64,000 nucleotides of DNA, taken from contig OZ025248.1 of NCBI GenBank assembly GCA_964019135.1, positions 39,735,670-39,799,669 of the forward strand, given 5' to 3'. This document shows, piece after piece, positions 1 to 64,000 of the stretch. The position numbers and the translations under genes are program-made. The notes under the pieces are model-generated. The model ran no database searches. It worked only from the letters and a program-made list of their open reading frames with translations, and had not been told where the DNA came from. Positions within the stretch are counted from its first letter, which is position 1; each line of letters begins with the position of its first letter. The stretch is from Arenicola marina. Its lineage: Eukaryota; Annelida; Polychaeta; Arenicolidae.

Positions 1-32
1 TGTCAAGTTAAAGAGACCACTGACACCCTTAC

Positions 33-224
33 CTTGATGATGACGGCGTGGGCGGGCAGGTTCACGCCCCAGGCCAGGGTGGCTGTACAGACGATGCACC
101 GGATGTGGCCCTCGCCGAAAAAGCGTTCCACGAGGTTCCGGTCTTGCCGCAGCATGCCGGCGTGGTGCATCGCGAAGCCGTCCGCAAACAGTTCCTTCAG
201 CTCGCGGTTTCGGGAGCGCATCAC
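33..224 (-). CDS. ASCC3: ASCC3 exon 14 (residues 768-831)
   Basis: Sixty-four codons in phase 0, from VMRSRNREL to HAVIIK. They hold the HHAGM and [12 protein letters not shown] motifs of RecA domain 2. The acceptor reads ATGTCTCAG before GTGATGCGC, and the donor is AAG|GTAAGG. The next exon, with the QMxGRAGR motif, lies off the window. Confidence 0.95.
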
Positions 225-3200
225 CTGAGACATCCGAATAATTGATACAGAATGCCACGAGAAATCCTTTTTTCAGGCTCACTTTATGCACACGCGGGCT
301 AAATTTTGCCAAGGTACGTCGACGAAGAACGAACGATTTGGGTGACATAGTCAACATAATAGATCCCCCAGACCAGGTTGCAAACCAGGAACATATTGAT
401 CTGCAGCCGAGTGTTCTAGCTACTACTCGGTCACGGAGGCTCCCCTAACACAGGATAAACTCGTCAAGTGCGTCTCAATTTGCCAAATACTTAAAGGTAA
501 TCGCACAATTCCCTCGACATTTAAGCTGTATGACATCAATGTTAATCGAAGGTCATGGGCATTAAAAACAACAATTTAACGAGTCGCCATCATGTCTGTA
601 GAGTAGATTTCCAATTTTCAGGATTGTCATCTTAATTATCAAGAAATCGTTACTTCACATATGCTTCCGTCCTTCGGATTGGTCTTACAATGGGAATCTT
701 TCACGGAGGATTTGACGCAAGGCTGCGTCCCGCTTTGCGATTAAGGTCTCACAGAACGTAAACACTTTGAAGAGCACATCAATACGACAACTGCTTTCAC
801 TAACCTGCTTGAGGGCATCGCCGTATTGCGGAGACTGCTGTGGCTGGAAGAGGGGGATGTCCCCCTTATTCTTGGCCATTTCACAGAGCACGGTGGCTGT
901 CCGCACGGTCTCATTGCGGGCGTGGACGAAGACCATCATCTACAACACGTGGACAAAGACCATCATCTGCAACATGTGGACAAAGACCATCATCTGCAAC
1001 ATGTGGACAAAGACCATCATCTACAACATGTGGACAAAGACCATCATCTACAACATGTGGAGACCATCATCTACAACATGTGGACAAACACCATCATCTA
1101 CAACATGTGGACAAAGACCATCATCTACAACACGTGGACAAAGACCATCATCTACAACATGTGAACAAAGACCATCATCTACAACACGTGGACAAACACC
1201 ATCATCTACAACACGTGGACAAACACCATCATCTACAACATGTGGACAAAGACCATCATCTACAACATGTGGAGACCATCATCTACAACACGTGGACAAA
1301 CACCATCATCTACAACATGTGGACAAAGACCATCATCTACAACACGTGGACAAAGACCATCATCTACAACATGTGAACAAAGACCATCATCTACAACACG
1401 TGGACAAACACCATCATCTACAACACGTGGACAAACACCACCATCTACAACATGTGGACAAAGACCATCATCTACAACACGTGGGCAAAGACCATCATCT
1501 ACAACATGTGGACAAAGACCATCATCTACAACACGTGGACAAAGGCCATCATCTACAACACGTGGACAAAGACCATCATCTGCAACATGTGGACAAAGAC
1601 CATCATCTGCAACATGTGGACAAAGACCATCATCTACAACATGTGGACAAAGACCATCATCTACAACATGTGGAGACCATCATCTACAACATGTGGACAA
1701 AGTCCATCATCTACAACATGTGGAGACAATCATCTACAACATGTGGACAAAGACCATCATCTACAACACGTGGACAAAGACCATCATCTACAACATGTGA
1801 ACAAAGACCATCATCTACAACACGTGGACAAACACCATCATCTACAACACGTGGACAAAGACCATCATCTACAACACGTGGACAAAGACCATCATCTACA
1901 ACATGTGGACAAAGACCATCATCTACAACACGTGGACAAAGGCCATCATCTACAACACGTGGACAAAGGCCATCATCTACAACACGTGGACAAACACCAT
2001 CATCTACAACATGTGGACAAAGACCATCATCTGCAACATGTGGACAAAGACCATCATCTACAACATGTGGACAAAGACCATCATCTACAACATGTGGAGA
2101 CCATCATCTACAACATGTGGACAAAGACCATCATCTACAACATGTGGAGACAATCATCTACAACATGTGGACAAAGACCATCATCTACAACACGTGGACA
2201 AAGACCATCATCTACAACATGTGAACAAAGACCATCATCTACAACACGTGGACAAACACCATCATCTACAACACGTGGACAAACACCATCATCTACAACA
2301 TGTGGACAAAGACCATCATCTACAACACGTGGGCAAAGACCATCATCTACAACACGTGGACAAAGGCCATCATCTACAACACGTGGACAAAGACCATCAT
2401 CTGCAACATGTGGACAAAGACCATCATCTGCAACATGTGGACAAAAACCATCATCTACAACATGTGGACAAAGACCATCATCTACAACATGTGGAGACCA
2501 TCATCTACAACATGTGGACAAAGACCATCATCTACAACATGTGGAGACAATCATCTACAACACGTGGACAAAGACCATCATCTACAACACGTGGACAAAG
2601 ACCATCATCTACAACACGTGGACAAATACCATCATCTACAACATGTGGACACAGACCATCATCTACAACATGTGGACAAAGACCATCATCTACAACATAT
2701 GGACAAAGACCATCATCTACAACATGTGGAAAAAAGACCATCATCTACAACATGTGGACAAAGACCATCATCTACAACACGTGGACAAAGACCATCATCT
2801 ACAACACGTGGACAAAGACCATCATCTACAACACGTGGACAAAGACCATCATCTACAACACGTGGACAAAGACCATCATCTACAACACGTGGACAAAGAC
2901 CATCATCTACAACATGTGGACAAAGACCATCATCTACAACACGTGAACAAAGACCATCATCTACAACATGTGGACAAAGACCATCATCTACAACAAGTGG
3001 ACAAAGACCATCATCTACAACACGTGGACAAAGACCATCATCTACAACACGTGGACAAAGACCATCATCTACAACATGTGGAGACCATCATCTACAACAC
3101 GTGGACAAAGACCATCATCTACGACATGTGGACAAAGACCATCATCTACAACACGTGGATACACACCATCTAGAACAGGTTGTCTTCTGTGTGAATAATT

Positions 3201-6200
3201 TGTCTCTTGGTGTAAACATTCCGAATCGGTATAAACAAGCATGAGACCTTGGCAAACACGCATGTTGGTTTTATGTATGCCCACGTGGAAGACGTTCAGA
3301 AGACCTAAAGCAATGAAAGTATGTCTCATCTACAGCCAAAGAAGATATACCGGTTAGATTCACAGATAATACTGGAAAACCAATATATCATATACATGTA
3401 TATCAAGAGTAGTCTACTGAACCATTTATCACTGTGCCCGTACCTGATATCCTTTCTTCACCTGCCTCAGCACCTTATCATAACACACCGTGTTGAAATC
3501 CTGCATCTGCTGTACTCGGTTTGTGGCCTTGATACCTAAAACAGGAAATATCACAGTCATGTTAGGTTCACAGGGCGGGCTTCAGCCATTGTTCAGCAAT
3601 GAAGCGTGGTCACGTTCTATGAAGGTCACAGTTCATGGAGGTGCAGGACCACTGGCAGATCGTATCGTTCAAGGTCACATGGAGCGATGTGAAGGTTATG
3701 TACAGGTACAGTGGCGGGTCAAGTACCTATGAAGGTCATGTGGAGCGGCACGGAGGCGGGTCACGTACTTATAAAGGTCATATGGAGAGGCACGGGGCGG
3801 GTCACGTACCTATGAAGGTCATATGGAGAGGCACGGGGCGGGTCACGTACCTATGAAGGTCATATGGAGAGGCACGGGGCGGGTCACGTACCTATGAAGG
3901 TCATATGGAGAGGCACGGGGCGGGTCACGTACATATTGAGGTCATGTGGAGAGGCCCGGGGGCGGGTCACGTACCTATGAAGGTCATGTGGAGAGGCACG
4001 GGGGCGGGTCACGTACCTATGAAGGTCATGTGAAGAGGCACGGGGCGGGTCACGTACCTATGAAGATCATGTGGAGAGGCACGGGGGCGGGTCACGTACC
4101 TATGAAGGTCATGTGGAGAGGCACGGAGGCGGGTCACGTACCTATGAAGGTCATGTGGAGAGGCACGGGGCGGGTCACGTACATATTGAGGTCATGTGGA
4201 GAGGCACGGGGCGGGTCACGTACATATTGAGGATATGTGGAGAGGCACGGGGGCGGGTCACGTACCTATGAAGGTCATGTGGAGAGGCACGGGGGCGGGT
4301 CACGTACCTATAAAGGTCATGTGGAGAGGCACGGGGCGGGTCACGTACCTATGAAGGTCATGTGGAGAGGCACGGGGCGGAAGCGACCGTCGAAGAAGAA
4401 GAGGCCGCGGTGCGGGTTGACGTTCAGGAAGCGGGCCACGTCCAGGTAGTTCGGGAGCGTGGCCGACAGACCCACTATCCGGATCATGCTCTGCGAGCTC
4501 TCCACCTGGAGCAGCGGTCAACCAGGGGTCAATCATCATAGGTTGTTATCACCAAATTCATACGTATATACATTATAATACACGAACACAACACATATAT
4601 AACCACTCGTATAACGCATTTTGGAAATTGTTGGCCGTGCGCGAACCCCCCTAACTGTCTCAGTGTACGGGCCACCCACCTACCTGTCTCAGTGTACGGG
4701 CCACCCACCCTACCTGTCTCAGTGTACGGGCCACCCACCCTACCTGTCTCAGTGTACGGGCCACCCACCCTACCTGTCTCAGTGTGCGGGCCACCCACCC
4801 TACCTGTCTCAGTGTACGGGCCACCCACCCTACCTGTCTCAGTGTACGGGCCACCCTACCTGTCTCAGTGTACGGGCCACCCACCCTACACGTCTCAGTG
4901 TACGGGCCACCCACCCTACCTGTCTCAGTGTACGGGCCACCCTACCTGTCTCAGTGTACGGGCCACCCACCCTACATGTCTCAGTGTACGGGCCAGCCAC
5001 CCTACCTGTCTCAGTGTACGGGCCACCCACCCTACCTGTCTCAGTGTACGGGCCAGCCCACCTGTCTCAGTGTACGGGCCACCCACCCTACCTGTCTCAG
5101 TGTACGGGCCACCCACCCTACCTGTCTCAGTGTACGGGCCACCCACCCTACCTGTCTCAGTGTACGGGCCACCCACCCTACCTGTCTCAGTGTACGGGCC
5201 ACCCACCCTACCTGTCTCAGTGTACGGGCCACCCACCCTACCTGTCTCAGTGTGCGGGCCACCCACCCCACCTGTCTCAGTGTACGGGCCACCCACCCTA
5301 CCTGTCTCAGTGTACGGGCCACCCACCCTACCTGTCTCAGTGTACGGGCCACCCACCCTACCTGTCTCAGTGTACGGGCCACCAGGCTCTCGATGACGGA
5401 CCCCCGGTCGTCGTGCAGCAGATGGACCTCGTCAATGATGAGGAGACGGACGATCTGTGTGAGGGCCACGTCCCCGGTGCTCTTCCTCGTGACGACGTCC
5501 CACTTCTCCGGGGTCGTCACCAGCATCTGCCATCACAGGAAATAAATGAAGTGGGTGTTTGTTAGGCCTTATATTGTTTGTGCACACAAGGGATAAACCG
5601 GACCAAAGCATCTGCCGGGGACGATCACAGGCTCAGCCCTATTGGGGGTCAAGCTGTGGCCTACCATCCTGCATACCTCATGCCCTACAGATGGGCTCGG
5701 ACGCACAGTCAGTACTATTGTTACACATATATATATACATACAAATGATAAAACGACAGATTAAATGCTGACAAAGGGGAAAAGGGTAAACTTGTATAGA
5801 TATGGCTTTATAATAGATAAATGAGATTCACACAAAGTTTATAAAACACAGCAACTAAAGCTCACACAGTGAGTTAGATTTAAATGGGGAAGTGTATGTT
5901 TTGGTCCATCTCCGTCATGTCATGTCATGTCGTCTCGACTTTATTCATTTGGTGAGCCAATAATGTGTCTGAGAACCCCACGGATGCGGGAAGTATCGTT
6001 CAGGATCCAGGTCCCTACCTGAGTCTTCATGATCTCGGCCTTGGTGAGCTGCATGTCCCCGGTATCCAGATCACTACCTGAGTCTTCATGATCTCGGCCT
6101 TGGTGAGCTGCATGTCCCCGGTATCCAGGTCCCTACCTGAGTCTTCATCATCTCGGCCTTGGTGAGCTGCATGTCCCCGGTATCCAGGTCCCTACCTGAG

Positions 6201-9200
6201 TCTTCATCATCTCGGCCTTGGTGAGCTGCATGTCCCCGGTATCCAGGTCCCTACCTGAGTCTTCATGATCTCGGCCTTGGTGAGCTGCATGTCCCCGGTA
6301 TCCAGGTCCCTACCTGAGTCTTCATGATCTCGGCCTTGGTGAGCTGCATGTCCCCGGTATCTAGGTCCATACCTGAGTCTTCATGATCTCGGCCTGGGTG
6401 AGCTGCATGTCCCCGGTATCCAGGTCCCTACCTGAGTCTTCATCATCTCGGCCTTGGTGAGCTGCATGTCCCCGGTATCCAGATCCCTACCTGAGTCTTC
6501 ATGATCTCGGCCTTGGTGAGCTGAAGGTCCCCGGTATCCAGATCCCTACCTGAGTCTTCATGATCTCGGCTTTGGTGAGCTGCATGTCCCCGGTATCCAG
6601 GTCCCTACCTGAGTCTTCATGATCTAGGCCTGGGTGAGCTGCATGTCCCCGGTATCCAGGTCCCTACCTGAGTCTTCATGATCTCGGCCTTGGTGAGCTG
6701 AAGGTCCCCGGTATCCAAATCCCTACCTGAGTCTTCATGATCTCGGCCTTGGTGAGCTGCATGTCCCCGGTATCCAGGTCCCTACCTGAGTCTTCATGAT
6801 CTCGGCCTTGGTGAGCTGTATGTTCCCGGTATCCAGGTCCCTACCTGAGTCTTCATGATCTCGGCCTTGGTGAGCTGAAGGTCCCCGGTATCCAGATCCC
6901 TACCTGAGTCTTCATGATCTCGGCCTTGGTGAGCTGCATGTCCCCGGTATCCAGGTCCCTACCTGAGTCTTCATGATCTCGGCCTGGGTGAGCTGCATGT
7001 CCCCGGTATCCAGGTCCCTACCTGAGTCTTCATGATCTCGGCCTTGGTGAGCTGAAGGTCCCCGGTATCCAAATCCCTACCTGAGTCTTCATGATCTCGG
7101 CCTTGGTGAGCTGACGGTCCCCGGTATCCAGATCCCTACCTGAGTCTTCATGATCTCGGCCTTGGTGAGCTGCATGTCCCCGGTATCCAGGTCCCTACCT
7201 GAGTCTTCATGATCTCGGCCTTGGTGAGCTGTATGTTCCCGGTATCCAGGTCCCTACCTGAGTCTTCATGATCTCGGCCTTGGTGAGCTGCATGTCCCCG
7301 GTATCCAGATCCCTACCTGAGTCTTCATGATCTCGGCCTTAGTGAGCTGCATGTCCCCGGTATCCAGGTCCCTACCTGAGTCTTCATGATCTCGGCCTTG
7401 GTGAGCTGCATGTCCCCGGTATCCAGGTCCCTACCTGAGTCTTCATGATCTCGGCCTTGGTGAGCTGCATGTCCCCGGTATCCAGGTCCCTACCTGAGTC
7501 TTCATGATCTCGGCCTTGGTGAGCTGCATGTCCCCGGTATCCAGGTCCCTACCTGAGTCTTCATGATCTCGGCCTGGGTGAGCTGCATGTCCCCGGTATC
7601 CAGGTCCCTACCTGAGTCTTCATGATCTCGGCCTTGGTGAGCTGAAGGTCCCCGGTATCCAAATCCTTACCTGAGTCTTCATGATCTCGGCCTTGGTGAG
7701 CTGACGGTCCCCGGTATCCAGATCCCTACCTGAGTCTTCATGATCTCGGCCTTGGTGAGCTGCATGTCCCCGGTATCCAGGTCCCTACCTGAGTCTTCAT
7801 GATCTCGGCCTTGGTGAGCTGTATGTTCCCGGTATCCAGGTCCCTACCTGAGTCTTCATGATCTCGGCCTTGGTGAGCTGCATGTCCCCGGTATCCAGAT
7901 CCCTACCTGAGTCTTCATGATCTCGGCCTTAGTGAGCTGCATGTCCCCGGTATCCAGGTCCCTACCTGAGTCTTCATGATCTCGGCCTTGGTGAGCTGCA
8001 TGTCCCCGGTATCCAGGTCCCTACCTGAGTCTTCATGATCTCGGCCTTGGTGAGCTGCATGTCCCCGGTATCCAGGTCCCTACCTGAGTCTTCATGATCT
8101 CGGCCTTGGTGAGCTGCATGTCCCCGGTATCCAGATCCCTACCTGAGTCTTCATGATCTCGGCCTTGGTGAGCTGCATGTCCCCGGTATCCAGGTCCCTA
8201 CCTGAGTCTTCATGATCTAGGCCTGGGTGAGCTGCATGTCCCCGGTATCCAGGTCCCTACCTGAGTCTTCATGATCTCGGCCTTGGTGAGCTGAAGGTCC
8301 CCGGTATCCAAATCCCTACCTGAGTCTTCATGATCTCGGCCTTGGTGAGCTGCATGTCCCCGGTATCCAGGTCCCTACCTGAGTCTTCATGATCTCGGCC
8401 TTGGTGAGCTGTATGTTCCCGGTATCCAGGTCCCTACCTGAGTCTTCATGATCTCGGCCTTGGTGAGCTGAAGGTCCCCGGTATCCAGATCCCTACCTGA
8501 GTCTTCATGATCTCGGCCTTGGTGAGCTGCATGTCCCCGGTATCCAGGTCCCTACCTGAGTCTTCATGATCTCGGCCTGGGTGAGCTGCATGTCCCCGGT
8601 ATCCAGGTCCCTACCTGAGTCTTCATGATCTCGGCCTTGGTGAGCTGAAGGTCCCCGGTATCCAAATCCCTACCTGAGTCTTCATGATCTCGGCCTTGGT
8701 GAGCTGACGGTCCCCGGTATCCAGATCCCTACCTGAGTCTTCATGATCTCGGCCTTGGTGAGCTGCATGTCCCCGGTATCCAGGTCCCTACCTGAGTCTT
8801 CATGATCTCGGCCTTGGTGAGCTGTATGTTCCCGGTATCCAGGTCCCTACCTGAGTCTTCATGATCTCGGCCTTGGTGAGCTGCATGTCCCCGGTATCCA
8901 GATCCCTACCTGAGTCTTCATGATCTCGGCCTTAGTGAGCTGCATGTCCCCGGTATCCAGGTCCCTACCTGAGTCTTCATGATCTCGGCCTTGGTGAGCT
9001 GCATGTCCCCGGTATCCAGGTCCCTACCTGAGTCTTCATGATCTCGGCCTTGGTGAGCTGCATGTCCCCGGTATCCAGGTCCCTACCTGAGTCTTCATGA
9101 TCTCGGCCTTGGTGAGCTGCATGTCCCCGGTATCCAGATCCCTACCTGAGTCTTCATGATCTCGGCCTTGGTGAGCTGCATGTCCCCGGTATCCAGGTCC

Positions 9201-12200
9201 CTACCTGAGTCTTCATGATCTCGGTCTTGGTGAGCTGCATGTCCCCGGTATCCAGGTCCCTACCTGAGTCTCTATGATCTCGGCCTTGGTGAGCTGCATG
9301 TCCCCGGTATCCAGGTCCCTACCTGAGTCTTCATGATCTCGGCCTTGGTGAGCTGCATGTCCCCGGTATCCAGGTCCCTACCTCAGTCTTCATGATCTCG
9401 GCCTTGGTGAGCTGCATGTCCCCGGTATCCAGGTCCCTACCTGAGTCTTCATGATCTCGGCCTTGGTGAGCTGCATGTCCCCCGTATCCAGGTCCCTACC
9501 TGAGTCTTCATGATCTCGGCCTTGGTGAGCTGCATGTCCCTGGTATCCAGATCCCTACCTGAGTCTTCATGATCTCGGCCTTGGTGAGCTGCATGTCCCC
9601 GGTATCCAGGCACCTACCTGAGTCTTCATGATCTCGGCCTTGGTGAGCTGCATGTCCCCGGTATCCAGATCCCTACCTGAGTCTTCATGATCTCGGCCTG
9701 GGTGAGCTGCATGTCCCCGGTATCCAGGTCCCTACCTGAGTCCTCATGATCTCGGCCTTGGTGAGCTGCATGTCCCCGGTCAGCTCCTTTACGGAGACGC
9801 CCAGTGGCTCCAGGCGCTTTCCGAAGTTACGCACCATCTCCGCCGCCAGGGCCTTCATCGGCGCCACGTACACGATCTATAGACAGCGCCACCACGCGAA
9901 GGAAACGGAAACTAGAGTATTAGTCAATAGTCAACACGCGTTTGTTATCATTATGGCAACAACATTATTACATTATTCAGCTTTCTAATTTATATAATTA
10001 TATATATCTAGTATATGGCTATGTAATATTCATAATAATAATAATAATAATCAGTTTATTATGTATATAATTATTCTGGTAGTGTTGAATATTCATACGC
10101 CAACAATGACCATAATACAAAAAAATAATGATATTCTTTATTATAGTTATCATTAAATGACGGAGTGCGGGAGGGAGGCTTTCACCTTGAACTCGTCCTT
10201 CTTGATGACGCCCTGCTCGATGTGCTGCATCATCTCGTGCAGCACACACAGCATGGCGATGTTGGTCTTCCCGGCGCCGGTCGGGGCGCAGATCAACAGG
10301 TTCTCGTTCGAGTTGTAGGCCGCGTCAAACACCACCGACTGAATGCGGTTCAACGTCTTCGTTCCTTTGAACGCCACTTGAGCGATCTTTGGGCGAGAGG
10401 GGAGAATAAGAAACATCCCCACCAATATAGATATATTCCACAAGTATATCGTCAGGAAGTGCAGGCCAGATAAACAACGAGTGGGGAGGGGACGATTGGA
10501 ACGATATAATATCTAAAATATGTTCATTTAATAAAGTGGAGCCATGTTGGGGAGGGGGGTGGGGAGGTAAACCCCTACACTATATCATATACGAACGCTG
10601 ATTGAGGCCAGAATACGAAAGATGTAAATTATTGTATAAAACGAATCTATGGTATAATGCATTTGTTATGTTTCTTTGAGGAGAGCCTGCTGGATGGCAA
10701 TCTCCTTTAGGGGAACCTCGTCAATCATTTGGTTAATTATAACAATAGTCGTGTCAAACAGCGATGACACGTGGCACCGTGGGCGATAATAGATGAGCGT
10801 TGAGTGACCTGGTCCAGTTCAGCTACGGGGACCAGGCGACTGCCCACGTTGGCGGGAGCGCCGTCATTGGGAGGGATGTTGATTTCCTCGTACATCTTGC
10901 TTTCCTCGCGCTCGAACCCGGTCGGCAACACCATCTGTACGGGAACATGGAACCACGTTGTTTAGATATAGCGACTGGGAACTGGCATGACAACATAGAT
11001 GCTCCCTATAGCCATGGCTTATATACCGTATTACAATACGTTGATGTTACGTAGCGTTAGCGTGCAACTAGATTCCAGATGCAGATATTGGCATCCAGAA
11101 TTAGCACCTGTATAAAATGAAAATAATTACGATCTTAGATTAAGAGTTACAACTTAGTGCCCACATGAAAATATTGTATAGAGTATTTTAATAGAATACC
11201 ATAGTTCTAAAGAATATTTCCATAAAATACTTCAATGGAATACTATAGAATAATATTTTTTATAGAATACTACAGTAGATTCCATAGTATACCTACATCT
11301 ACATCTACATTCTGCGGCCCATTGTGATAAAACGTCTGGAATACATCCATTCCGCAGATATCACAGTTACTTCTCGTACCACTTGGATTTAGTCATTCGC
11401 ACAAATCTCCCATTCAGCCATGGTTGGTCTAAAGGCTGGCACAAGACGTGCGGGATTTAATGGAGAAAAACAAATTAATTTCGCCCTGGAACCAACGCAA
11501 TGTGGATGTGGTATCATTGACCAGATGACTTGCCTTGCTGCCCGAAATAAAGGCTGAACTCTGCCTGGCCTCGGCGTAGGAGTCAAAGACGAAGGGGTAT
11601 TGTTCTGGCGGCGGGGCCCTCTTGCTGGAGCCCTGGGAGAACAGAGGGGCACTCGCCGCGGCGTACAGCGCAGCCTCCCTGTAACACACCGGCCCGTCAA
11701 CCACGTTATGTCAGTGCTAAGCGTATCCGACTTACCAGAGATATACCAAAATAGTGGATCGAACTAAAAACAGACGGCATAACGGCCCCTAAAGGTTATC
11801 AGGTGAAAAACTACAAAATATACAGGGTGCAAAGTTAAACACAAGATACAAGCAGAATCAACGATTTAGGGATAATTATTTTAATCAAAATTGGGTGATG
11901 GAATTGGATTGGATCATTTGCAAATATGGTGTAAAGACGTGACAAAGAAAGTATTTACAACAAGTGTAAGGAAGATTAATATAACAGATGGGGACCGACT
12001 AGAAATCCAAAAAAAGCACAAAATACATTGCAACGACATAGCTTACCTTTGGGCTCGCAGATGTTTAGGATCAAACCCCAAAGACTGCAGATTCTCTTCT
12101 TGCTCTTTCTCATCCCCAAATTTTTTGGAATATTTCTTCTCTTCTCTACGAAGTTGCTTCCGCAGTTGCTTCTCTTGCTCTGACTGAAAGCATAACGCAT

Positions 12201-15200
12201 ATCGTTCGAGACACGGATTCGTAAATTAGCTAAGCAAGGACAAACGGATGCTAAAAGACCATATGCCAACGTGTACACACATGTTTCAATACCACATTAA
12301 GTGTGTTTTTTGCATTTTGTGAGATAATAGACACTGCTCACCTCAACAACAACTTGGCACCCGTATTGTGGCCGCACTGGTTCCGATGGCAATCCTGTTG
12401 GTATAAGAACGGCATAATCTTTAATTCCTCATAACATAATACTGGCCATACCTAATAGTAACACATCCGTCGCCATAAAGAAATACATTGCACTGCCACT
12501 ATGACATATGCGCCAGTACGTGTGTTCCTTAGAGACGTATTTACTCACTCCTATTATACGTGAGTGAGTAGAAGGCTTATAAAAACTTCACATTAAACAA
12601 AAACTTGATCACCGAACTTAATGCAGAACGATCACTTCCGGGTATATTTCGCCACCTTTCCCGCGCGGGAAGATATTCCTCCTATAGGAACACTTCTTGT
12701 TCAAGGGTTGTACGATGATATATCTCAACCACTCTGCCTACTCCAAGCCCATTATTAAGAACATAATTATTCCACAACCCTTTCAAAAATGTTAAATTCT
12801 GAGGTACATTCGTAAAAAAAACAGGCTAGTACTTTCCAATCCTGACCTAGCCATTTCCTGCACCACGTGTACCAGTTACACCACAGTGACTACCTAATAC
12901 ACACCTGGGGCGGACTTCAGCACGTGTTCAGAATCCTGGAGCAGCCATTATTCTGCACCACGTGTACCAGCTACACCACAGTGACTACATACTGTGGCGG
13001 GCTTCAGCACGTGGTCAGAATCCTGGAGCAGCCATTATTCTACACCACGTGTACCAGCTACACCACAGTGACTACATACTGTGGCGGGCTTCAGCAAGTG
13101 GTCAGAATCCTGGAGCAGCCATTATTCTGCACCACATGTAGCACTTACATCACCATGACTACCTAATACACACCTGGGGCGGGCTTCAGCACGTGGTCAG
13201 AATCCTGGAGCAGCCATTATTCTGCACCACATGTAGCACTTACATCACCATGACTACCTAATACACACCTGGGGCGGGCTTCAGCACGTGGTCAGAATCC
13301 TGGAGCAGCCACTATTCTGCACCACATGTAGCACTTACATCACCATGACTACCTAATACACACCTGGGGCGGGCTTCAGCACGTGGTCAGCCGCTGATGT
13401 GAACGCGGCATCAATAACACTTTGTCGTTTCTCCAGGATGGACTGAATCAGGTCAAACTGCTCAAAGCCCATCAGCTCAAACAGCTGCAAATAATGTGGC
13501 AGATATTGCACCAAAATCATACAGTACAGTATTGTACACTGAGAAGTATGAACATAGGACTAGGCATTTCCATCGGTGCGAGATAGTTATTATAGTAGAG
13601 AAATATTTTTGACTTTAATGGAAAGAAATCATTCAATAGGTCCATCATACTAACGGTCGTAGGAAGACGCTATGTAGAAGGTGGACCAGCGATTGCACAA
13701 TTACCAGTGATTGCGCATTTGCCGAAATGCACTTTCGTTATTTTATTCACATGAAATTTTGTCTAAGCTTTTACCAGACAGATGCCTTCGTGAGTGACAG
13801 CTACCTTGACGTTCATTTTGTAAAATTCCAAGCAATATCTGCATATTATTTTAACCATCTTTTGCTTTGTGCGCAATCACTGGCACCTGTGCAATCACTG
13901 GTCTGATAACTATATGTATGAACAGATCACTGCGAGCCCGATCATTGATCTCGGCTTCAGGTGCCACAGGTTTCCGTGCTGTTAGTACCTCATTCTGCAG
14001 CTCATCGTCCGACCGGCCCGAGGTGAGCACGTCAAAGATGGCGCTGCAGAGGACGGGCACGGACATGCCCATGCCGGTCTCCTGGCCCCCGTACGCCTCC
14101 TCCACGTGCTTGCGCAGCCACCCGGCGTCCATGCCCCCGCCGCCGCCGCCGCCGCGGCCGGCCGGCGTGGCGTGGGCCGCCTGCCCGCCCGCCCCATCCC
14201 CGGTCGCCGGCTTCATGTCGAAGTCCAGCGCCGCGCCGCGTAACTCCTGAGACTCAAACTCCAGCCAATCCAGAGTCTCCCCCGATCCCGTGGAGTTAAC
14301 GGCGAAGCGGATGTGTTGCCCGAAGGCGCCGTCCAAATCCGAATTTAATTGATCGGGAGTTTGGCTGGTGACCGCTTGCAGGACGTCGTCGGGCAGGTGG
14401 CTGGAGATGTGCTGCACGACCTGGCAGGCCTTGGTGGCGGCGCTGGCGGGGAAGGGCCCGAACAGCCCCCGGAGGTGGATCGATTCAGCGTGGCTCACGC
14501 ACTCGGCGTACTTAAAGGTGTCGAACAGCAAAAGGGCGGCGGCCTCCACGTCCGCCGCCAAGGCATCGGGACCCACTGAAGGGTGGGAGAAGGACAGAGT
14601 ATACATATATCATCTACTCAACGCTTCAACATACGCACATGTACGGTATCTGATATCATTTAGTCAACGTTTCAACATACGCACATGTACGGTATCTCAA
14701 CCATTATATCAAGAATACGTACACTCAAAGACGTCGACGTTATCATACGTACATTCATCCACCCACGTCTACGGCGTCGCGGGACGCAAAAAAACATACA
14801 CCAATGCGTATGACGTCACGCGACGCACATCAATTCACCGATTTTTCTAATGTCACGAAACGCTTACTCGAAGCGAATTCCATGAATTTCTAGTGGCCTC
14901 GGTGAGTGGAATAATCTCTTTATAGCCGTATATGGCTGACTCGAGACTGGGAAACCTGCTCCCGACGTCGTACCTGCATATGCCCGTGCCTATAATGTCT
15001 AAAAAGTTACAGGAGAGGTAATATATATCTATTTATGTACCGGTGGGACGTCACGAGATCTCCAGACATCTATGCGCCCACTTCTCTGACGTCACGAATG
15101 ACGTCATTATACCTACCAATGCCTCCAGCCGCTTTGCGGAGATCTTTCAGCGCTGACACGATCTCACGCTCCTCCATCTCAGCGGACTGAAGCATCATCT

Positions 15201-15357
15201 TCTCAAACTTGGGCCACCCGAGTTCTTTCTCCGATGTTTTCTGCACGACCAGACGCCGTTTGCCGACGAGCTCTTTCTCCGGCTGCTGGGGCGGCGTGTC
15301 GTTCATGGACACGCCGCCAAAGGCACGGATCGCACCCGTGAGCCGGGGAAGCGCCAT
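33..15357 (-). CDS. ASCC3: ASCC3 helicase, 5' part (14 exons, residues 1-831, runs off the left edge)
   Basis: ASCC3 is the Ski2-like helicase of the activating signal cointegrator complex. The family unwinds DNA for ALKBH3-linked alkylation repair and splits collided ribosomes. Fourteen exons are joined by splice signals, and every junction keeps phase (2,493 nt, 831 codons). The start [14 protein letters not shown] matches the ASCC3 N terminus. Motifs in order: LNRIQS (482-487), Walker A APTGAGKT (504-511), APMKAL (542-547), ELTGD (568-572), TTPEKWD (588-594), DEVH (616-619), SAT (653-655), MVFVHAR (724-730), HHAGM (787-791), [12 protein letters not shown] (814-825). Motif VI and the second helicase cassette lie beyond base 1. 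The related spliceosomal Brr2 (SNRNP200) is excluded by the N terminus and by [13 protein letters not shown] and [12 protein letters not shown]. Five introns hold splice-site-spanning minisatellites. Coordinates span introns; exons are listed separately. Confidence 0.96.
225..804 (-). other. ASCC3 intron 13 (no repeat array)
   Basis: Intron of 580 bp with donor CAG|GTTAGT and acceptor CTCAG. It is unique-looking AT-rich sequence with no tandem repeat and no gene, unlike neighbouring introns 9-12. Confidence 0.85.
805..939 (-). CDS. ASCC3: ASCC3 exon 13 (residues 723-767)
   Basis: Forty-five codons in phase 0, [15 protein letters not shown] to DALKQ, covering helicase motif IV. The acceptor TTGTAG|ATGATGG is the exon-proximal member of the 27-bp array that fills most of intron 12. 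The exon reads GTCTTCGTCCACGCC where array units read GTCTTTGTCCACGTG, so the true copy can be told apart. Confidence 0.95.
929..3172 (-). repeat. 27-bp minisatellite spanning the exon-13 acceptor (about 83 units)
   Basis: On the gene strand each unit is TTGTAG followed by ATGATGGTCTTTGTCCAC and G/A-TG. That is the 3' splice site and first 18 nt of exon 13, repeated into intron 12. Some units lack 4-5 nt. Marker variants (units reading gtgaacaaag on the plus strand) lie at 1161, 1373, 1797 and 2221, so a higher-order repeat of about 424 bp (half-period 212) is present. Every full unit ends in an in-frame TAG. Long open frames on the plus strand (up to 573 codons) come from the period being divisible by three and are not genes. 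Confidence 0.95.
3444..3535 (-). CDS. ASCC3: ASCC3 exon 12 (residues 692-722)
   Basis: Starts with 2 nt completing a split Gly, then [18 protein letters not shown] to KKGYQ. The acceptor is GTTTTAG, the donor CAG|GTACGG. It aligns with the GIKCANKMQQ stretch between RecA1 and RecA2 in vertebrate ASCC3. Confidence 0.94.
3680..4380 (-). repeat. 41/42-bp minisatellite spanning the exon-11 donor (about 16 units)
   Basis: Each unit on the gene strand is GTACGTGAC, then CCGCCCCGTGCCTCTCC, then ACATGACCTTCATAG. This is the last ~30 nt of exon 11 ([11 protein letters not shown]) plus its donor and about 10 nt of intron. Copies differ by the length of a C run (41 or 42 bp), and the left-most are degenerate. 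The AG|GTACGT donor is kept in nearly all. Confidence 0.94.
4349..4505 (-). CDS. ASCC3: ASCC3 exon 11 (residues 640-691 and first base of 692)
   Basis: [19 protein letters not shown] through [19 protein letters not shown], phase 1 at the end. It contains helicase motif III (SAT). The acceptor is GCTCCAG|GTGGAG. The chosen donor ATAG|GTACGT (4349/4348) is the exon-proximal copy of the repeated donor; any copy further left leads to an in-frame TGA two codons on. Confidence 0.95.
4656..5383 (-). repeat. 30-bp minisatellite spanning the exon-10 donor (about 25 units)
   Basis: Unit on the gene strand: GCCCGTACACTGAGACAG (Ala-Arg-Thr-Leu-Arg-Gln, the last six codons of exon 10) plus GTAGGGTGGGTG from the intron. 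The period is divisible by three, and the unit is open in the exon-10 frame as [10 protein letters not shown]. Several units are shortened to 26 bp, which shifts the frame; the first ten next to the exon are in frame. Confidence 0.95.
5362..5526 (-). CDS. ASCC3: ASCC3 exon 10 (residues 585-639)
   Basis: Fifty-five codons, [20 protein letters not shown] to SLVARTLRQ, phase 0 at both ends. It carries TTPEKWD and the DEVH Walker B box (616-619). The acceptor is GATGGCAG|ATGCTGG. The donor is CAG|GTAGGG, followed by about 24 further copies of itself. If splicing used a more distal copy the protein would stay open and gain [10 protein letters not shown] repeats. Confidence 0.95.
5527..6002 (-). 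other. Unique 3' part of ASCC3 intron 9
   Basis: About 475 bp between exon 10 and the 59-bp array. It is AT-rich with a short TA/CA run near 5730 and a small catgt repeat near 5930. No gene is seen. Confidence 0.7.
6003..9779 (-). repeat. 59-bp minisatellite spanning the exon-9 donor (about 64 units)
   Basis: Each gene-strand unit is about 45 nt of coding sequence ([15 protein letters not shown]) followed by GTAGGGACCTGGAT, so about three quarters of the unit is exon and nearly every unit keeps CAG|GTAGGG. Variant units (ctgaaggtcc..aaatcc, ctgacggtcc, ctgtatgttcc) recur in blocks; two such markers repeat 590 bp (10 units) apart, at 7060/7650 and 7111/7701. The true exon encodes Arg (AGG) where array units encode Lys (AAG). 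Confidence 0.96.
9736..9876 (-). CDS. ASCC3: ASCC3 exon 9 (residues 538-584)
   Basis: Forty-seven codons, [14 protein letters not shown] to KAEIMRTQ, phase 0. It holds motif Ia (APMKAL) and motif Ib (ELTGD). The acceptor is TCTATAG|ATCGTG. The donor at 9736/9735 is the exon-proximal CAG|GTAGGG; about 63 more copies follow downstream. Confidence 0.96.
9877..10185 (-). other. ASCC3 intron 8 with an (AAT)n microsatellite
   Basis: Intron of 309 bp, AT-rich, with a run of about seven AAT/ATT triplets at 10032-10051. Donor AAG|GTGAAA, acceptor CTATAG. Confidence 0.85.
10186..10386 (-). CDS. ASCC3: ASCC3 exon 8 (residues 471-537, Walker A)
   Basis: Sixty-seven codons from [20 protein letters not shown] to KKDEFK. 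It contains the Q-motif-like LNRIQS and the ATP-binding loop APTGAGKT (Lys 510). The acceptor is CGCCCAAAG|ATCGCT, the donor AAG|GTGAAA. Phase 0 at both ends. Confidence 0.96.
10387..10808 (-). other. ASCC3 intron 7
   Basis: Intron of 422 bp with donor CAG|GTCACT and acceptor CCCAAAG. It has a short G-rich stretch near 10540 and no array or gene. Confidence 0.8.
10809..10934 (-). CDS. ASCC3: ASCC3 exon 7 (residues 429-470)
   Basis: Forty-two codons, [19 protein letters not shown] to LVPVAELDQ. It aligns with the vertebrate KMILPEGIQRENNKLYEEV region just before the helicase core. The acceptor is CCGTACAG|ATGG, the donor CAG|GTCACT. Confidence 0.94.
10935..11533 (-). other. ASCC3 intron 6, a GC-AG intron
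   Basis: Protein alignment places the junction exactly at GSK|MVLP. The donor there is AAG|GCAAGT, the strong consensus of the minor GC-AG class, with acceptor GTACAG. The intron is 599 bp with short TAGAATA-type repeats near 11200-11290. Confidence 0.85.
11534..11678 (-). CDS. ASCC3: ASCC3 exon 6 (residues 380-428)
   Basis: One base completes a split Arg, then [19 protein letters not shown] to SSAFISGSK (48 codons). It aligns with the vertebrate REQALLNARSVP..YPHVYDSQAEA..AFIAGAK region. The acceptor is TGTTACAG; the donor is the GC type AAG|GCAAGT. Confidence 0.93.
12047..12183 (-). CDS. ASCC3: ASCC3 exon 5 (residues 335-379 and two bases of 380)
   Basis: [20 protein letters not shown] to FDPKHLRAQ, a highly charged, probably helical stretch. 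It matches vertebrate SEQEKQLMKQYRREEKR..FDPKELR. The acceptor is GCTTTCAG|TCAGAG, the donor AAAG|GTAAGC. Confidence 0.95.
12342..12394 (-). CDS. ASCC3: ASCC3 exon 4, 53-nt microexon (residues 317-334)
   Basis: Two bases finish a split Gly, then [17 protein letters not shown] (17 codons), phase 0 at the end. It matches AKPNYGCQVTIQ of vertebrate ASCC3. The acceptor is ACCAACAG, the donor GAG|GTGAGC. It has no ATG and is too short to show as an open frame. Confidence 0.93.
12395..12849 (-). other. Unique 3' part of ASCC3 intron 3
   Basis: About 455 bp of AT-rich intronic sequence between exon 4 and the exon-3-donor array. No gene or repeat is seen. Confidence 0.7.
12850..13400 (-). repeat. 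~90-bp minisatellite spanning the exon-3 donor (6 copies)
   Basis: Copies begin near 12900, 12989, 13079, 13170, 13265 and 13361. On the gene strand each contains CACGTGCTGAAGCCCGCC (the end of exon 3) followed by CCAG|GTGTGT, or ACA|GTATGT in two copies, and about 70 nt of intron. Spacing varies from 89 to 96 bp. Confidence 0.9.
13364..13484 (-). CDS. ASCC3: ASCC3 exon 3 (residues 277-316 and first base of 317)
   Basis: [19 protein letters not shown] to ADHVLKPAP, ending in phase 1. It aligns with LFELLGPEGLELIEKLLQNR of vertebrates. The acceptor is ATTTGCAG; the donor CCAG|GTGTGT is the first of six tandem copies. Confidence 0.94.
13485..13988 (-). other. ASCC3 intron 2
   Basis: Intron of 504 bp with donor GAG|GTACTA and acceptor ATTTGCAG. 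AT-rich, with no array and no gene. Confidence 0.8.
13989..14575 (-). CDS. ASCC3: ASCC3 exon 2 (residues 81-276)
   Basis: Largest exon in the window (587 nt). [20 protein letters not shown] and [15 protein letters not shown] match the vertebrate N-terminal region, and DDELQNE matches SGDELQDE at the end. Residues about 202-230 are a low-complexity insert ending in a run of seven Gly encoded by a CCG/GGC tract at 14135-14160. The acceptor is CCCTTCAG, the donor GAG|GTACTA. The start is set by the split Val shared with exon 1. Confidence 0.95.
14576..15116 (-). other. ASCC3 intron 1
   Basis: Intron of 541 bp rich in ACGT/ACGTCA motifs, with a roughly 50-bp direct repeat at about 14615-14700. 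Donor ATTG|GTAGGT, acceptor ACCCTTCAG. Confidence 0.8.
15117..15357 (-). CDS. ASCC3: ASCC3 exon 1, coding start (residues 1-80)
   Basis: The ATG at 15357 opens [14 protein letters not shown], nearly identical to the vertebrate start [13 protein letters not shown]. It ends [10 protein letters not shown] plus one base of Val. Of two possible donors (ATTG|GTAGGT and TAG|GTATAA), only the first keeps phase with exon 2 and gives AAGGIVG. A possible acceptor (CAATCCAG) 8 bp before the ATG suggests a 5' UTR intron. Confidence 0.95.
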
Positions 15358-17520
15358 TGCGTCAACTGGATTGTTAGATCAAACACCTTTTAACGTGTCC
15401 CCATTATGGAGAAAGTACCATTGATATCAGATCAAGATATTGATCGTAATGTTGAGCATACATGTTAGACAAATTGGCGACAATGCAATCCCTTACAAGA
15501 GCCTCTAAATGTGCAGTTATGTGAACAATTAAGTACAAAAGTTTGCCCTCCGCAATCCACACAAGGATAATTTTGAATGTAAAATGTATTGCACAAAATT
15601 GTCAATGCCCATTGATCTGATACTTGAAGGAAAGATAGAGGGGTATGGGTAGGGGGGGGCTACTTGTTGGCGCTAAATGGTTCCGCCATAAGAGTGATTG
15701 ACATAATTTTACTCAGGATTATGAAAGGGGCTTTGGAAAAGATGTTTATAATCAAAAGGAATTTAATAATTAGTATCCATATGTTCCTTTTTTTACTGAA
15801 GGGTTCGCACACCCGAGAAAGTAATATCTGAGTCATAGTAAATTATTTGATAAAAAAAATTATAATTTAGGTGCATGATACTCTTTGACTCTGAACCGAT
15901 TTTCACTTATTGCTTCTAAAAACTTGTCATTCATGTCTACTGTTGTGATATGGTAGATCATTTATGCCAAGTACTGGCTGGCCACAAACATTTTTGGGGA
16001 AGCATGAAGACATGTTTCAAATAAAGTATAAGCATTGAATATTAATCCACCTAGAAACTACTTTCTGAATATATGAATAATAAGATTGACATACATGCAA
16101 GTGACCTGAATGTGTTCACTAGGCACATCACACATTCGGTGAAGTACAGATACTGGAAACACTATTTAAACAGTGCAAATTACATAATATGGATAGGTGC
16201 TACCTAAAAAATGCGAGCGTATATTTATTAATTCAGATATTCCGAGGGGATACATCTAGATTAATATTCAAAATTAATCTCACTTCGGCTTGCCATAAAG
16301 AAGATCTTTGGCGGGATGACGTATACCATGTACGTGCTTGTGGCATATCATTTGGTTGCTGGGGAACTCCCATTATGACGTTATGTTTATAACATTTTGA
16401 TGTCACAACTACTCACTATGACAGCAGCCAATGGGCGGTCACCAAGAGCGCTCTGCTTGGCAACAGACATTTAGCTCATCGCTTATAAATTAACTTTAAT
16501 TTGAAGTATACATCCAGTGTTAACATTGAATAATTTATTCGTTAATTCTGTGGGGCAGCTGATTTAATTATTAAAGACATGACATAATACGCTTCGACCT
16601 CTCTTTGCTTGAATATATTTATGTACAGCTGATATTTACTCTGAATCCGAAAACGCGTCTCATGGGGGTTATTACGCAAAATGAAAGTCCTAAGCCTATG
16701 CTTGAAATGGACTTTGAATATGCATGCATGTTACCTTAAGAGCTCGCTTGCGTTCGCTAATATATAAGAATTTGAGTATTTTTATAAAATATTCATGTAG
16801 ACTTCAACGTGCTTAAAACAGTAATATTATATTTCTATTGCTCCATCGTTTTGATATTTCTATATTTGAACATTGCATCCTGTATTTCATTTTGCCAGTT
16901 TATGTTTATATTTACTCAGTAGTCCGTTTGAGTGGTTCAATTATATATAAGGAGAAAGTGCAAAAATCAACATCTGTGATGTAGGTAAGGGAATTGCTTA
17001 ATTCATTAATCAACTGAGGAAGGTGGCTAATTTCTGTAATGTTTTGAATGAACAGTCATATTAGAGTTTTATGTCATTGGGTAACAGTAGGCCTATGGAA
17101 GAGTCTAATATTAGGCACAAAGGGGGACAGCTAGAGCATCAATTTATCCAAACAAAGTCCATATAATAACAGCTTCCAAGAGTCAAAGTTTGATGAAAGA
17201 TAGTCAGCAATGAGTTTGTATATGTTTATGAGACCAAGAAATACATTTACTATCTCTCACAGAAATGACAGATGATAACAAAGCAGCATCTGTAACAAAA
17301 CTTGTCTGCTTCATTTGTGTAAAATTATCACTTTGGCATCATGTGGATTCTCTTGACTACAAGATAGTGAATTAACCAAATTGTATTGGGTTTGAGGTTG
17401 AAAAATAAAAATCATTTTAGACTTATTAATGAAATATTTTATATCAAATTAGAAAACTATGATGACTATATTGATGACATGCAGATCTAGACTGCATGCT
17501 CAAGTATATTTCCGTTATAG
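15358..17520. other. Intergenic sequence upstream of ASCC3
   Basis: About 2.2 kb of AT-rich DNA expected to contain the ASCC3 promoter and first UTR exon. There is a G run near 15650 and a CCAAT-type motif near 16430. I see no coding region, tandem repeat or clear core promoter. Confidence 0.6.
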
Positions 17521-17951
17521 TTAAAGTTGCATATATTTATTTACATATGTATTAGTTGAGTTATTGCCTGCCAAACTAAGTCCAGGCGAAATTTATATCA
17601 AAATTTGCAGAAAACTTGATTGTTTCATGTTAAAAATTCTGAAAACCTGATAAACATCGCCATTTCAACTGTGGTGTAACAAATGTGTCTATCCCGGGAC
17701 ACCATGAAACTCTGTCACTGCACTGCTACTTACACCAAAACATTGCGAAGCCCATAAAACTGATGCTGTCTACCACTAAACTTAAAACTTATAGTAAATT
17801 GATATCACAGGCAACGCTAAGAGACACTATTTGGCAGTTTGGCATGGATGGAGTATAGACAAAAGAAATTTTAAAAGATTCAAGGACTGATATTTATTTG
17901 TATTTTGACCTCTTTAGTTTTGGCGGGAACAAGCTTGATATGCAACTTTAA
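17521..17951. mobile_element. MITE with TTAA ends, copy 1 (carries an insertion)
   Basis: Ends are TTAAAGTTGCATA and TATGCAACTTTAA, with internal CTGCCAAACTAA / TTAGTTTTGGCGGGAA arms. It is about 80% alike to the element at 21972-22306, but holds about 75 extra bases just after ggcagttt. TTAA at both ends is the target used by piggyBac and Kolobok elements. Non-coding and non-autonomous. Confidence 0.75.
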
Positions 17952-18560
17952 CAAATATATCAACTTGATCAAGCCCCAAGCTGCCTGATTAGACCTAGCT
18001 TGAAAACCAGATTGATGTTATTATTACAAAATTAATATAGCGTTATAACGCAGAATGCTCTTAACCAAAGCAATAGCTCCAACCTTGTAGTATTGTTGCC
18101 GAGAACAACATTGTCAGGCAGGGAGGGAGGTACAACTGGATGCCTGTTAAAACTGGCACGTAACAGGACTATATACTAACTAAAGCGAGTACTAGCCAGG
18201 ATATATATCATTTCTTATGGATCATGTCAAGCCTTAGGGATGAGATGGTCCTAGCTGGTATTCAATTTGGTTAGGGGTTCTAGGCTGTGGATCAAAGCAC
18301 CTGTGCACTGACAGTGACACTGTCTTACGACAAGCAATAATATTGATAACCTAATATCTTGTTTACAGGCTATAATATCAAGATCTAAGCCCATATGGCA
18401 GCTTATGAGTCTGCCTGTTAGAACCTGACACCAGTGACAATGACACTGCGTCTGTATCAGTGTATGTAGCTCTAATGATAAGCAGTGACAGCGACCAGCT
18501 GAGCTGACTGGCAGTCGCACCAAACCTGCGAACATGCGACTACTGTCTGCTCATCTGCTA
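17952..18560. other. Non-genic spacer
   Basis: About 600 bp with no recognised gene. It has several ACTGTC/GACAGT-type short inverted motifs around 18300-18530. Confidence 0.5.
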
Positions 18561-18648
18561 GCCTGAATGTTCAGACGGTACAGTCATGACACTTGTTCTT
18601 GTGACTGTAAGCATCAGACTGTCAAACTGTAACGTCTGAACATTCAGC
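18561..18648. repeat. Imperfect inverted repeat (foldback)
   Basis: Left arm gcctgaatgttcagacggta (18561-18580) pairs with the 3' arm at 18626-18648 (aacgtctgaacattcagc), separated by about 45 bp. Possibly the core of a degraded foldback element. Confidence 0.6.
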
Positions 18649-18920
18649 CTTTCAGGCTACTCGTCTGCTCGACTGTTGTCCTGACGCAGTGCCAGGCCCA
18701 GGCCAGGGCTTTGCCAGTCTGTCAGCAACAAAACACGAGCCGCTGGAGTCAGACACGCCAAATAAATGTCTATACAATGGAATATACACGTTCACAGATT
18801 TCAGGGTACTTACAAGGTTTAACAACGATAATAAGTGTGCAAATAATACTTATAACTTAAAAATATAGCAGACACCACTAACAAATTGCACCACCGGAAA
18901 TTAATGTCATTGCTACAGTG

Positions 18921-18973
18921 AGCGCCATCTATTAGGAGACAGTTGGTTGCACCTCTCCTCGATAGATGGCGCT
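18921..18973. repeat. Short hairpin
   Basis: The arm AGCGCCATCTATTAGGAG at 18921-18938 pairs with the reverse complement of CTCCTCGATAGATGGCGCT at 18955-18973, with one mismatch, a 1-base indel and a 16-bp loop. Confidence 0.7.
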
Positions 18974-19040
18974 TGGGCTGCTCAGCAGTTACGCTGGTAG
19001 GCTGGTGCACCTTCAAAACGGAGCCCACATGTCATAAAAG

Positions 19041-19294
19041 TGTTTGGTTGTATATTTAGGACGTTTTAACCACTTTTGGTCATATCGCGTTAATGGTAGA
19101 AGGAAGGAAGAGTGGAACCATGTCCCCGGGGGTAACCCCCTACTCTTTGCAAAGAAGGACATGGGATGTTTATCTTGCGACCCCACAGACATAGCCACGG
19201 CGGGGCGCGAACCACGTATCCACGTGCCGTTAGGCTCTCAGATGGCCAGAGCGCTCAAGTCGAGCGCTCTAACCAACTGAGCTATCGGGCCGGG
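19041..19294 (-). mobile_element. tRNA-derived SINE, copy 1
   Basis: Read on the minus strand it opens CCGGCCCGATAGCTCAGTTG (box A like) and has GGTTCGCGCCCCG (box B like). A common body follows (AAGATAAACATCCCATGTCC.., CCCCGGGGACATGGTTCC) ending near ATATGACCAAAAGTGG. Five more full or partial copies occur in the window (32160, 38480, 41690, 43625, 44410). Confidence 0.85.
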
Positions 19295-19430
19295 TTCATA
19301 AAAGTGGAGGATCCCCCCCCCCCCCACCACCGCCCCTCTTCATGGCCGACACGTAGTCTCAGGCGTACTTTTGAGAAACTTTAACAGCATCATAAAATGT
19401 TGTAGGTAAAACCTAGAAGGCGAGCGTAAC

Positions 19431-19797
19431 CTTTGACTTTGCCACCTAAAAATAGGCTAAGGCAATGAAAAAAACAATTTCCATCCCCTGGTACATTGAC
19501 TGACCGAAAATGTTCGTTCTCAAAGTTTAAAAGTGCCGTGTTTTGTGGGGAGGGATCATTGCATGGTGTAGGTGGAGTGCCATGGTCAGATAGATGTGGC
19601 CGGCAATAATTATGTTCCTGCCTTCCTGCTCCCTGATTTGGATTTGTAACTTCACGACTCAGCTCATGTAGTGAGCGTGAGTAATTATGCTCAAGATCTC
19701 TAGAATTTGAAACTGGACGACTGGTTGTCTGGGTTGTGTTACGGTTACCCAGTGTGAAGCACTGTGAATATTTTTTTATGTAAGTGTGGTCCGCCAT
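19431..19797 (-). CDS. OTU-type cysteine protease, N-terminal exon fragment
   Basis: The frame starts at an ATG (MADHTYIKKYSQCF) and runs 122 codons to a possible donor AAAG|GTTACG. Near its end it has HFRSVNVPGDGNCFFHCLS, the catalytic Asp-Gly-Asn-Cys box that opens OTU deubiquitinase domains. The rest of the domain, including the catalytic His, is not seen downstream to 18.2 kb. The preceding about 95 residues are polar, Asn/Ser/Thr-rich and unrecognised. OTU domains occur in host deubiquitinases and in transposable elements; the sequence does not settle which. It may be an orphan exon. Confidence 0.55.
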
Positions 19798-19829
19798 TAT
19801 TCAATGCAGCAAAAAGTAGTCTACGATAG

Positions 19830-20960
19830 ACAGAGATCCTAAATGACACGCAGCTGTGATAGAAGCTTTTTAGTTTTGAAGTAGATGTACTAAAGAAGGG
19901 GAGCACAACTTGTTTTGATTTGATAATTGGACTACTGTACTACCTTTTTAAATATAATAAAGAATGCTAAGGGATAGATGTTCGAAGATCTTGATAACTT
20001 ATCTCTAGATGTAGGCTAATCTTAAGTGAAGGGTTTGTTATAAACCAAAAAAAAAATTCTATAAAGCTTGGATCCAGCTTTGTACATTACCTTCTAGCTG
20101 AATCTATATTAGAAGTTAAAGTTATTTGACGGATCCTACACGGACGACTGATGAACTTTCAAACAGCCCACTTGAATGAACACAGATATGTTGCTTTGAT
20201 TCGATAATTAGAGTAAGGTTACTTTTTAAAGTAAGCTAATATTAAAGAATGCCAATGGATAGATGTTCGAAGGTCTTAATAGATCTAACTTATCTCTAGA
20301 TGTAGACTAAGCATAATTAAACGTTTTTTTAAAAATCAGCAATTTTTGCCTCCATTTTTTTTAAAGCTTAGATCCAGATAGATCTGTATTAGAAGTCTAT
20401 TTTAATGAAAGGCTAAAAGACGGTTGTCCCAATCAAATGGTTCCTTTAGCTTGTCCAGGAACCAGTCAAAATTTCTTGACGGATCCTGCACGGGCGCCTG
20501 ATGAACTGTCAAATAACTCAGTTAATTAAATGTGACACAAATAAGTGGTGAAACTCATATGTTTTAAATGTGACGTTAGATCTAGCACTTATTGGATCAC
20601 CAACCTTGATCTATATTTACAACAGCTAAACTAGATTGTAGGCCTAACAGATCTAGATCTGGATCTAGGCCTAAGTCTTAGATCTATAAACATGTTGTAA
20701 CGTTAACGAAGCAATTTTTGCCTCAAATTGTTTAAAGCTTAGATCCAACTTTAACCAATAAAAAAAATTACATTAATCTAACTTTCAGCTAGATCTATAT
20801 TAGATCTAGTCAATTAGAAGTCTATTTTGCTGAAAGGCTCAATAAATATTAGCTAAAAGAGTCAAATGGTCCCCTGGTCAGGGTCAAAAGACAAAACTGT
20901 GTTTATGGATCCTAAACACTGGCGCCTGATGAACTGTCAAATAGATCTAACTCCTAGGCT
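19830..20960. repeat. Degenerate tandem copies (285-425 bp spacing)
   Basis: Three markers recur: ggatagatgttcgaag with ttatctctagatgta (19975, 20258), ggatcctNcacgggcgcctg (20129, 20482, 20907), and ttNaagcttagatccag (about 20060, 20363, 20735). They show about three diverged head-to-tail copies with insertions. AT-rich, with no coding signal. Confidence 0.65.
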
Positions 20961-21971
20961 AAATATTACACAAATAAGTTACCTTGGCATAAATTTATGA
21001 TATAAATTTACAAAAGCTAGACTAGACGTTAACATGTTGTAACATCAACGAAGCCTGGTAAACTGCTGACAGATCTGAAACTGTCGTCTGCGCGTTCGAC
21101 TTGAGCTGCCACCAAGCGAATGCAGCGCGCGCGCGTGTTGAGCGCCCTCTGTAAGGAGAGTGGAAACATGCATGTTGTCGCTATGATCAACGTTTCATCA
21201 GTTGGAATTATGTTTTTGTATGGAAATTATCTACATTCTTTTGTGAATGTGCGGGTTTGGGTTGCATATAAGTTTTTGACAAAAAAATAAACATGACATT
21301 TCCCAGAATGCATTTAAACGCATGCGCAAACATGTCACACTGGGGGTCGACTTCCTGTTGATTTTTTATCGCTTGGCCGCTTGGGCCGCTGGATGTTTCG
21401 GCCCCTGGACATTTCGGCCGCTAGGGAAGGGTGGAGGGTACGGGGCGGGGTGGGGGAGGGGGAGGAAGTTGCGTTGATGCCAGGGGTACGGTGTGGGGGG
21501 TTTGGTGGTCATGTTTGAAGGGTTGGAGGCAAGCCCAGGTCGCATGGGCCCTGATGGGGATTACGATAGACGACGGCTGGGTGTTAATCACTGAGCCGCT
21601 GGCCATTGAGATGGCTGGATGAATGGATTGCAATACACCTTATGGTGTGAACGTTTCAAGTGACACGGAGCATATCGGGGTATAACACCTGGCTTCGCCA
21701 TAATCAAAGGAATTATTTAATCCATTTTTGGCTTAAAAGTGACGGACCCCCCCCCCCCTCCATTGATGACATTTCACCCGTCACCCTTAGCATCGTCTCC
21801 CCGTAAGATTATAAGTTTGTCCAAGATTTGTGCGGTACCGATGCAGAGAGGCGATGCCACAGTGTAACTTCCTAACAGACGTAAACATTAAAAGTGCATT
21901 CTTCTCTCAGATTAATTTGTTGTATTCTCAACACGTACGGAATGGTCACGGACCTTATACATAACCTGTAA
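20961..21971. other. Non-genic spacer
   Basis: About 1 kb with a (GC)n run at about 21125, a G-rich stretch at 21425-21480, and C10 at 21750. A short open frame on each strand over the G-rich part has no recognisable protein. Confidence 0.5.
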
Positions 21972-22306
21972 TTAAAGTTGCATGTGGAGTTCTTTCCCGC
22001 CAAAACTAAGCCTAGGCGAAATTTATATCAAAATTTGCAGAAAACTTGATTGTTTCATTCTATAAATTCAGAAACCTGATAAACATCGCCGTTTCGGCTG
22101 TGGTGTGGCAAACGTGTCTATCCCGGGACACCACAGAACTCGGTCGCGGCACTGCTACTTATATCAAAGCATCGCGAAGCACACAAACTGATGACGTTTA
22201 CCACTAAAATGAAAACTTGTGGTAAATTGATATCACGGACAAGGCTAAGAGACACTATTTGGCAGTCATTAGTTTTGGCGGGAACGAGCTCGACGTGCAA
22301 CTTTAA
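21972..22306. mobile_element. MITE with TTAA ends, copy 2 (335 bp)
   Basis: Opens TTAAAGTTGCATGTGGAG and TTTCCCGCCAAAACTAA, and closes TTAGTTTTGGCGGGAACGAG and GTGCAACTTTAA. The inverted repeat is about 40 bp and ends in the TTAA target. It lacks the insertion found in copy 1 and so looks closer to the parent element. Confidence 0.8.
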
Positions 22307-22945
22307 ATAAAGCCAAAATATATCAGTCACATATATGGAACGAAGAATCATTGACAGTCGCGTCAGAACATTTTTGTCATAAATACTCCAACACCATCAA
22401 TACTGGGGGCCTGGAAAGTACATATTCCGGCCTTTCAGCCAGCTGTGCATTTCCCTCGCGGGTTTAGGTGCAATGCTACTCGGCTTGGTCTGGTGTTAGC
22501 AAGAGTCGAACCCGGCACCTCGGGGCGGCTCTGGGGCAATCATGTCCCACTGCGGTGACTCCAAAATGTCAAAGTTACTGTCCTCTCCCTCTAATTATCA
22601 CACTTATTCCTCGCCCCTTCGCCACTCCCTTGTCCCTCACCCCACAGCCCCTCTGTTGTACCTCTACCCTAGACCCATATCTTGTCTTTTTCTCCACTGC
22701 CCTTCTCCCCCCACCTCTCATACCTTCTCTCTTCGCTCGTGTACCTCTCCAATACCTTGTCCTCTCCCCACCAGTCCTTTTCTTGTCATACCATCCTTTT
22801 CTTAACAACTAAAGCGTTGTTTTTGTTTCTTCTTTTATTGTAACCATATGATAGAATTATTTACAAAAACAGTGTGATGGTGACATAAACACGGTCGACT
22901 GAGGTCTCGTACAATCACATTCATGTTTCGCAGGCTCAACGACCT
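22307..22945. other. Non-genic spacer with pyrimidine-rich tract
   Basis: A C/T-rich strand-biased tract covers 22570-22800. A tRNA-like box B (reverse GAGTCGAACCCGGCAC) at 22505 suggests a remnant of a second SINE type. No gene is seen. Confidence 0.45.
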
Positions 22946-23057
22946 GTGACTTCTCCAAACCAATGGGGGCGCGGCAAAACATGGGGAATAGTCCGGCCAT
23001 CCGGTGAAAATTTGTCCTTACAATTCTCTCTCGGAGAGGGTTTGTTATCGCTTGTGC

Positions 23058-23335
23058 GACGTCACGACCCCACCCCCCAACTCCCCGAGTGTAGGTCGGC
23101 GGCGAGACTAGGCCCGGGTGTGGGCCCTGTCCCTCGCCTTCCTCCTCCGGTTTCGGGGGGGGGGGGGGGGGGTCCGGTGACAGTTCGCGTTCACGGTTGT
23201 CTTGCCCTCTGTGAGGGAGCTTGTCAATGGTGGTGCGATGTGGCACTCCCCCTACTCCCCGAGTGTAGGTCACCTAAGGGACTAGGCCCGGGTGTGAGCC
23301 CTGTCCCTTGCCTTCCTCCTCCGGCTTCGGGGGTC
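23058..23335. repeat. Two-copy direct repeat, 174-bp spacing
   Basis: The block containing ctccccgagtgtaggtc, actaggcccgggtgtg and cttcctcctccgg occurs at 23058-23165 and again at 23232-23335. Confidence 0.75.
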
Positions 23336-23652
23336 TGTGCTGTCCAGGTAGACCGCTGCTAGATGTTCTGGAGGAAGGTCCACGGCTCGCTGGCCCACGA
23401 TCCTCCGTCCGAGTTCGTGGCTTCCGCTCTGCGTCCCCCCTCGTAGTCGGGGTGGGGTCAGGGCCCGCAACGGGAAGGACCTCCTCCGACTCAGAAGGGA
23501 CAGCCAACCCCTCGCGCATCGGTGATGGCTCTCTGTCCCTTGTGAAGAGGACTGCCTCCAACAAGGCGCGGGAGCTGGACAGCTGTACTTCTATGAGGGG
23601 CCATTTGGGTCACATTGGAATTTTGAACGCGTTCAATATTGAGCGCGTGATA

Positions 23653-23868
23653 GCCAGCTTACGCGCGTAAGTGACTGGGTTACGCGCTTAAGTGGCTGGG
23701 TTACGCGCGTAAGTGACTGAGTTACGCGCGTAAGTGACTGGCTTACGCGCGTAAGTGACTGGGTTACGCGCGTAAGTGACTGGCTTACGCGCGTAAGTGA
23801 CGGGGTTACGCGCGCAAGTGACGCGCGTAAGTGACGCGCGTAAGTGACTGGGTTACGCGCATAACCTG
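23653..23868. repeat. 21-bp CpG-rich minisatellite (about 10 units)
   Basis: The unit is gtgactgggttacgcgcgta plus a. It holds two or three CpGs per unit, unusual for this AT-rich region, with truncated units (gacgcgcgtaa) near the right end. Confidence 0.85.
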
Positions 23869-24840
23869 TTGACCAATCAAGACCTTCCTTACATCGCGAC
23901 ATTTTGGCGGTATCTAAATTTACAAAATGGCGTCAGACTCCAAACACTACTTCTGTCCACTCGCTCGTGGTGTCGTATGACGTGGCGTGACGCCGCAGTG
24001 GTGATCTTGGAGAGTCTCGCTCCAAGGGGCTGGTCGGCCGCCTCTTCCTTGGCTTCGGCGGGACTCCCCCTCTGCTATGGGGGGGGGGGGGGGTCGCAGG
24101 GAGGAGAAGCCGTCTCCTCCGTCGTCCGGCGCTGATCTCCGCCGTGGAGTTGTGGCGAGGGCTGCCTCCCCTGTCGCTCGGCCCCCTCCCACAGAGACCC
24201 CCCCCCCCCCTCGCAGGTGTAGCCCGTCGGTGCTGCCGAGGTCGCTGGGGTTTACCACGGTAGTGACACTGTAGTCCCCAAAGTCGCTAGACTATGAGGA
24301 CTGGCTTGCAGCTTCCCGGGGCCTGGGTCGTCTCCGAGCACTCGGCTCGCACGTGTCCCGGCTCCTTACATCTCCAGCACACCCTCACCATTCCCCGGCG
24401 GTGTAGACCACCTGTCGCACTCGCCTGCCCGGGATGGGCACGGACAGGCGCTCGGGGATGGGAGTGGTGGGCCGGATCTTGAGGGTGGTCCACCGGTGGT
24501 CCATCGGGTGCTGGGCCACGTCTTAGCGGTGAAGCCGCGGCCGGGCTCGCCCAACTTGGTCATGGCGGACTTGAGGGGGTCGGTCGACTCCGCCATCGGC
24601 CAGCCTCGGATGCCCAGCGAGACGCTCGGGGCGGTCCTGACGGTATCGGCCGGCATCACAGTGACGTGGTGGTCGCCGATGAAAAATCCATCCTCGATGG
24701 CCTCCTGGAAGCAGTTGCAGCTCCGGAAGCCGGCGGCTGCACCCTTCACCACACCCGCCCGAAGTATCGGCGGGGGAGGGGAGACCTTACTCACGAGATG
24801 GATTGGTTCAGGGAACAGCCCCGGTCAAGCCAGGTACTGA

Positions 24841-25979
24841 CCCCGTCACCGCAACAGCCCGAGACCTCGGCGGGAGGGAGCCTCACAGTCGGGTGGGAGG
24901 ATCAGAGAACAGCCCCGGGCAAGCCGGGTAGGCTACTGAGCCCTCCACCACACGAGAAAGCTCGGCGGGGAGGGGAAGTGGAGGGGAGGGGGGGGGGGGG
25001 GTAGCGTCGCAACCTTGAGGTCGAGCCCGAAGGCAAGTCCGTACCAAGGGGCTGGGCGTCCAGGAAGGGGGGGGGGAGTAGGCAGGTGGGAATTAACTTT
25101 AGGAGCCACCGCAGAACGACCCAGAGCGGTCCCGGTCGTGCCGGGTTCGACTCTTGTTGATGACATCGCCCCACCCATAGAGTCATTCACGGGTATTGGA
25201 ACATGTCGCTTGAGGCCTGCAAGTAGAGGAAGCTTAAACTGCGAAATGAACACGCAGAAAGCCCGGCTTATGTGCTGCGCCGGCGACCTCTATTCATGGT
25301 GTCGGATGTTTTTTATGGCACAATGTCCATAACGTTTATAACAGCCTTGGCAGCGGTGGATGCGATTAATTATTAAAAAATATCAATTAACCTATTTTAT
25401 TTCTTGGGCAGATTGGACTAAGAATGATTAATTCTTACTTAAAGACGAACACTGAACCTATCAATGTGAATTACATCACACTGCTGACGTTGGATATAGG
25501 TCTAACCTGGCCTTGACCTATTTATCGATCCCTGCAGATTGCTTTAAGTGGGCCGCTTTAATGTTGGTTATTTATACGGAATTTATCGATTTATTTATGT
25601 AAGGCAGAAAGGTTGCACAAGGTAAACGGCGAAACTTAAGCTTCTTGCCAAACTTCTTGTATATGTATCCAGTTACACGGCGTTATTTATGTAACCCTGT
25701 ATGTACTATGGGCATGATGGCCTCATATATACGAATAAACTTACTTCCTTTCTCTCTAGGTTATATCGCGACAATGGGTAGAAGCAGAGAGAGCCATGCC
25801 ATGGGAGTACCCCCCCCCCCCCACCCCCCGTATACTCTTAGAGACACCTCTCGCTGCTGACCTACTGCGGCAGCATGCTTGGATTATGGGATGAGGGACA
25901 CTCTATGGCTGGTGGGTTGCCGCAAGGCTTACGGGAGATATGGACCTCAGATGACCAAAATTTGGCATTAAAAACTGCA
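24841..25979. other. Non-genic spacer with G tracts
   Basis: G-rich runs sit at 24985 and 25065, and C12 at 25810. A tRNA-like box B (GTGCCGGGTTCGACTCTTG) at about 25140 faces the similar one near 22505 in the opposite direction. No gene is recognised. Confidence 0.45.
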
Positions 25980-27165
25980 TGGGTGTGAGTGTATCTAGCG
26001 CCTATCGAGGGTGTGAGTGTATCCAGCGCGTATCGAGGGTGTGAGTGTATCCAGCGCGTATCGAGGGTGTGAGTGTATACAGCGCCTATCGAGGGTGTGA
26101 GTGTATCTAGCGCCTATCGAGGGTGTGAGTGTATCCAGCGCGTATCGAGGGTGCGAGTGTATCGATGGTGTATCGAGGGCGTATCGAGGGTGAGTGTATC
26201 GAGGGTGTATCGGGGGTGTGAGTGTATCCAGCGCGTATCGAGGGTGTGAGTGTATCCAGCGCGTATCGAGGGTGTGAGTGTATTCAGCGCGTATCGAGGG
26301 TGCGAGTGTATCGAGGGTAAGTGTATCGAGGGTGAGTGTATCGAGGGTGTGAGTGTATCCAGCGCGTATCGAGGGTACGAGTGTATCGAGGGCGTATCGA
26401 GGGTGTACCGAGGGTGAGTGTATCGAGGGTGTGAGTGTATCCAGCGCATATCGAGGGTGCGAGTGTATCGAGGGTGAGTGTATCGAGGGCGTATCGAGGG
26501 TGTACCGAGGGTGAGTGTATCGAGAGTGTGAGTATCCAGCGCGTCTCGAGGGTGTATCGAGGGCGTATCGAGGGTGTATCGAGTGTGTGAGTGTATCCAG
26601 CGCGTATCGAAGGTCAATCGAGGGTGTGAGTGTATCCAGCGCGTCTCGAGGGTGTGAGTGTATCCAGCGCGTCTCGAGGGTGTATCGAGGGTGAGTGTAT
26701 CCAGCGCGTATCGAGGGTGTATCGAGGGTGTGAGTGTATCCAGCGCGTTTCGAGGGTGTATCGAGGGTGTGAGTGTGTCGAGAGTGTATCAAGGGTGAGT
26801 GTATCGAGGGTGTATCCAGCGCGTATCGGGGGTGTATCTAGGATGTGAGTGTAAGCGTATCGAGGGTGAGGGTGTAAGCACGTATCGAGGGTATGAGTGT
26901 ATTCAGCGCGTATCGAGGGTCTGAGTGTATTCAGCGCATGTCGAGGGCGTGAGTGTATTCGGCGCGTATCGAGGGTGTATCCAGCGCGTATCGAGGGTGT
27001 ATCGAGGATGTGAGTGTAAGCGTATCGAGGGTGAGGGTGTAAGCGCGTATCGAGGGTATGAGTGTATTCAGCGCGTATCGAGGGTGTGAGTGTATTCAGC
27101 GCGTGTCGAGGGCGTGAGTGTATTCGGCGCGTATCGAGGGTGTGAGTGATAGCGCGTATCGAGAG
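25980..27165. repeat. 12/29-bp compound minisatellite
   Basis: Built from gtgtatcgaggg (12 bp) and gtgtgagtgtatccagcgcg plus tatcgaggg (29 bp). Phases vary, and a larger block near 26850-26990 is repeated at 27020-27140. The minus strand is open for 265 codons only because stops are absent from the unit. Confidence 0.9.
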
Positions 27166-27393
27166 ATCACTGCTCCTCGAAGAGGTAACAACATCAACGT
27201 ACACCGCTCTGTACCACCACTAAAAATCAGCAATGCTGATAAATCTCAAATCGCGATCACCGGCTATCTTTGGCAAGAGTCTAGCCATCAGAGGTCCGTC
27301 TCCAGCAAAAGGAAACTATCCGATAATTCTCCCTCTGGAACAGCCAAGCAAGGCCGGACCGATGAAGAGCAACAGGAGGAAGGCTATGGCTAA
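27166..27393 (+). other. Unrecognised open segment after the array
   Basis: The plus-strand frame starting in the array continues as NINVHRSVPPLKISNADKSQ and SSKRKLSDNSPSGTAKQGRT to a stop at 27393. The non-repeat part is protein-like in composition (Lys/Ser-rich, no low-complexity DNA) but matches no family I know. It could be an exon or a transposon fragment. Confidence 0.25.
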
Positions 27394-27965
27394 CCCGAAC
27401 AACCTCCGAGGACCTACCGACGACGACCAGCAACTGTCAATGGACTACGATTATGTATTCGTATTAACGAGTGACTGTGACCAATGTGTCGAAATAGTAA
27501 TATTATGACACTTATAGTATATTTAAAATGAAACGAAAAATGTCTGAGGCCAAATGTTATTCTTATATATGTGAATAATACACGTCAGCATATGAGAGCT
27601 GAGAATTTCCAGCATGGTACCTCGAGACCGTGCGGCACCAATATGCCGGCTACAGAAGCCCGCAGTTCCACACCATAAGGGGAACATTGATCCCACTGGG
27701 CACACGACGAGATGTCAACGTCGTTTTCTGGTTGAATTCTGGTAAACTGGTTGATCAACCAGATTTCGACGACATTTCAACGTCATATGGCGACGAGCCC
27801 TCGTGAAAGAAACTGTTTGTACCCATGACTAGTTTATGACGTAGTACATTCGTCAATTTTCAACTTTATTTGACCAGTAAGTCGCAGCAACGCACTTGAG
27901 GATAAAACTGGCTGACCATGAAACGAGAATGTAACATGGCACCTAGACCCATAGTCCGGCGCCAA
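27394..27965. other. Non-genic spacer
   Basis: About 570 bp of unique sequence. No gene, array or mobile element is recognised. Confidence 0.5.
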
Positions 27966-30900
27966 GACCCATAGTCGAGGTCGAAGTCGAAGTGGGTTGG
28001 TCTTGTGTCCGCGGTACTCTTCTTCTTTGGGCTGGTGTCTGCGGAACTCTTCTTTTCCCGGCTGGTGTCTGCGGGACTCTTCTTCTTCCGGCTGGCGTCT
28101 GCGGGACTCTTCTTCTTCCGGCTAGCGTCTGCGGGACTCTTCTTCTTCCGGCTGGCGTGTTGTGTTTGCTGAACTCTTCTTCTTCCGGCTGGCGTCTTGT
28201 GTCTGCGGGACTCTTCTTCCGGCTGGCGTCTTGTGTCCGCGGAACTCTTCTCCTTCCGACTGGTGTCTGCGGGACTCTTCATCTTCCGGCTGGTCCCTTG
28301 TATCGGCGGAACTCTTCTTCTTCCGGCTGGCGTCTGCGGGACTCTTCTTCTTCCGGCTGGCGTCTTGTGTCCGCGGGACTCTTCTTCTTCCGGCTGGCGT
28401 CTTGTGTCCGAGGAACGCTTCTTCTTCCGGCTGGTGTCTTGTGTCCGCGGGACTCTTCTTCTTCCCGCCTGTCTCCGGACTCTTCTTTTTCCGGCTGGCG
28501 TCTGCTGTCCGGGGGACTCTTTTTCTTCCCGCTGGCGTCTGCGGGACTCTTCTTCTTCCGGCAGTTGTCGAGTTCGAAGTCGAAGTGGGTTGGTCTTGTG
28601 TCCGCGGTACTCTTCTTCTTCGGGCTGGCGTCTGCGGGACTCTTTTTCTTCCGGCTGGCGTCTGCGGGACTCTTTTTCTTCCGGCTTGCGTCTGCGGAAC
28701 TCTTTTTCTTCCGGCTGGCGTCTTGTGTCCGCGGGACTCTTTTTCTTCCGGCTGGTGTCTGCGGGACTCTTCTTCTTCCGGCTTGCGTCTTGTGTCTGCG
28801 GGACTCTTCTTCTTCCGGCTGGCGTCTTGTGTCCGCGGAACTCTTCTCCTTCCGACTGGTGTCTGCGGGACTCTTCATCTTCCGGCTGGTCCCTTGTATC
28901 GGCGGAACTCTTCTTCTTCCGGCTGGCGTCTTGTGTCCGAGGAACTCTTCTTCTTCCGGCTGGTGTCTTGTGTCCGCGGGACTCTTCTTCTTCCCGCTGG
29001 CGTCTGCGGGACTCTTCTTCTTCCGGCAGTTGTCGAGGTCGAAGTCGAAGTGGGTTGTTCTTGTGTCCGCGGTACTCTTCTTCTTCGGGCTGGCGTCTGC
29101 GGGACTCTTTTTCTTCCGGCTGGCATCTGCAGGACTCTTTTTCTTCCGGTTGGTGTCTGCGGGACTCTTCTTCTTCCGGCTTTCGTCTTCTGTCCGCGGG
29201 ACTCTTCTTCTTCCCGCTGGCGTCTGCGGGACTCTTCTTCTTCCGGCAGTTGTCGAGGTCGAAGTCGAAGTGGGTTGGTCTTGTGTCCGCGGTACTCTTC
29301 TTCTTCGGGCTAGCGTCTGCGGGACTCTTTTTCTTCCGGCTGGCATCTGCAGGACTCTTCTTCTTCCGGCTGGTGTCTGCGGGACTCTTCTTCTTCCGGC
29401 TTTCGTCTTGTGTCCGCGGAACTCTTCTTCTTCCGGCTGGTGTCTGCGGGACTCTTCTTCTTCCGGCTTTCGTCTTGTGTCTGCGAGACTTTTCTTCTGG
29501 CTGGCGTCTTGTGTCCGCGGGACTCTTCTTCCGGCTGGTGTCTTGTGTCTGCGGGACTCTTCTTCTGCCCTGGTGGCGTCTTGTGTCCGCGGAACTCTTC
29601 TTCTTCCTGTTGGCGTCTGCCGGTCTCTTCTTCTTCCGGCTGGCGTCTTCTGTCTGCGGGACTCTTCTTCTTCTCGCTGTCGTCTGCGAGACTCTTCTTC
29701 TTCCGGCTGTCGTCTGCGGGACTCTTCTTCTTCCGGCAGGTGTCTGCAGGAGTCTTCTTCTTCCGGCTGGCGTCTTGTGTCCGCTGAACTCTTCTTCTTC
29801 GGGCTGGCGTCTGCGGGACTCTTTTTCTTCCGGCTGGCATCTGCAGGACTCTTTTTCTTCCGGTTGGTGTCTGCGGGACTCTTTTTCTTCCGGCTTGCGT
29901 CTGCGGGACTCTTCTTATTCCCGCTGGCGTCTGCGGGACTCTTTTTCTTCCGGCTGGCGTCTGCGGGACTCTTCTTCTTCCGGCCGGCGTCTTGTGTCAG
30001 CGGGACTCTTCTTCTTCCGGCTGGCGTCTGCGGAACTCTTCTTCTTCCGGCTGGCGTCTTGTGTCCGCGGAACTCTTCTTCTTCCGGCTGGTGTCTGCGG
30101 GACTCTTCTTCTTCCGGCTTTCGTCTTGTGTCCGCGGAACTCTTCTTCTTCCGGCTGGTGTCTGCGGGACTCTTCTTCTTCCGGCTTTCGTCTTGTGTCT
30201 GCGAGACTTTTCTTCTGGCTGGCGTCTTATGTCCGCGGGACTCTTCTTCTTCCGGCTGGTGTCTTGTGTCTGCGGGACTCTTCTTCTGCCCTGGTGGCGT
30301 CTTGTGTCCGCGGAACTCTTCTTCTTCCTGCTGGCGTCTGCCGGTCTCTTCTTCTTCCGGCTGGCGTCTTCTGTCTGCGGGACTCTTCTTCTTCTCGCTG
30401 TCGTCTGCGAGACTCTTCTTCTTCCGGCTGTCGTCTGCGGGACTCTTCTTCTTCCGGCAGGTGTCTGCAGGAGTCTTCTTCTTCCGGCTGGCGTCTTGTG
30501 TCCGCTGAACTCTTCTTCTTTCGGCTGGCGTCTTGTGTCCGCTGAACTCTTCTTCTTCCGGCTGGCCTCTTGTGTCCGCTGAACTCTTCTTCTTCCGGCT
30601 GGCGTCTTCTATCCGCGGGACTCTTCTTCTTCCCGCTGGCGTCTGCGGGACTCTTCTTCTTCTAGCAGTAGTCGAGGTCGAAGTCGAAGTGGGTTGGTCT
30701 TGTGTCCGCGGTACTCTTCTTCTGCGGGCTGGTGCCTGCGGAACTCTTCTTTTTCGGGCTGGCGTCTGCGGGACTCTTTTTCTTCCTGCTGGCGTCTGCG
30801 GGACTCTTTTTCTTCCGGCTGGTGTCTGCGGGCCTTATTTTCTTCCGGCTTGCGTCGGCGGGACTCTTCTTATTCCGGCTGGCGTCTGCGGGACTCTTCT

Positions 30901-31486
30901 TCTTCCGGCTGGCGTCTGCTGGACTCTTCTTCTTCCGGCTGGCGTCTTGTGTCCGCGGGACTCTTCTTCTTGCGGATGGCGTCTGCGGGACTCTTCTTCT
31001 TCTGGCTGGCGTCTGCGGGACTCTTCTTCTTCCGGCTGGCGTCTGCGGGACTCTTCTTCTTCCGGCTTGCGTCTTGTGTCCGCGGAACTATGCTTCTTGC
31101 GGCTGGTGTCTGCGGGACTATTCTTCTTTCGGCTTGCGTCTTGTGTCTGCGGGACTCTTCTTCTTCCGGCTGGCGTCTTGTGTCCGCGGGACTCTTCTGC
31201 TTCCGGCTGGTATCTGCGGGACTCTTCTTCTTCCGGCTTGCGTCTTGTGTTTGCGGGACTCTTCTTCTGGCTGGCGTTTTGTGTCCGCGGAACTCTTCTT
31301 CTTCCGGCTGGTGTCTTATGTCTGCTGGACTCTTCTTCTTCCCTGGTGGCGTCTTGTGTCCGCGGAACTCTTCTTCTTCCTGCTGGCGTCTGCGGGACTA
31401 TTCTTCTTCCGGTTGGCGTCTTCTGTCCGCGGGACTCTCCTTCTTCCCGCTGGCGTCTGCGGAACTCTTCTTCTTCCGGCCGGTTA
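27966..31486. repeat. 30/39-bp minisatellite, about 3.5 kb
   Basis: The core unit is ggctggcgtctgcgggactc plus ttcttcttcc (30 bp), with a 39-bp form that adds ttgtgtccg. A longer marker (gtcgaggtcgaagtcgaag) recurs near 27976, 28566, 29033, 29256 and 30672 and marks higher-order blocks. Both strands are open over long stretches (838 and 782 codons on plus; 355 on minus) because the unit is a multiple of three and stop-free in several frames. The peptides are plain repeats such as GLFFFRLASA or KKSPADASRK. No start context or splice signals support coding. Confidence 0.9.
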
Positions 31487-31891
31487 TAAAATAGGGGCCA
31501 GTCGAAGTTAGTATGAACGCATATTATGACAGCGGGGAGAGCTGTAAAATCCGCACAAAATTCCACGTCCGCGCCGATCTACTCGACTCTCCAAACGCCC
31601 TTTTAAATCAGCCAAGCACTCTGTTAAAGTTGTTGTTCGATATGGGTACAAGTTACTTCTGTCAGTAGTCCGGTCTCCAGCTTTTAGCTGGTTTTCGTGG
31701 AGCAGAAGAAAGCATAAGCTTGTTGGCTGTATATATATATGACTGCTTAAGCAAACAATGTTGGGACTGAATAAAGTAAACATTGTAATGTTTTTCAGTG
31801 AGATTTAGTAATTGTTAAGACATGTTAGCTGCTCAATCAGATACAGAATACATTTATATCCCTTCTGGCTATCTTTCTATATTGTGTTTAG
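31487..31891. other. Spacer upstream of the sulfotransferase-like exon
   Basis: About 400 bp including a short (TA)n at 31725. It ends in a pyrimidine-rich stretch and TGTTTAG, the apparent acceptor of the next feature. Confidence 0.5.
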
Positions 31892-32020
31892 GTGATATAC
31901 GTTGCTCGGAATGCGAAGGATACAATAGTGTCTTACTATTACTTCGTGAAAATGTTGTCTGTCACGAAGTATACTGGGTTCTTTGAAGACTTTTACCAGT
32001 TTTATGACTGGGAAAGGCAG
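31892..32020 (+). CDS. Cytosolic sulfotransferase-like exon (isolated)
   Basis: After an acceptor TATTGTGTTTAG the frame reads VIYVARNAKDTIVSYYYF, the conserved SULT segment (vertebrate VVYVARNAKDVAVSYYHF) whose Arg and Ser contact the 3'-phosphate of PAPS, then TGFFEDFYQFYDWER. It begins in phase 0, like the matching SULT exon. The usual GxVxYGSW continuation is absent, no good donor is seen, and the frame runs into a SINE from 32160. No other SULT exon was found nearby. Either a fragment of a dispersed gene or a relic exon. The right boundary is approximate. Confidence 0.6.
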
Positions 32021-32159
32021 CACGATTATCATATTATCTCGATATTAACGAATTCACCTTATCTCATCGTTTATTTGACGTCATTGATATTAATTAATTA
32101 TGATTCCCTAAATGGGTGCCATATCTTAGCGAGGAGACTAAGGCGTTTTGGGTGGGACA

Positions 32160-32695
32160 CTGCCTGGATTCATCTGGACGCTTTAACCACTTTTGGTCAA
32201 ATCGGGTCAATGGGAGAAGGGAGGGAGAGTGAAGCCATGTCCCCGGGAATGACCCCCTACTCTTTGCGAAGAAGGACATGGGATCTTTATCCTGCGACCA
32301 CACAGACACGGCCACAACGGGGCGCGAACCACCGGTCCACGTGCCGTTACAGGGGCGGATCTAGGAATTTGCCAAGGGGGGGGGGGGGGGGGGGAGGGGG
32401 GTTGCTGTCTGAAAACTTCCAAACGAGGGGTGTGCTCTCTGAAAAACTTGCGACCGGGGGAGGGGGGCGAGGGCGTGCTCGGAGAAGCCGTATGTTCCGG
32501 TCTCTGAAAACTTGCGACCGGGGGGGGGGGGGGGGCGGGCTTGGGCTTGGAAAAGCCGACTTTAACAGTGTATGTTCTGGTTCCCAAGGGGGGGTTGCAA
32601 TCCCCCCCCCACTAGATCCGCCACTGCGTTAGGCTCTCAGGGCGCCAGAGTACTCAAGGCGAGCGCTATAACCCACTGAGCTGCCGGGCCGGCCC
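32160..32695 (-). mobile_element. tRNA-derived SINE, copy 2 (split by a MITE)
   Basis: The body runs from CTTTAACCACTTTTGG (32170) to ccgtta (32349), and the head from ggctctcagggcg (32632) to gctgccgggccggc. The head on the minus strand reads GGCAGCTCAGTGGG. The SINE is interrupted by the 277-bp element described next, so it is the older of the two. Confidence 0.85.
32350..32626. mobile_element. G-rich MITE inserted in the SINE (277 bp, 5-bp TSD)
   Basis: Begins CAGGGGCGGATCTAGG and ends CTAGATCCGCCACTG, a 15-bp terminal inverted repeat with one mismatch. It is flanked on both sides by CGTTA, which occurs once in intact SINE copies. The interior is mostly G runs around two copies of ctctgaaaacttgcgaccgg. 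Related ends (ggggcggatctagg or its complement) appear near 39555, 40300, 40565, 46352 and 46850. Superfamily not assigned. Confidence 0.85.
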
Positions 32696-33825
32696 CCGTC
32701 CCGCAATATAAGAAGTACCTCTCGATGTCGCCACATGTGGGGCTGGATCAGACAGATGAATTAAATCCAATCCAAAATTCTACCTTAGAACTGTTAGCCC
32801 AGGCGGCCTTGTGGGACTTTTTTTAGACTGGGGAAGGCGCAACGATCTAGACTTCAACAATGTTTTTTTTGCAACGATATTGACCATAACAATGTATCGT
32901 GGATGTGCTTGTGGTCGTGGTCTAAACCTTCTCCCCCACCCCCCTATACGCCGCCCAAGCTCAGTAGTGTCTAGGGTAAAGCGTTACGCAAAGGTACTGC
33001 GCCTAGAAGCCAGCTATTTACAACAGTACTCTGCCAGACATTTTAAAAATTAGCTGAACACATTGTATGCTTTTGACAGTGTTTAATATTTATAAATGCA
33101 CAGATTCTTGTGTTATCTTTCATGTTTCAACAAACAGCTGTGATGTCCATACGCAGAAGACAAGGACTCTTGCTCAAAATGCTCGTTTTCCGTGTGCTTA
33201 TATATCTATGCTGGCGACGTACATGTTTGGACATGTTAATGTTATCCAAATGTTATGGCTTTCATTTTATGGTAGATTATAATGAGTTATTTGCGTTTAT
33301 CATTATCAAATGGTCATAATTATTAAGGCTTTTTTACTTACATTATGATAATAACTGTTTGTATGTAGAATAATTTCATTGGCAACCATGATACACAATG
33401 AATAGAATATTCAAGTCAAGGATATGTTTACATGTTATAATTTGCTGAATATTAAATCTACAATTTGTAACATTGTATCTGCCATTATCGAACCTACTAG
33501 ATAAGGTTGCATTCACAGGCACCAGCACGCGCCAAAAACAAGTATGGCCCCCGGTTCGAACGTTGGTGCTTCGTAAATCATCTTGCAGACACAGATACAG
33601 ATGATCAATCTTTTTGATTGTTTAGAAGAATTTGATAGGTAAAAAATTAATCTATACAAAAATATGATATTTTGCCCCAGTGTGCCTCCAAATAATTCAG
33701 AATTTCCAAATGCGCCTATTCTGTTTAAAAGTCCCCATGCAAAACCCAGGCTGGAACCGAGACCCAACGGCGGAACAGAGTAGGTCTCCCGAGGCTAAGT
33801 CAATAGAAGAAGCTTATATGCTAAC
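32696..33825. other. Non-genic spacer
   Basis: About 1.1 kb, AT-rich, with no gene or repeat that I can support. Confidence 0.5.
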
Positions 33826-34008
33826 TGTTATGTACGCGCGCGTTATGATTATGTAACTCTTTTAGTCGGATTATGTGTGAATACCTATGCAAATGTGACC
33901 GCCAGGGGACCACTCCATAAATAGGGGGGCGTGACGAATAAAAGTTCTTCTTGTCAGATACTCTCGTGTCAGCGTCATGGTATTATAGAGACCCTCAGGA
34001 ACGTGACA
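33826..34008 (+). mobile_element. Possible solo LTR fossil
   Basis: Starts TGTTATG and ends GTGACA. It has a TATA-like ccataaatagg and, about 20 bp later, AATAAA, an arrangement common in short LTRs. No partner LTR, internal region or target duplication is seen. Family unknown; weak call. Confidence 0.2.
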
Positions 34009-34750
34009 CGCGGCAAGACAGCACACTAACATAAAGAGTATATGTATTCCCAGGGGTTTTATAATAGAATTTTATTTTCGCAAGAAATTGTCTAAAAAGT
34101 ACATGAAGCAATGCCTTTTGAGCTAACATTAATGGCATCATGAATGACAAGACTGAACATGATGATAGAATTTGAAAATGACAGCATGAATAAATCATCT
34201 GTGTGTGCACCATAGATAGCCAGGCCGCATTGTCTGTCATCTATCTCAGACAACTCTGACTGGTACCATGAATCCGTATTGTAGTGTTATCATGACTTCA
34301 CTCAGCGGAGTCTCTGAGAATTTAGTAAAGTGAAGCAGATATGAAATCTGGCTATATATCAGGACAATGTTAAAACAACGCTGTTTTATCATTTGTGCTT
34401 CACTTGACTTCACTGTTTCAATTCTGAAATATTCATACGTGGTTCCTTGTAACAACGGACACTTTGGTCCGACCGTATGATTTCCTAAAAAATCGTTGGA
34501 ACCATCCGCCGGAGCCAAAAAGTTCAATGCAAAAATTATTCGACTACAACATAAATTTTGCATTGGTACATTGGGAGTTTTCATTTAATATAGCGCTGCA
34601 TGTTGCTCCGTAAGGGGGTTGCTAGCTCAACACGAATCCGCAGAGAGTGAATCTGGCTAAGTGCCTACCATGCGATGTCGCCATCTAACGGATGCACTTG
34701 CAAACAAGAATCAATCTCAGGTAGAGAGAGGTGAGTGATTGTAGCCCAGT
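34009..34750. other. Non-genic spacer
   Basis: About 740 bp. A 112-codon minus-strand frame at 34246-34584 has no recognisable domain and is probably chance. Confidence 0.4.
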
Positions 34751-34954
34751 GCCCGTATTCATACACAAATGCTGACGTATGACATTTCCAGGAGCCATTT
34801 CGCAGCTACTGACGCACGAACTGGGGTGATCTACGTGCCATTCCACTTAGATATGATAACAGTAGCAATAGATACAATGGTCATTACGTCAGTCAATGTG
34901 TAATGGGCCTACCAAATGGCATGCGTAAGCTATGTGTGGCTTATGAATACCGCT
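34751..34954. mobile_element. Foldback MITE A
   Basis: Opens gcccgtattcatac and closes ttatgaataccgctc as an imperfect inverted repeat, followed at once by a second element with the same terminal motif. Confidence 0.6.
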
Positions 34955-34956
34955 CG

Positions 34957-35109
34957 GGGCCGTATTCATAGAAGTAGTTTACGAACGAAAAGTCCTATTC
35001 AATGAAATTTAAGCACTTTCTTAATTCAGAAAATCCACTCGCTTGACAAATGTTTCACTTTGCGTTCAGTAGATTTGCGAAGCTTAAGTATGGTCTATGA
35101 ATACGGTCC
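34957..35109. mobile_element. Foldback MITE B
   Basis: gggccgtattcatagaagta at the left pairs with ctatgaatacggtcc at the right. The inner arms (cgaaaagtcc, gcttaag) are also roughly symmetrical. About 153 bp, non-coding. Confidence 0.75.
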
Positions 35110-35478
35110 TAGGGCCGGGAAGGAATACTTCGCTCAGCTTGATGCTAATGTCCTATTTGCGGGCGAAATATTCCGCATAGGTCCTAACGAACTTACGGAC
35201 CCTGCCTAGCTTGTCCGGTGTGACATGCGTAAGTGTCCCCCCCCCATGCACATCTGGTCACCCTTATATAAAATACATGACATTGCATATGAGACCTTCT
35301 CCGCACCATGTGTTCTTACGGTGGCATTATGATAGATCCAGGGGGGGCAATCTCGCATACCACACTGGCCCTCACAGCACCGCGTATGGCAACATTGGCG
35401 GCGACACGATGCCAACATGATATGACAGATTTGTGTAATGTATACAAGTACACCATTGACTGCCGGCAGTCCAGCAAG
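35110..35478. other. Region downstream of the DSD-like stop codon
   Basis: About 370 bp, presumed 3' UTR and flank on the minus strand. No clear AATAAA is seen on that strand within it. Confidence 0.4.
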
Positions 35479-35610
35479 TCACACGCCGGGTCCCCGTCCC
35501 AGGACCGACCAGACCGTCTCCACCACCCCTCGCCGCACACCCACCAGCCAGTCATACATGTTGACGGTAGGATCGCAATGTCCAGGCGTCAGCCACACTA
35601 AATCGCCCAC
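35479..35610 (-). CDS. DSD-like last exon (43 codons and stop)
   Basis: VGDLVWLTPGHCDPTVNMYD then WLVGVRRGVVETVWSV to GPGV and TGA. It carries the zinc-binding His and Cys of PGHCDPT. The acceptor is CTTTGACAG, about 20 bp from the edge of a 36-bp minisatellite. Confidence 0.92.
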   Translation of the reverse strand: MGDLVWLTPGHCDPTVNMYDWLVGVRRGVVETVWSVLGRGPGV

Positions 35611-38359
35611 CTGTCAAAGTAAAAAAATACAAATACGCCATCAAAAATGAGACATATAGAATATACAAATACGCCGTCAAGAACGAGACATATAGAATAT
35701 ACAAATACGCCGTCAAGAACGAGACATATAGAATATACAAATACGCCATCAAGAATGAGACATATAGAATATACAAATACGCCATCAAGGAGGAGACGTA
35801 TAGAATATACAAATACGTCATCAAGGAGGAGACGTATAGAATATACAAATACGCCATCAAGGAGGAGACGTATAGAATATACAAATACGTCATCAAGGAG
35901 GAGATGTATAGAATATACAAATACGCCATCAAGAACGAGACATATAGAATATACAAATACGCCATCAAGAACGAGACATAGAATATACAAATACGCCATA
36001 AAGAATCAGTCATACAGAATATACAAATACGCAATCAAGAACGAGACATATAGAATATACAAATACGCCCTAAAGAATCAGCCATATAGAATATACAAAT
36101 ACGCCATCAAGAATGAGACATATAGAATATACAAATACGCCATCAAGAACGAGACATATAGAATATACAAATACGCCATCAAGAACGAGACATATAAAAT
36201 ATACAAATACGCCATAAAGAATCAGTCATATAGAATATACAAATACGCCATCAAGAACGAGACATATAGAATATACAAATACGCCATAAAGAATGAGACA
36301 TATAGAATATACAAATACGCCATAAAGAATCAGTCATATAGAATATACAATGGATGAGAATATATCCAGTGTCCAAAAAACGCAGTCATCCTATCGGTGA
36401 CCATGTGCTGAGGATGTCACCAACTACCAATTACTCACTAGAGATATCATTGTGAAGCCTTGCATTGAGTTCATCACCACCAAATACTAAATAGACATGT
36501 CTAGCATAACCCAACATGTTCCATCTCACCTTCAGGTCGCCACCTGGCTTAAGAATGCCGTGTTCGTCACCCCCGCAGTAATACACTATTTCCGGCGTTT
36601 CAGTAACCTGCACAGCGGAAATCAAATAGTGAAATGTACTTCCAGTATGTCTGTACCCTGTACAGCGGGAATCAAATAGTGTAACTTCTTTAACGTTAAC
36701 CGTACCACCGTTTTCTCATAGCTGAAACTATAGCTGATAGTGCCGTTAACACTACAATCAAGATCATTAAAACACGTGTTTCATTGTATTACTCCCGCAA
36801 ATGTACAAAGTCTAATTCATATGTCCTTACAATGGGGTCACCGCTGACATTCAGTCATTCAATAATGTGTTGAAAAAAAATAATATTTTTCCTTTAATTA
36901 CCTTCGCTTTTAATAAATATAATTGCATTCATATCTTCGATACGATGAAGCGGCATAACTCTGTATACATATAGCGCCTGGGTAGATCGCGTGGTATCGG
37001 TAGAGAGTGATACACAATAAAATGCAGTGTTTTAACTAAGACCTACCAACGGGTCTCCCGAGTCCAGACTGAGGGCCTTCATACCCGCGTCAACCACGGC
37101 ACGGTCACCAGGCTGATACAACAACAAACGGACATTGTATCATCGCATATAACACTGCATCATAAATAAAAGGTCAACAACATTGAACAGCAAAACCAAT
37201 ATATAAATCTCTACAAAGTAGCCATAGCATTAAATATTGCCATAGCATTAAATATTGCCAATCAAATCTAAAATTACAAGTATAAATAGCGAACAAAGTC
37301 GCACACACATTGATCGAGATCTGATAAAACTCAGTGTAGTATTACATCAGACAAGTCCTATAAAGTCTATAAAGTTATTATCTTTTAACTTTACTGGTGA
37401 TGAAATTTTATGTGCTCCAGACACATAGTTATATTTGATGATCATATATGACACATTTCCATAAATTGTGTGAAAAAATTGCCTCATTTCACGTACTGTG
37501 ATGCTTTGCACCGTCGAGTGAACGAACAAACTCTGCTGAAAGTCCCGGAAGAAGTTTCCAGCACTGTCCCGGTTACGTCCATAATCGGCATCCATCAACA
37601 CATAAGACCCCTTATCAAGGTCAAGGTAGCTATTAATTGGTATCAACAGATGAGGCTGGGCCTGTCTACATGTAGTGACGTACATGCAAGCTAATATTTA
37701 CGTACTGTGTCCATTGTATATGACAATATAATAATGAAATATAGGCCTACTACCCATAGGGCCCCTGATGGGGGGTAGCCATGTCGCGTGTCGATTTTAA
37801 GAAAAGGTCCATGTCGCGTGTCGATTTTAAGAAAAGGTCCATGTCGCGTGTCGATTTTAAGAAAAGTTCCATGTCGCCGTGTCGCTAAGTCTTATGTCGC
37901 ATGTCGATTCTAAGACAACCCCAATGTCGCGTTGTCGATTTTAAAAATCGCCGTGTCGCCGTGTCGAAAAAGCCCCTCTGGGGCCCTACCCATGTGCGCT
38001 TTAATGTGCATGCCAACATGTAAATCAAGAAAAATATTGGAATGATATGCCGTTCGTTAAAATTCACGAAGTTAATATAGTGTAATTACTGAATACAAAT
38101 TACTTCTGATATACGGGGAACCAACACGGTTTTAGGCTCTTAAACGTCAATATTTTAGGGGGATTTGTTACAATATTATAACCAACATTCAATCAACCAT
38201 AACGCGGTATGTTGCCAGCGGATGCAGGCTGGCTATGATGTAATGATAATAGGATACAGGTTGGATCTCCGTGAAAACACCACTGGCTGCCTCGTCGAGA
38301 AAAGTGCCCGTACCGGCCCCCGTCACATAGGCACAGGACACGCCTGCCTCATCAAAGCA
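35479..38359 (-). CDS. DSD1-family PLP enzyme (D-serine dehydratase / 3-hydroxy-D-aspartate aldolase type), C-terminal five exons
   Basis: Five exons join in phase 0 to give 163 residues and a stop. The text follows the family exactly: VTGAGTGTFLDEAASGVFTE, GSYVLMDADYGRN, DRAVVDAGMKALSLDSG, YYCGGDEHGIL, VWLTPGHCDPTVNMYDW. In the family these fold-type III PLP enzymes use Zn2+ bound by the His and Cys of PGHCDPT to eliminate or retro-aldol cleave D-amino acids such as D-serine and D-3-hydroxyaspartate. The PLP lysine lies in the N-terminal barrel (about 210 residues), whose exons I could not find in 38.36-54 kb. Two introns contain minisatellites. Exact substrate is not decided by sequence. 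Confidence 0.9.
35628..36352. repeat. 36-bp minisatellite in a DSD-like intron (about 20 units)
   Basis: The unit is cgccatcaagaacgagacat plus atagaatatacaaata. It lies wholly in the intron, stopping about 20 bp from the acceptor of the last exon, so unlike the ASCC3 arrays it does not copy the splice site. It is open on both strands as 12-residue repeats (RIYKYAIKNETY on plus); not a gene. Confidence 0.93.
36530..36607 (-). CDS. DSD-like exon (26 codons)
   Basis: VTETPEIVYYCGGDEHGILK to GGDLK, phase 0 both ends. The acceptor is GCTGTGCAG, the donor AAG|GTGAGA. The GGDEHG stretch is a family signature. Confidence 0.9.
37047..37112 (-). CDS. DSD-like exon (22 codons)
   Basis: PGDRAVVDAGMKALSLDSGD then PL. 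The acceptor is TTGTATCAG, the donor TTG|GTAGGT. RAVVDAGxKAL is diagnostic of the family. Confidence 0.92.
37497..37610 (-). CDS. DSD-like exon (38 codons)
   Basis: GSYVLMDADYGRNRDSAG to HSTVQSIT. The start at TTGATAAG|GGGTCT is chosen because it makes EIQP|GSYVLMDADYG, the family sequence; an upstream TTAATAG is possible but would add five residues. The donor is ACA|GTACGT. Confidence 0.85.
37781..37972. repeat. 30-bp tandem repeat in a DSD-like intron
   Basis: atgtcgcgtgtcgattttaa plus gaaaaggtcc is repeated three times nearly perfectly, followed by two or three decayed units rich in gtgtcg. Confidence 0.85.
38258..38359 (-). CDS. DSD-like exon (34 codons)
   Basis: CFDEAGVSCAYVTGAGTGTF, LDEAASGVFTEIQP. 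The acceptor ATTTGACAG shows that more exons lie upstream. The donor is CCT|GTATCC. VTGxGTGT is the PLP-phosphate binding glycine loop region in this family. Confidence 0.9.
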
Positions 38360-38479
38360 CTGTCAAATACAACAGACATATCTGGGTAGCAGAGAGGCTA
38401 ACCTGAGAATAGAAAATGTCGGAAGATGTTCACGCACAGAGCAAAAAATCATTTTTTACGTCAAGATGAAGCTGGAGTG

Positions 38480-38730
38480 CTTAATTTGGGTTGGTTTTAT
38501 ATTCGGGACGTTTTTAACCACGTTTAGTGATATCGCGTCAATAAGAGAAGGAAGGGAGAGTGGAGCCATGTCCCCGGGGGTAACCCCTTAATCTTTGCGA
38601 AGAAGGACATGGGATCTTTATCCTGCGACTACACAGACATGACCACATCGGGGTTCGAAACACCGATTCACGTGCCGTTAGGCTCTCAAGTGGCCAGAGC
38701 ACTCAAGGTGAGCGCTCTGGCCACCTTCTG
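38480..38730 (-). mobile_element. tRNA-derived SINE, copy 3 (head truncated)
   Basis: Same body as copy 1 (cgggacgtttttaaccac, gccatgtccccgggggtaac, tgcgaagaaggacatggg). It ends within the anticodon-arm region (gagcgctctggccacc), lacking the box A end. Confidence 0.85.
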
Positions 38731-40330
38731 TATGCCTCTTAAGTAGGATTTTGCCCAAAACTTAGTCTTGGTCTCATTTTTATCCAAGTTAGTAAAAACT
38801 TAAGATAGCTTTTAGGGGACTTAAGTGTTGTTTGACAACTTGAAGATGGACCGCATTCGTACATATAGGCGTAGTTGGCCAGGTCGCACGAGACATCGTG
38901 TCTCCATTCGATACATCCCCACTCTCACAAGCTACTAGACTTACAGGTTGAAAGACAAAGCCTAGTAACTGGCAATACCACGCTACAGTCTTCACCAGAA
39001 TAAAGAGTATGGCAAGGCCCGGCAGATTTCGAAAAAGTCAGAAACCTAGGAGCCAGCTAAGGGTCATTCCTTCCAGCAGCTCGTCAGGAGAAGACGCAGA
39101 TAGAGGGGGTGGGTGGGGGGAGAGGGGGGGCACTATTATGCAAATGTATGGGGGGGGGGGGGGTTCCGCGGGTACCTAGATGCCTGAGAGACCGGATATT
39201 TGTGATGCAATAGATACCCCTATAGAGCGGACATTTATGATGAAAAAAAGATCCCCATAGAGCGGATATTTTTAAATTTGCGATAAGGGGGGGGGGGCTT
39301 TGAAAATTTGTGCTCATAGAGCGGGTTTTGGCTTTGAAACGCCCCGACTGAGCGGATTTGGGCGGTGAAAAAGGGAGGGCTTTGCCGCGGACACCCCCCC
39401 CCCCAAACCCAGCAATGTATTAAGTCACCCCCCACGGGTCTGTTCTACAGTAGGACTTCGTATGAAAGCTGAGGTCTACAACTCAGATGGTCTAAATATT
39501 GCGTTGACAAATGGCAAAAAGTTGTTGGACGGGGGCGGAACCCTGTCCCCCCCCCGATCCGCCCCTGCTGACGTAACAGTTATCTGTCATTTCTGGATGA
39601 TCCTTCTGGGTCAAACTGTTCCAAAGAGTTAGGATTTGCAATAGTTTGCCTTGTTAGGTTGTTCAGTTGACTTATTAACATGCTGAAAAAATTTGCAGAC
39701 TATTTTACCCCATAGGTGGCCATTTTGCCCATTTAAGGGGACAAAATGACCCACTGTGACATTATACATGCTTTTTGTGCTGGTTAAAATTGTACTCGTG
39801 TCACTCGCATGTATCCAAGCAATGTTATTCACAAGACAACTGTTGTCAGTTTACCAAAATTTGGCTCTTTTTATCGCGCTGCTTGTCCCTCAAGAAATAC
39901 AAATGAAGTTAATGTAGTCATTTTGCCCCATGTTCCCCTACCACTCAAGGAATCGCGTGAACCTGCTTGAAATAGAGGCGAAAAAGAAATATTCGCGAGA
40001 AATAGATTTAGATCGCGCCTAGCAGGGAATTTAATCTGGAAACGTGGGGGGGGGGGGCGATGTCTAAAAACTAGCAGCCGAGGGTCGGTGGGGGTGGGGG
40101 GGGGGGGGTGACGGATCAGATGGCCTTGATTTTGCGGGGGAAAACGGCATAAGGGTCCTTGATAAATTTCGCCTTAAACATCCATTTGGTTGAAGGGGTG
40201 GGTTACCGCCACTGGGTTGCACCTGCAACATGTCACTTTGCGGTGTACTTCGCCGTGAAGCCAGACTTTTACAGTGAAACACCCCTAACCTGCGCCCCCA
40301 CCCGCCGCTAGATCCGCCCCTGATTCGGCC
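38731..40330. other. Non-genic spacer with G/C homopolymer-rich elements
   Basis: No gene. Stretches of G8-G14 at 39100-39160, 39290, 39540, 40045 and 40100 sit next to element ends gatccgcccctg (39555) and ctagatccgcccctg (40305), so remnants of the CAGGGGCGGATC-type MITE are likely. Three short variants of 'atagagcggaNatttttga' occur at 39190-39340. Confidence 0.5.
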
Positions 40331-41689
40331 TATGCTCTTGTGCCAGATTTTGATCGTACCGTTTGAACGGCAATATGCGCGCGGAGGAATGAGAAAGAAT
40401 GCCATTTTTAATGCCAAACTTAAGCCATCTGAGGCGTGTACCCCCCGCCCCCCACCCCCTCGTTCAGCACCCCCCCCCCCCCCCCACCCCCTCGTTCAGC
40501 CCCCCCCCCCACCGCCACATCGTTCGCAGGTTTCCCATGGACCCCTCCCTTTACAAATTGCTGGATCCGCCATTGTGCTCACCTCGACAGGTGCTGCTCA
40601 GCGCTACTTGGCGACGTTTATAAGCTCTTTCCGTTTGACTGTCTACTTCTGTCACCCGGGGAAGACACTAAACCTCTGTCAAGTTTGGTTTCCTCTTCCT
40701 CTCCTTCTGTTATTACATCCCGACAGACTCAGCTAGCTTCAGCTGAGTGTGACAGACAGTTGTCGTCTGCTAAAGTACATTATTACCTTCATCCTTGAAA
40801 AGTTCCAAAATGGAGCGTCATTCGCCAGTAGCCGTGAGATGGCAGCACAATTCAAGGCATAATTTGGTCGCGACGCCAAGTGAAGCGAGGCGCTTTCGAG
40901 ATCGAGTTGCCCGCCAGTAGAAACTAAGCTGCGATGCGTCTTAAGTAGTTTATAAAAAAGCATTAAGTTTTGAACCTTAACTAAGCCAGCAAAAACATTT
41001 AATCTAAAACTTAACTGAAGTTTAAGATGCATACAAAATACGGGCCCTGAGCTATCGGGCCGGCCCCGCTTTATTTGGGGAATGGAGCACAGCAAGTTCT
41101 TTAAGGCAGTATGCGAGATCACCGTGACGCCACCTATCGAATGCAATTTATATGTGACCGTTTGCAGACTTCGCAAGCGTTTTTACTTATCGAAAGCTCA
41201 ATATTCATACAATAGACATAACAGGAAATAATATAAACAAAAAATATCAGGACCTTTGACCACTTTTTTTTTCGTTGTTTTTTTATCCCTGAAATTCCGC
41301 AAAGTGACAATGCTGACAGTGGCAATGAGTTTCCATATAGGGGGTTCAATATAGGACGGTTCAAGCTCACATTGCAAAAAAACAATATTATTGCATTATT
41401 CTTGTAAACATATAGCAAGGTATTCTATTTTATAATCAAAACTAAGTGAAAATACTCCAAACTCCCATAGGTCGCCATGTTCAAATGTAATAGGGGGTGG
41501 GGGGCTTCTATCTCACTTAGTGGAAAAAGTAGCCAGAAAACACTCTTTTTTTCATTAATACGTCGTAATAAGGATATGAAAAGATGTATCTGGTGAAAAT
41601 TTCAATGAAAAAAAAAAAATGAAAAATGAAAGAACAACCGATCAACTAATGCACCAATCAATGTGAAGTCACAGGGGGGGAGGGTTGGG
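40331..41689. other. Non-genic spacer
   Basis: C-rich tract at 40440-40520 ending in ctggatccgccattgtg (another MITE end). A SINE head fragment (gagctatcgggccggcccc) sits at 41047-41066. No protein is recognised. Confidence 0.5.
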
Positions 41690-41968
41690 GTGGGACCCCG
41701 CTTTAACCAATTCTGGTCATATCGAGTTAATGAAAGAAGGAAGGAAAGAGCAGAGCCATGTCCCCGGGGTCCCCTCCTACTCTTTGCGAAAAAGGGCATG
41801 GGATCTGTATCCTGCGACCAAACAGACATGACCACAACGGGGCTGGGACTACCGATCGACGTGCCGTTCGGCCCTCCTGCGGCCAGAGCGCTCAATGCGA
41901 GCGCTCAATGCGAGCGCTCAATGCGAGCGCTCAATGCGACCCACTGAACCATCGGTGCGGCCCTCACT
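41690..41968 (-). mobile_element. tRNA-derived SINE, copy 4
   Basis: Body as in copy 1 (cgctttaaccaattctgg to gggactaccgatcgacgtg). The anticodon-stem region has been amplified: a 13-bp gcgctcaatgcga unit occurs four times at 41888-41940. Confidence 0.85.
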
Positions 41969-43192
41969 CAGTGCGGTTCGATGGTTTCCCCGAATTATGT
42001 TTTGTTAAATGGGGCATTAATTCGGATGAATGTGATAAAAATTGAAGCAAATCGTACAAATCGGAAGGCCAGAAAAATCGTAAGATGACAGAAATTAATA
42101 TCCTCAGATATACAGACAAATTGTACAATGGCCTAATATATATAGATATATATATATCAGAAGCGCAACATGTATTGCAGATTAACACAGACCCACACCG
42201 CTGGCATCTCAATAAAACATGGGTCAAGCAAAAGCTGATTCTGGATGTACTAGTTAAAGAACGAGTTGGAGTGCATTCGCCAAAAGAAAGCACGAGAAGC
42301 GATAGCGTCGAGTGGTTTATTTGTGGAATGCACGACAGTGAGTTCTTTAACGTGAGCTTACTTATCAAATTGTTATAACAAGGCATGACATGTGCTCACG
42401 TTTGGATACAGGAATTGACTATTGTGTCAATTGCACTACCCGACGAATACATGAGGCACATTGTGGAAACAACGGTTCGTCATTGTGAAGCCACAGGGGG
42501 GAGGGTAGGCGTGGATGAAGTAGACATTTTGGAAGTCATTGCTTCTTAGTTCCGTGAAAACATCGCCCCCTGAAAAGCGATATGACGGATACAATGAGAA
42601 ATGTATGCAATCAATAATTGTGGAATTTCCATATATTTTGAGATTTCTGATCTAACCCCCGCCCCTTTGGTGCTTAACATTGAATTATGCATTCCATTGT
42701 TTGTCTTGAAATTGGCAAGTTAATTCTGTCAACACCAGCCAACTCGGCTCTGCTCAGCTCAGCTCGACTGATTATACCGTGACACTTGACGAGTCAATAT
42801 TAACAGTAGCATGGTGGTCAGGCATGACGACAAACGAACAGAGATTTGTGGCGGAAATGAGAATTACTCAGCCCTTCAGCTTAGCGGTAAGCGCTGAAGC
42901 AAGCTTTTTGGCGGCAATAGTCAAACGGTCGGTTGGAACCAGACGATGAAGTCGACCTTCGAGTCGCTGGCGGCAACATTCAAACAACAGAGAAGGACCG
43001 GTAAGATATCATTTTCGTTGGTTTATATATGCAGTACTTTGTCGTTTATTATTTAAATACAGCACAATTATGTTAATAAAACAAGGTCTGATGGTGCGTT
43101 TCTCTAGATATATAATACTGAAGAGAGATGCGTGACGTTGCAATGTTTTTCAGATTGAGTATAATATGAACTGAGAAACATTCTTTTTGTTC
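41969..43192. other. Non-genic spacer
   Basis: AT-rich with a (TA)n stretch at 42137-42160. Two about 100-codon frames overlap on opposite strands at 41964-42386 with no domain. Nothing else is recognised. Confidence 0.45.
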
Positions 43193-43312
43193 ATGCAAAC
43201 CACGGGCGCTCGGTTCACGCGATGGAAGTCCTACGGCCTGTGTATACGCTATATATTACTAGTAATATATAGCGTATACACATCCCGTGAACCGAGCGCC
43301 CGTGATGCAAAC
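43193..43312. mobile_element. 104-bp palindromic MITE with 8-bp target duplication
   Basis: The 19-bp arms CACGGGCGCTCGGTTCACG (43201-43219) and its complement (43286-43304) enclose a perfect 44-bp palindrome centred at 43260/43261 (outer half tgtgtatacgctatatatta). atgcaaac flanks both sides (43193-43200, 43305-43312). An 8-bp duplication is typical of hAT elements. Confidence 0.9.
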
Positions 43313-43624
43313 ATTGTGAAAGAAATCATTCACAGAATAAGTCGCCCCTTTCCCCCCATAGGGGGTGCGGTGAGTAGATAACATATATTTAGCTGCCTTT
43401 CTATTTTGCAATGTGCATTATATTGACCAACAGGAGATTCACACGTTCACTGACGAATCATGTCCATCTTTTGCGCCATGTAATTGCTACAAATTAAGAT
43501 ATTTAAACTTATAATGGATAACAACGTATCCCGAGTGACCTGTCGACGGGTAAAGGCTCACATGCCCCAATTTTCGTTTGCCCTTTGTGTAAAGACTCCC
43601 CCTCCCCTCGGCCCCCTACCCGGG

Positions 43625-43815
43625 GGTGGACCCGGTAGCTCAGTGGGTTTGGGCGCTCGCCTTCAGTGCTCTGGCCACCTGGTAGCCTAACGGCCTGATA
43701 GCCTGACGTGGATCGATGGTTCGAGCCCCGCTGTGGCTATGTCTGTGTGGTTGCAGGATAAAGATCCCAGGTCCTTCTTCGCTAAGAGTAGGGGGTTACC
43801 CTAGCCATGAATCCA
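43625..43815 (+). mobile_element. tRNA-derived SINE, copy 5 (plus strand)
   Basis: Head ggacccggtagctcagtggg (box A), box B ggttcgagccccg, then the common body to agtagggggttacc. It is the best preserved head in the window and sets the family's orientation. The 3' part is missing. Confidence 0.88.
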
Positions 43816-44409
43816 TGGCTATGGTTGAAGAATCATAGCCACGTAGCATTCTATAGGGAAAAATCAACTTCACATGACAAATTGAATTGTTTAAGTATAG
43901 CTTTCATAATTAGTTTCAACAATGTAAAAGTACTTTTCTATATATAATCACTGATGTATGAACTCTTCCAAAGTTGTTAAAGTCTTCAAAAGGAGCTATA
44001 ATTGCCTACTGGCATAAAAATGGACAACAACATGCCACCATTTTTTTACAGGAAGTTGTTCACTGCACATGTGCAATGTCATCACATGATATTATACGCC
44101 ATGCTAATTGGTTCATTGTTCAGGGACCCAGTCATTGGGTCAGTGAAAACACATGTTTTCATGTGAATTTCTGGTGACAGACTGGACTATTTTTGCCTTT
44201 CAAGAAAGGTTACTTATGTGATTAGTCATTACTTGTCAGGAAGTAATAAGAAAAGAATTAAGGTTTGTTTCTGTTATAAAACTTTTCCCTCAGCAAAGGA
44301 GAATCAAAACTACACTTGGTCAAAGTCAAACAACCCTGAGATGAGGTTGTTCCAGACCAGAATTTTACAACGGAATGCGACTAGGCTGTGTTTCAGCCAA
44401 CACAGCCTA

Positions 44410-44510
44410 GGCTTCTGGGCTAGGGTTACCCCCGTGAGGACCCACTCTGCCTTCCTTCTCCCATTGACGCGATATGACCAAAAGTTAAAGCGTCCTGAAT
44501 ATACAACCAG
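44410..44510 (+). mobile_element. SINE 3' fragment, copy 6
   Basis: Contains gggttaccccc, ccttccttctcccattgacg and cgatatgaccaaaagttaaa, the 3' body of the same SINE family, with no head. Confidence 0.8.
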
Positions 44511-44685
44511 CCCTCCCCCACTCTGCTTCGGACCAATTCCTCTCTGTCCTTCTCACTGTTGATTCTCGATTTAATCTTACTTGTAGAAGTGTCCCACTGA
44601 AACCATGCAACCGTACTAAAGATAACTTGTTTAATTTGTGTCGTGTAATCTTAGTTAATGGATTAATGTTTCTTTCATGTTGCAG

Positions 44686-44758
44686 ATCTGACCAGACGAC
44701 ATGAAAAGACCACAACAGTCTACAAGACAACAGAAATGAATTATATAGCCAAAGAGAG
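44686..44758 (+). CDS. Candidate 73-nt exon, copy 1
   Basis: Acceptor TTTCATGTTGCAG and donor AGAG|GTAATT frame an open segment, LTRRHEKTTTVYKTTEMN then YIAKE. The same exon is repeated at 47665-47737 with several silent changes in this frame. Family not recognised. Confidence 0.3.
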
Positions 44759-45649
44759 GTAATTTTAATTGTACCCATATCACGACTATCAAAATATTTG
44801 TTAGAAGCTTTTGGAACATATTGTCTCATATTGTAAGCACTAGATCTCAAAGAAATGTTTGCACAATCAGTGGCGCATACACGGGGCGGGGGGGGGGGGG
44901 TAGGCGTAGGGATTCAAATCCCCCCTCAAGCAAGCGGATGTCAAGTTGCAATGGTTTCATCCCCCCCCCAACTCCTCAAGTAAGCGGACGTCAAGCTTAT
45001 GGGTTACATGATTGAAAATGTTGCTGCATGCGTAGCTTTAATCCAATAATGCAACGTGTAATCGTTACAAATTAATATATTGAAACTTATAATGGTTAAC
45101 AAGGTACCCCGAGTGATCTGTCGGTGGGTAAAGGCTCACCTGCCCCAATTCGCGTTTGCCCTTTGCGTTAAGAGTCCCCCCCCCCCCCCACACACACACT
45201 GGTTCGGGCCCATTCCTCTTTTTCCTTCACATTGTTGATTCTCGATTTAATCTAACTTGTAAAAGTGCCCCACTGATAGTCCGGGCAGCCTGTGCTGAAT
45301 CAGAGGTCAACCCGAAACAATAGTAATCAAACCTGTTTTTTTTCTCATTCCTCGTGTATCTGTGAATATCATTTTCAAAATCTACCGAAATCTAAAGATT
45401 GCAACATATTTTTCACGAGGGTGGTTTAACCTACCACCGTAACACTAGAATGGAATACGTATTTGTCCTAACACAAAGTGGTAGAGAAGCGTTATATCTA
45501 CTACGAATTATGACCTGCATACCCTTCGAATACTATATGTAATGAGGTGTTATTGAATCTACCAAATACACAAAAGCACAAGGGGGCTAGCAATCATCAT
45601 TTGTATTTCCACCGTCACAAATACCGGTTTGATTTATCTCAATCTGCAA

Positions 45650-46830
45650 CGTTCCACTGCTTAATAAGTGCCCCACACCAACATGGGTTTATCCCCTCCC
45701 CTAACAACTGGATTGTCTCCCCACTCCTAACTTGGGGTGTCTCCCCTCCCCTAACTTATGGTGTCTCCCCAGTCCTAAATTCGGGTGTCTCCCCTCCCCT
45801 AACTTTGGGTGTCTCCCCTCCCCTAACTTGGGGTGTCTCCCCTCCCCTGACTTGGGGTATCACCTGACCTTAGGGCGTCTCCCCTCTCCGAACTTGGGGT
45901 ATCACCTGACCTTAGGTTGTCTTTCCTCCGATAACGTAGGGTGTCTCCCCTCCCCTAACTTGGGATATTACCTGATCTTAGGGTGTCTCTCCTCCCCTAA
46001 CTTATGGTGTCTCCCTTCCCCTAATTTCGGGTAGGACCCCAAATGGGGGTGACACCCGATTGGGGCCTCTCCCCTTTCCAAACTTGGGGTACCACTCCTA
46101 ACTTCGGGTATCTCCCCTCCCCTACCTTGGAGTGTCTCACCTCCCCCATTTTGGGGCAGCACCGAATTTTGAATGTCACTCCTCCCCAAACAGGGCGTAC
46201 CACCCCAACTTGGGGTGTGTCCCCTCCGCTAACCTACGGTGTCTTCTCTCCTAAGTTAAACTTTGGGTAGCGCCCGAGCTAGACTTGTGCACCTCCCTCT
46301 CTATTCCTGTGTCGGCCTACGACCCTCCTAACAAATATCTCCATAGTTGTAGGGGCGGATCTAGGAATTTGAAAACGGGGGTGTGGGGTGCACTTGGGAC
46401 ACCTCCTAATTTGGGGTTTCTCACCTCCCCTAATTTGGGGCGTCTCCCCTCCAATAACTTGTATCTCCCCTCCCCTATCATGGGGTACCATCCGTACCTG
46501 TCTGATGTCTCCCTGCCCCTAACTTAGGCTACTACCCCAACTTTGGGTGTCTACCCTCTCCTATCTTGGGGTAACGCCCTAATTAACAGTGTGTCCCCTC
46601 CCATAACTTGGAGCACCAAACGAATTTTGGACGTCTTATCTCCCCTAACTTTGGGCACAGCCCCAACTTGGGGTGTCTTCCCTCCAATAACTTGAGGTAC
46701 CATCCAAACTTGAGTGTCTGTTCTGCCTATCTCAGGGTGTCTCCCCTCTCCGAACTGGGCGTAACGCCCCAACTTGCCTTGTGCACCACCCCTCCCGGGC
46801 GTGTCGGCCTAGCAACGACCCTCTGCCAGA
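45650..46830. repeat. Degenerate ~23-bp repeat
   Basis: ggtgtctcccctcccctaac plus ttg repeats with much decay over 1.2 kb. It is interrupted by MITE ends (ggggcggatctagg) at 46352 and near 46850. Short frames on both strands are by-products. Confidence 0.85.
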
Positions 46831-47555
46831 TCGTTCCACAGTAGTAGGGACGGATCTAGGGATTTGAAAAGGGGGCGGAAGTCTTTTGTTCACACTGGAA
46901 ATATGGGTTGTAGGTAACAATTCGTAGTGCGGGTCTCAACTGCTTTACCGTCCTACCTTTTCGCCGGGGGGGGGGGGGCACTACATTATAACTGTGGTAC
47001 GGGTGTGCCGTCCAGACCATGGAAGCTATATGGAGAGCGAGAGAAACCTGCTAGAATTTGTGGCCATTAACAAGGCATCCAAAATAGACACTGACAGTCA
47101 TGGCAATGTATATAGAGGTTAATTAATTGAACACTTTCGATATCAACTGGAATATATAGTCAAAAGCTGAAATTTCATTTAAACTCTTTCGATGTCAACT
47201 GGAGTATATAGTCAAGAGCTACAATTTTTATAAAACTTCAGTCGCAGAAGGGTACATTGAGAGAAAATTTAGATTTCTTCTCCGAAGATCGAGAGAAAAA
47301 AGGCGAAAAAAGAGGTCATTTGGATGGCACATATGTATATACCTAACAACATGCAGTACCCCACCCCCTAGGCCTTTTCGCTTATGTAAAATACGTTGCT
47401 TCTTATGGGGTAAAAAGATAAACTAAGCCACCCCCTTAGAAATTCGTTCCAATGAATAGATTTTGGTAGATTTTGGATGTCACTCCTAGATACCTAAGAA
47501 ATGAGAAAAAACAGGTTTGATTACAGTAACTATTGCAATTTGCTTTGGGTATATC
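46831..47555. other. Non-genic spacer
   Basis: G11 at 46967, a two-copy motif 'actttcgatatcaactggaNtatatagtcaa' at 47130 and 47190, and no gene. Confidence 0.45.
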
Positions 47556-47664
47556 CCTACGTTGCCCGGACTATGAAACCAGGCAACCGTACTGAAGAGG
47601 ACAACTTGTTTAATTTATGTCGTGTAAACTTAGTTAATGGATTAGTGTTTCTTTCATGTTGCAG

Positions 47665-47737
47665 ATCTGACCAGACGACACGAGAAGACCACAACAGTCT
47701 ACACGACTACAGAAATGAAAGATATGGACAAAGAGAG
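47665..47737 (+). CDS. Candidate 73-nt exon, copy 2
   Basis: Acceptor CATGTTGCAG, donor AGAG|GTAGTT. Reads LTRRHEKTTTVYTTTEMK then DMDKE. An overlapping frame (SDQTTREDHNSLHDYRNE) is open here but closed in copy 1, which favours the first frame. Family not recognised. Confidence 0.3.
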
Positions 47738-48560
47738 GTAGTTTTATGCAATGGTACCCATATCAGGACTACCAAAATATTTTCTAAAAGCTTACGGGAC
47801 ATACACGGGGGAGGGGGGGGGTAGGCGTAGCGATTTAAACCCCCTCAAGCAAGCGGTTTCCAATGGTTCCAATGGTTTAACCCCCCCTCCGACAACCCCC
47901 TCAAGCAAGCGGATGTCCAGCTTATGAGTTACATGATTGAAAATGTTGCTGTATGCGTGGCATACATCCAATAATGCAACGTGTAATCGTTACAAATTAA
48001 TATATTTAAACTTATAATGGATAACGAGGTATCCCAATTGATCTGTCGGTGGGTAAGGGCTCACCTGCCCCAATTCTCGTTTTCCCTTTGCGTAGAGTCC
48101 CCCCCCCCCCCCCACAAACACACTGGTTCGGGCCCATTCCTCTTTCTCCTTCACATTGTTGACTCGCGATGTAATCTTACTTGTAGAAGTGTCATACTGA
48201 AACCAGGCAGCCGTACTGAAGAGGATAACTTGTTTAATTTATGTCGTGTAAACTTAGGACTATCAAAATATTTGTTAGACGCTTACGGGTCATAATGTTT
48301 CATGTAAGTGTAAGCACTAGATCTGACAGAAATGTTTGCACTGCACAGTGGCGCATACACGGCGGGGCGGGGGGGGGGGGGGCGGGCGGGGGTAGGCGTA
48401 GGGATTTAAACCCCCCTCAAGCAAGCGAATGTCAAGTTGCAATGGTTTCATCACCCCCCCCCCCCGCCAATCCCCTCAAGCAAGCGGATGTAAAGATGCA
48501 ATGCCCACACCCGCCCTCCCCCCAAACCCCATCGAGGAAGCAAGTTTATGAGTTACAAGA

Positions 48561-49194
48561 CTGAACATGTTTGTCCAAGGAAAAGTTGCTGCATGCGTAG
48601 CTTTAATCCAGTAATGTGTTAAGAGGGGAGCTTCGATTTGGGAGTACTTTAATTTAGCCACAAATTTCATCAATTTGTTCAAGCTACTTAGGATGCTGAT
48701 AGAAATATAGCGTATCTGCACGGATCCGTCTCTGGTCAAAGAAAGCCATTTAGAGACATATTATCGATGTACATCACATGATAATATAGCTTTAATGCAT
48801 GCTTTTGAATAATTGTTTTCTTGTAACGAATTTATCCCAGGGATGTATAGGCCAAACCTACATTAGTTTCAAGTATATAGTATTTGACTGCGGACAATGA
48901 ATGACGTTGATTTTGGACTCGCGCTAAGACTGGCCAGTTATCCTTTCAGTCTCTTACTCATCCCGGAGATGTGGCTAGTGATGCGCGAGATCCTCCCAGT
49001 TGAGGCAAATCAATAACCCGACCACGTCAACCACGGTCTTCGAGATAACAGCGGTTCGTCCATTCTGACGTCACTGACCCAAGGTCACCCCACATCACTA
49101 CGGCAGACGTTAGTGTGCTGGACTCCAAGGTAACAAGCATTATCAAGACGCCATGCATAACAAGATGGCATGTTTGTTCCCTTTGAGCGAGTTC
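48561..49194. other. Non-genic spacer
   Basis: About 630 bp of unique sequence with no gene or element recognised, leading into the 168-bp satellite. Confidence 0.45.
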
Positions 49195-51075
49195 CCATAC
49201 CCCGTGGGCATGAAAATACACTAATCATGATCTACGGGAGGTCATTCAACCTGGAGAGCGCGTGAACACGCGTCTCCTTGCATCGTCTAGAAGAGACAAC
49301 AGACAATGGGTATTAAGTTCAATGCGATGGGCTTCCATTTTCGTCGTCATTGGGCCATTCCCCAGCCTCCGTGGGCATGAAAATACATTAATCATGATCT
49401 ACGGGGGGGTCATTCAACCTGGAGAGCGCGTGAACACGCGTCTCCTTGCATCGTCTAGAAGAGACAACAGACAATGGGTATTAAGTTCAATGCGATGGGC
49501 TTCCATTTCCGTCGTCATTGGGCCATTCCCCAGCCTCCGTGGGCATGAAAATACATTAATCATGATCTACGGGGGGTCATTCAACCTGGAGAGCGCGTGA
49601 ACACGCGTCTCCTTGCATCGTCTAGAAGAGACAACAGACAATGGGTATTAAGTTCAATGCGATGGGCTTCCATTTCCGTCGTCATTGGGCCATTCCCCAG
49701 CCTCCGTGGGCATGAAAATACATTAATCATGATCTACGGGGGGTCATTCAACCTGGAGAGCGCGTGAACACGCGTCTCCTTGCATCGTCTAGAAGAGACA
49801 ACAGACAATGGGTATTAAGTTCAATGCGATGGGCTTCCATTTTCGTCGTCATTGGGCCATTCCCCAGCCTCCGTGGGCATGAAAATACATTAATCATGAT
49901 CTACGGGGGGGTCATTCAACCTGGAGAGCGCGTGAACACGCGTCTCCTTGCATCGTCTAGAAGAGACAACAGACAATGGGTATTAAGTTCAATGCGATGG
50001 GCTTCCATTTCCGTCGTCATTGGGCCATTCCCCAGCCTCCTTGGGCATGAAAATACATTAATCATGATCTACGGGGGGTCATTCAACCTGGAGAGCGCGT
50101 GAACACGCGTCTCCTTGCATCGTCTAGAAGAGACAACAGACAATTGGTATTAAGTTCAATGCGATGGGCTTCCATTTCCGTCGTCATTGGGCCATTCCCC
50201 AGCCTCCGTGGGCATGAAAATACATTAATCATGATCTACGGGGGGGTCATTCAACCTGGAGAGCGCGTGAACACGCGTCTCCTTGCATCGTCTAGAAGAG
50301 ACAACAGACAATTGGTATTAAGTTCAATGCGATGGGCTTCCATTTCCGTCGTCATTGGGCCATTCCCCAGCCTCCGTGGGCATGAAAATACATTAATCAT
50401 GATCTACGGGGGGTCATTCAACCTGGAGAGCGCGTGAACACGCGTCTCCTTGCATCGTCTAGTAGAGACAACAGACAATGGGTATTAAGTTCAATGCGAT
50501 GGGCTTCCATTTCCGTCGTCATTGGGCCATTCCCCAGCCTCCGTGGGCATGAAAATACAATAATCATGATCTACGGGGGGTCCTTCAACCTGGAGAGCGC
50601 GTGAACACGCGTCTCCTTGCATCGTCTAGAAGAGACAACAGACAATGGGTATTAAGTTCAATGCGATGGGCTTCCATTTCCGTCGTCATTGGGCCATTCC
50701 CCAGCCTCCGTGGGCATGAAAATACATTAATCATGATCTACGGGGGGTCATTCAACCTGGAGAGCGCGTGAACACGCGTCTCCTTGCATCGTCTAGAAGA
50801 TACAACAGACAATGGGTATTAAGTTCAATGCGATGGGCTTCCATTTCCGTCGTCATTGGGCCATTCCCCATACTCCGTGGGCATGAAAATACATTAATCA
50901 TGATCTACGGGGGGGTCATTCAACCTGGAGAGCGCGTGAACACGCGTCTCCTTGCATCGTCTAGAAGAGACAACAGACAATGGGTATTAAGTTCAATGCG
51001 ATGGGCTTCCATTTCCGTCGTCATTGGGCCATTCCCCATACTCCGTGGGCATGAAAATACATTAACCATGAACCA
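49195..51075. repeat. 167/168-bp satellite (about 11 units)
   Basis: The unit contains gggcatgaaaatacattaat, catgatctacgggggg and acacgcgtctccttgcatcg. It starts near 49204, 49371, 49539, 49706, 49876, 50042, 50210, 50378, 50544, 50712, 50880 and 51048. The 167/168 difference is one G in a G6/G7 run. Units differ by only a few bases. Two-unit open frames of 112 codons are by-products. Confidence 0.93.
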
Positions 51076-51189
51076 CGGCTGGTCGTCCCGCGGGAGGCCG
51101 CAAGAACACGCTTTCATACGTCTCCATGTATCGTGGTTCAGTGTGATTGGCACTTTATTCTATTCGTGACTGAGCGAGTCCCTGTCATT

Positions 51190-51400
51190 GCTTACTTCCA
51201 GGGTTCCAGTACTGCGGAATCGTCAGCTTACAAGAATTTGTAGCAGCTGCGATTGATCAATACACTCGCATGATTACTCACTTTCAGGGTTCAAGTACTG
51301 CGGAATCGTCAGCTTACAAGAATTTGTAGCAGCTGCGATTGATCAATACACTCGCATGATTACTCACTTTCAGGGTTCAAGTACTGCGGAATCGTCAACT
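51190..51400. repeat. 85-bp direct repeat, about 2.3 copies
   Basis: The motif aagtactgcggaatcgtcag and the text up to actcactttcagggttc occurs at about 51205, 51290 and 51375; the last copy is partial. Confidence 0.85.
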
Positions 51401-51459
51401 TGCACGGATTTTGAACATTACCTGGATGGCACGATACGGTCTTATGTTAGACCATTATT

Positions 51460-54110
51460 AAGGGAAAGCGTGTGATTCTTTCAAACTTTTCATTTGAACA
51501 AGTGCGGGCCTAAGGCGATTGTAGGCAAATCTGCTGAGCTCAGCAGACGGACAGCGACGTAATGGTTGAGTGGTGATGGGCGGGCAGTTTTGTTCACAAA
51601 CGTAGCTTGGATTCTGAGGTTGGGTTTGAAACTTCCTATAGTCTCCGCCACTTCGTTGACAGTCAACATTTGCAAAGAATCTACAATGGGACCGCATAAC
51701 GGTTCGACGTTAGCTCCGCGATGCTGAAGTTAACGCTGAAGTGGACTTTGACTGTCTCTACGGGAGCTTTTTGTTCATGTGTGGATTTTTGTGTTGATAT
51801 TATGAAAGGGGTAACCTCGGAGTATTCAAATAGTGTTAATCCGAGCTGATGGGACATTTGAGCAGAAGCCGAAATTTTTACACTTAGTTGGACAACCATC
51901 AGTTTTTATTGGCACGGTTTAGATGCTTTGGGGTGGGTTCTTTCATGGTGTTATCACGTAGGTCCATATATGAACAGATAGCGACTGCAAAGACAGCCAA
52001 AGTTCATTTCGGCGCTTACTTCGGTATTTCGGCGCTTACTTCGGGCCTTTATGTAGACCTCTTGTAGGGCTTTGTAGATGGCGACACTCTCCACGAGGTT
52101 GCCAAGATAAGTTAGTTTCAACCCTTCGTTAAGAACAAAGTCTGTTTTTGTGAACGAACCAGCCTTTTGCCAATTAACTGTTGTGTCAAGTCCATTTGTC
52201 ATAGTTTAGCTTGTTTGTTCTCAACCAACTTACGGCGCACGCTTGCAATTACGAAGAGTTTGGAAAGGGAACATATTTCGGTCAAGGTACTTCAACAGAA
52301 ATACTATTCATTTCTGATCGAAGTCTGATCCGTCTGATTCCATGCGGTGAATCGCACATTGTCACCCAGGACGGACGCACCCCTCCCCCTCCGTCACACA
52401 TACACGACGGTTGCCAGCAAATCAGCTGAACTGGGGAGTGAACATAGACGTAGTGGTTGAGTGGCAAATGGTGTTAGCTTGTTCAGAGAGCTAAACCGTT
52501 GGTTCTTAGCTGGACTGACACTTCCATGTCGCTGCAAATTCGTTGAAAAGGTCATCGATTGCTAAGCCCCACAAAGGACCAGCATACCGGCTCGACGTTT
52601 GTTCCGAGATGCCGAAGTTAACGCTGAAGTGATTTTGACTGTCTCTACGGGAGCTTTTTGTTCATGTGTGGATTTATGTGTTGATATTATGAAAGGGGTA
52701 ACCTCGGAGTATCAAAATAGTGTTAATCCGAACTGATGGGACATTTGAGCAGGAGCCGAAATTTTTACACTTAGTTGGACAACCATCAGTTTGTATTGGC
52801 ACGGTTTAGATGCTTTGGGGTGGGTTCTTTCATGGTGTTATCACGTAGGTCCATATATGAACAGATAGCGACTGCAAAGACAGCCAAAGTTCATTTCGGC
52901 GCTTACTTCGGTATTTCGGGGCCTACTTCGGGTCATTATGCGACTCCATTGTTGGGTTTTGCAAATGTCGAATGCCTTGCAACGAAGTTACGGCGACGAG
53001 GTCGTTTCAAAAAGTTAAGATCCTATGCGTTGATGTTTGATGAACATCCTGAGGCCTATTTCCACTTGGTCGCCATGTCTTTGTTCTATATGGTATCGTG
53101 ATGTTCCCTGCGATACCATATAAACATGGGACTCTCTCAAACGATGATATTCTCTTCAGTTTGTAGATACGGCCCTAACGGACAAAGTCATCTGCAGACG
53201 TGTCTGGTGGGAGATCTGACGCACCAACCTCCCGTCCATCACGCACCCACACAGGCCGGACGCTCCCCTAAAGCCGACTGCCATCAAATCACCTGAACCG
53301 GGGAGTGAATACAAGCGTAACGTTTGAGTGGAAAATGGCTTTCACTTTTTACAAGGGCAAAAGTTGTGGTTATTAGTTGGAATTGACACGTCTTCGTCGT
53401 CGCAAATTCGTTGAAAGTGTCATCAATTGCTAAGCCCGACAAAGGACCAGCATACCGGCTCGACGTTAGTTTCCAGATGCCGAAGTTAACGCTGAAGTGG
53501 ACTTTGACAATCTCTACGGGCGTTATTGGTTCATCTGTGGATTTATGTGTTGATATTATGAAATGGGTAATCTCAGAGTATCCAAATAGTGTTAATCCGA
53601 ACTGATGGGACATTTGAGCAGGAGCCGAAATTGTTACACTTAGTTGGACAACCATCAGTTTGTATTGGCACGGTTTAGATGCTTTGGGGTGGGCTCTTTC
53701 GTGGTGTTATCACGTAGGTCCATATATGGACAGATAGCGACTGCAAAGACGGCCAACGTTCGTTTCGGCGCTTACTTCGGTATTTCGGCGCTTACTGCGG
53801 GTCCTCATGTGCTCCATTGTTGAGCAAATGTCAGGTTTTAGTAAACATCAAGAAGCTTGTTCTATATGGTATCAACTTGCTCGCTAATTTGCGTAAATTT
53901 TATTAAATATTTTAGTAAACATCAACTGCTTGTTTCACTTAATAAACCATTTCCGCCTTTAACGGATTATAAACCTGCTGATATTCTGTTCATTTTGCAG
54001 AAACGGCCATGACGGACCGTCCTCTCGACAGACTTGTCTGGTTGGAGAGACACGACCAGATATATAAAGACCAATTAAAAGGATTTAACTAAAACTCCAA
54101 GCTACCGCAC
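51460..54110. repeat. Three tandem ~880-bp copies with conserved open segments
   Basis: The marker ttggcacggtttagatgc lies at about 51909, 52797 and 53667 (spacing 886 and 870). In copies 1 and 3 the minus strand is open over MVVQLSVxISAxAQMSHQ and LTLFxYSE; copy 1 also has LDTTVNWQKAGSFTKTDFVL on that strand. The plus strand has intron-end-like TTTGCAG/TTTGTAG before segments sharing QTCLVGxxT (53157, 53999). Which strand codes, if any, is unclear, and the family is not recognised. Confidence 0.7.
53999..54107 (+). CDS. Possible terminal exon with poly(A) signal
   Basis: After ATTCATTTTGCAG two frames are open: TAMTDRPLDRLVWLERHDQI ending at TAA, and NGHDGPSSRQTCLVGE, whose QTCLVG is shared with the copy at 53157. 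AATAAATAAA follows at about 54180. Unrecognised; weak. Confidence 0.2.
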
Positions 54111-54344
54111 TTCTGCACTAAGTTCCGTTAGGCCAAGTGTTTTGTTCCCAATGTCTTTTCTTTTTTATATTCAATCATTCAATAAATAAAAACGTGTTGT
54201 TGAATTTTGTTTATTTATTTATTTATGCAATTTATAGATCCTTTCATTTATTTATATGCAAATTATATCCCTCATATGTATTTTTCACGGTATTAATGAT
54301 TTAGTATTAATATCGATAAATATAATAAGATTATCAATTAGTTT
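54111..54344. other. AT-rich flank of the 28-bp array
   Basis: Contains AATAAA at about 54180 and (ATTT)n at about 54210. Its right half resembles 55786-55985, as described for that segment. Confidence 0.7.
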
Positions 54345-57300
54345 CCAGCCACTCAATCAACACCCGTCTCCAGCCACCCCCAGTCCAGCCACCCCATCCC
54401 CACCCGTCTCTAGCCACACCCTCCCAACCAGTCTCTAGCCACACCCTTCCCACCAGTCTCCAGTCAACCCTCCCCACCCGTGTGCTCCAGCTAGCCCCTC
54501 TCCACCCGTGTGCTCCAGCCACAAACCTCCCAACCCGCCTCTAGCCACCCCCTCCCCACCAGTCTCTAGCCACACCCCTCCCCACCAGCCACCCCCTACC
54601 CACCAGTCTCCAGTCACCCCTCCCCACTCGTGTGCTCAAGCCATAGCCACCCCCCCCCCCCCACTCGTGTACTCCAGCGACCCCCTCCCCACCCTTGCGC
54701 TACAGCTACCCCTACCCACCCGTGTACTCTAGCTACCCCCTCCCCACCCGTGTACTCTAGCTACCCCCTCCCCACCCGTGTACTCTAGCTACCCCCTCCC
54801 CACCCGTGTACTCCAGCTACCCCCTCCCCCCCGTGAACTCTAGCTACCCCCTCCCCACCCGTGTATTCGAGCGACCCCCTCCCCACCCGTGTGCTCCAGC
54901 TACCCCCTCCCAATCGCCTCCAGCTACCCCCTCCCCACCCGTGTGCTCCAGGCACCCCCTCCCCACCCGTGTACTCCAGCTACCCCCTCCCCACCCGTGT
55001 GCTCTAGTTACCCCCTCCCCACCAGAGTACTCTAGCTACCCCCTCCCCACCCGTGTGTTCCAGCCACCCCCTCCCCACCCGTGTGTTCCAGCCACCCCCT
55101 CACCACCCTTATACTCCAGCTACCCCCTCCCCACCCGTGTACTCTAGCTACCCCCTCCCCACCCGTGTACTCTAGCTACCCCCTCCCCGCCCGTGTGCTC
55201 TAGCTACCCCCTCCCCACCCGTGTACTCTAGCTACCCCCTCCCCACCCGTGTGCTCTAGCTACCCCCTCCCCGCCCGTGTGCTCTAGCTACCCCCTCCCC
55301 GCCCGTGTGCTCTAGCTACCCCCTCCCCATCCGTGTGCTCTAGCTACCCCCTCCCCACCCGTGTATTCGAGCGACCCCCTCCCCACCCGTGTGCTCCAGC
55401 TACCCGCTCCCCACCCGTGTATTCTAGCTACCCGCTCCCCACCCGTGTATTCTAGCTACCCGCTCCCCACCCGTGTATTCTAGCTACCCGCCCCCCACCC
55501 GTGTATTCTAGCTACCCGCTCCCCACCCGTGTATTCTAGCTACCCGCTCCCCACCCGTGTATTCTAGCTACCCGCTCCCCACCCGTGTATTCTAGCTACC
55601 CGCTCCCCACCCGTGTATTCTAGCTACCCGCTCCCCACCCGTGAATTCTAGCTACCCGCTCCCCACCCGTGTATTCTAGCTACCCGCTCCCCACCCGTGT
55701 ATTCTAGCTACCCGCTCCCCACCCTTGCGCTACAGCTACCCCCTCCCCACCCTTGCGCTACAGCTACCCCCTCCCCACCCCTGCGCTACATATATTTATA
55801 TATCCTTCCATTAATCTATATGCAATGTATATATCCCTGTATATTTCCCAGTATCAATAAATTAGTACTACTATGAATAAATATAATAAGAATAGAACTT
55901 AATCACCAGCCACACCCTCTCCACTCGTCTCCAGCCACCCTTTTCCCACCTGCCTCCAGCCAACCCCTCCTAACCAGCCTACAGCTACCCCCTCCCCACC
56001 CGTGTGCTCCAGCTACCCCCTCCCCACCCGTGTACTCTAGCTACCCCCTCCCCACCCGTGTACTCCAGCTACCCCCTCCCCACCCGTGTGCTCCAGCTAC
56101 CCCCTCCACACCCGTGTGCTCCAGCTACCCCCTCCCCACCCGTGTACTCCAGCTACCCCCTCCCCACCCGTGTGCTCCAGCTACCCCCTCCTAACCCGTG
56201 TACTCTAGCTACCCCCTCCCCACCCGTGTACTCCAGCTACCCCCTCCCCACCCGTGTACTCCAGCTACCCCCTCCCCACCCGTGTGCTCCAGCTACCCCC
56301 TCCCCACCCGTGTACTCCAGCTACCCCCTCCCCACCCGTGTGCTCCAGCTACCCCCTCCCCACCCGTGTACTCTAGCTACCCCCTCCCCACCCGTGTACT
56401 CTAGCTACCCCCTCCCCACCCGTGTACTCTAGCTACCCCCTCCCCACCCGTGTACTCTAGCTACCCCCTCCCCACCCGTGTACTCCAGCTACCCCCTCCC
56501 CACCCGTGTGCTCCAGCTACCCCCTCCCCACCCGTGTGCTCCAGCTACCCCCTCCCCACCCGTGTGCTCCAGCTACCCTCTCCCCACCCGTGTACTCTAG
56601 CTACCCCCTCCCCACCCGTGTACTCCAGCTACCCCCTCCACACCCGTGTACTCTAGCTACCCCCTCCCCACCCGTGTACTCTAGCTACCCCCTCCCCACC
56701 CGTGTACTCTAGCTACCCCCTCCCCACCCGTGTACTCCAGCTACCCCCTCCACACCCGTGTACTCTAGATACCCCCTCCCCACCCCTGTACTCCAGCTAC
56801 CCCCTCCCCACCCGTGTGCTCCAGCTACCCCCTCCCCACCCGTGTTGTCCAGCCACTCTCTCCCCACCCGTGTACTCTAGCTACCCCCTCCCCACCCGTG
56901 TACTCTAGCTACCCCCTCCCCACCCGTGTACTCTAGCTACCCCCTCCCCACCCGTGTACTCTAGCTACCCCCTCCCCACCCGTGTACTCTAGCTACCCCC
57001 TCCCCACCCGTGTACTCTAGCTACCCCCTCCCCACCCGTGTGCTCCAGCTACCCTCTCCCCACCCGTGTACTCCAGCTACCCCCTCCACACCCGTGTTGT
57101 CCAGCTACCCCCTCCCCACCCGTGTGCTCCAGCTACCCCCTCCCCACCCGTGTACTCTAGCTACCCCCTCCCCACCCGTGTACTCCAGCTACCCCCTCCC
57201 CACCCGTGTTGTCCAGCTACCCCCTCCCCACCCGTGTACTCTAGCTACCCCCTCCCCACCCGTGTACTCTAGCTACCCGCTCCCCACCCGTGTACTCTAG

Positions 57301-60300
57301 CTACCCCCTCCCCACCCGTGTACTCTAGCTACCCCCTCCCCACCCGTGTGCTCCAGCTACCCCCTCCCCACCCGTGTATTCGAGCGACCCCCTCCCCACC
57401 CGTGTTGTCCAGCCACCCTCTCCCCACCCGTGTACTCTAGCTACCCCCTCCCCACCCGTGTACTCTAGCTACCCCCTCCCCACCCGTGTACTCTAGCTAC
57501 CCCCTCCCCACCCGTGTACTCTAGCTACCCCCTCCCCACCCGTGTACTCTAGCTACCCCCTCCCCACCCGTGTGCTCCAGCTACCCTCTCCCCACCCGTG
57601 TACTCCAGCTACCCCCTCCACACCCGTGTTGTCCAGCTACCCCCTCCCCACCCGTGTGCTCCAGCTACCCCCTCCCCACCCGTGTACTCTAGCTACCCCC
57701 TCCCCACCCGTGTACTCCAGCTACCCCCTCCCCACCCGTGTTGTCCAGCTACCCCCTCCCCACCCGTGTACTCTAGCTACCCCCTCCCCACCCGTGTACT
57801 CTAGCTACCCGCTCCCCACCCGTGTACTCTAGCTACCCCCTCCCCACCCGTGTACTCTAGCTACCCCCTCCCCACCCGTGTGCTCCAGCTACCCCCTCCC
57901 CACCCGTGTACTCTAGCGACCCCCTCCACACCCGTGTACTCTAGCTACCCCCTCCACACCCGTGTACTCCAGCTACCCTCTCCCCACCCGTGTGCTCCAG
58001 CTACCCCCTCCCCACCCGTGTACTCTAGCTACCCCCTCCCCACCCGTGTTGTCCAGCTACCCCCTCCCCACCCGTGTACTCTAGCTACCCCCTCCCCACC
58101 CGTGTACTCTAGCTACCCCCTCCCCACCCGTGTGCTCCAGCTACCCCCTCCCCACCCGTGTACTCCAGCTACCCCCTCCCCACCCGTGTACTCTAGCTAC
58201 CCCCTCCCCACCCGTGTACTCTAGATACCCCCTCCCCACCCGTGTACTCTAGCTACCCCCTCCCCACCCGTGTTGTCCAGCTACCCCCTCCCCACCCGTG
58301 TACTCTAGCTACCCCCTCCCCACCCGTGTACTCTAGCTACCCCCTCCCCACCCGTGTACTCTAGCTACCCCCTCCCCACCCGTGTACTCCAGCTACCCTC
58401 TCCCCACCCGTGTACTCCAGCTACCCTCTCCCCACCCGTGTACTCTAGCTACCCCCTCCCCAACCGTGTGCTCCAGCTACCCCCTCCCCACCCGTGTACT
58501 CTAGCTACCCCCTCCCCACCCGTGTACTCCAGCTACCCCCTCCACACCCGTGTGCTCCAGCTACCCCCTCCCCACCCGTGTACTCTAGCTACCCCCTCCC
58601 CACCCGTGTACTCTAGCTACCCCCTCCCCACCCGTGTACTCTAGCTACCCCCTCCCCACCCGTGTACTCTAGCTACCCCCTCCCCACCCGTGTACTCTAG
58701 CTACCCCCTCCCCACCCGTGTACTCTAGCTACCCCCTCCCCACCCGTGTACTCTAGCTACCCCCTCCCCACCCGTGTACTCTAGCTACCCCCTCCCCACC
58801 CGTGTACTCCAGCTACCCCCTCCCCACCCGTGTACTCCAGCTACCCCCTCCCCACCCGTGTACTCCAGCTACCCTCTCCCCACCCGTGTACTCCAGCTAC
58901 CCTCTCCCCACCCGTGTACTCTAGCTACCCCCTCCACACCCGTGTGCTCCAGCTACCCCCTCCCCACCCGTGTACTCTAGCTACCCCCTCCCCACCCGTG
59001 TACTCTAGCTACCCCCTCCACACCCGTGTTGTCCAGCTACCCCTTCACACCCGTGTACTCTAGCTACCCCCTCCCCACCCGTGTACTCCAGCTACCCCCC
59101 GCCCACCCGTGTGCTCCAGCTACCCCCTCCCCACCCGTGTGCTCCAGCTACCCCCTCCCCACCCGTGTACTCTAGCTACCCCCTTCACACCCGTGTACTC
59201 TAGCTACCCCCTCCCCACCCGTGTTGTCCAGCTACCCCCTCCCCACCCGTGTGCTCCAGCTACCCCCTCCCCACCCGTGTACTCTAGCTACCCCCTTCAC
59301 ACCCGTGTACTCTAGCTACCCCCTCCCCACCCGTGTACTCTAGCTACCCCCTCCCCACCCGTGTACTCTAGCTACCCCCTCCCCACCCGTGTACTCTAGC
59401 TACCCCCTCCCCACCCGTGTACTCTAGCTACCCCCTCCCCACCCGTGTACTCTAGCTACCCCCTTCACACCCGTGTACTCTAGCTACCCCCTCCCCACCC
59501 GTGTTGTCCAGCTACCCCCTTCACACCCGTGTACTCTAGCTACCCCCTCCCCACCCGTGTACTCTAGCTACCCCCTCCCGACCCGTGTACTCTAGCTACC
59601 CCCTCCCCACCCGTGTACTCTAGCTACCCCCTCCCCACCCGTGTACTCTAGCTACCCCCTCCCCACCCGTGTACTCTAGCTACCCCCTCCCCACCCGTGT
59701 TGTCCAGCCACCCTCTCCCCACCCGTGTGCTCTAGCTACCCCCTCCCCACCCGTGTACTCTAGCTACCCCCTCCCCACCCGTGTACTCTAGCTACCCCCT
59801 CCCCACCCGTGTACTCTAGCTACCCCCTCCCCACCCGTGTACTCCAGCTACCCCCTCCCCACCCGTGTACTCTAGCTACCCCCTCCCCACCCGTGTACTC
59901 TAGCTACCCCCTCCCCACCCGTGTACTCTAGCTACCCCCTCCCCACCCGTGTACTCTAGCTACCCCCTCCCCACCCGTGTACTCCAGCTACCCCCTCCAC
60001 ACCCGTGTGCTCCAGCTACCCCCTCCCCACCCGTGTACTCTAGCTACCCCCTCCCCACCCGTGTACTCTAGCTACCCCCTCCCCACCCGTGTACTCTAGC
60101 TACCCCCTCCCCACCCGTGTACTCTAGCTACCCCCTCCCCACCCGTGTACTCTAGCTACCCCCTCCCCACCCGTGTGCTCCAGCTACCCCCTCCCCACCC
60201 GTGTGCTCCAGCTACCCCCTCCCCACCCGTGTACTCTAGCTACCCCCTCCCCACCCGTGTACTCTAGCTACCCCCTCCCTACCCGTGTACTCTAGCTACC

Positions 60301-63300
60301 CCCTCCACACCCGTGTACTCTAGCTACCCCCTCCCCACCCGTGTGCTCCAGCTACCCCCTCCACACCCGTGTTGTCCAGCTACCCCCTCCCCACCCGTGT
60401 TGTCTAGCTACCCCCTCCACACCCGTGTGCTCCAGCTACCCCCTCCCCACCCGTGTACTCTAGCTACCCCCTCCCCACCCGTGTACTCCAGCTACCCCCT
60501 CCCCAGCCGTGTACTCCAGCTACCCCCTCCCCACCCGTGTATTCTAGCTACCCCCTCCCCACCCGTGTACTCTAGCTACCCCCTCCCCACCCGTGTACTT
60601 TAGCTACCCCCTCCCCACCCGTGTACTCTAGCTACCCCCTCCCCACCCGTGTACTCTAGCTACCCCCTCCACACCCGTGTGCTCCAGCTACCCCCTCCCC
60701 ACCCGTGTACTCTAGCTACCCCCTCCCCACCCGTGTACTCTAGCTACCCCCTCCCCACCCGTGTACTCTAGCTACCCCCTCCCCACCCGTGTACTCTAGC
60801 TACCCCCTCCCCACCCGTGTACTCTAGCTACCCCCTCCCCACCCGTGTTGTCCAGCCACCCTCTCCCCACCCGTGTACTCTAGCTACCCCCTCCCCACCC
60901 GTGTACTCTAGCTACCCCCTCCCCACCCGTGTACTCCAGCTACCCTCTCCCCACCCGTGTACTCCAGCTACCCCCTCCCCACCCGTGTACTCTAGCTACC
61001 CCCTCCCCACCCGTGTACTCCAGCTACCCCCTCCCCACCCGTGTACTCCAGCTACCCCCTCCCCACCCGTGTATTCTAGCTACCCCCTCCCCACCCGTGT
61101 ACTCTAGCTACCCCCTCCCCACCCGTGTACTTTAGCTACCCCCTCCCCACCCGTGTACTCTAGCTACCCCCTCCCCACCCGTGTACTCTAGCTACCCCCT
61201 CCACACCCGTGTGCTCCAGCTACCCCCTCCCCACCCGTGTACTCTAGCTACCCCCTCCCCACCCGTGTACTCTAGCTACCCCCTCCCCACCCGTGTACTC
61301 TAGCTACCCCCTCCCCACCCGTGTACTCTAGCTACCCCCTCCCCACCCGTGTACTCTAGCTACCCCCTCCCCACCCGTGTACTCTAGCTACCCCCTCCCC
61401 ACCCGTGTACTCTAGCTACCCCCTCCACACCCGTGTGCTCCAGCTACCCCCTCCCCACCCGTGTGCTCCAGCTACCCCCTCCCCACCCGTGTACTCTAGC
61501 TACCCCCTCCCCACCCGTGTTGTCCAGCTACCCCCTCCCCACCCGTGTACTCTAGCTACCCCCTCCCCACCGGTGTACTCTAGCTACCCCCTCCCCACCC
61601 GTGTTGTCCAGCCACCCTCTCCCCACCCGTGTTGTCCAGCTACCCCCTCCACACCCGTGTTGTCCAGCCACCCTCTCCACACCCGTGTTGTCCAGCTACC
61701 CCCTCCCCACCCGTGTACTCTAGCTACCCCCTCCCCACCCGTGTACTCTAGCTACCCCCTCCACACCCGTGTGCTCCAGCTACCCCCTCCCCACCCGTGT
61801 GCTCCAGCTACCCCCTCCACACCCGTGTGCTCCAGCTACCCCCTCCCCACCCGTGTGCTCCAGCTACCCCCTCCACACCCGTGTGCTCCAGCTACCCCCT
61901 CCCCACCCGTGTGCTCTAGCTACCCCCTCCCCACCCGTGCACTCTAGCTACCCCCTCCCCACCCGTGTTGTCCAGCCACCCTCTCCCCACCCGTGTTGTC
62001 CAGCTACCCCCTCCACACCCGTGTTGTCCAGCCACCCTCTCCACACCCGTGTTGTCCAGCTACCCCCTCCCCACCCGTGTACTCTAGCTACCCCCTCCCC
62101 ACCCGTGTACTCTAGCTACCCCCTCCACACCCGTGTGCTCCAGCTACCCCCTCCCCACCCGTGTGCTCCAGCTACCCCCTCCACACCCGTGTGCTCCAGC
62201 TACCCCCTCCCCACCCGTGTGCTCCAGCTACCCCCTCCACACCCGTGTGCTCCAGCTACCCCCTCCCCACCCGTGTGCTCTAGCTACCCCCTCCCCACCC
62301 GTGTGCTCCAGCTACCCCCTCCCCACCCGTGTACTCTAGCTACCCCCTCCCCACCCGTGTACTCTAGCTACCCCCTCCCCACCCGTGTACTCCAGCTACC
62401 CTCTCCCCACCCGTGTACTCCAGCTACCCCCTCCCCACCCGTGTACTCTAGCTACCCCCTCCCCACCCGTGTACTCTAGCTACCCCCTCCCCACCCGTGT
62501 ACTCTAGCTACCCCCTACCCACCCGTGTACTCCAGCTACCCCCTCCCCCCCGTGAACTCTAGCTACCCCCTCCCCACCCGTGTACTCTAGCTACCCCCTA
62601 CCCACCCGTGTACTCCAGCTACCCCCTCCCCCCCGTGAACTCTAGCTACCCCCTCCCCCCCGTGAACTCTAGCTACCCCCTCCCCACCCGTGTGCTCCAG
62701 CTACCCCCTCCACACCCGTGTGCTCCAGCTACCCCCTCCCCACCCGTGTGCTCTAGCTACCCCCTCCCCACCCGTGTGCTCCAGCTACCCCCTCCCCACC
62801 CGTGTACTCTAGCTACCCCCTCCCCACCCGTGTACTCTAGCTACCCTCTCCCCACCCGTGTACTCCAGCTACCCCCTCCCCACCCGTGTACTCTAGCTAC
62901 CCCCTCCCCACCCGTGTACTCTAGCTACCCCCTCCCCACCCGTGTACTCTAGCTACCCCCTCCCCACCCGTGTGCTCCAGCTACCCCCTCCCCACCCGTG
63001 TACTCCAGCTACCCCCTCCACACCCGTGTGCTCCAGCTACCCCCTCCACACCCGTGTGCTCCTGCTACCCCCTCCCCACCCGTGTACTCTAGCTACCCCC
63101 TCCCCACCCGTGTACTCTAGCTACCCCCTCCCCACCCGTGTGCTCCAGCTACCCCCTCCACACCCGTGTGCTCTAGCTACCCCCTCCCCACCCGTGTACT
63201 CCAGCTACCCTCTCCCCACCCGTGTGCTCCAGCTACCCCCTCCCCACCCGTGTACTCTAGCTACCCCCTCCCCACCCGTGTACTCTAGCTACCCCCTCCC

Positions 63301-64000
63301 CACCCGTGTGCTCCAGCTACCCCCTCCACACCCGTGTACTCTAGCTACCCCCTCCCCACCCGTGTGCTCCAGCTACCCCCTCCCCACCCGTGTATTCGAG
63401 CGACCCCCTCCCCACCCGTGTACTCTAGCTACCCCCTCCCCACCCGTGTGCTCCAGCTACCCCCTCCCCACCCGTGTATTCGAGCGACCCCCTCCCCACC
63501 CGTGTTGTCCAGCCACCCTCTCCCCACCCGTGTACTCTAGCTACCCCCTCCCCACCCGTGTACTCTAGCTACCCCCTCCCCACCCGTGTACTCTAGCTAC
63601 CCCCTCCCCACCCGTGTACTCTAGCTACCCCCTCCCCACCCGTGTACTCTAGCTACCCCCTCCCCACCCGTGTGCTCCAGCTACCCTCTCCCCACCCGTG
63701 TACTCCAGCTACCCCCTCCACACCCGTGTTGTCCAGCTACCCCCTCCCCACCCGTGTGCTCCAGCTACCCCCTCCCCACCCGTGTACTCTAGCTACCCCC
63801 TCCCCACCCGTGTACTCCAGCTACCCCCTCCCCACCCGTGTTGTCCAGCTACCCCCTCCCCACCCGTGTACTCTAGCTACCCCCTCCCCACCCGTGTACT
63901 CTAGCTACCCGCTCCCCACCCGTGTACTCTAGCTACCCCCTCCCCACCCGTGTACTCTAGCTACCCCCTCCCCACCCGTGTGCTCCAGCTACCCCCTCCC
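54345..64000. repeat. 28-bp C-rich minisatellite, about 9.6 kb to the window end
   Basis: The main unit is ctagctaccccctccccacc plus cgtgtact. Variants are tgctccag, ttgtccag, attcgagcga, and a block of taccc-gctcccc units at 55400-55730. The left 350 bp are diverged. Higher-order copies: the 291-bp text at 57010-57300 recurs at 57542-57832 (532 bp = 19 units) and 63642-63932; 61405-61900 recurs about 364 bp (13 units) later. The minus strand has GGGTGGGGAGGGGG in each unit. All open frames here (e.g. YSSYPLPTRVLQLPPPHPC) are repeat by-products. Confidence 0.95.
55786..55985. repeat. AT-rich interruption, duplicate of the array's left flank
   Basis: Reads atatccttccattaatctat .. aataaatataataagaat .. 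gtctccagccaccc. It aligns with 54235-54375 (atcctttcatttatttatat .. gataaatataataagatt .. gtctccagccacc), including the first decayed units of the array. Confidence 0.8.

Follow-up and report, generated by a model that had tools for sequence, protein, structure and literature searches.

Why do five introns of a single gene each hold a minisatellite whose unit runs across an exon-intron border, and which of the resulting junction copies would be used in splicing? An original prediction had placed such arrays in introns 3, 9, 10, 11 and 12 of an ASCC3 gene of Arenicola marina, and we approached both questions within the window, that is, the whole stretch of 64,000 nucleotides that was analysed. 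The analysis builds on a gene model, of which the following elements are needed here, the gene as a whole from the exon model and a protein match and the individual exons from the exon model.

33..15357, minus strand: ASCC3 exons 1-14, the N-terminal part of the gene, with 831 codons and 13 complete introns
13364..13484, minus strand: ASCC3 exon 3, whose donor recurs within the 95-bp array
9736..9876, minus strand: ASCC3 exon 9
5362..5526, minus strand: ASCC3 exon 10
4349..4505, minus strand: ASCC3 exon 11
805..939, minus strand: ASCC3 exon 13

Joined together, the 14 exons form a single open frame of 831 codons. The best solved relative of the model is chain 8alz_B, named Activating signal cointegrator 1 complex subunit 3, which we take to be the human chain (E = 2.3e-260, query residues 406-831), and a second chain of the ASCC3 name, 6yxq_A, matches model residues 1-174. 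The alignment of residues 406-831 with 8alz_B contains no gaps at all and spans the junctions of exons 9-13, while exon 3 lies outside it. Twelve of the 13 complete introns start with GT; the remaining one, intron 6, starts with GC and is a GC-AG intron (position 11533, minus strand, AAG|GCAAGT).

Within this model, Tandem Repeats Finder (TRF) detects six arrays, five of which span a junction. The first five lines below are based on TRF together with anchor counts, the last on TRF.

12849..13390, minus strand: 95-bp array of intron 3, 6 units, each with 27 nt from the end of exon 3 and 68 nt of intron 3
6005..9780, minus strand: 59-bp array of intron 9, 64 units, each with 45 nt from the end of exon 9 and 14 nt of intron 9
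4645..5383, minus strand: 30-bp array of intron 10, 25 units, each with 22 nt from the end of exon 10 and 8 nt of intron 10
3713..4380, minus strand: 41/42-bp array of intron 11, 16 units, each with 32 nt from the end of exon 11 and 9 nt of intron 11
922..3170, minus strand: 27-bp array of intron 12, 85 units, each with 8 nt from the end of intron 12 and 19 nt from the start of exon 13
14607-14697: array of intron 1, two 46-bp copies, without contact to a junction

The predicted border-crossing arrays are thus borne out by TRF, the exon model and the match to 8alz_B. They also begin at the functional exon, as had been stated: the terminal unit of each includes the working junction and extends 18-45 nt into the exon (27, 45, 22, 32 and 18 nt for introns 3, 9, 10, 11 and 12, respectively). 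The unit lengths of 59, 30, 41/42 and 27 bp hold, whereas the value of about 90 bp given for intron 3 has to be corrected to 95 bp, with two spacings of 87. The combined length of 7,974 bp matches the estimate of about 8 kb, and the roughly 195 duplicate splice sites that had been announced come close to the 191 extra junction copies that we count by anchor (5, 63, 24, 15 and 84 in introns 3, 9, 10, 11 and 12), where the count for the 59-bp array leaves out one spurious anchor 56 nt before the true site and the 85 units of the 27-bp array include one degenerate unit at its upstream end. Nearly all of these copies retain the dinucleotide of the splice site: GT or AG is intact in 3/5, 63/63, 23/24, 15/15 and 84/84 copies (same order of introns), or 188/191 in total, the 95-bp array having lost the GT in two of the five copies that accompany its functional donor, and the 27-bp array having AG in all 85 of its 85 units. 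The complete AG|GT core is found in 3/5, 63/63, 21/24 and 11/15 of the copies in the four donor arrays (98/107 in total). The original prediction considered this core a feature common to these four arrays; it is indeed present, but it is merely the donor consensus, since 12 of the 14 ASCC3 donors read AG|GT. The TRF consensus units of the five arrays differ from one another.

The prediction further held that chance cannot explain five such arrays in one gene. We evaluated this by collapsing each array to one unit and placing it at random, leaving out positions wholly within an exon, either uniformly or restricted to sites whose GC content was no more than 0.05 below that of the unit. When placement is uniform, five junction-spanning arrays out of five are unlikely (P = 3.2e-5), but with GC matching the value rises to 2.1e-3; for at least five of the six ASCC3 arrays, the corresponding values are 2.3e-4 and 0.009, and 6.0e-5 is obtained when purely exonic positions are allowed. 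The GC-matched placement is the fairer one, because GC is high in the four donor units (0.52-0.63, compared to 0.41 for the acceptor unit) and the introns are poorer in GC than the exons (40% and 61%). Composition may nevertheless not be the whole cause, given the GC-matched P of 0.009 for at least five of six. A second gene in the window provides a comparison.

35479-38359, minus strand: five C-terminal exons of a D-threonine / D-3-hydroxyaspartate aldolase-like gene (PDB 6qkb, E = 1.2e-41; Pfam PF14031, E = 8.3e-19)
35627-36350: 36-bp intron array of this gene, 20 copies, ending 16 nt short of the acceptor

None of the three intron arrays in this partial, five-exon model spans a junction, where two overlapping TRF rows were merged into one for the count. 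For at least five junction-spanning arrays out of nine over both genes, P is 0.0014 with uniform and 0.034 with GC-matched placement. The two genes together therefore suggest a junction bias but fall short of proving it, and the P values can be regarded as suggestive only, because ASCC3 was picked for looking striking.

The remainder of the window contains several further repeats. In a donor-like motif test, scored with donor frequencies, the four donor arrays of ASCC3 were matched by 2.0-9.6% of shuffles and the acceptor array by 59%; among 12 chosen consensus units outside the five, one was matched by 2.8%. This 86-bp unit (2.5 copies, 51187-51401) has a strong donor-like site on the minus strand, AAA|GTGAGT, and could possibly represent a further junction-spanning array in some other gene. 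A 167-bp tandem array at 49202-51078 (11 copies, 98% matches by TRF) looks younger than most others, and a C-rich minisatellite with a 28-bp unit, more than 9 kb long (54653-64000, 334 copies by TRF), is cut by the end of the window. An array of roughly 30-bp units, 3.5 kb in length (28005-31484), is open in several frames, with a KKKSPADASR-like translation on the minus strand. Dispersed tRNA-like (SINE-like) repeats were seen by eye at about 19300, 32250, 38550, 41740, 43640 and 44420. Rfam at the gathering threshold gave no matches, and ARAGORN, run with the bacterial code, no genes. A Pfam search covering 134 of 192 open frames (at least 55 aa, outside masked stretches) returned five families with one member each, of which Sulfotransfer_1 alone was given a place: a sulfotransferase-like exon stretch at 31892-31999 on the plus strand (PF00685, E = 8.8e-7), for which no partner exons were found by eye. 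The frame at 19393-19800 on the minus strand matched no Pfam family.

Returning to ASCC3, the exon-nearest junction of exons 9-13 is, as judged from the protein match, the copy that keeps the protein intact, because the gapless alignment of residues 406-831 covers these junctions. Splicing at an internal copy would introduce a stop codon for 181 of the 191 copies; the remaining 10, all of them among the 24 copies of intron 10, would instead insert open sequence in frame, 10 codons or a multiple of 10 in length. The strength of the donors can be ruled out as the selector of the working site. Copies pair with U1 as well as the working donor does in 60/63 cases in intron 9, 19/24 in intron 10, 10/15 in intron 11 and 3/5 in intron 3, amounting to 92/107. 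The working donor does not stand out from its copies by complementarity to U1, so position would have to decide which donor is used, in the manner of exon definition.

The units within the arrays show how these may have evolved. Across the five arrays we find 5, 23, 9, 12 and 23 distinct unit types, so that the 59-bp array has 23 types among 64 units and the 27-bp array likewise 23 among 85. The 59-bp array has, in addition, a higher-order period of 27 units, 46% of units being identical at lag 27 compared to a median of 10% across lags 1-31. Variation of this sort, combined with a higher-order repeat, is what unequal exchange would usually leave behind. In three arrays, the positions derived from the exon vary less than those derived from the intron (permutation P 0.026, 0.444 and 0.134), and in the other two they vary more (0.127 and 0.055). 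While the 95-bp array with its P of 0.026 would, taken alone, point to constraint on the exon-derived parts, the mixed direction does not consistently indicate that the copies are maintained for coding, and we therefore discarded purifying selection on the exon parts of the decoy copies. In two of the five arrays, the functional edge unit departs from the array consensus within its exon part (AGG against the consensus AAG in exon 9, TTC against TTT in exon 13), in one it does so within its intron part, and in the remaining two it is identical to the consensus. None of the five arrays is flanked by direct repeats above chance: four have just 2-3 bp, and the longest, the 5-bp CCGCC at the 41-bp array, is reached at a fraction of 0.066 of other spacings. 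A 6-bp repeat, TCCACG, that seemed to frame the 27-bp unit was dropped as a candidate seed, as one of its two stretches is part of a degenerate unit copy.

The explanation that we consider probable is that these are five independent minisatellites of a type known as mirages, which arose by local tandem duplication, expanded by unequal exchange, and whose copies are tolerated as intron. In each array separately, a short stretch across one exon-intron junction would have been duplicated in tandem, after which unequal exchange or replication slippage could have enlarged the array. Judging by the preserved protein, the spliceosome presumably keeps using the junction copy nearest to the exon body; the other copies would then simply be intron, making growth of the array nearly neutral. 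Where a decoy copy is used, the outcome would mostly be a stop codon, as found for the great majority of copies, presumably followed by nonsense-mediated decay. The preference for junctions could be due at least partly to composition, since the edges of the exons are GC-rich and the introns next to them AT-rich, and partly to survival, since purely exonic arrays would be purged. One could alternatively speculate that the junction copies serve as alternative donors or acceptors, regulating the output of ASCC3 or inserting peptide repeats. The retention of GT or AG and the U1 pairing of the donor copies would be in line with such a role, as would the in-frame multiples of 10 codons in intron 10. 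We nonetheless regard it as quite improbable, considering the stop codons, the lack of consistent constraint on exon-derived parts, and the Adh3 data and RT-PCR of the globin paper, which, in its available text, suggest that regular splicing is undisturbed (PMC3087553).

A different possibility is that the junctions are actively targeted, by a transcription- or splicing-coupled process (paused polymerase, R-loops or breaks at exon edges) that seeds junction duplications genome-wide. Five of six ASCC3 arrays at a junction, under either form of placement, would fit this proposal, and similar arrays have been reported independently in other, amphioxus genes, according to the accessible parts of two papers (PMC3087553, PMC3902484). 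Set against it are the aldolase-like gene without a single array at a junction, the weaker GC-matched P once both genes are considered, the choice of ASCC3 for its striking look, and the occurrence of both donor and acceptor sides, which leaves no single common motif; we thus hold it to be unlikely. Its furthest-reaching form, in which tandem duplications in this lineage arise preferentially at transcribed junctions through a coupled step, so that many introns carry decoy arrays and these drive the length of introns, and perhaps their birth, is in our view a long shot. The gene also yields a concrete prediction, enrichment at junctions relative to GC-matched placement, which would decide whether junction seeding is real. 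Finally, the assembler might have inflated or misjoined repeat copies: the array lengths are those of the assembled sequence alone, and a globin mirage of one haplotype appears to be aberrantly assembled in the draft genome, as described in the available text of PMC3087553. An error of this kind is very improbable as the origin of the arrays, since the units vary within each of them, no two arrays share the same unit, and joining the 14 exons yields one open frame; copy numbers may be wrong, but the arrays themselves are unlikely to be artefacts.

Mirage-type minisatellites thus remain our preferred reading, and by their sequence features the ASCC3 arrays are a real example of this known kind. 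Canestro and co-workers 2002 is reportedly the original Adh paper. The available text of PMC3087553 uses the term "mirages" for tandem repeats across exon-intron boundaries in amphioxus, describes them in Adh3 and in the globin genes BflGb6 and BflGb9, naming floridae and B. lanceolatum, mentions reports from other loci, and proposes mirages as a route to intron gain. A troponin C (TnC) mirage is named in the accessible part of the PGBD5 paper, whose authors liken to mirages two junction-overlapping arrays with 60- and 108-bp repeats in lancelet PGBD5 (PMC3902484). As far as these texts extend, the shared features are as follows: the tandem unit includes a donor or acceptor junction, as in all five arrays here; many but not all copies have AG/GT signals, compared to 188/191 in ASCC3; and the units are of minisatellite size, 10-72 bp in Adh3 and 150-160 bp in the globins against 27, 30, 41/42, 59 and 95 bp in ASCC3 (PMC3087553). 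The BflGb6 mirage, with 6 and 3 units in two haplotypes, is described there as leaving its edge unit out of homogenisation (PMC3087553). The ASCC3 edge unit differs in its exon part in two of five arrays, which resembles this exclusion, and equals the consensus in two others, which do not show it. Length polymorphism and somatic instability are traits of amphioxus mirages; in ASCC3, for which we have one sequence, the higher-order repeat hints at unequal exchange.

Cases outside this group are more distant. In segmentally duplicated human genes, the available text of PMC2812944 reports that minisatellites at exon-intron boundaries can form new introns, with on average 30-bp units repeated four times and changes in the splicing pattern; the ASCC3 arrays are longer, and the protein appears to be unchanged. 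In a potato RNA-dependent RNA polymerase gene, an intragenic tandem duplication has been linked to intron structure and a new intron, while in ASCC3 existing introns have been lengthened, a comparison made with the title of PMC4974935. Amphioxus VCBP3 has partial exons with splice sites inside introns, and its available description includes no junction arrays.

The statement in the original prediction that no case of this density had been described may hold for the density itself, but the kind is in print for several amphioxus genes, as the accessible parts of PMC3087553 and PMC3902484 show. Set beside just 6 and 3 units in BflGb6, and two arrays of 2-7 imperfect copies in lancelet PGBD5 in the text available, the five ASCC3 arrays with 6-85 units each are denser than the published cases compared, among which no gene with five arrays appears and which represent a small part of the literature. 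With 188 decoy splice sites, this one gene offers a natural setting in which to test how the exon-nearest site is chosen by the spliceosome, and its arrays also bear on the idea, put forward for amphioxus in the available text of PMC3087553, that such arrays give birth to introns.
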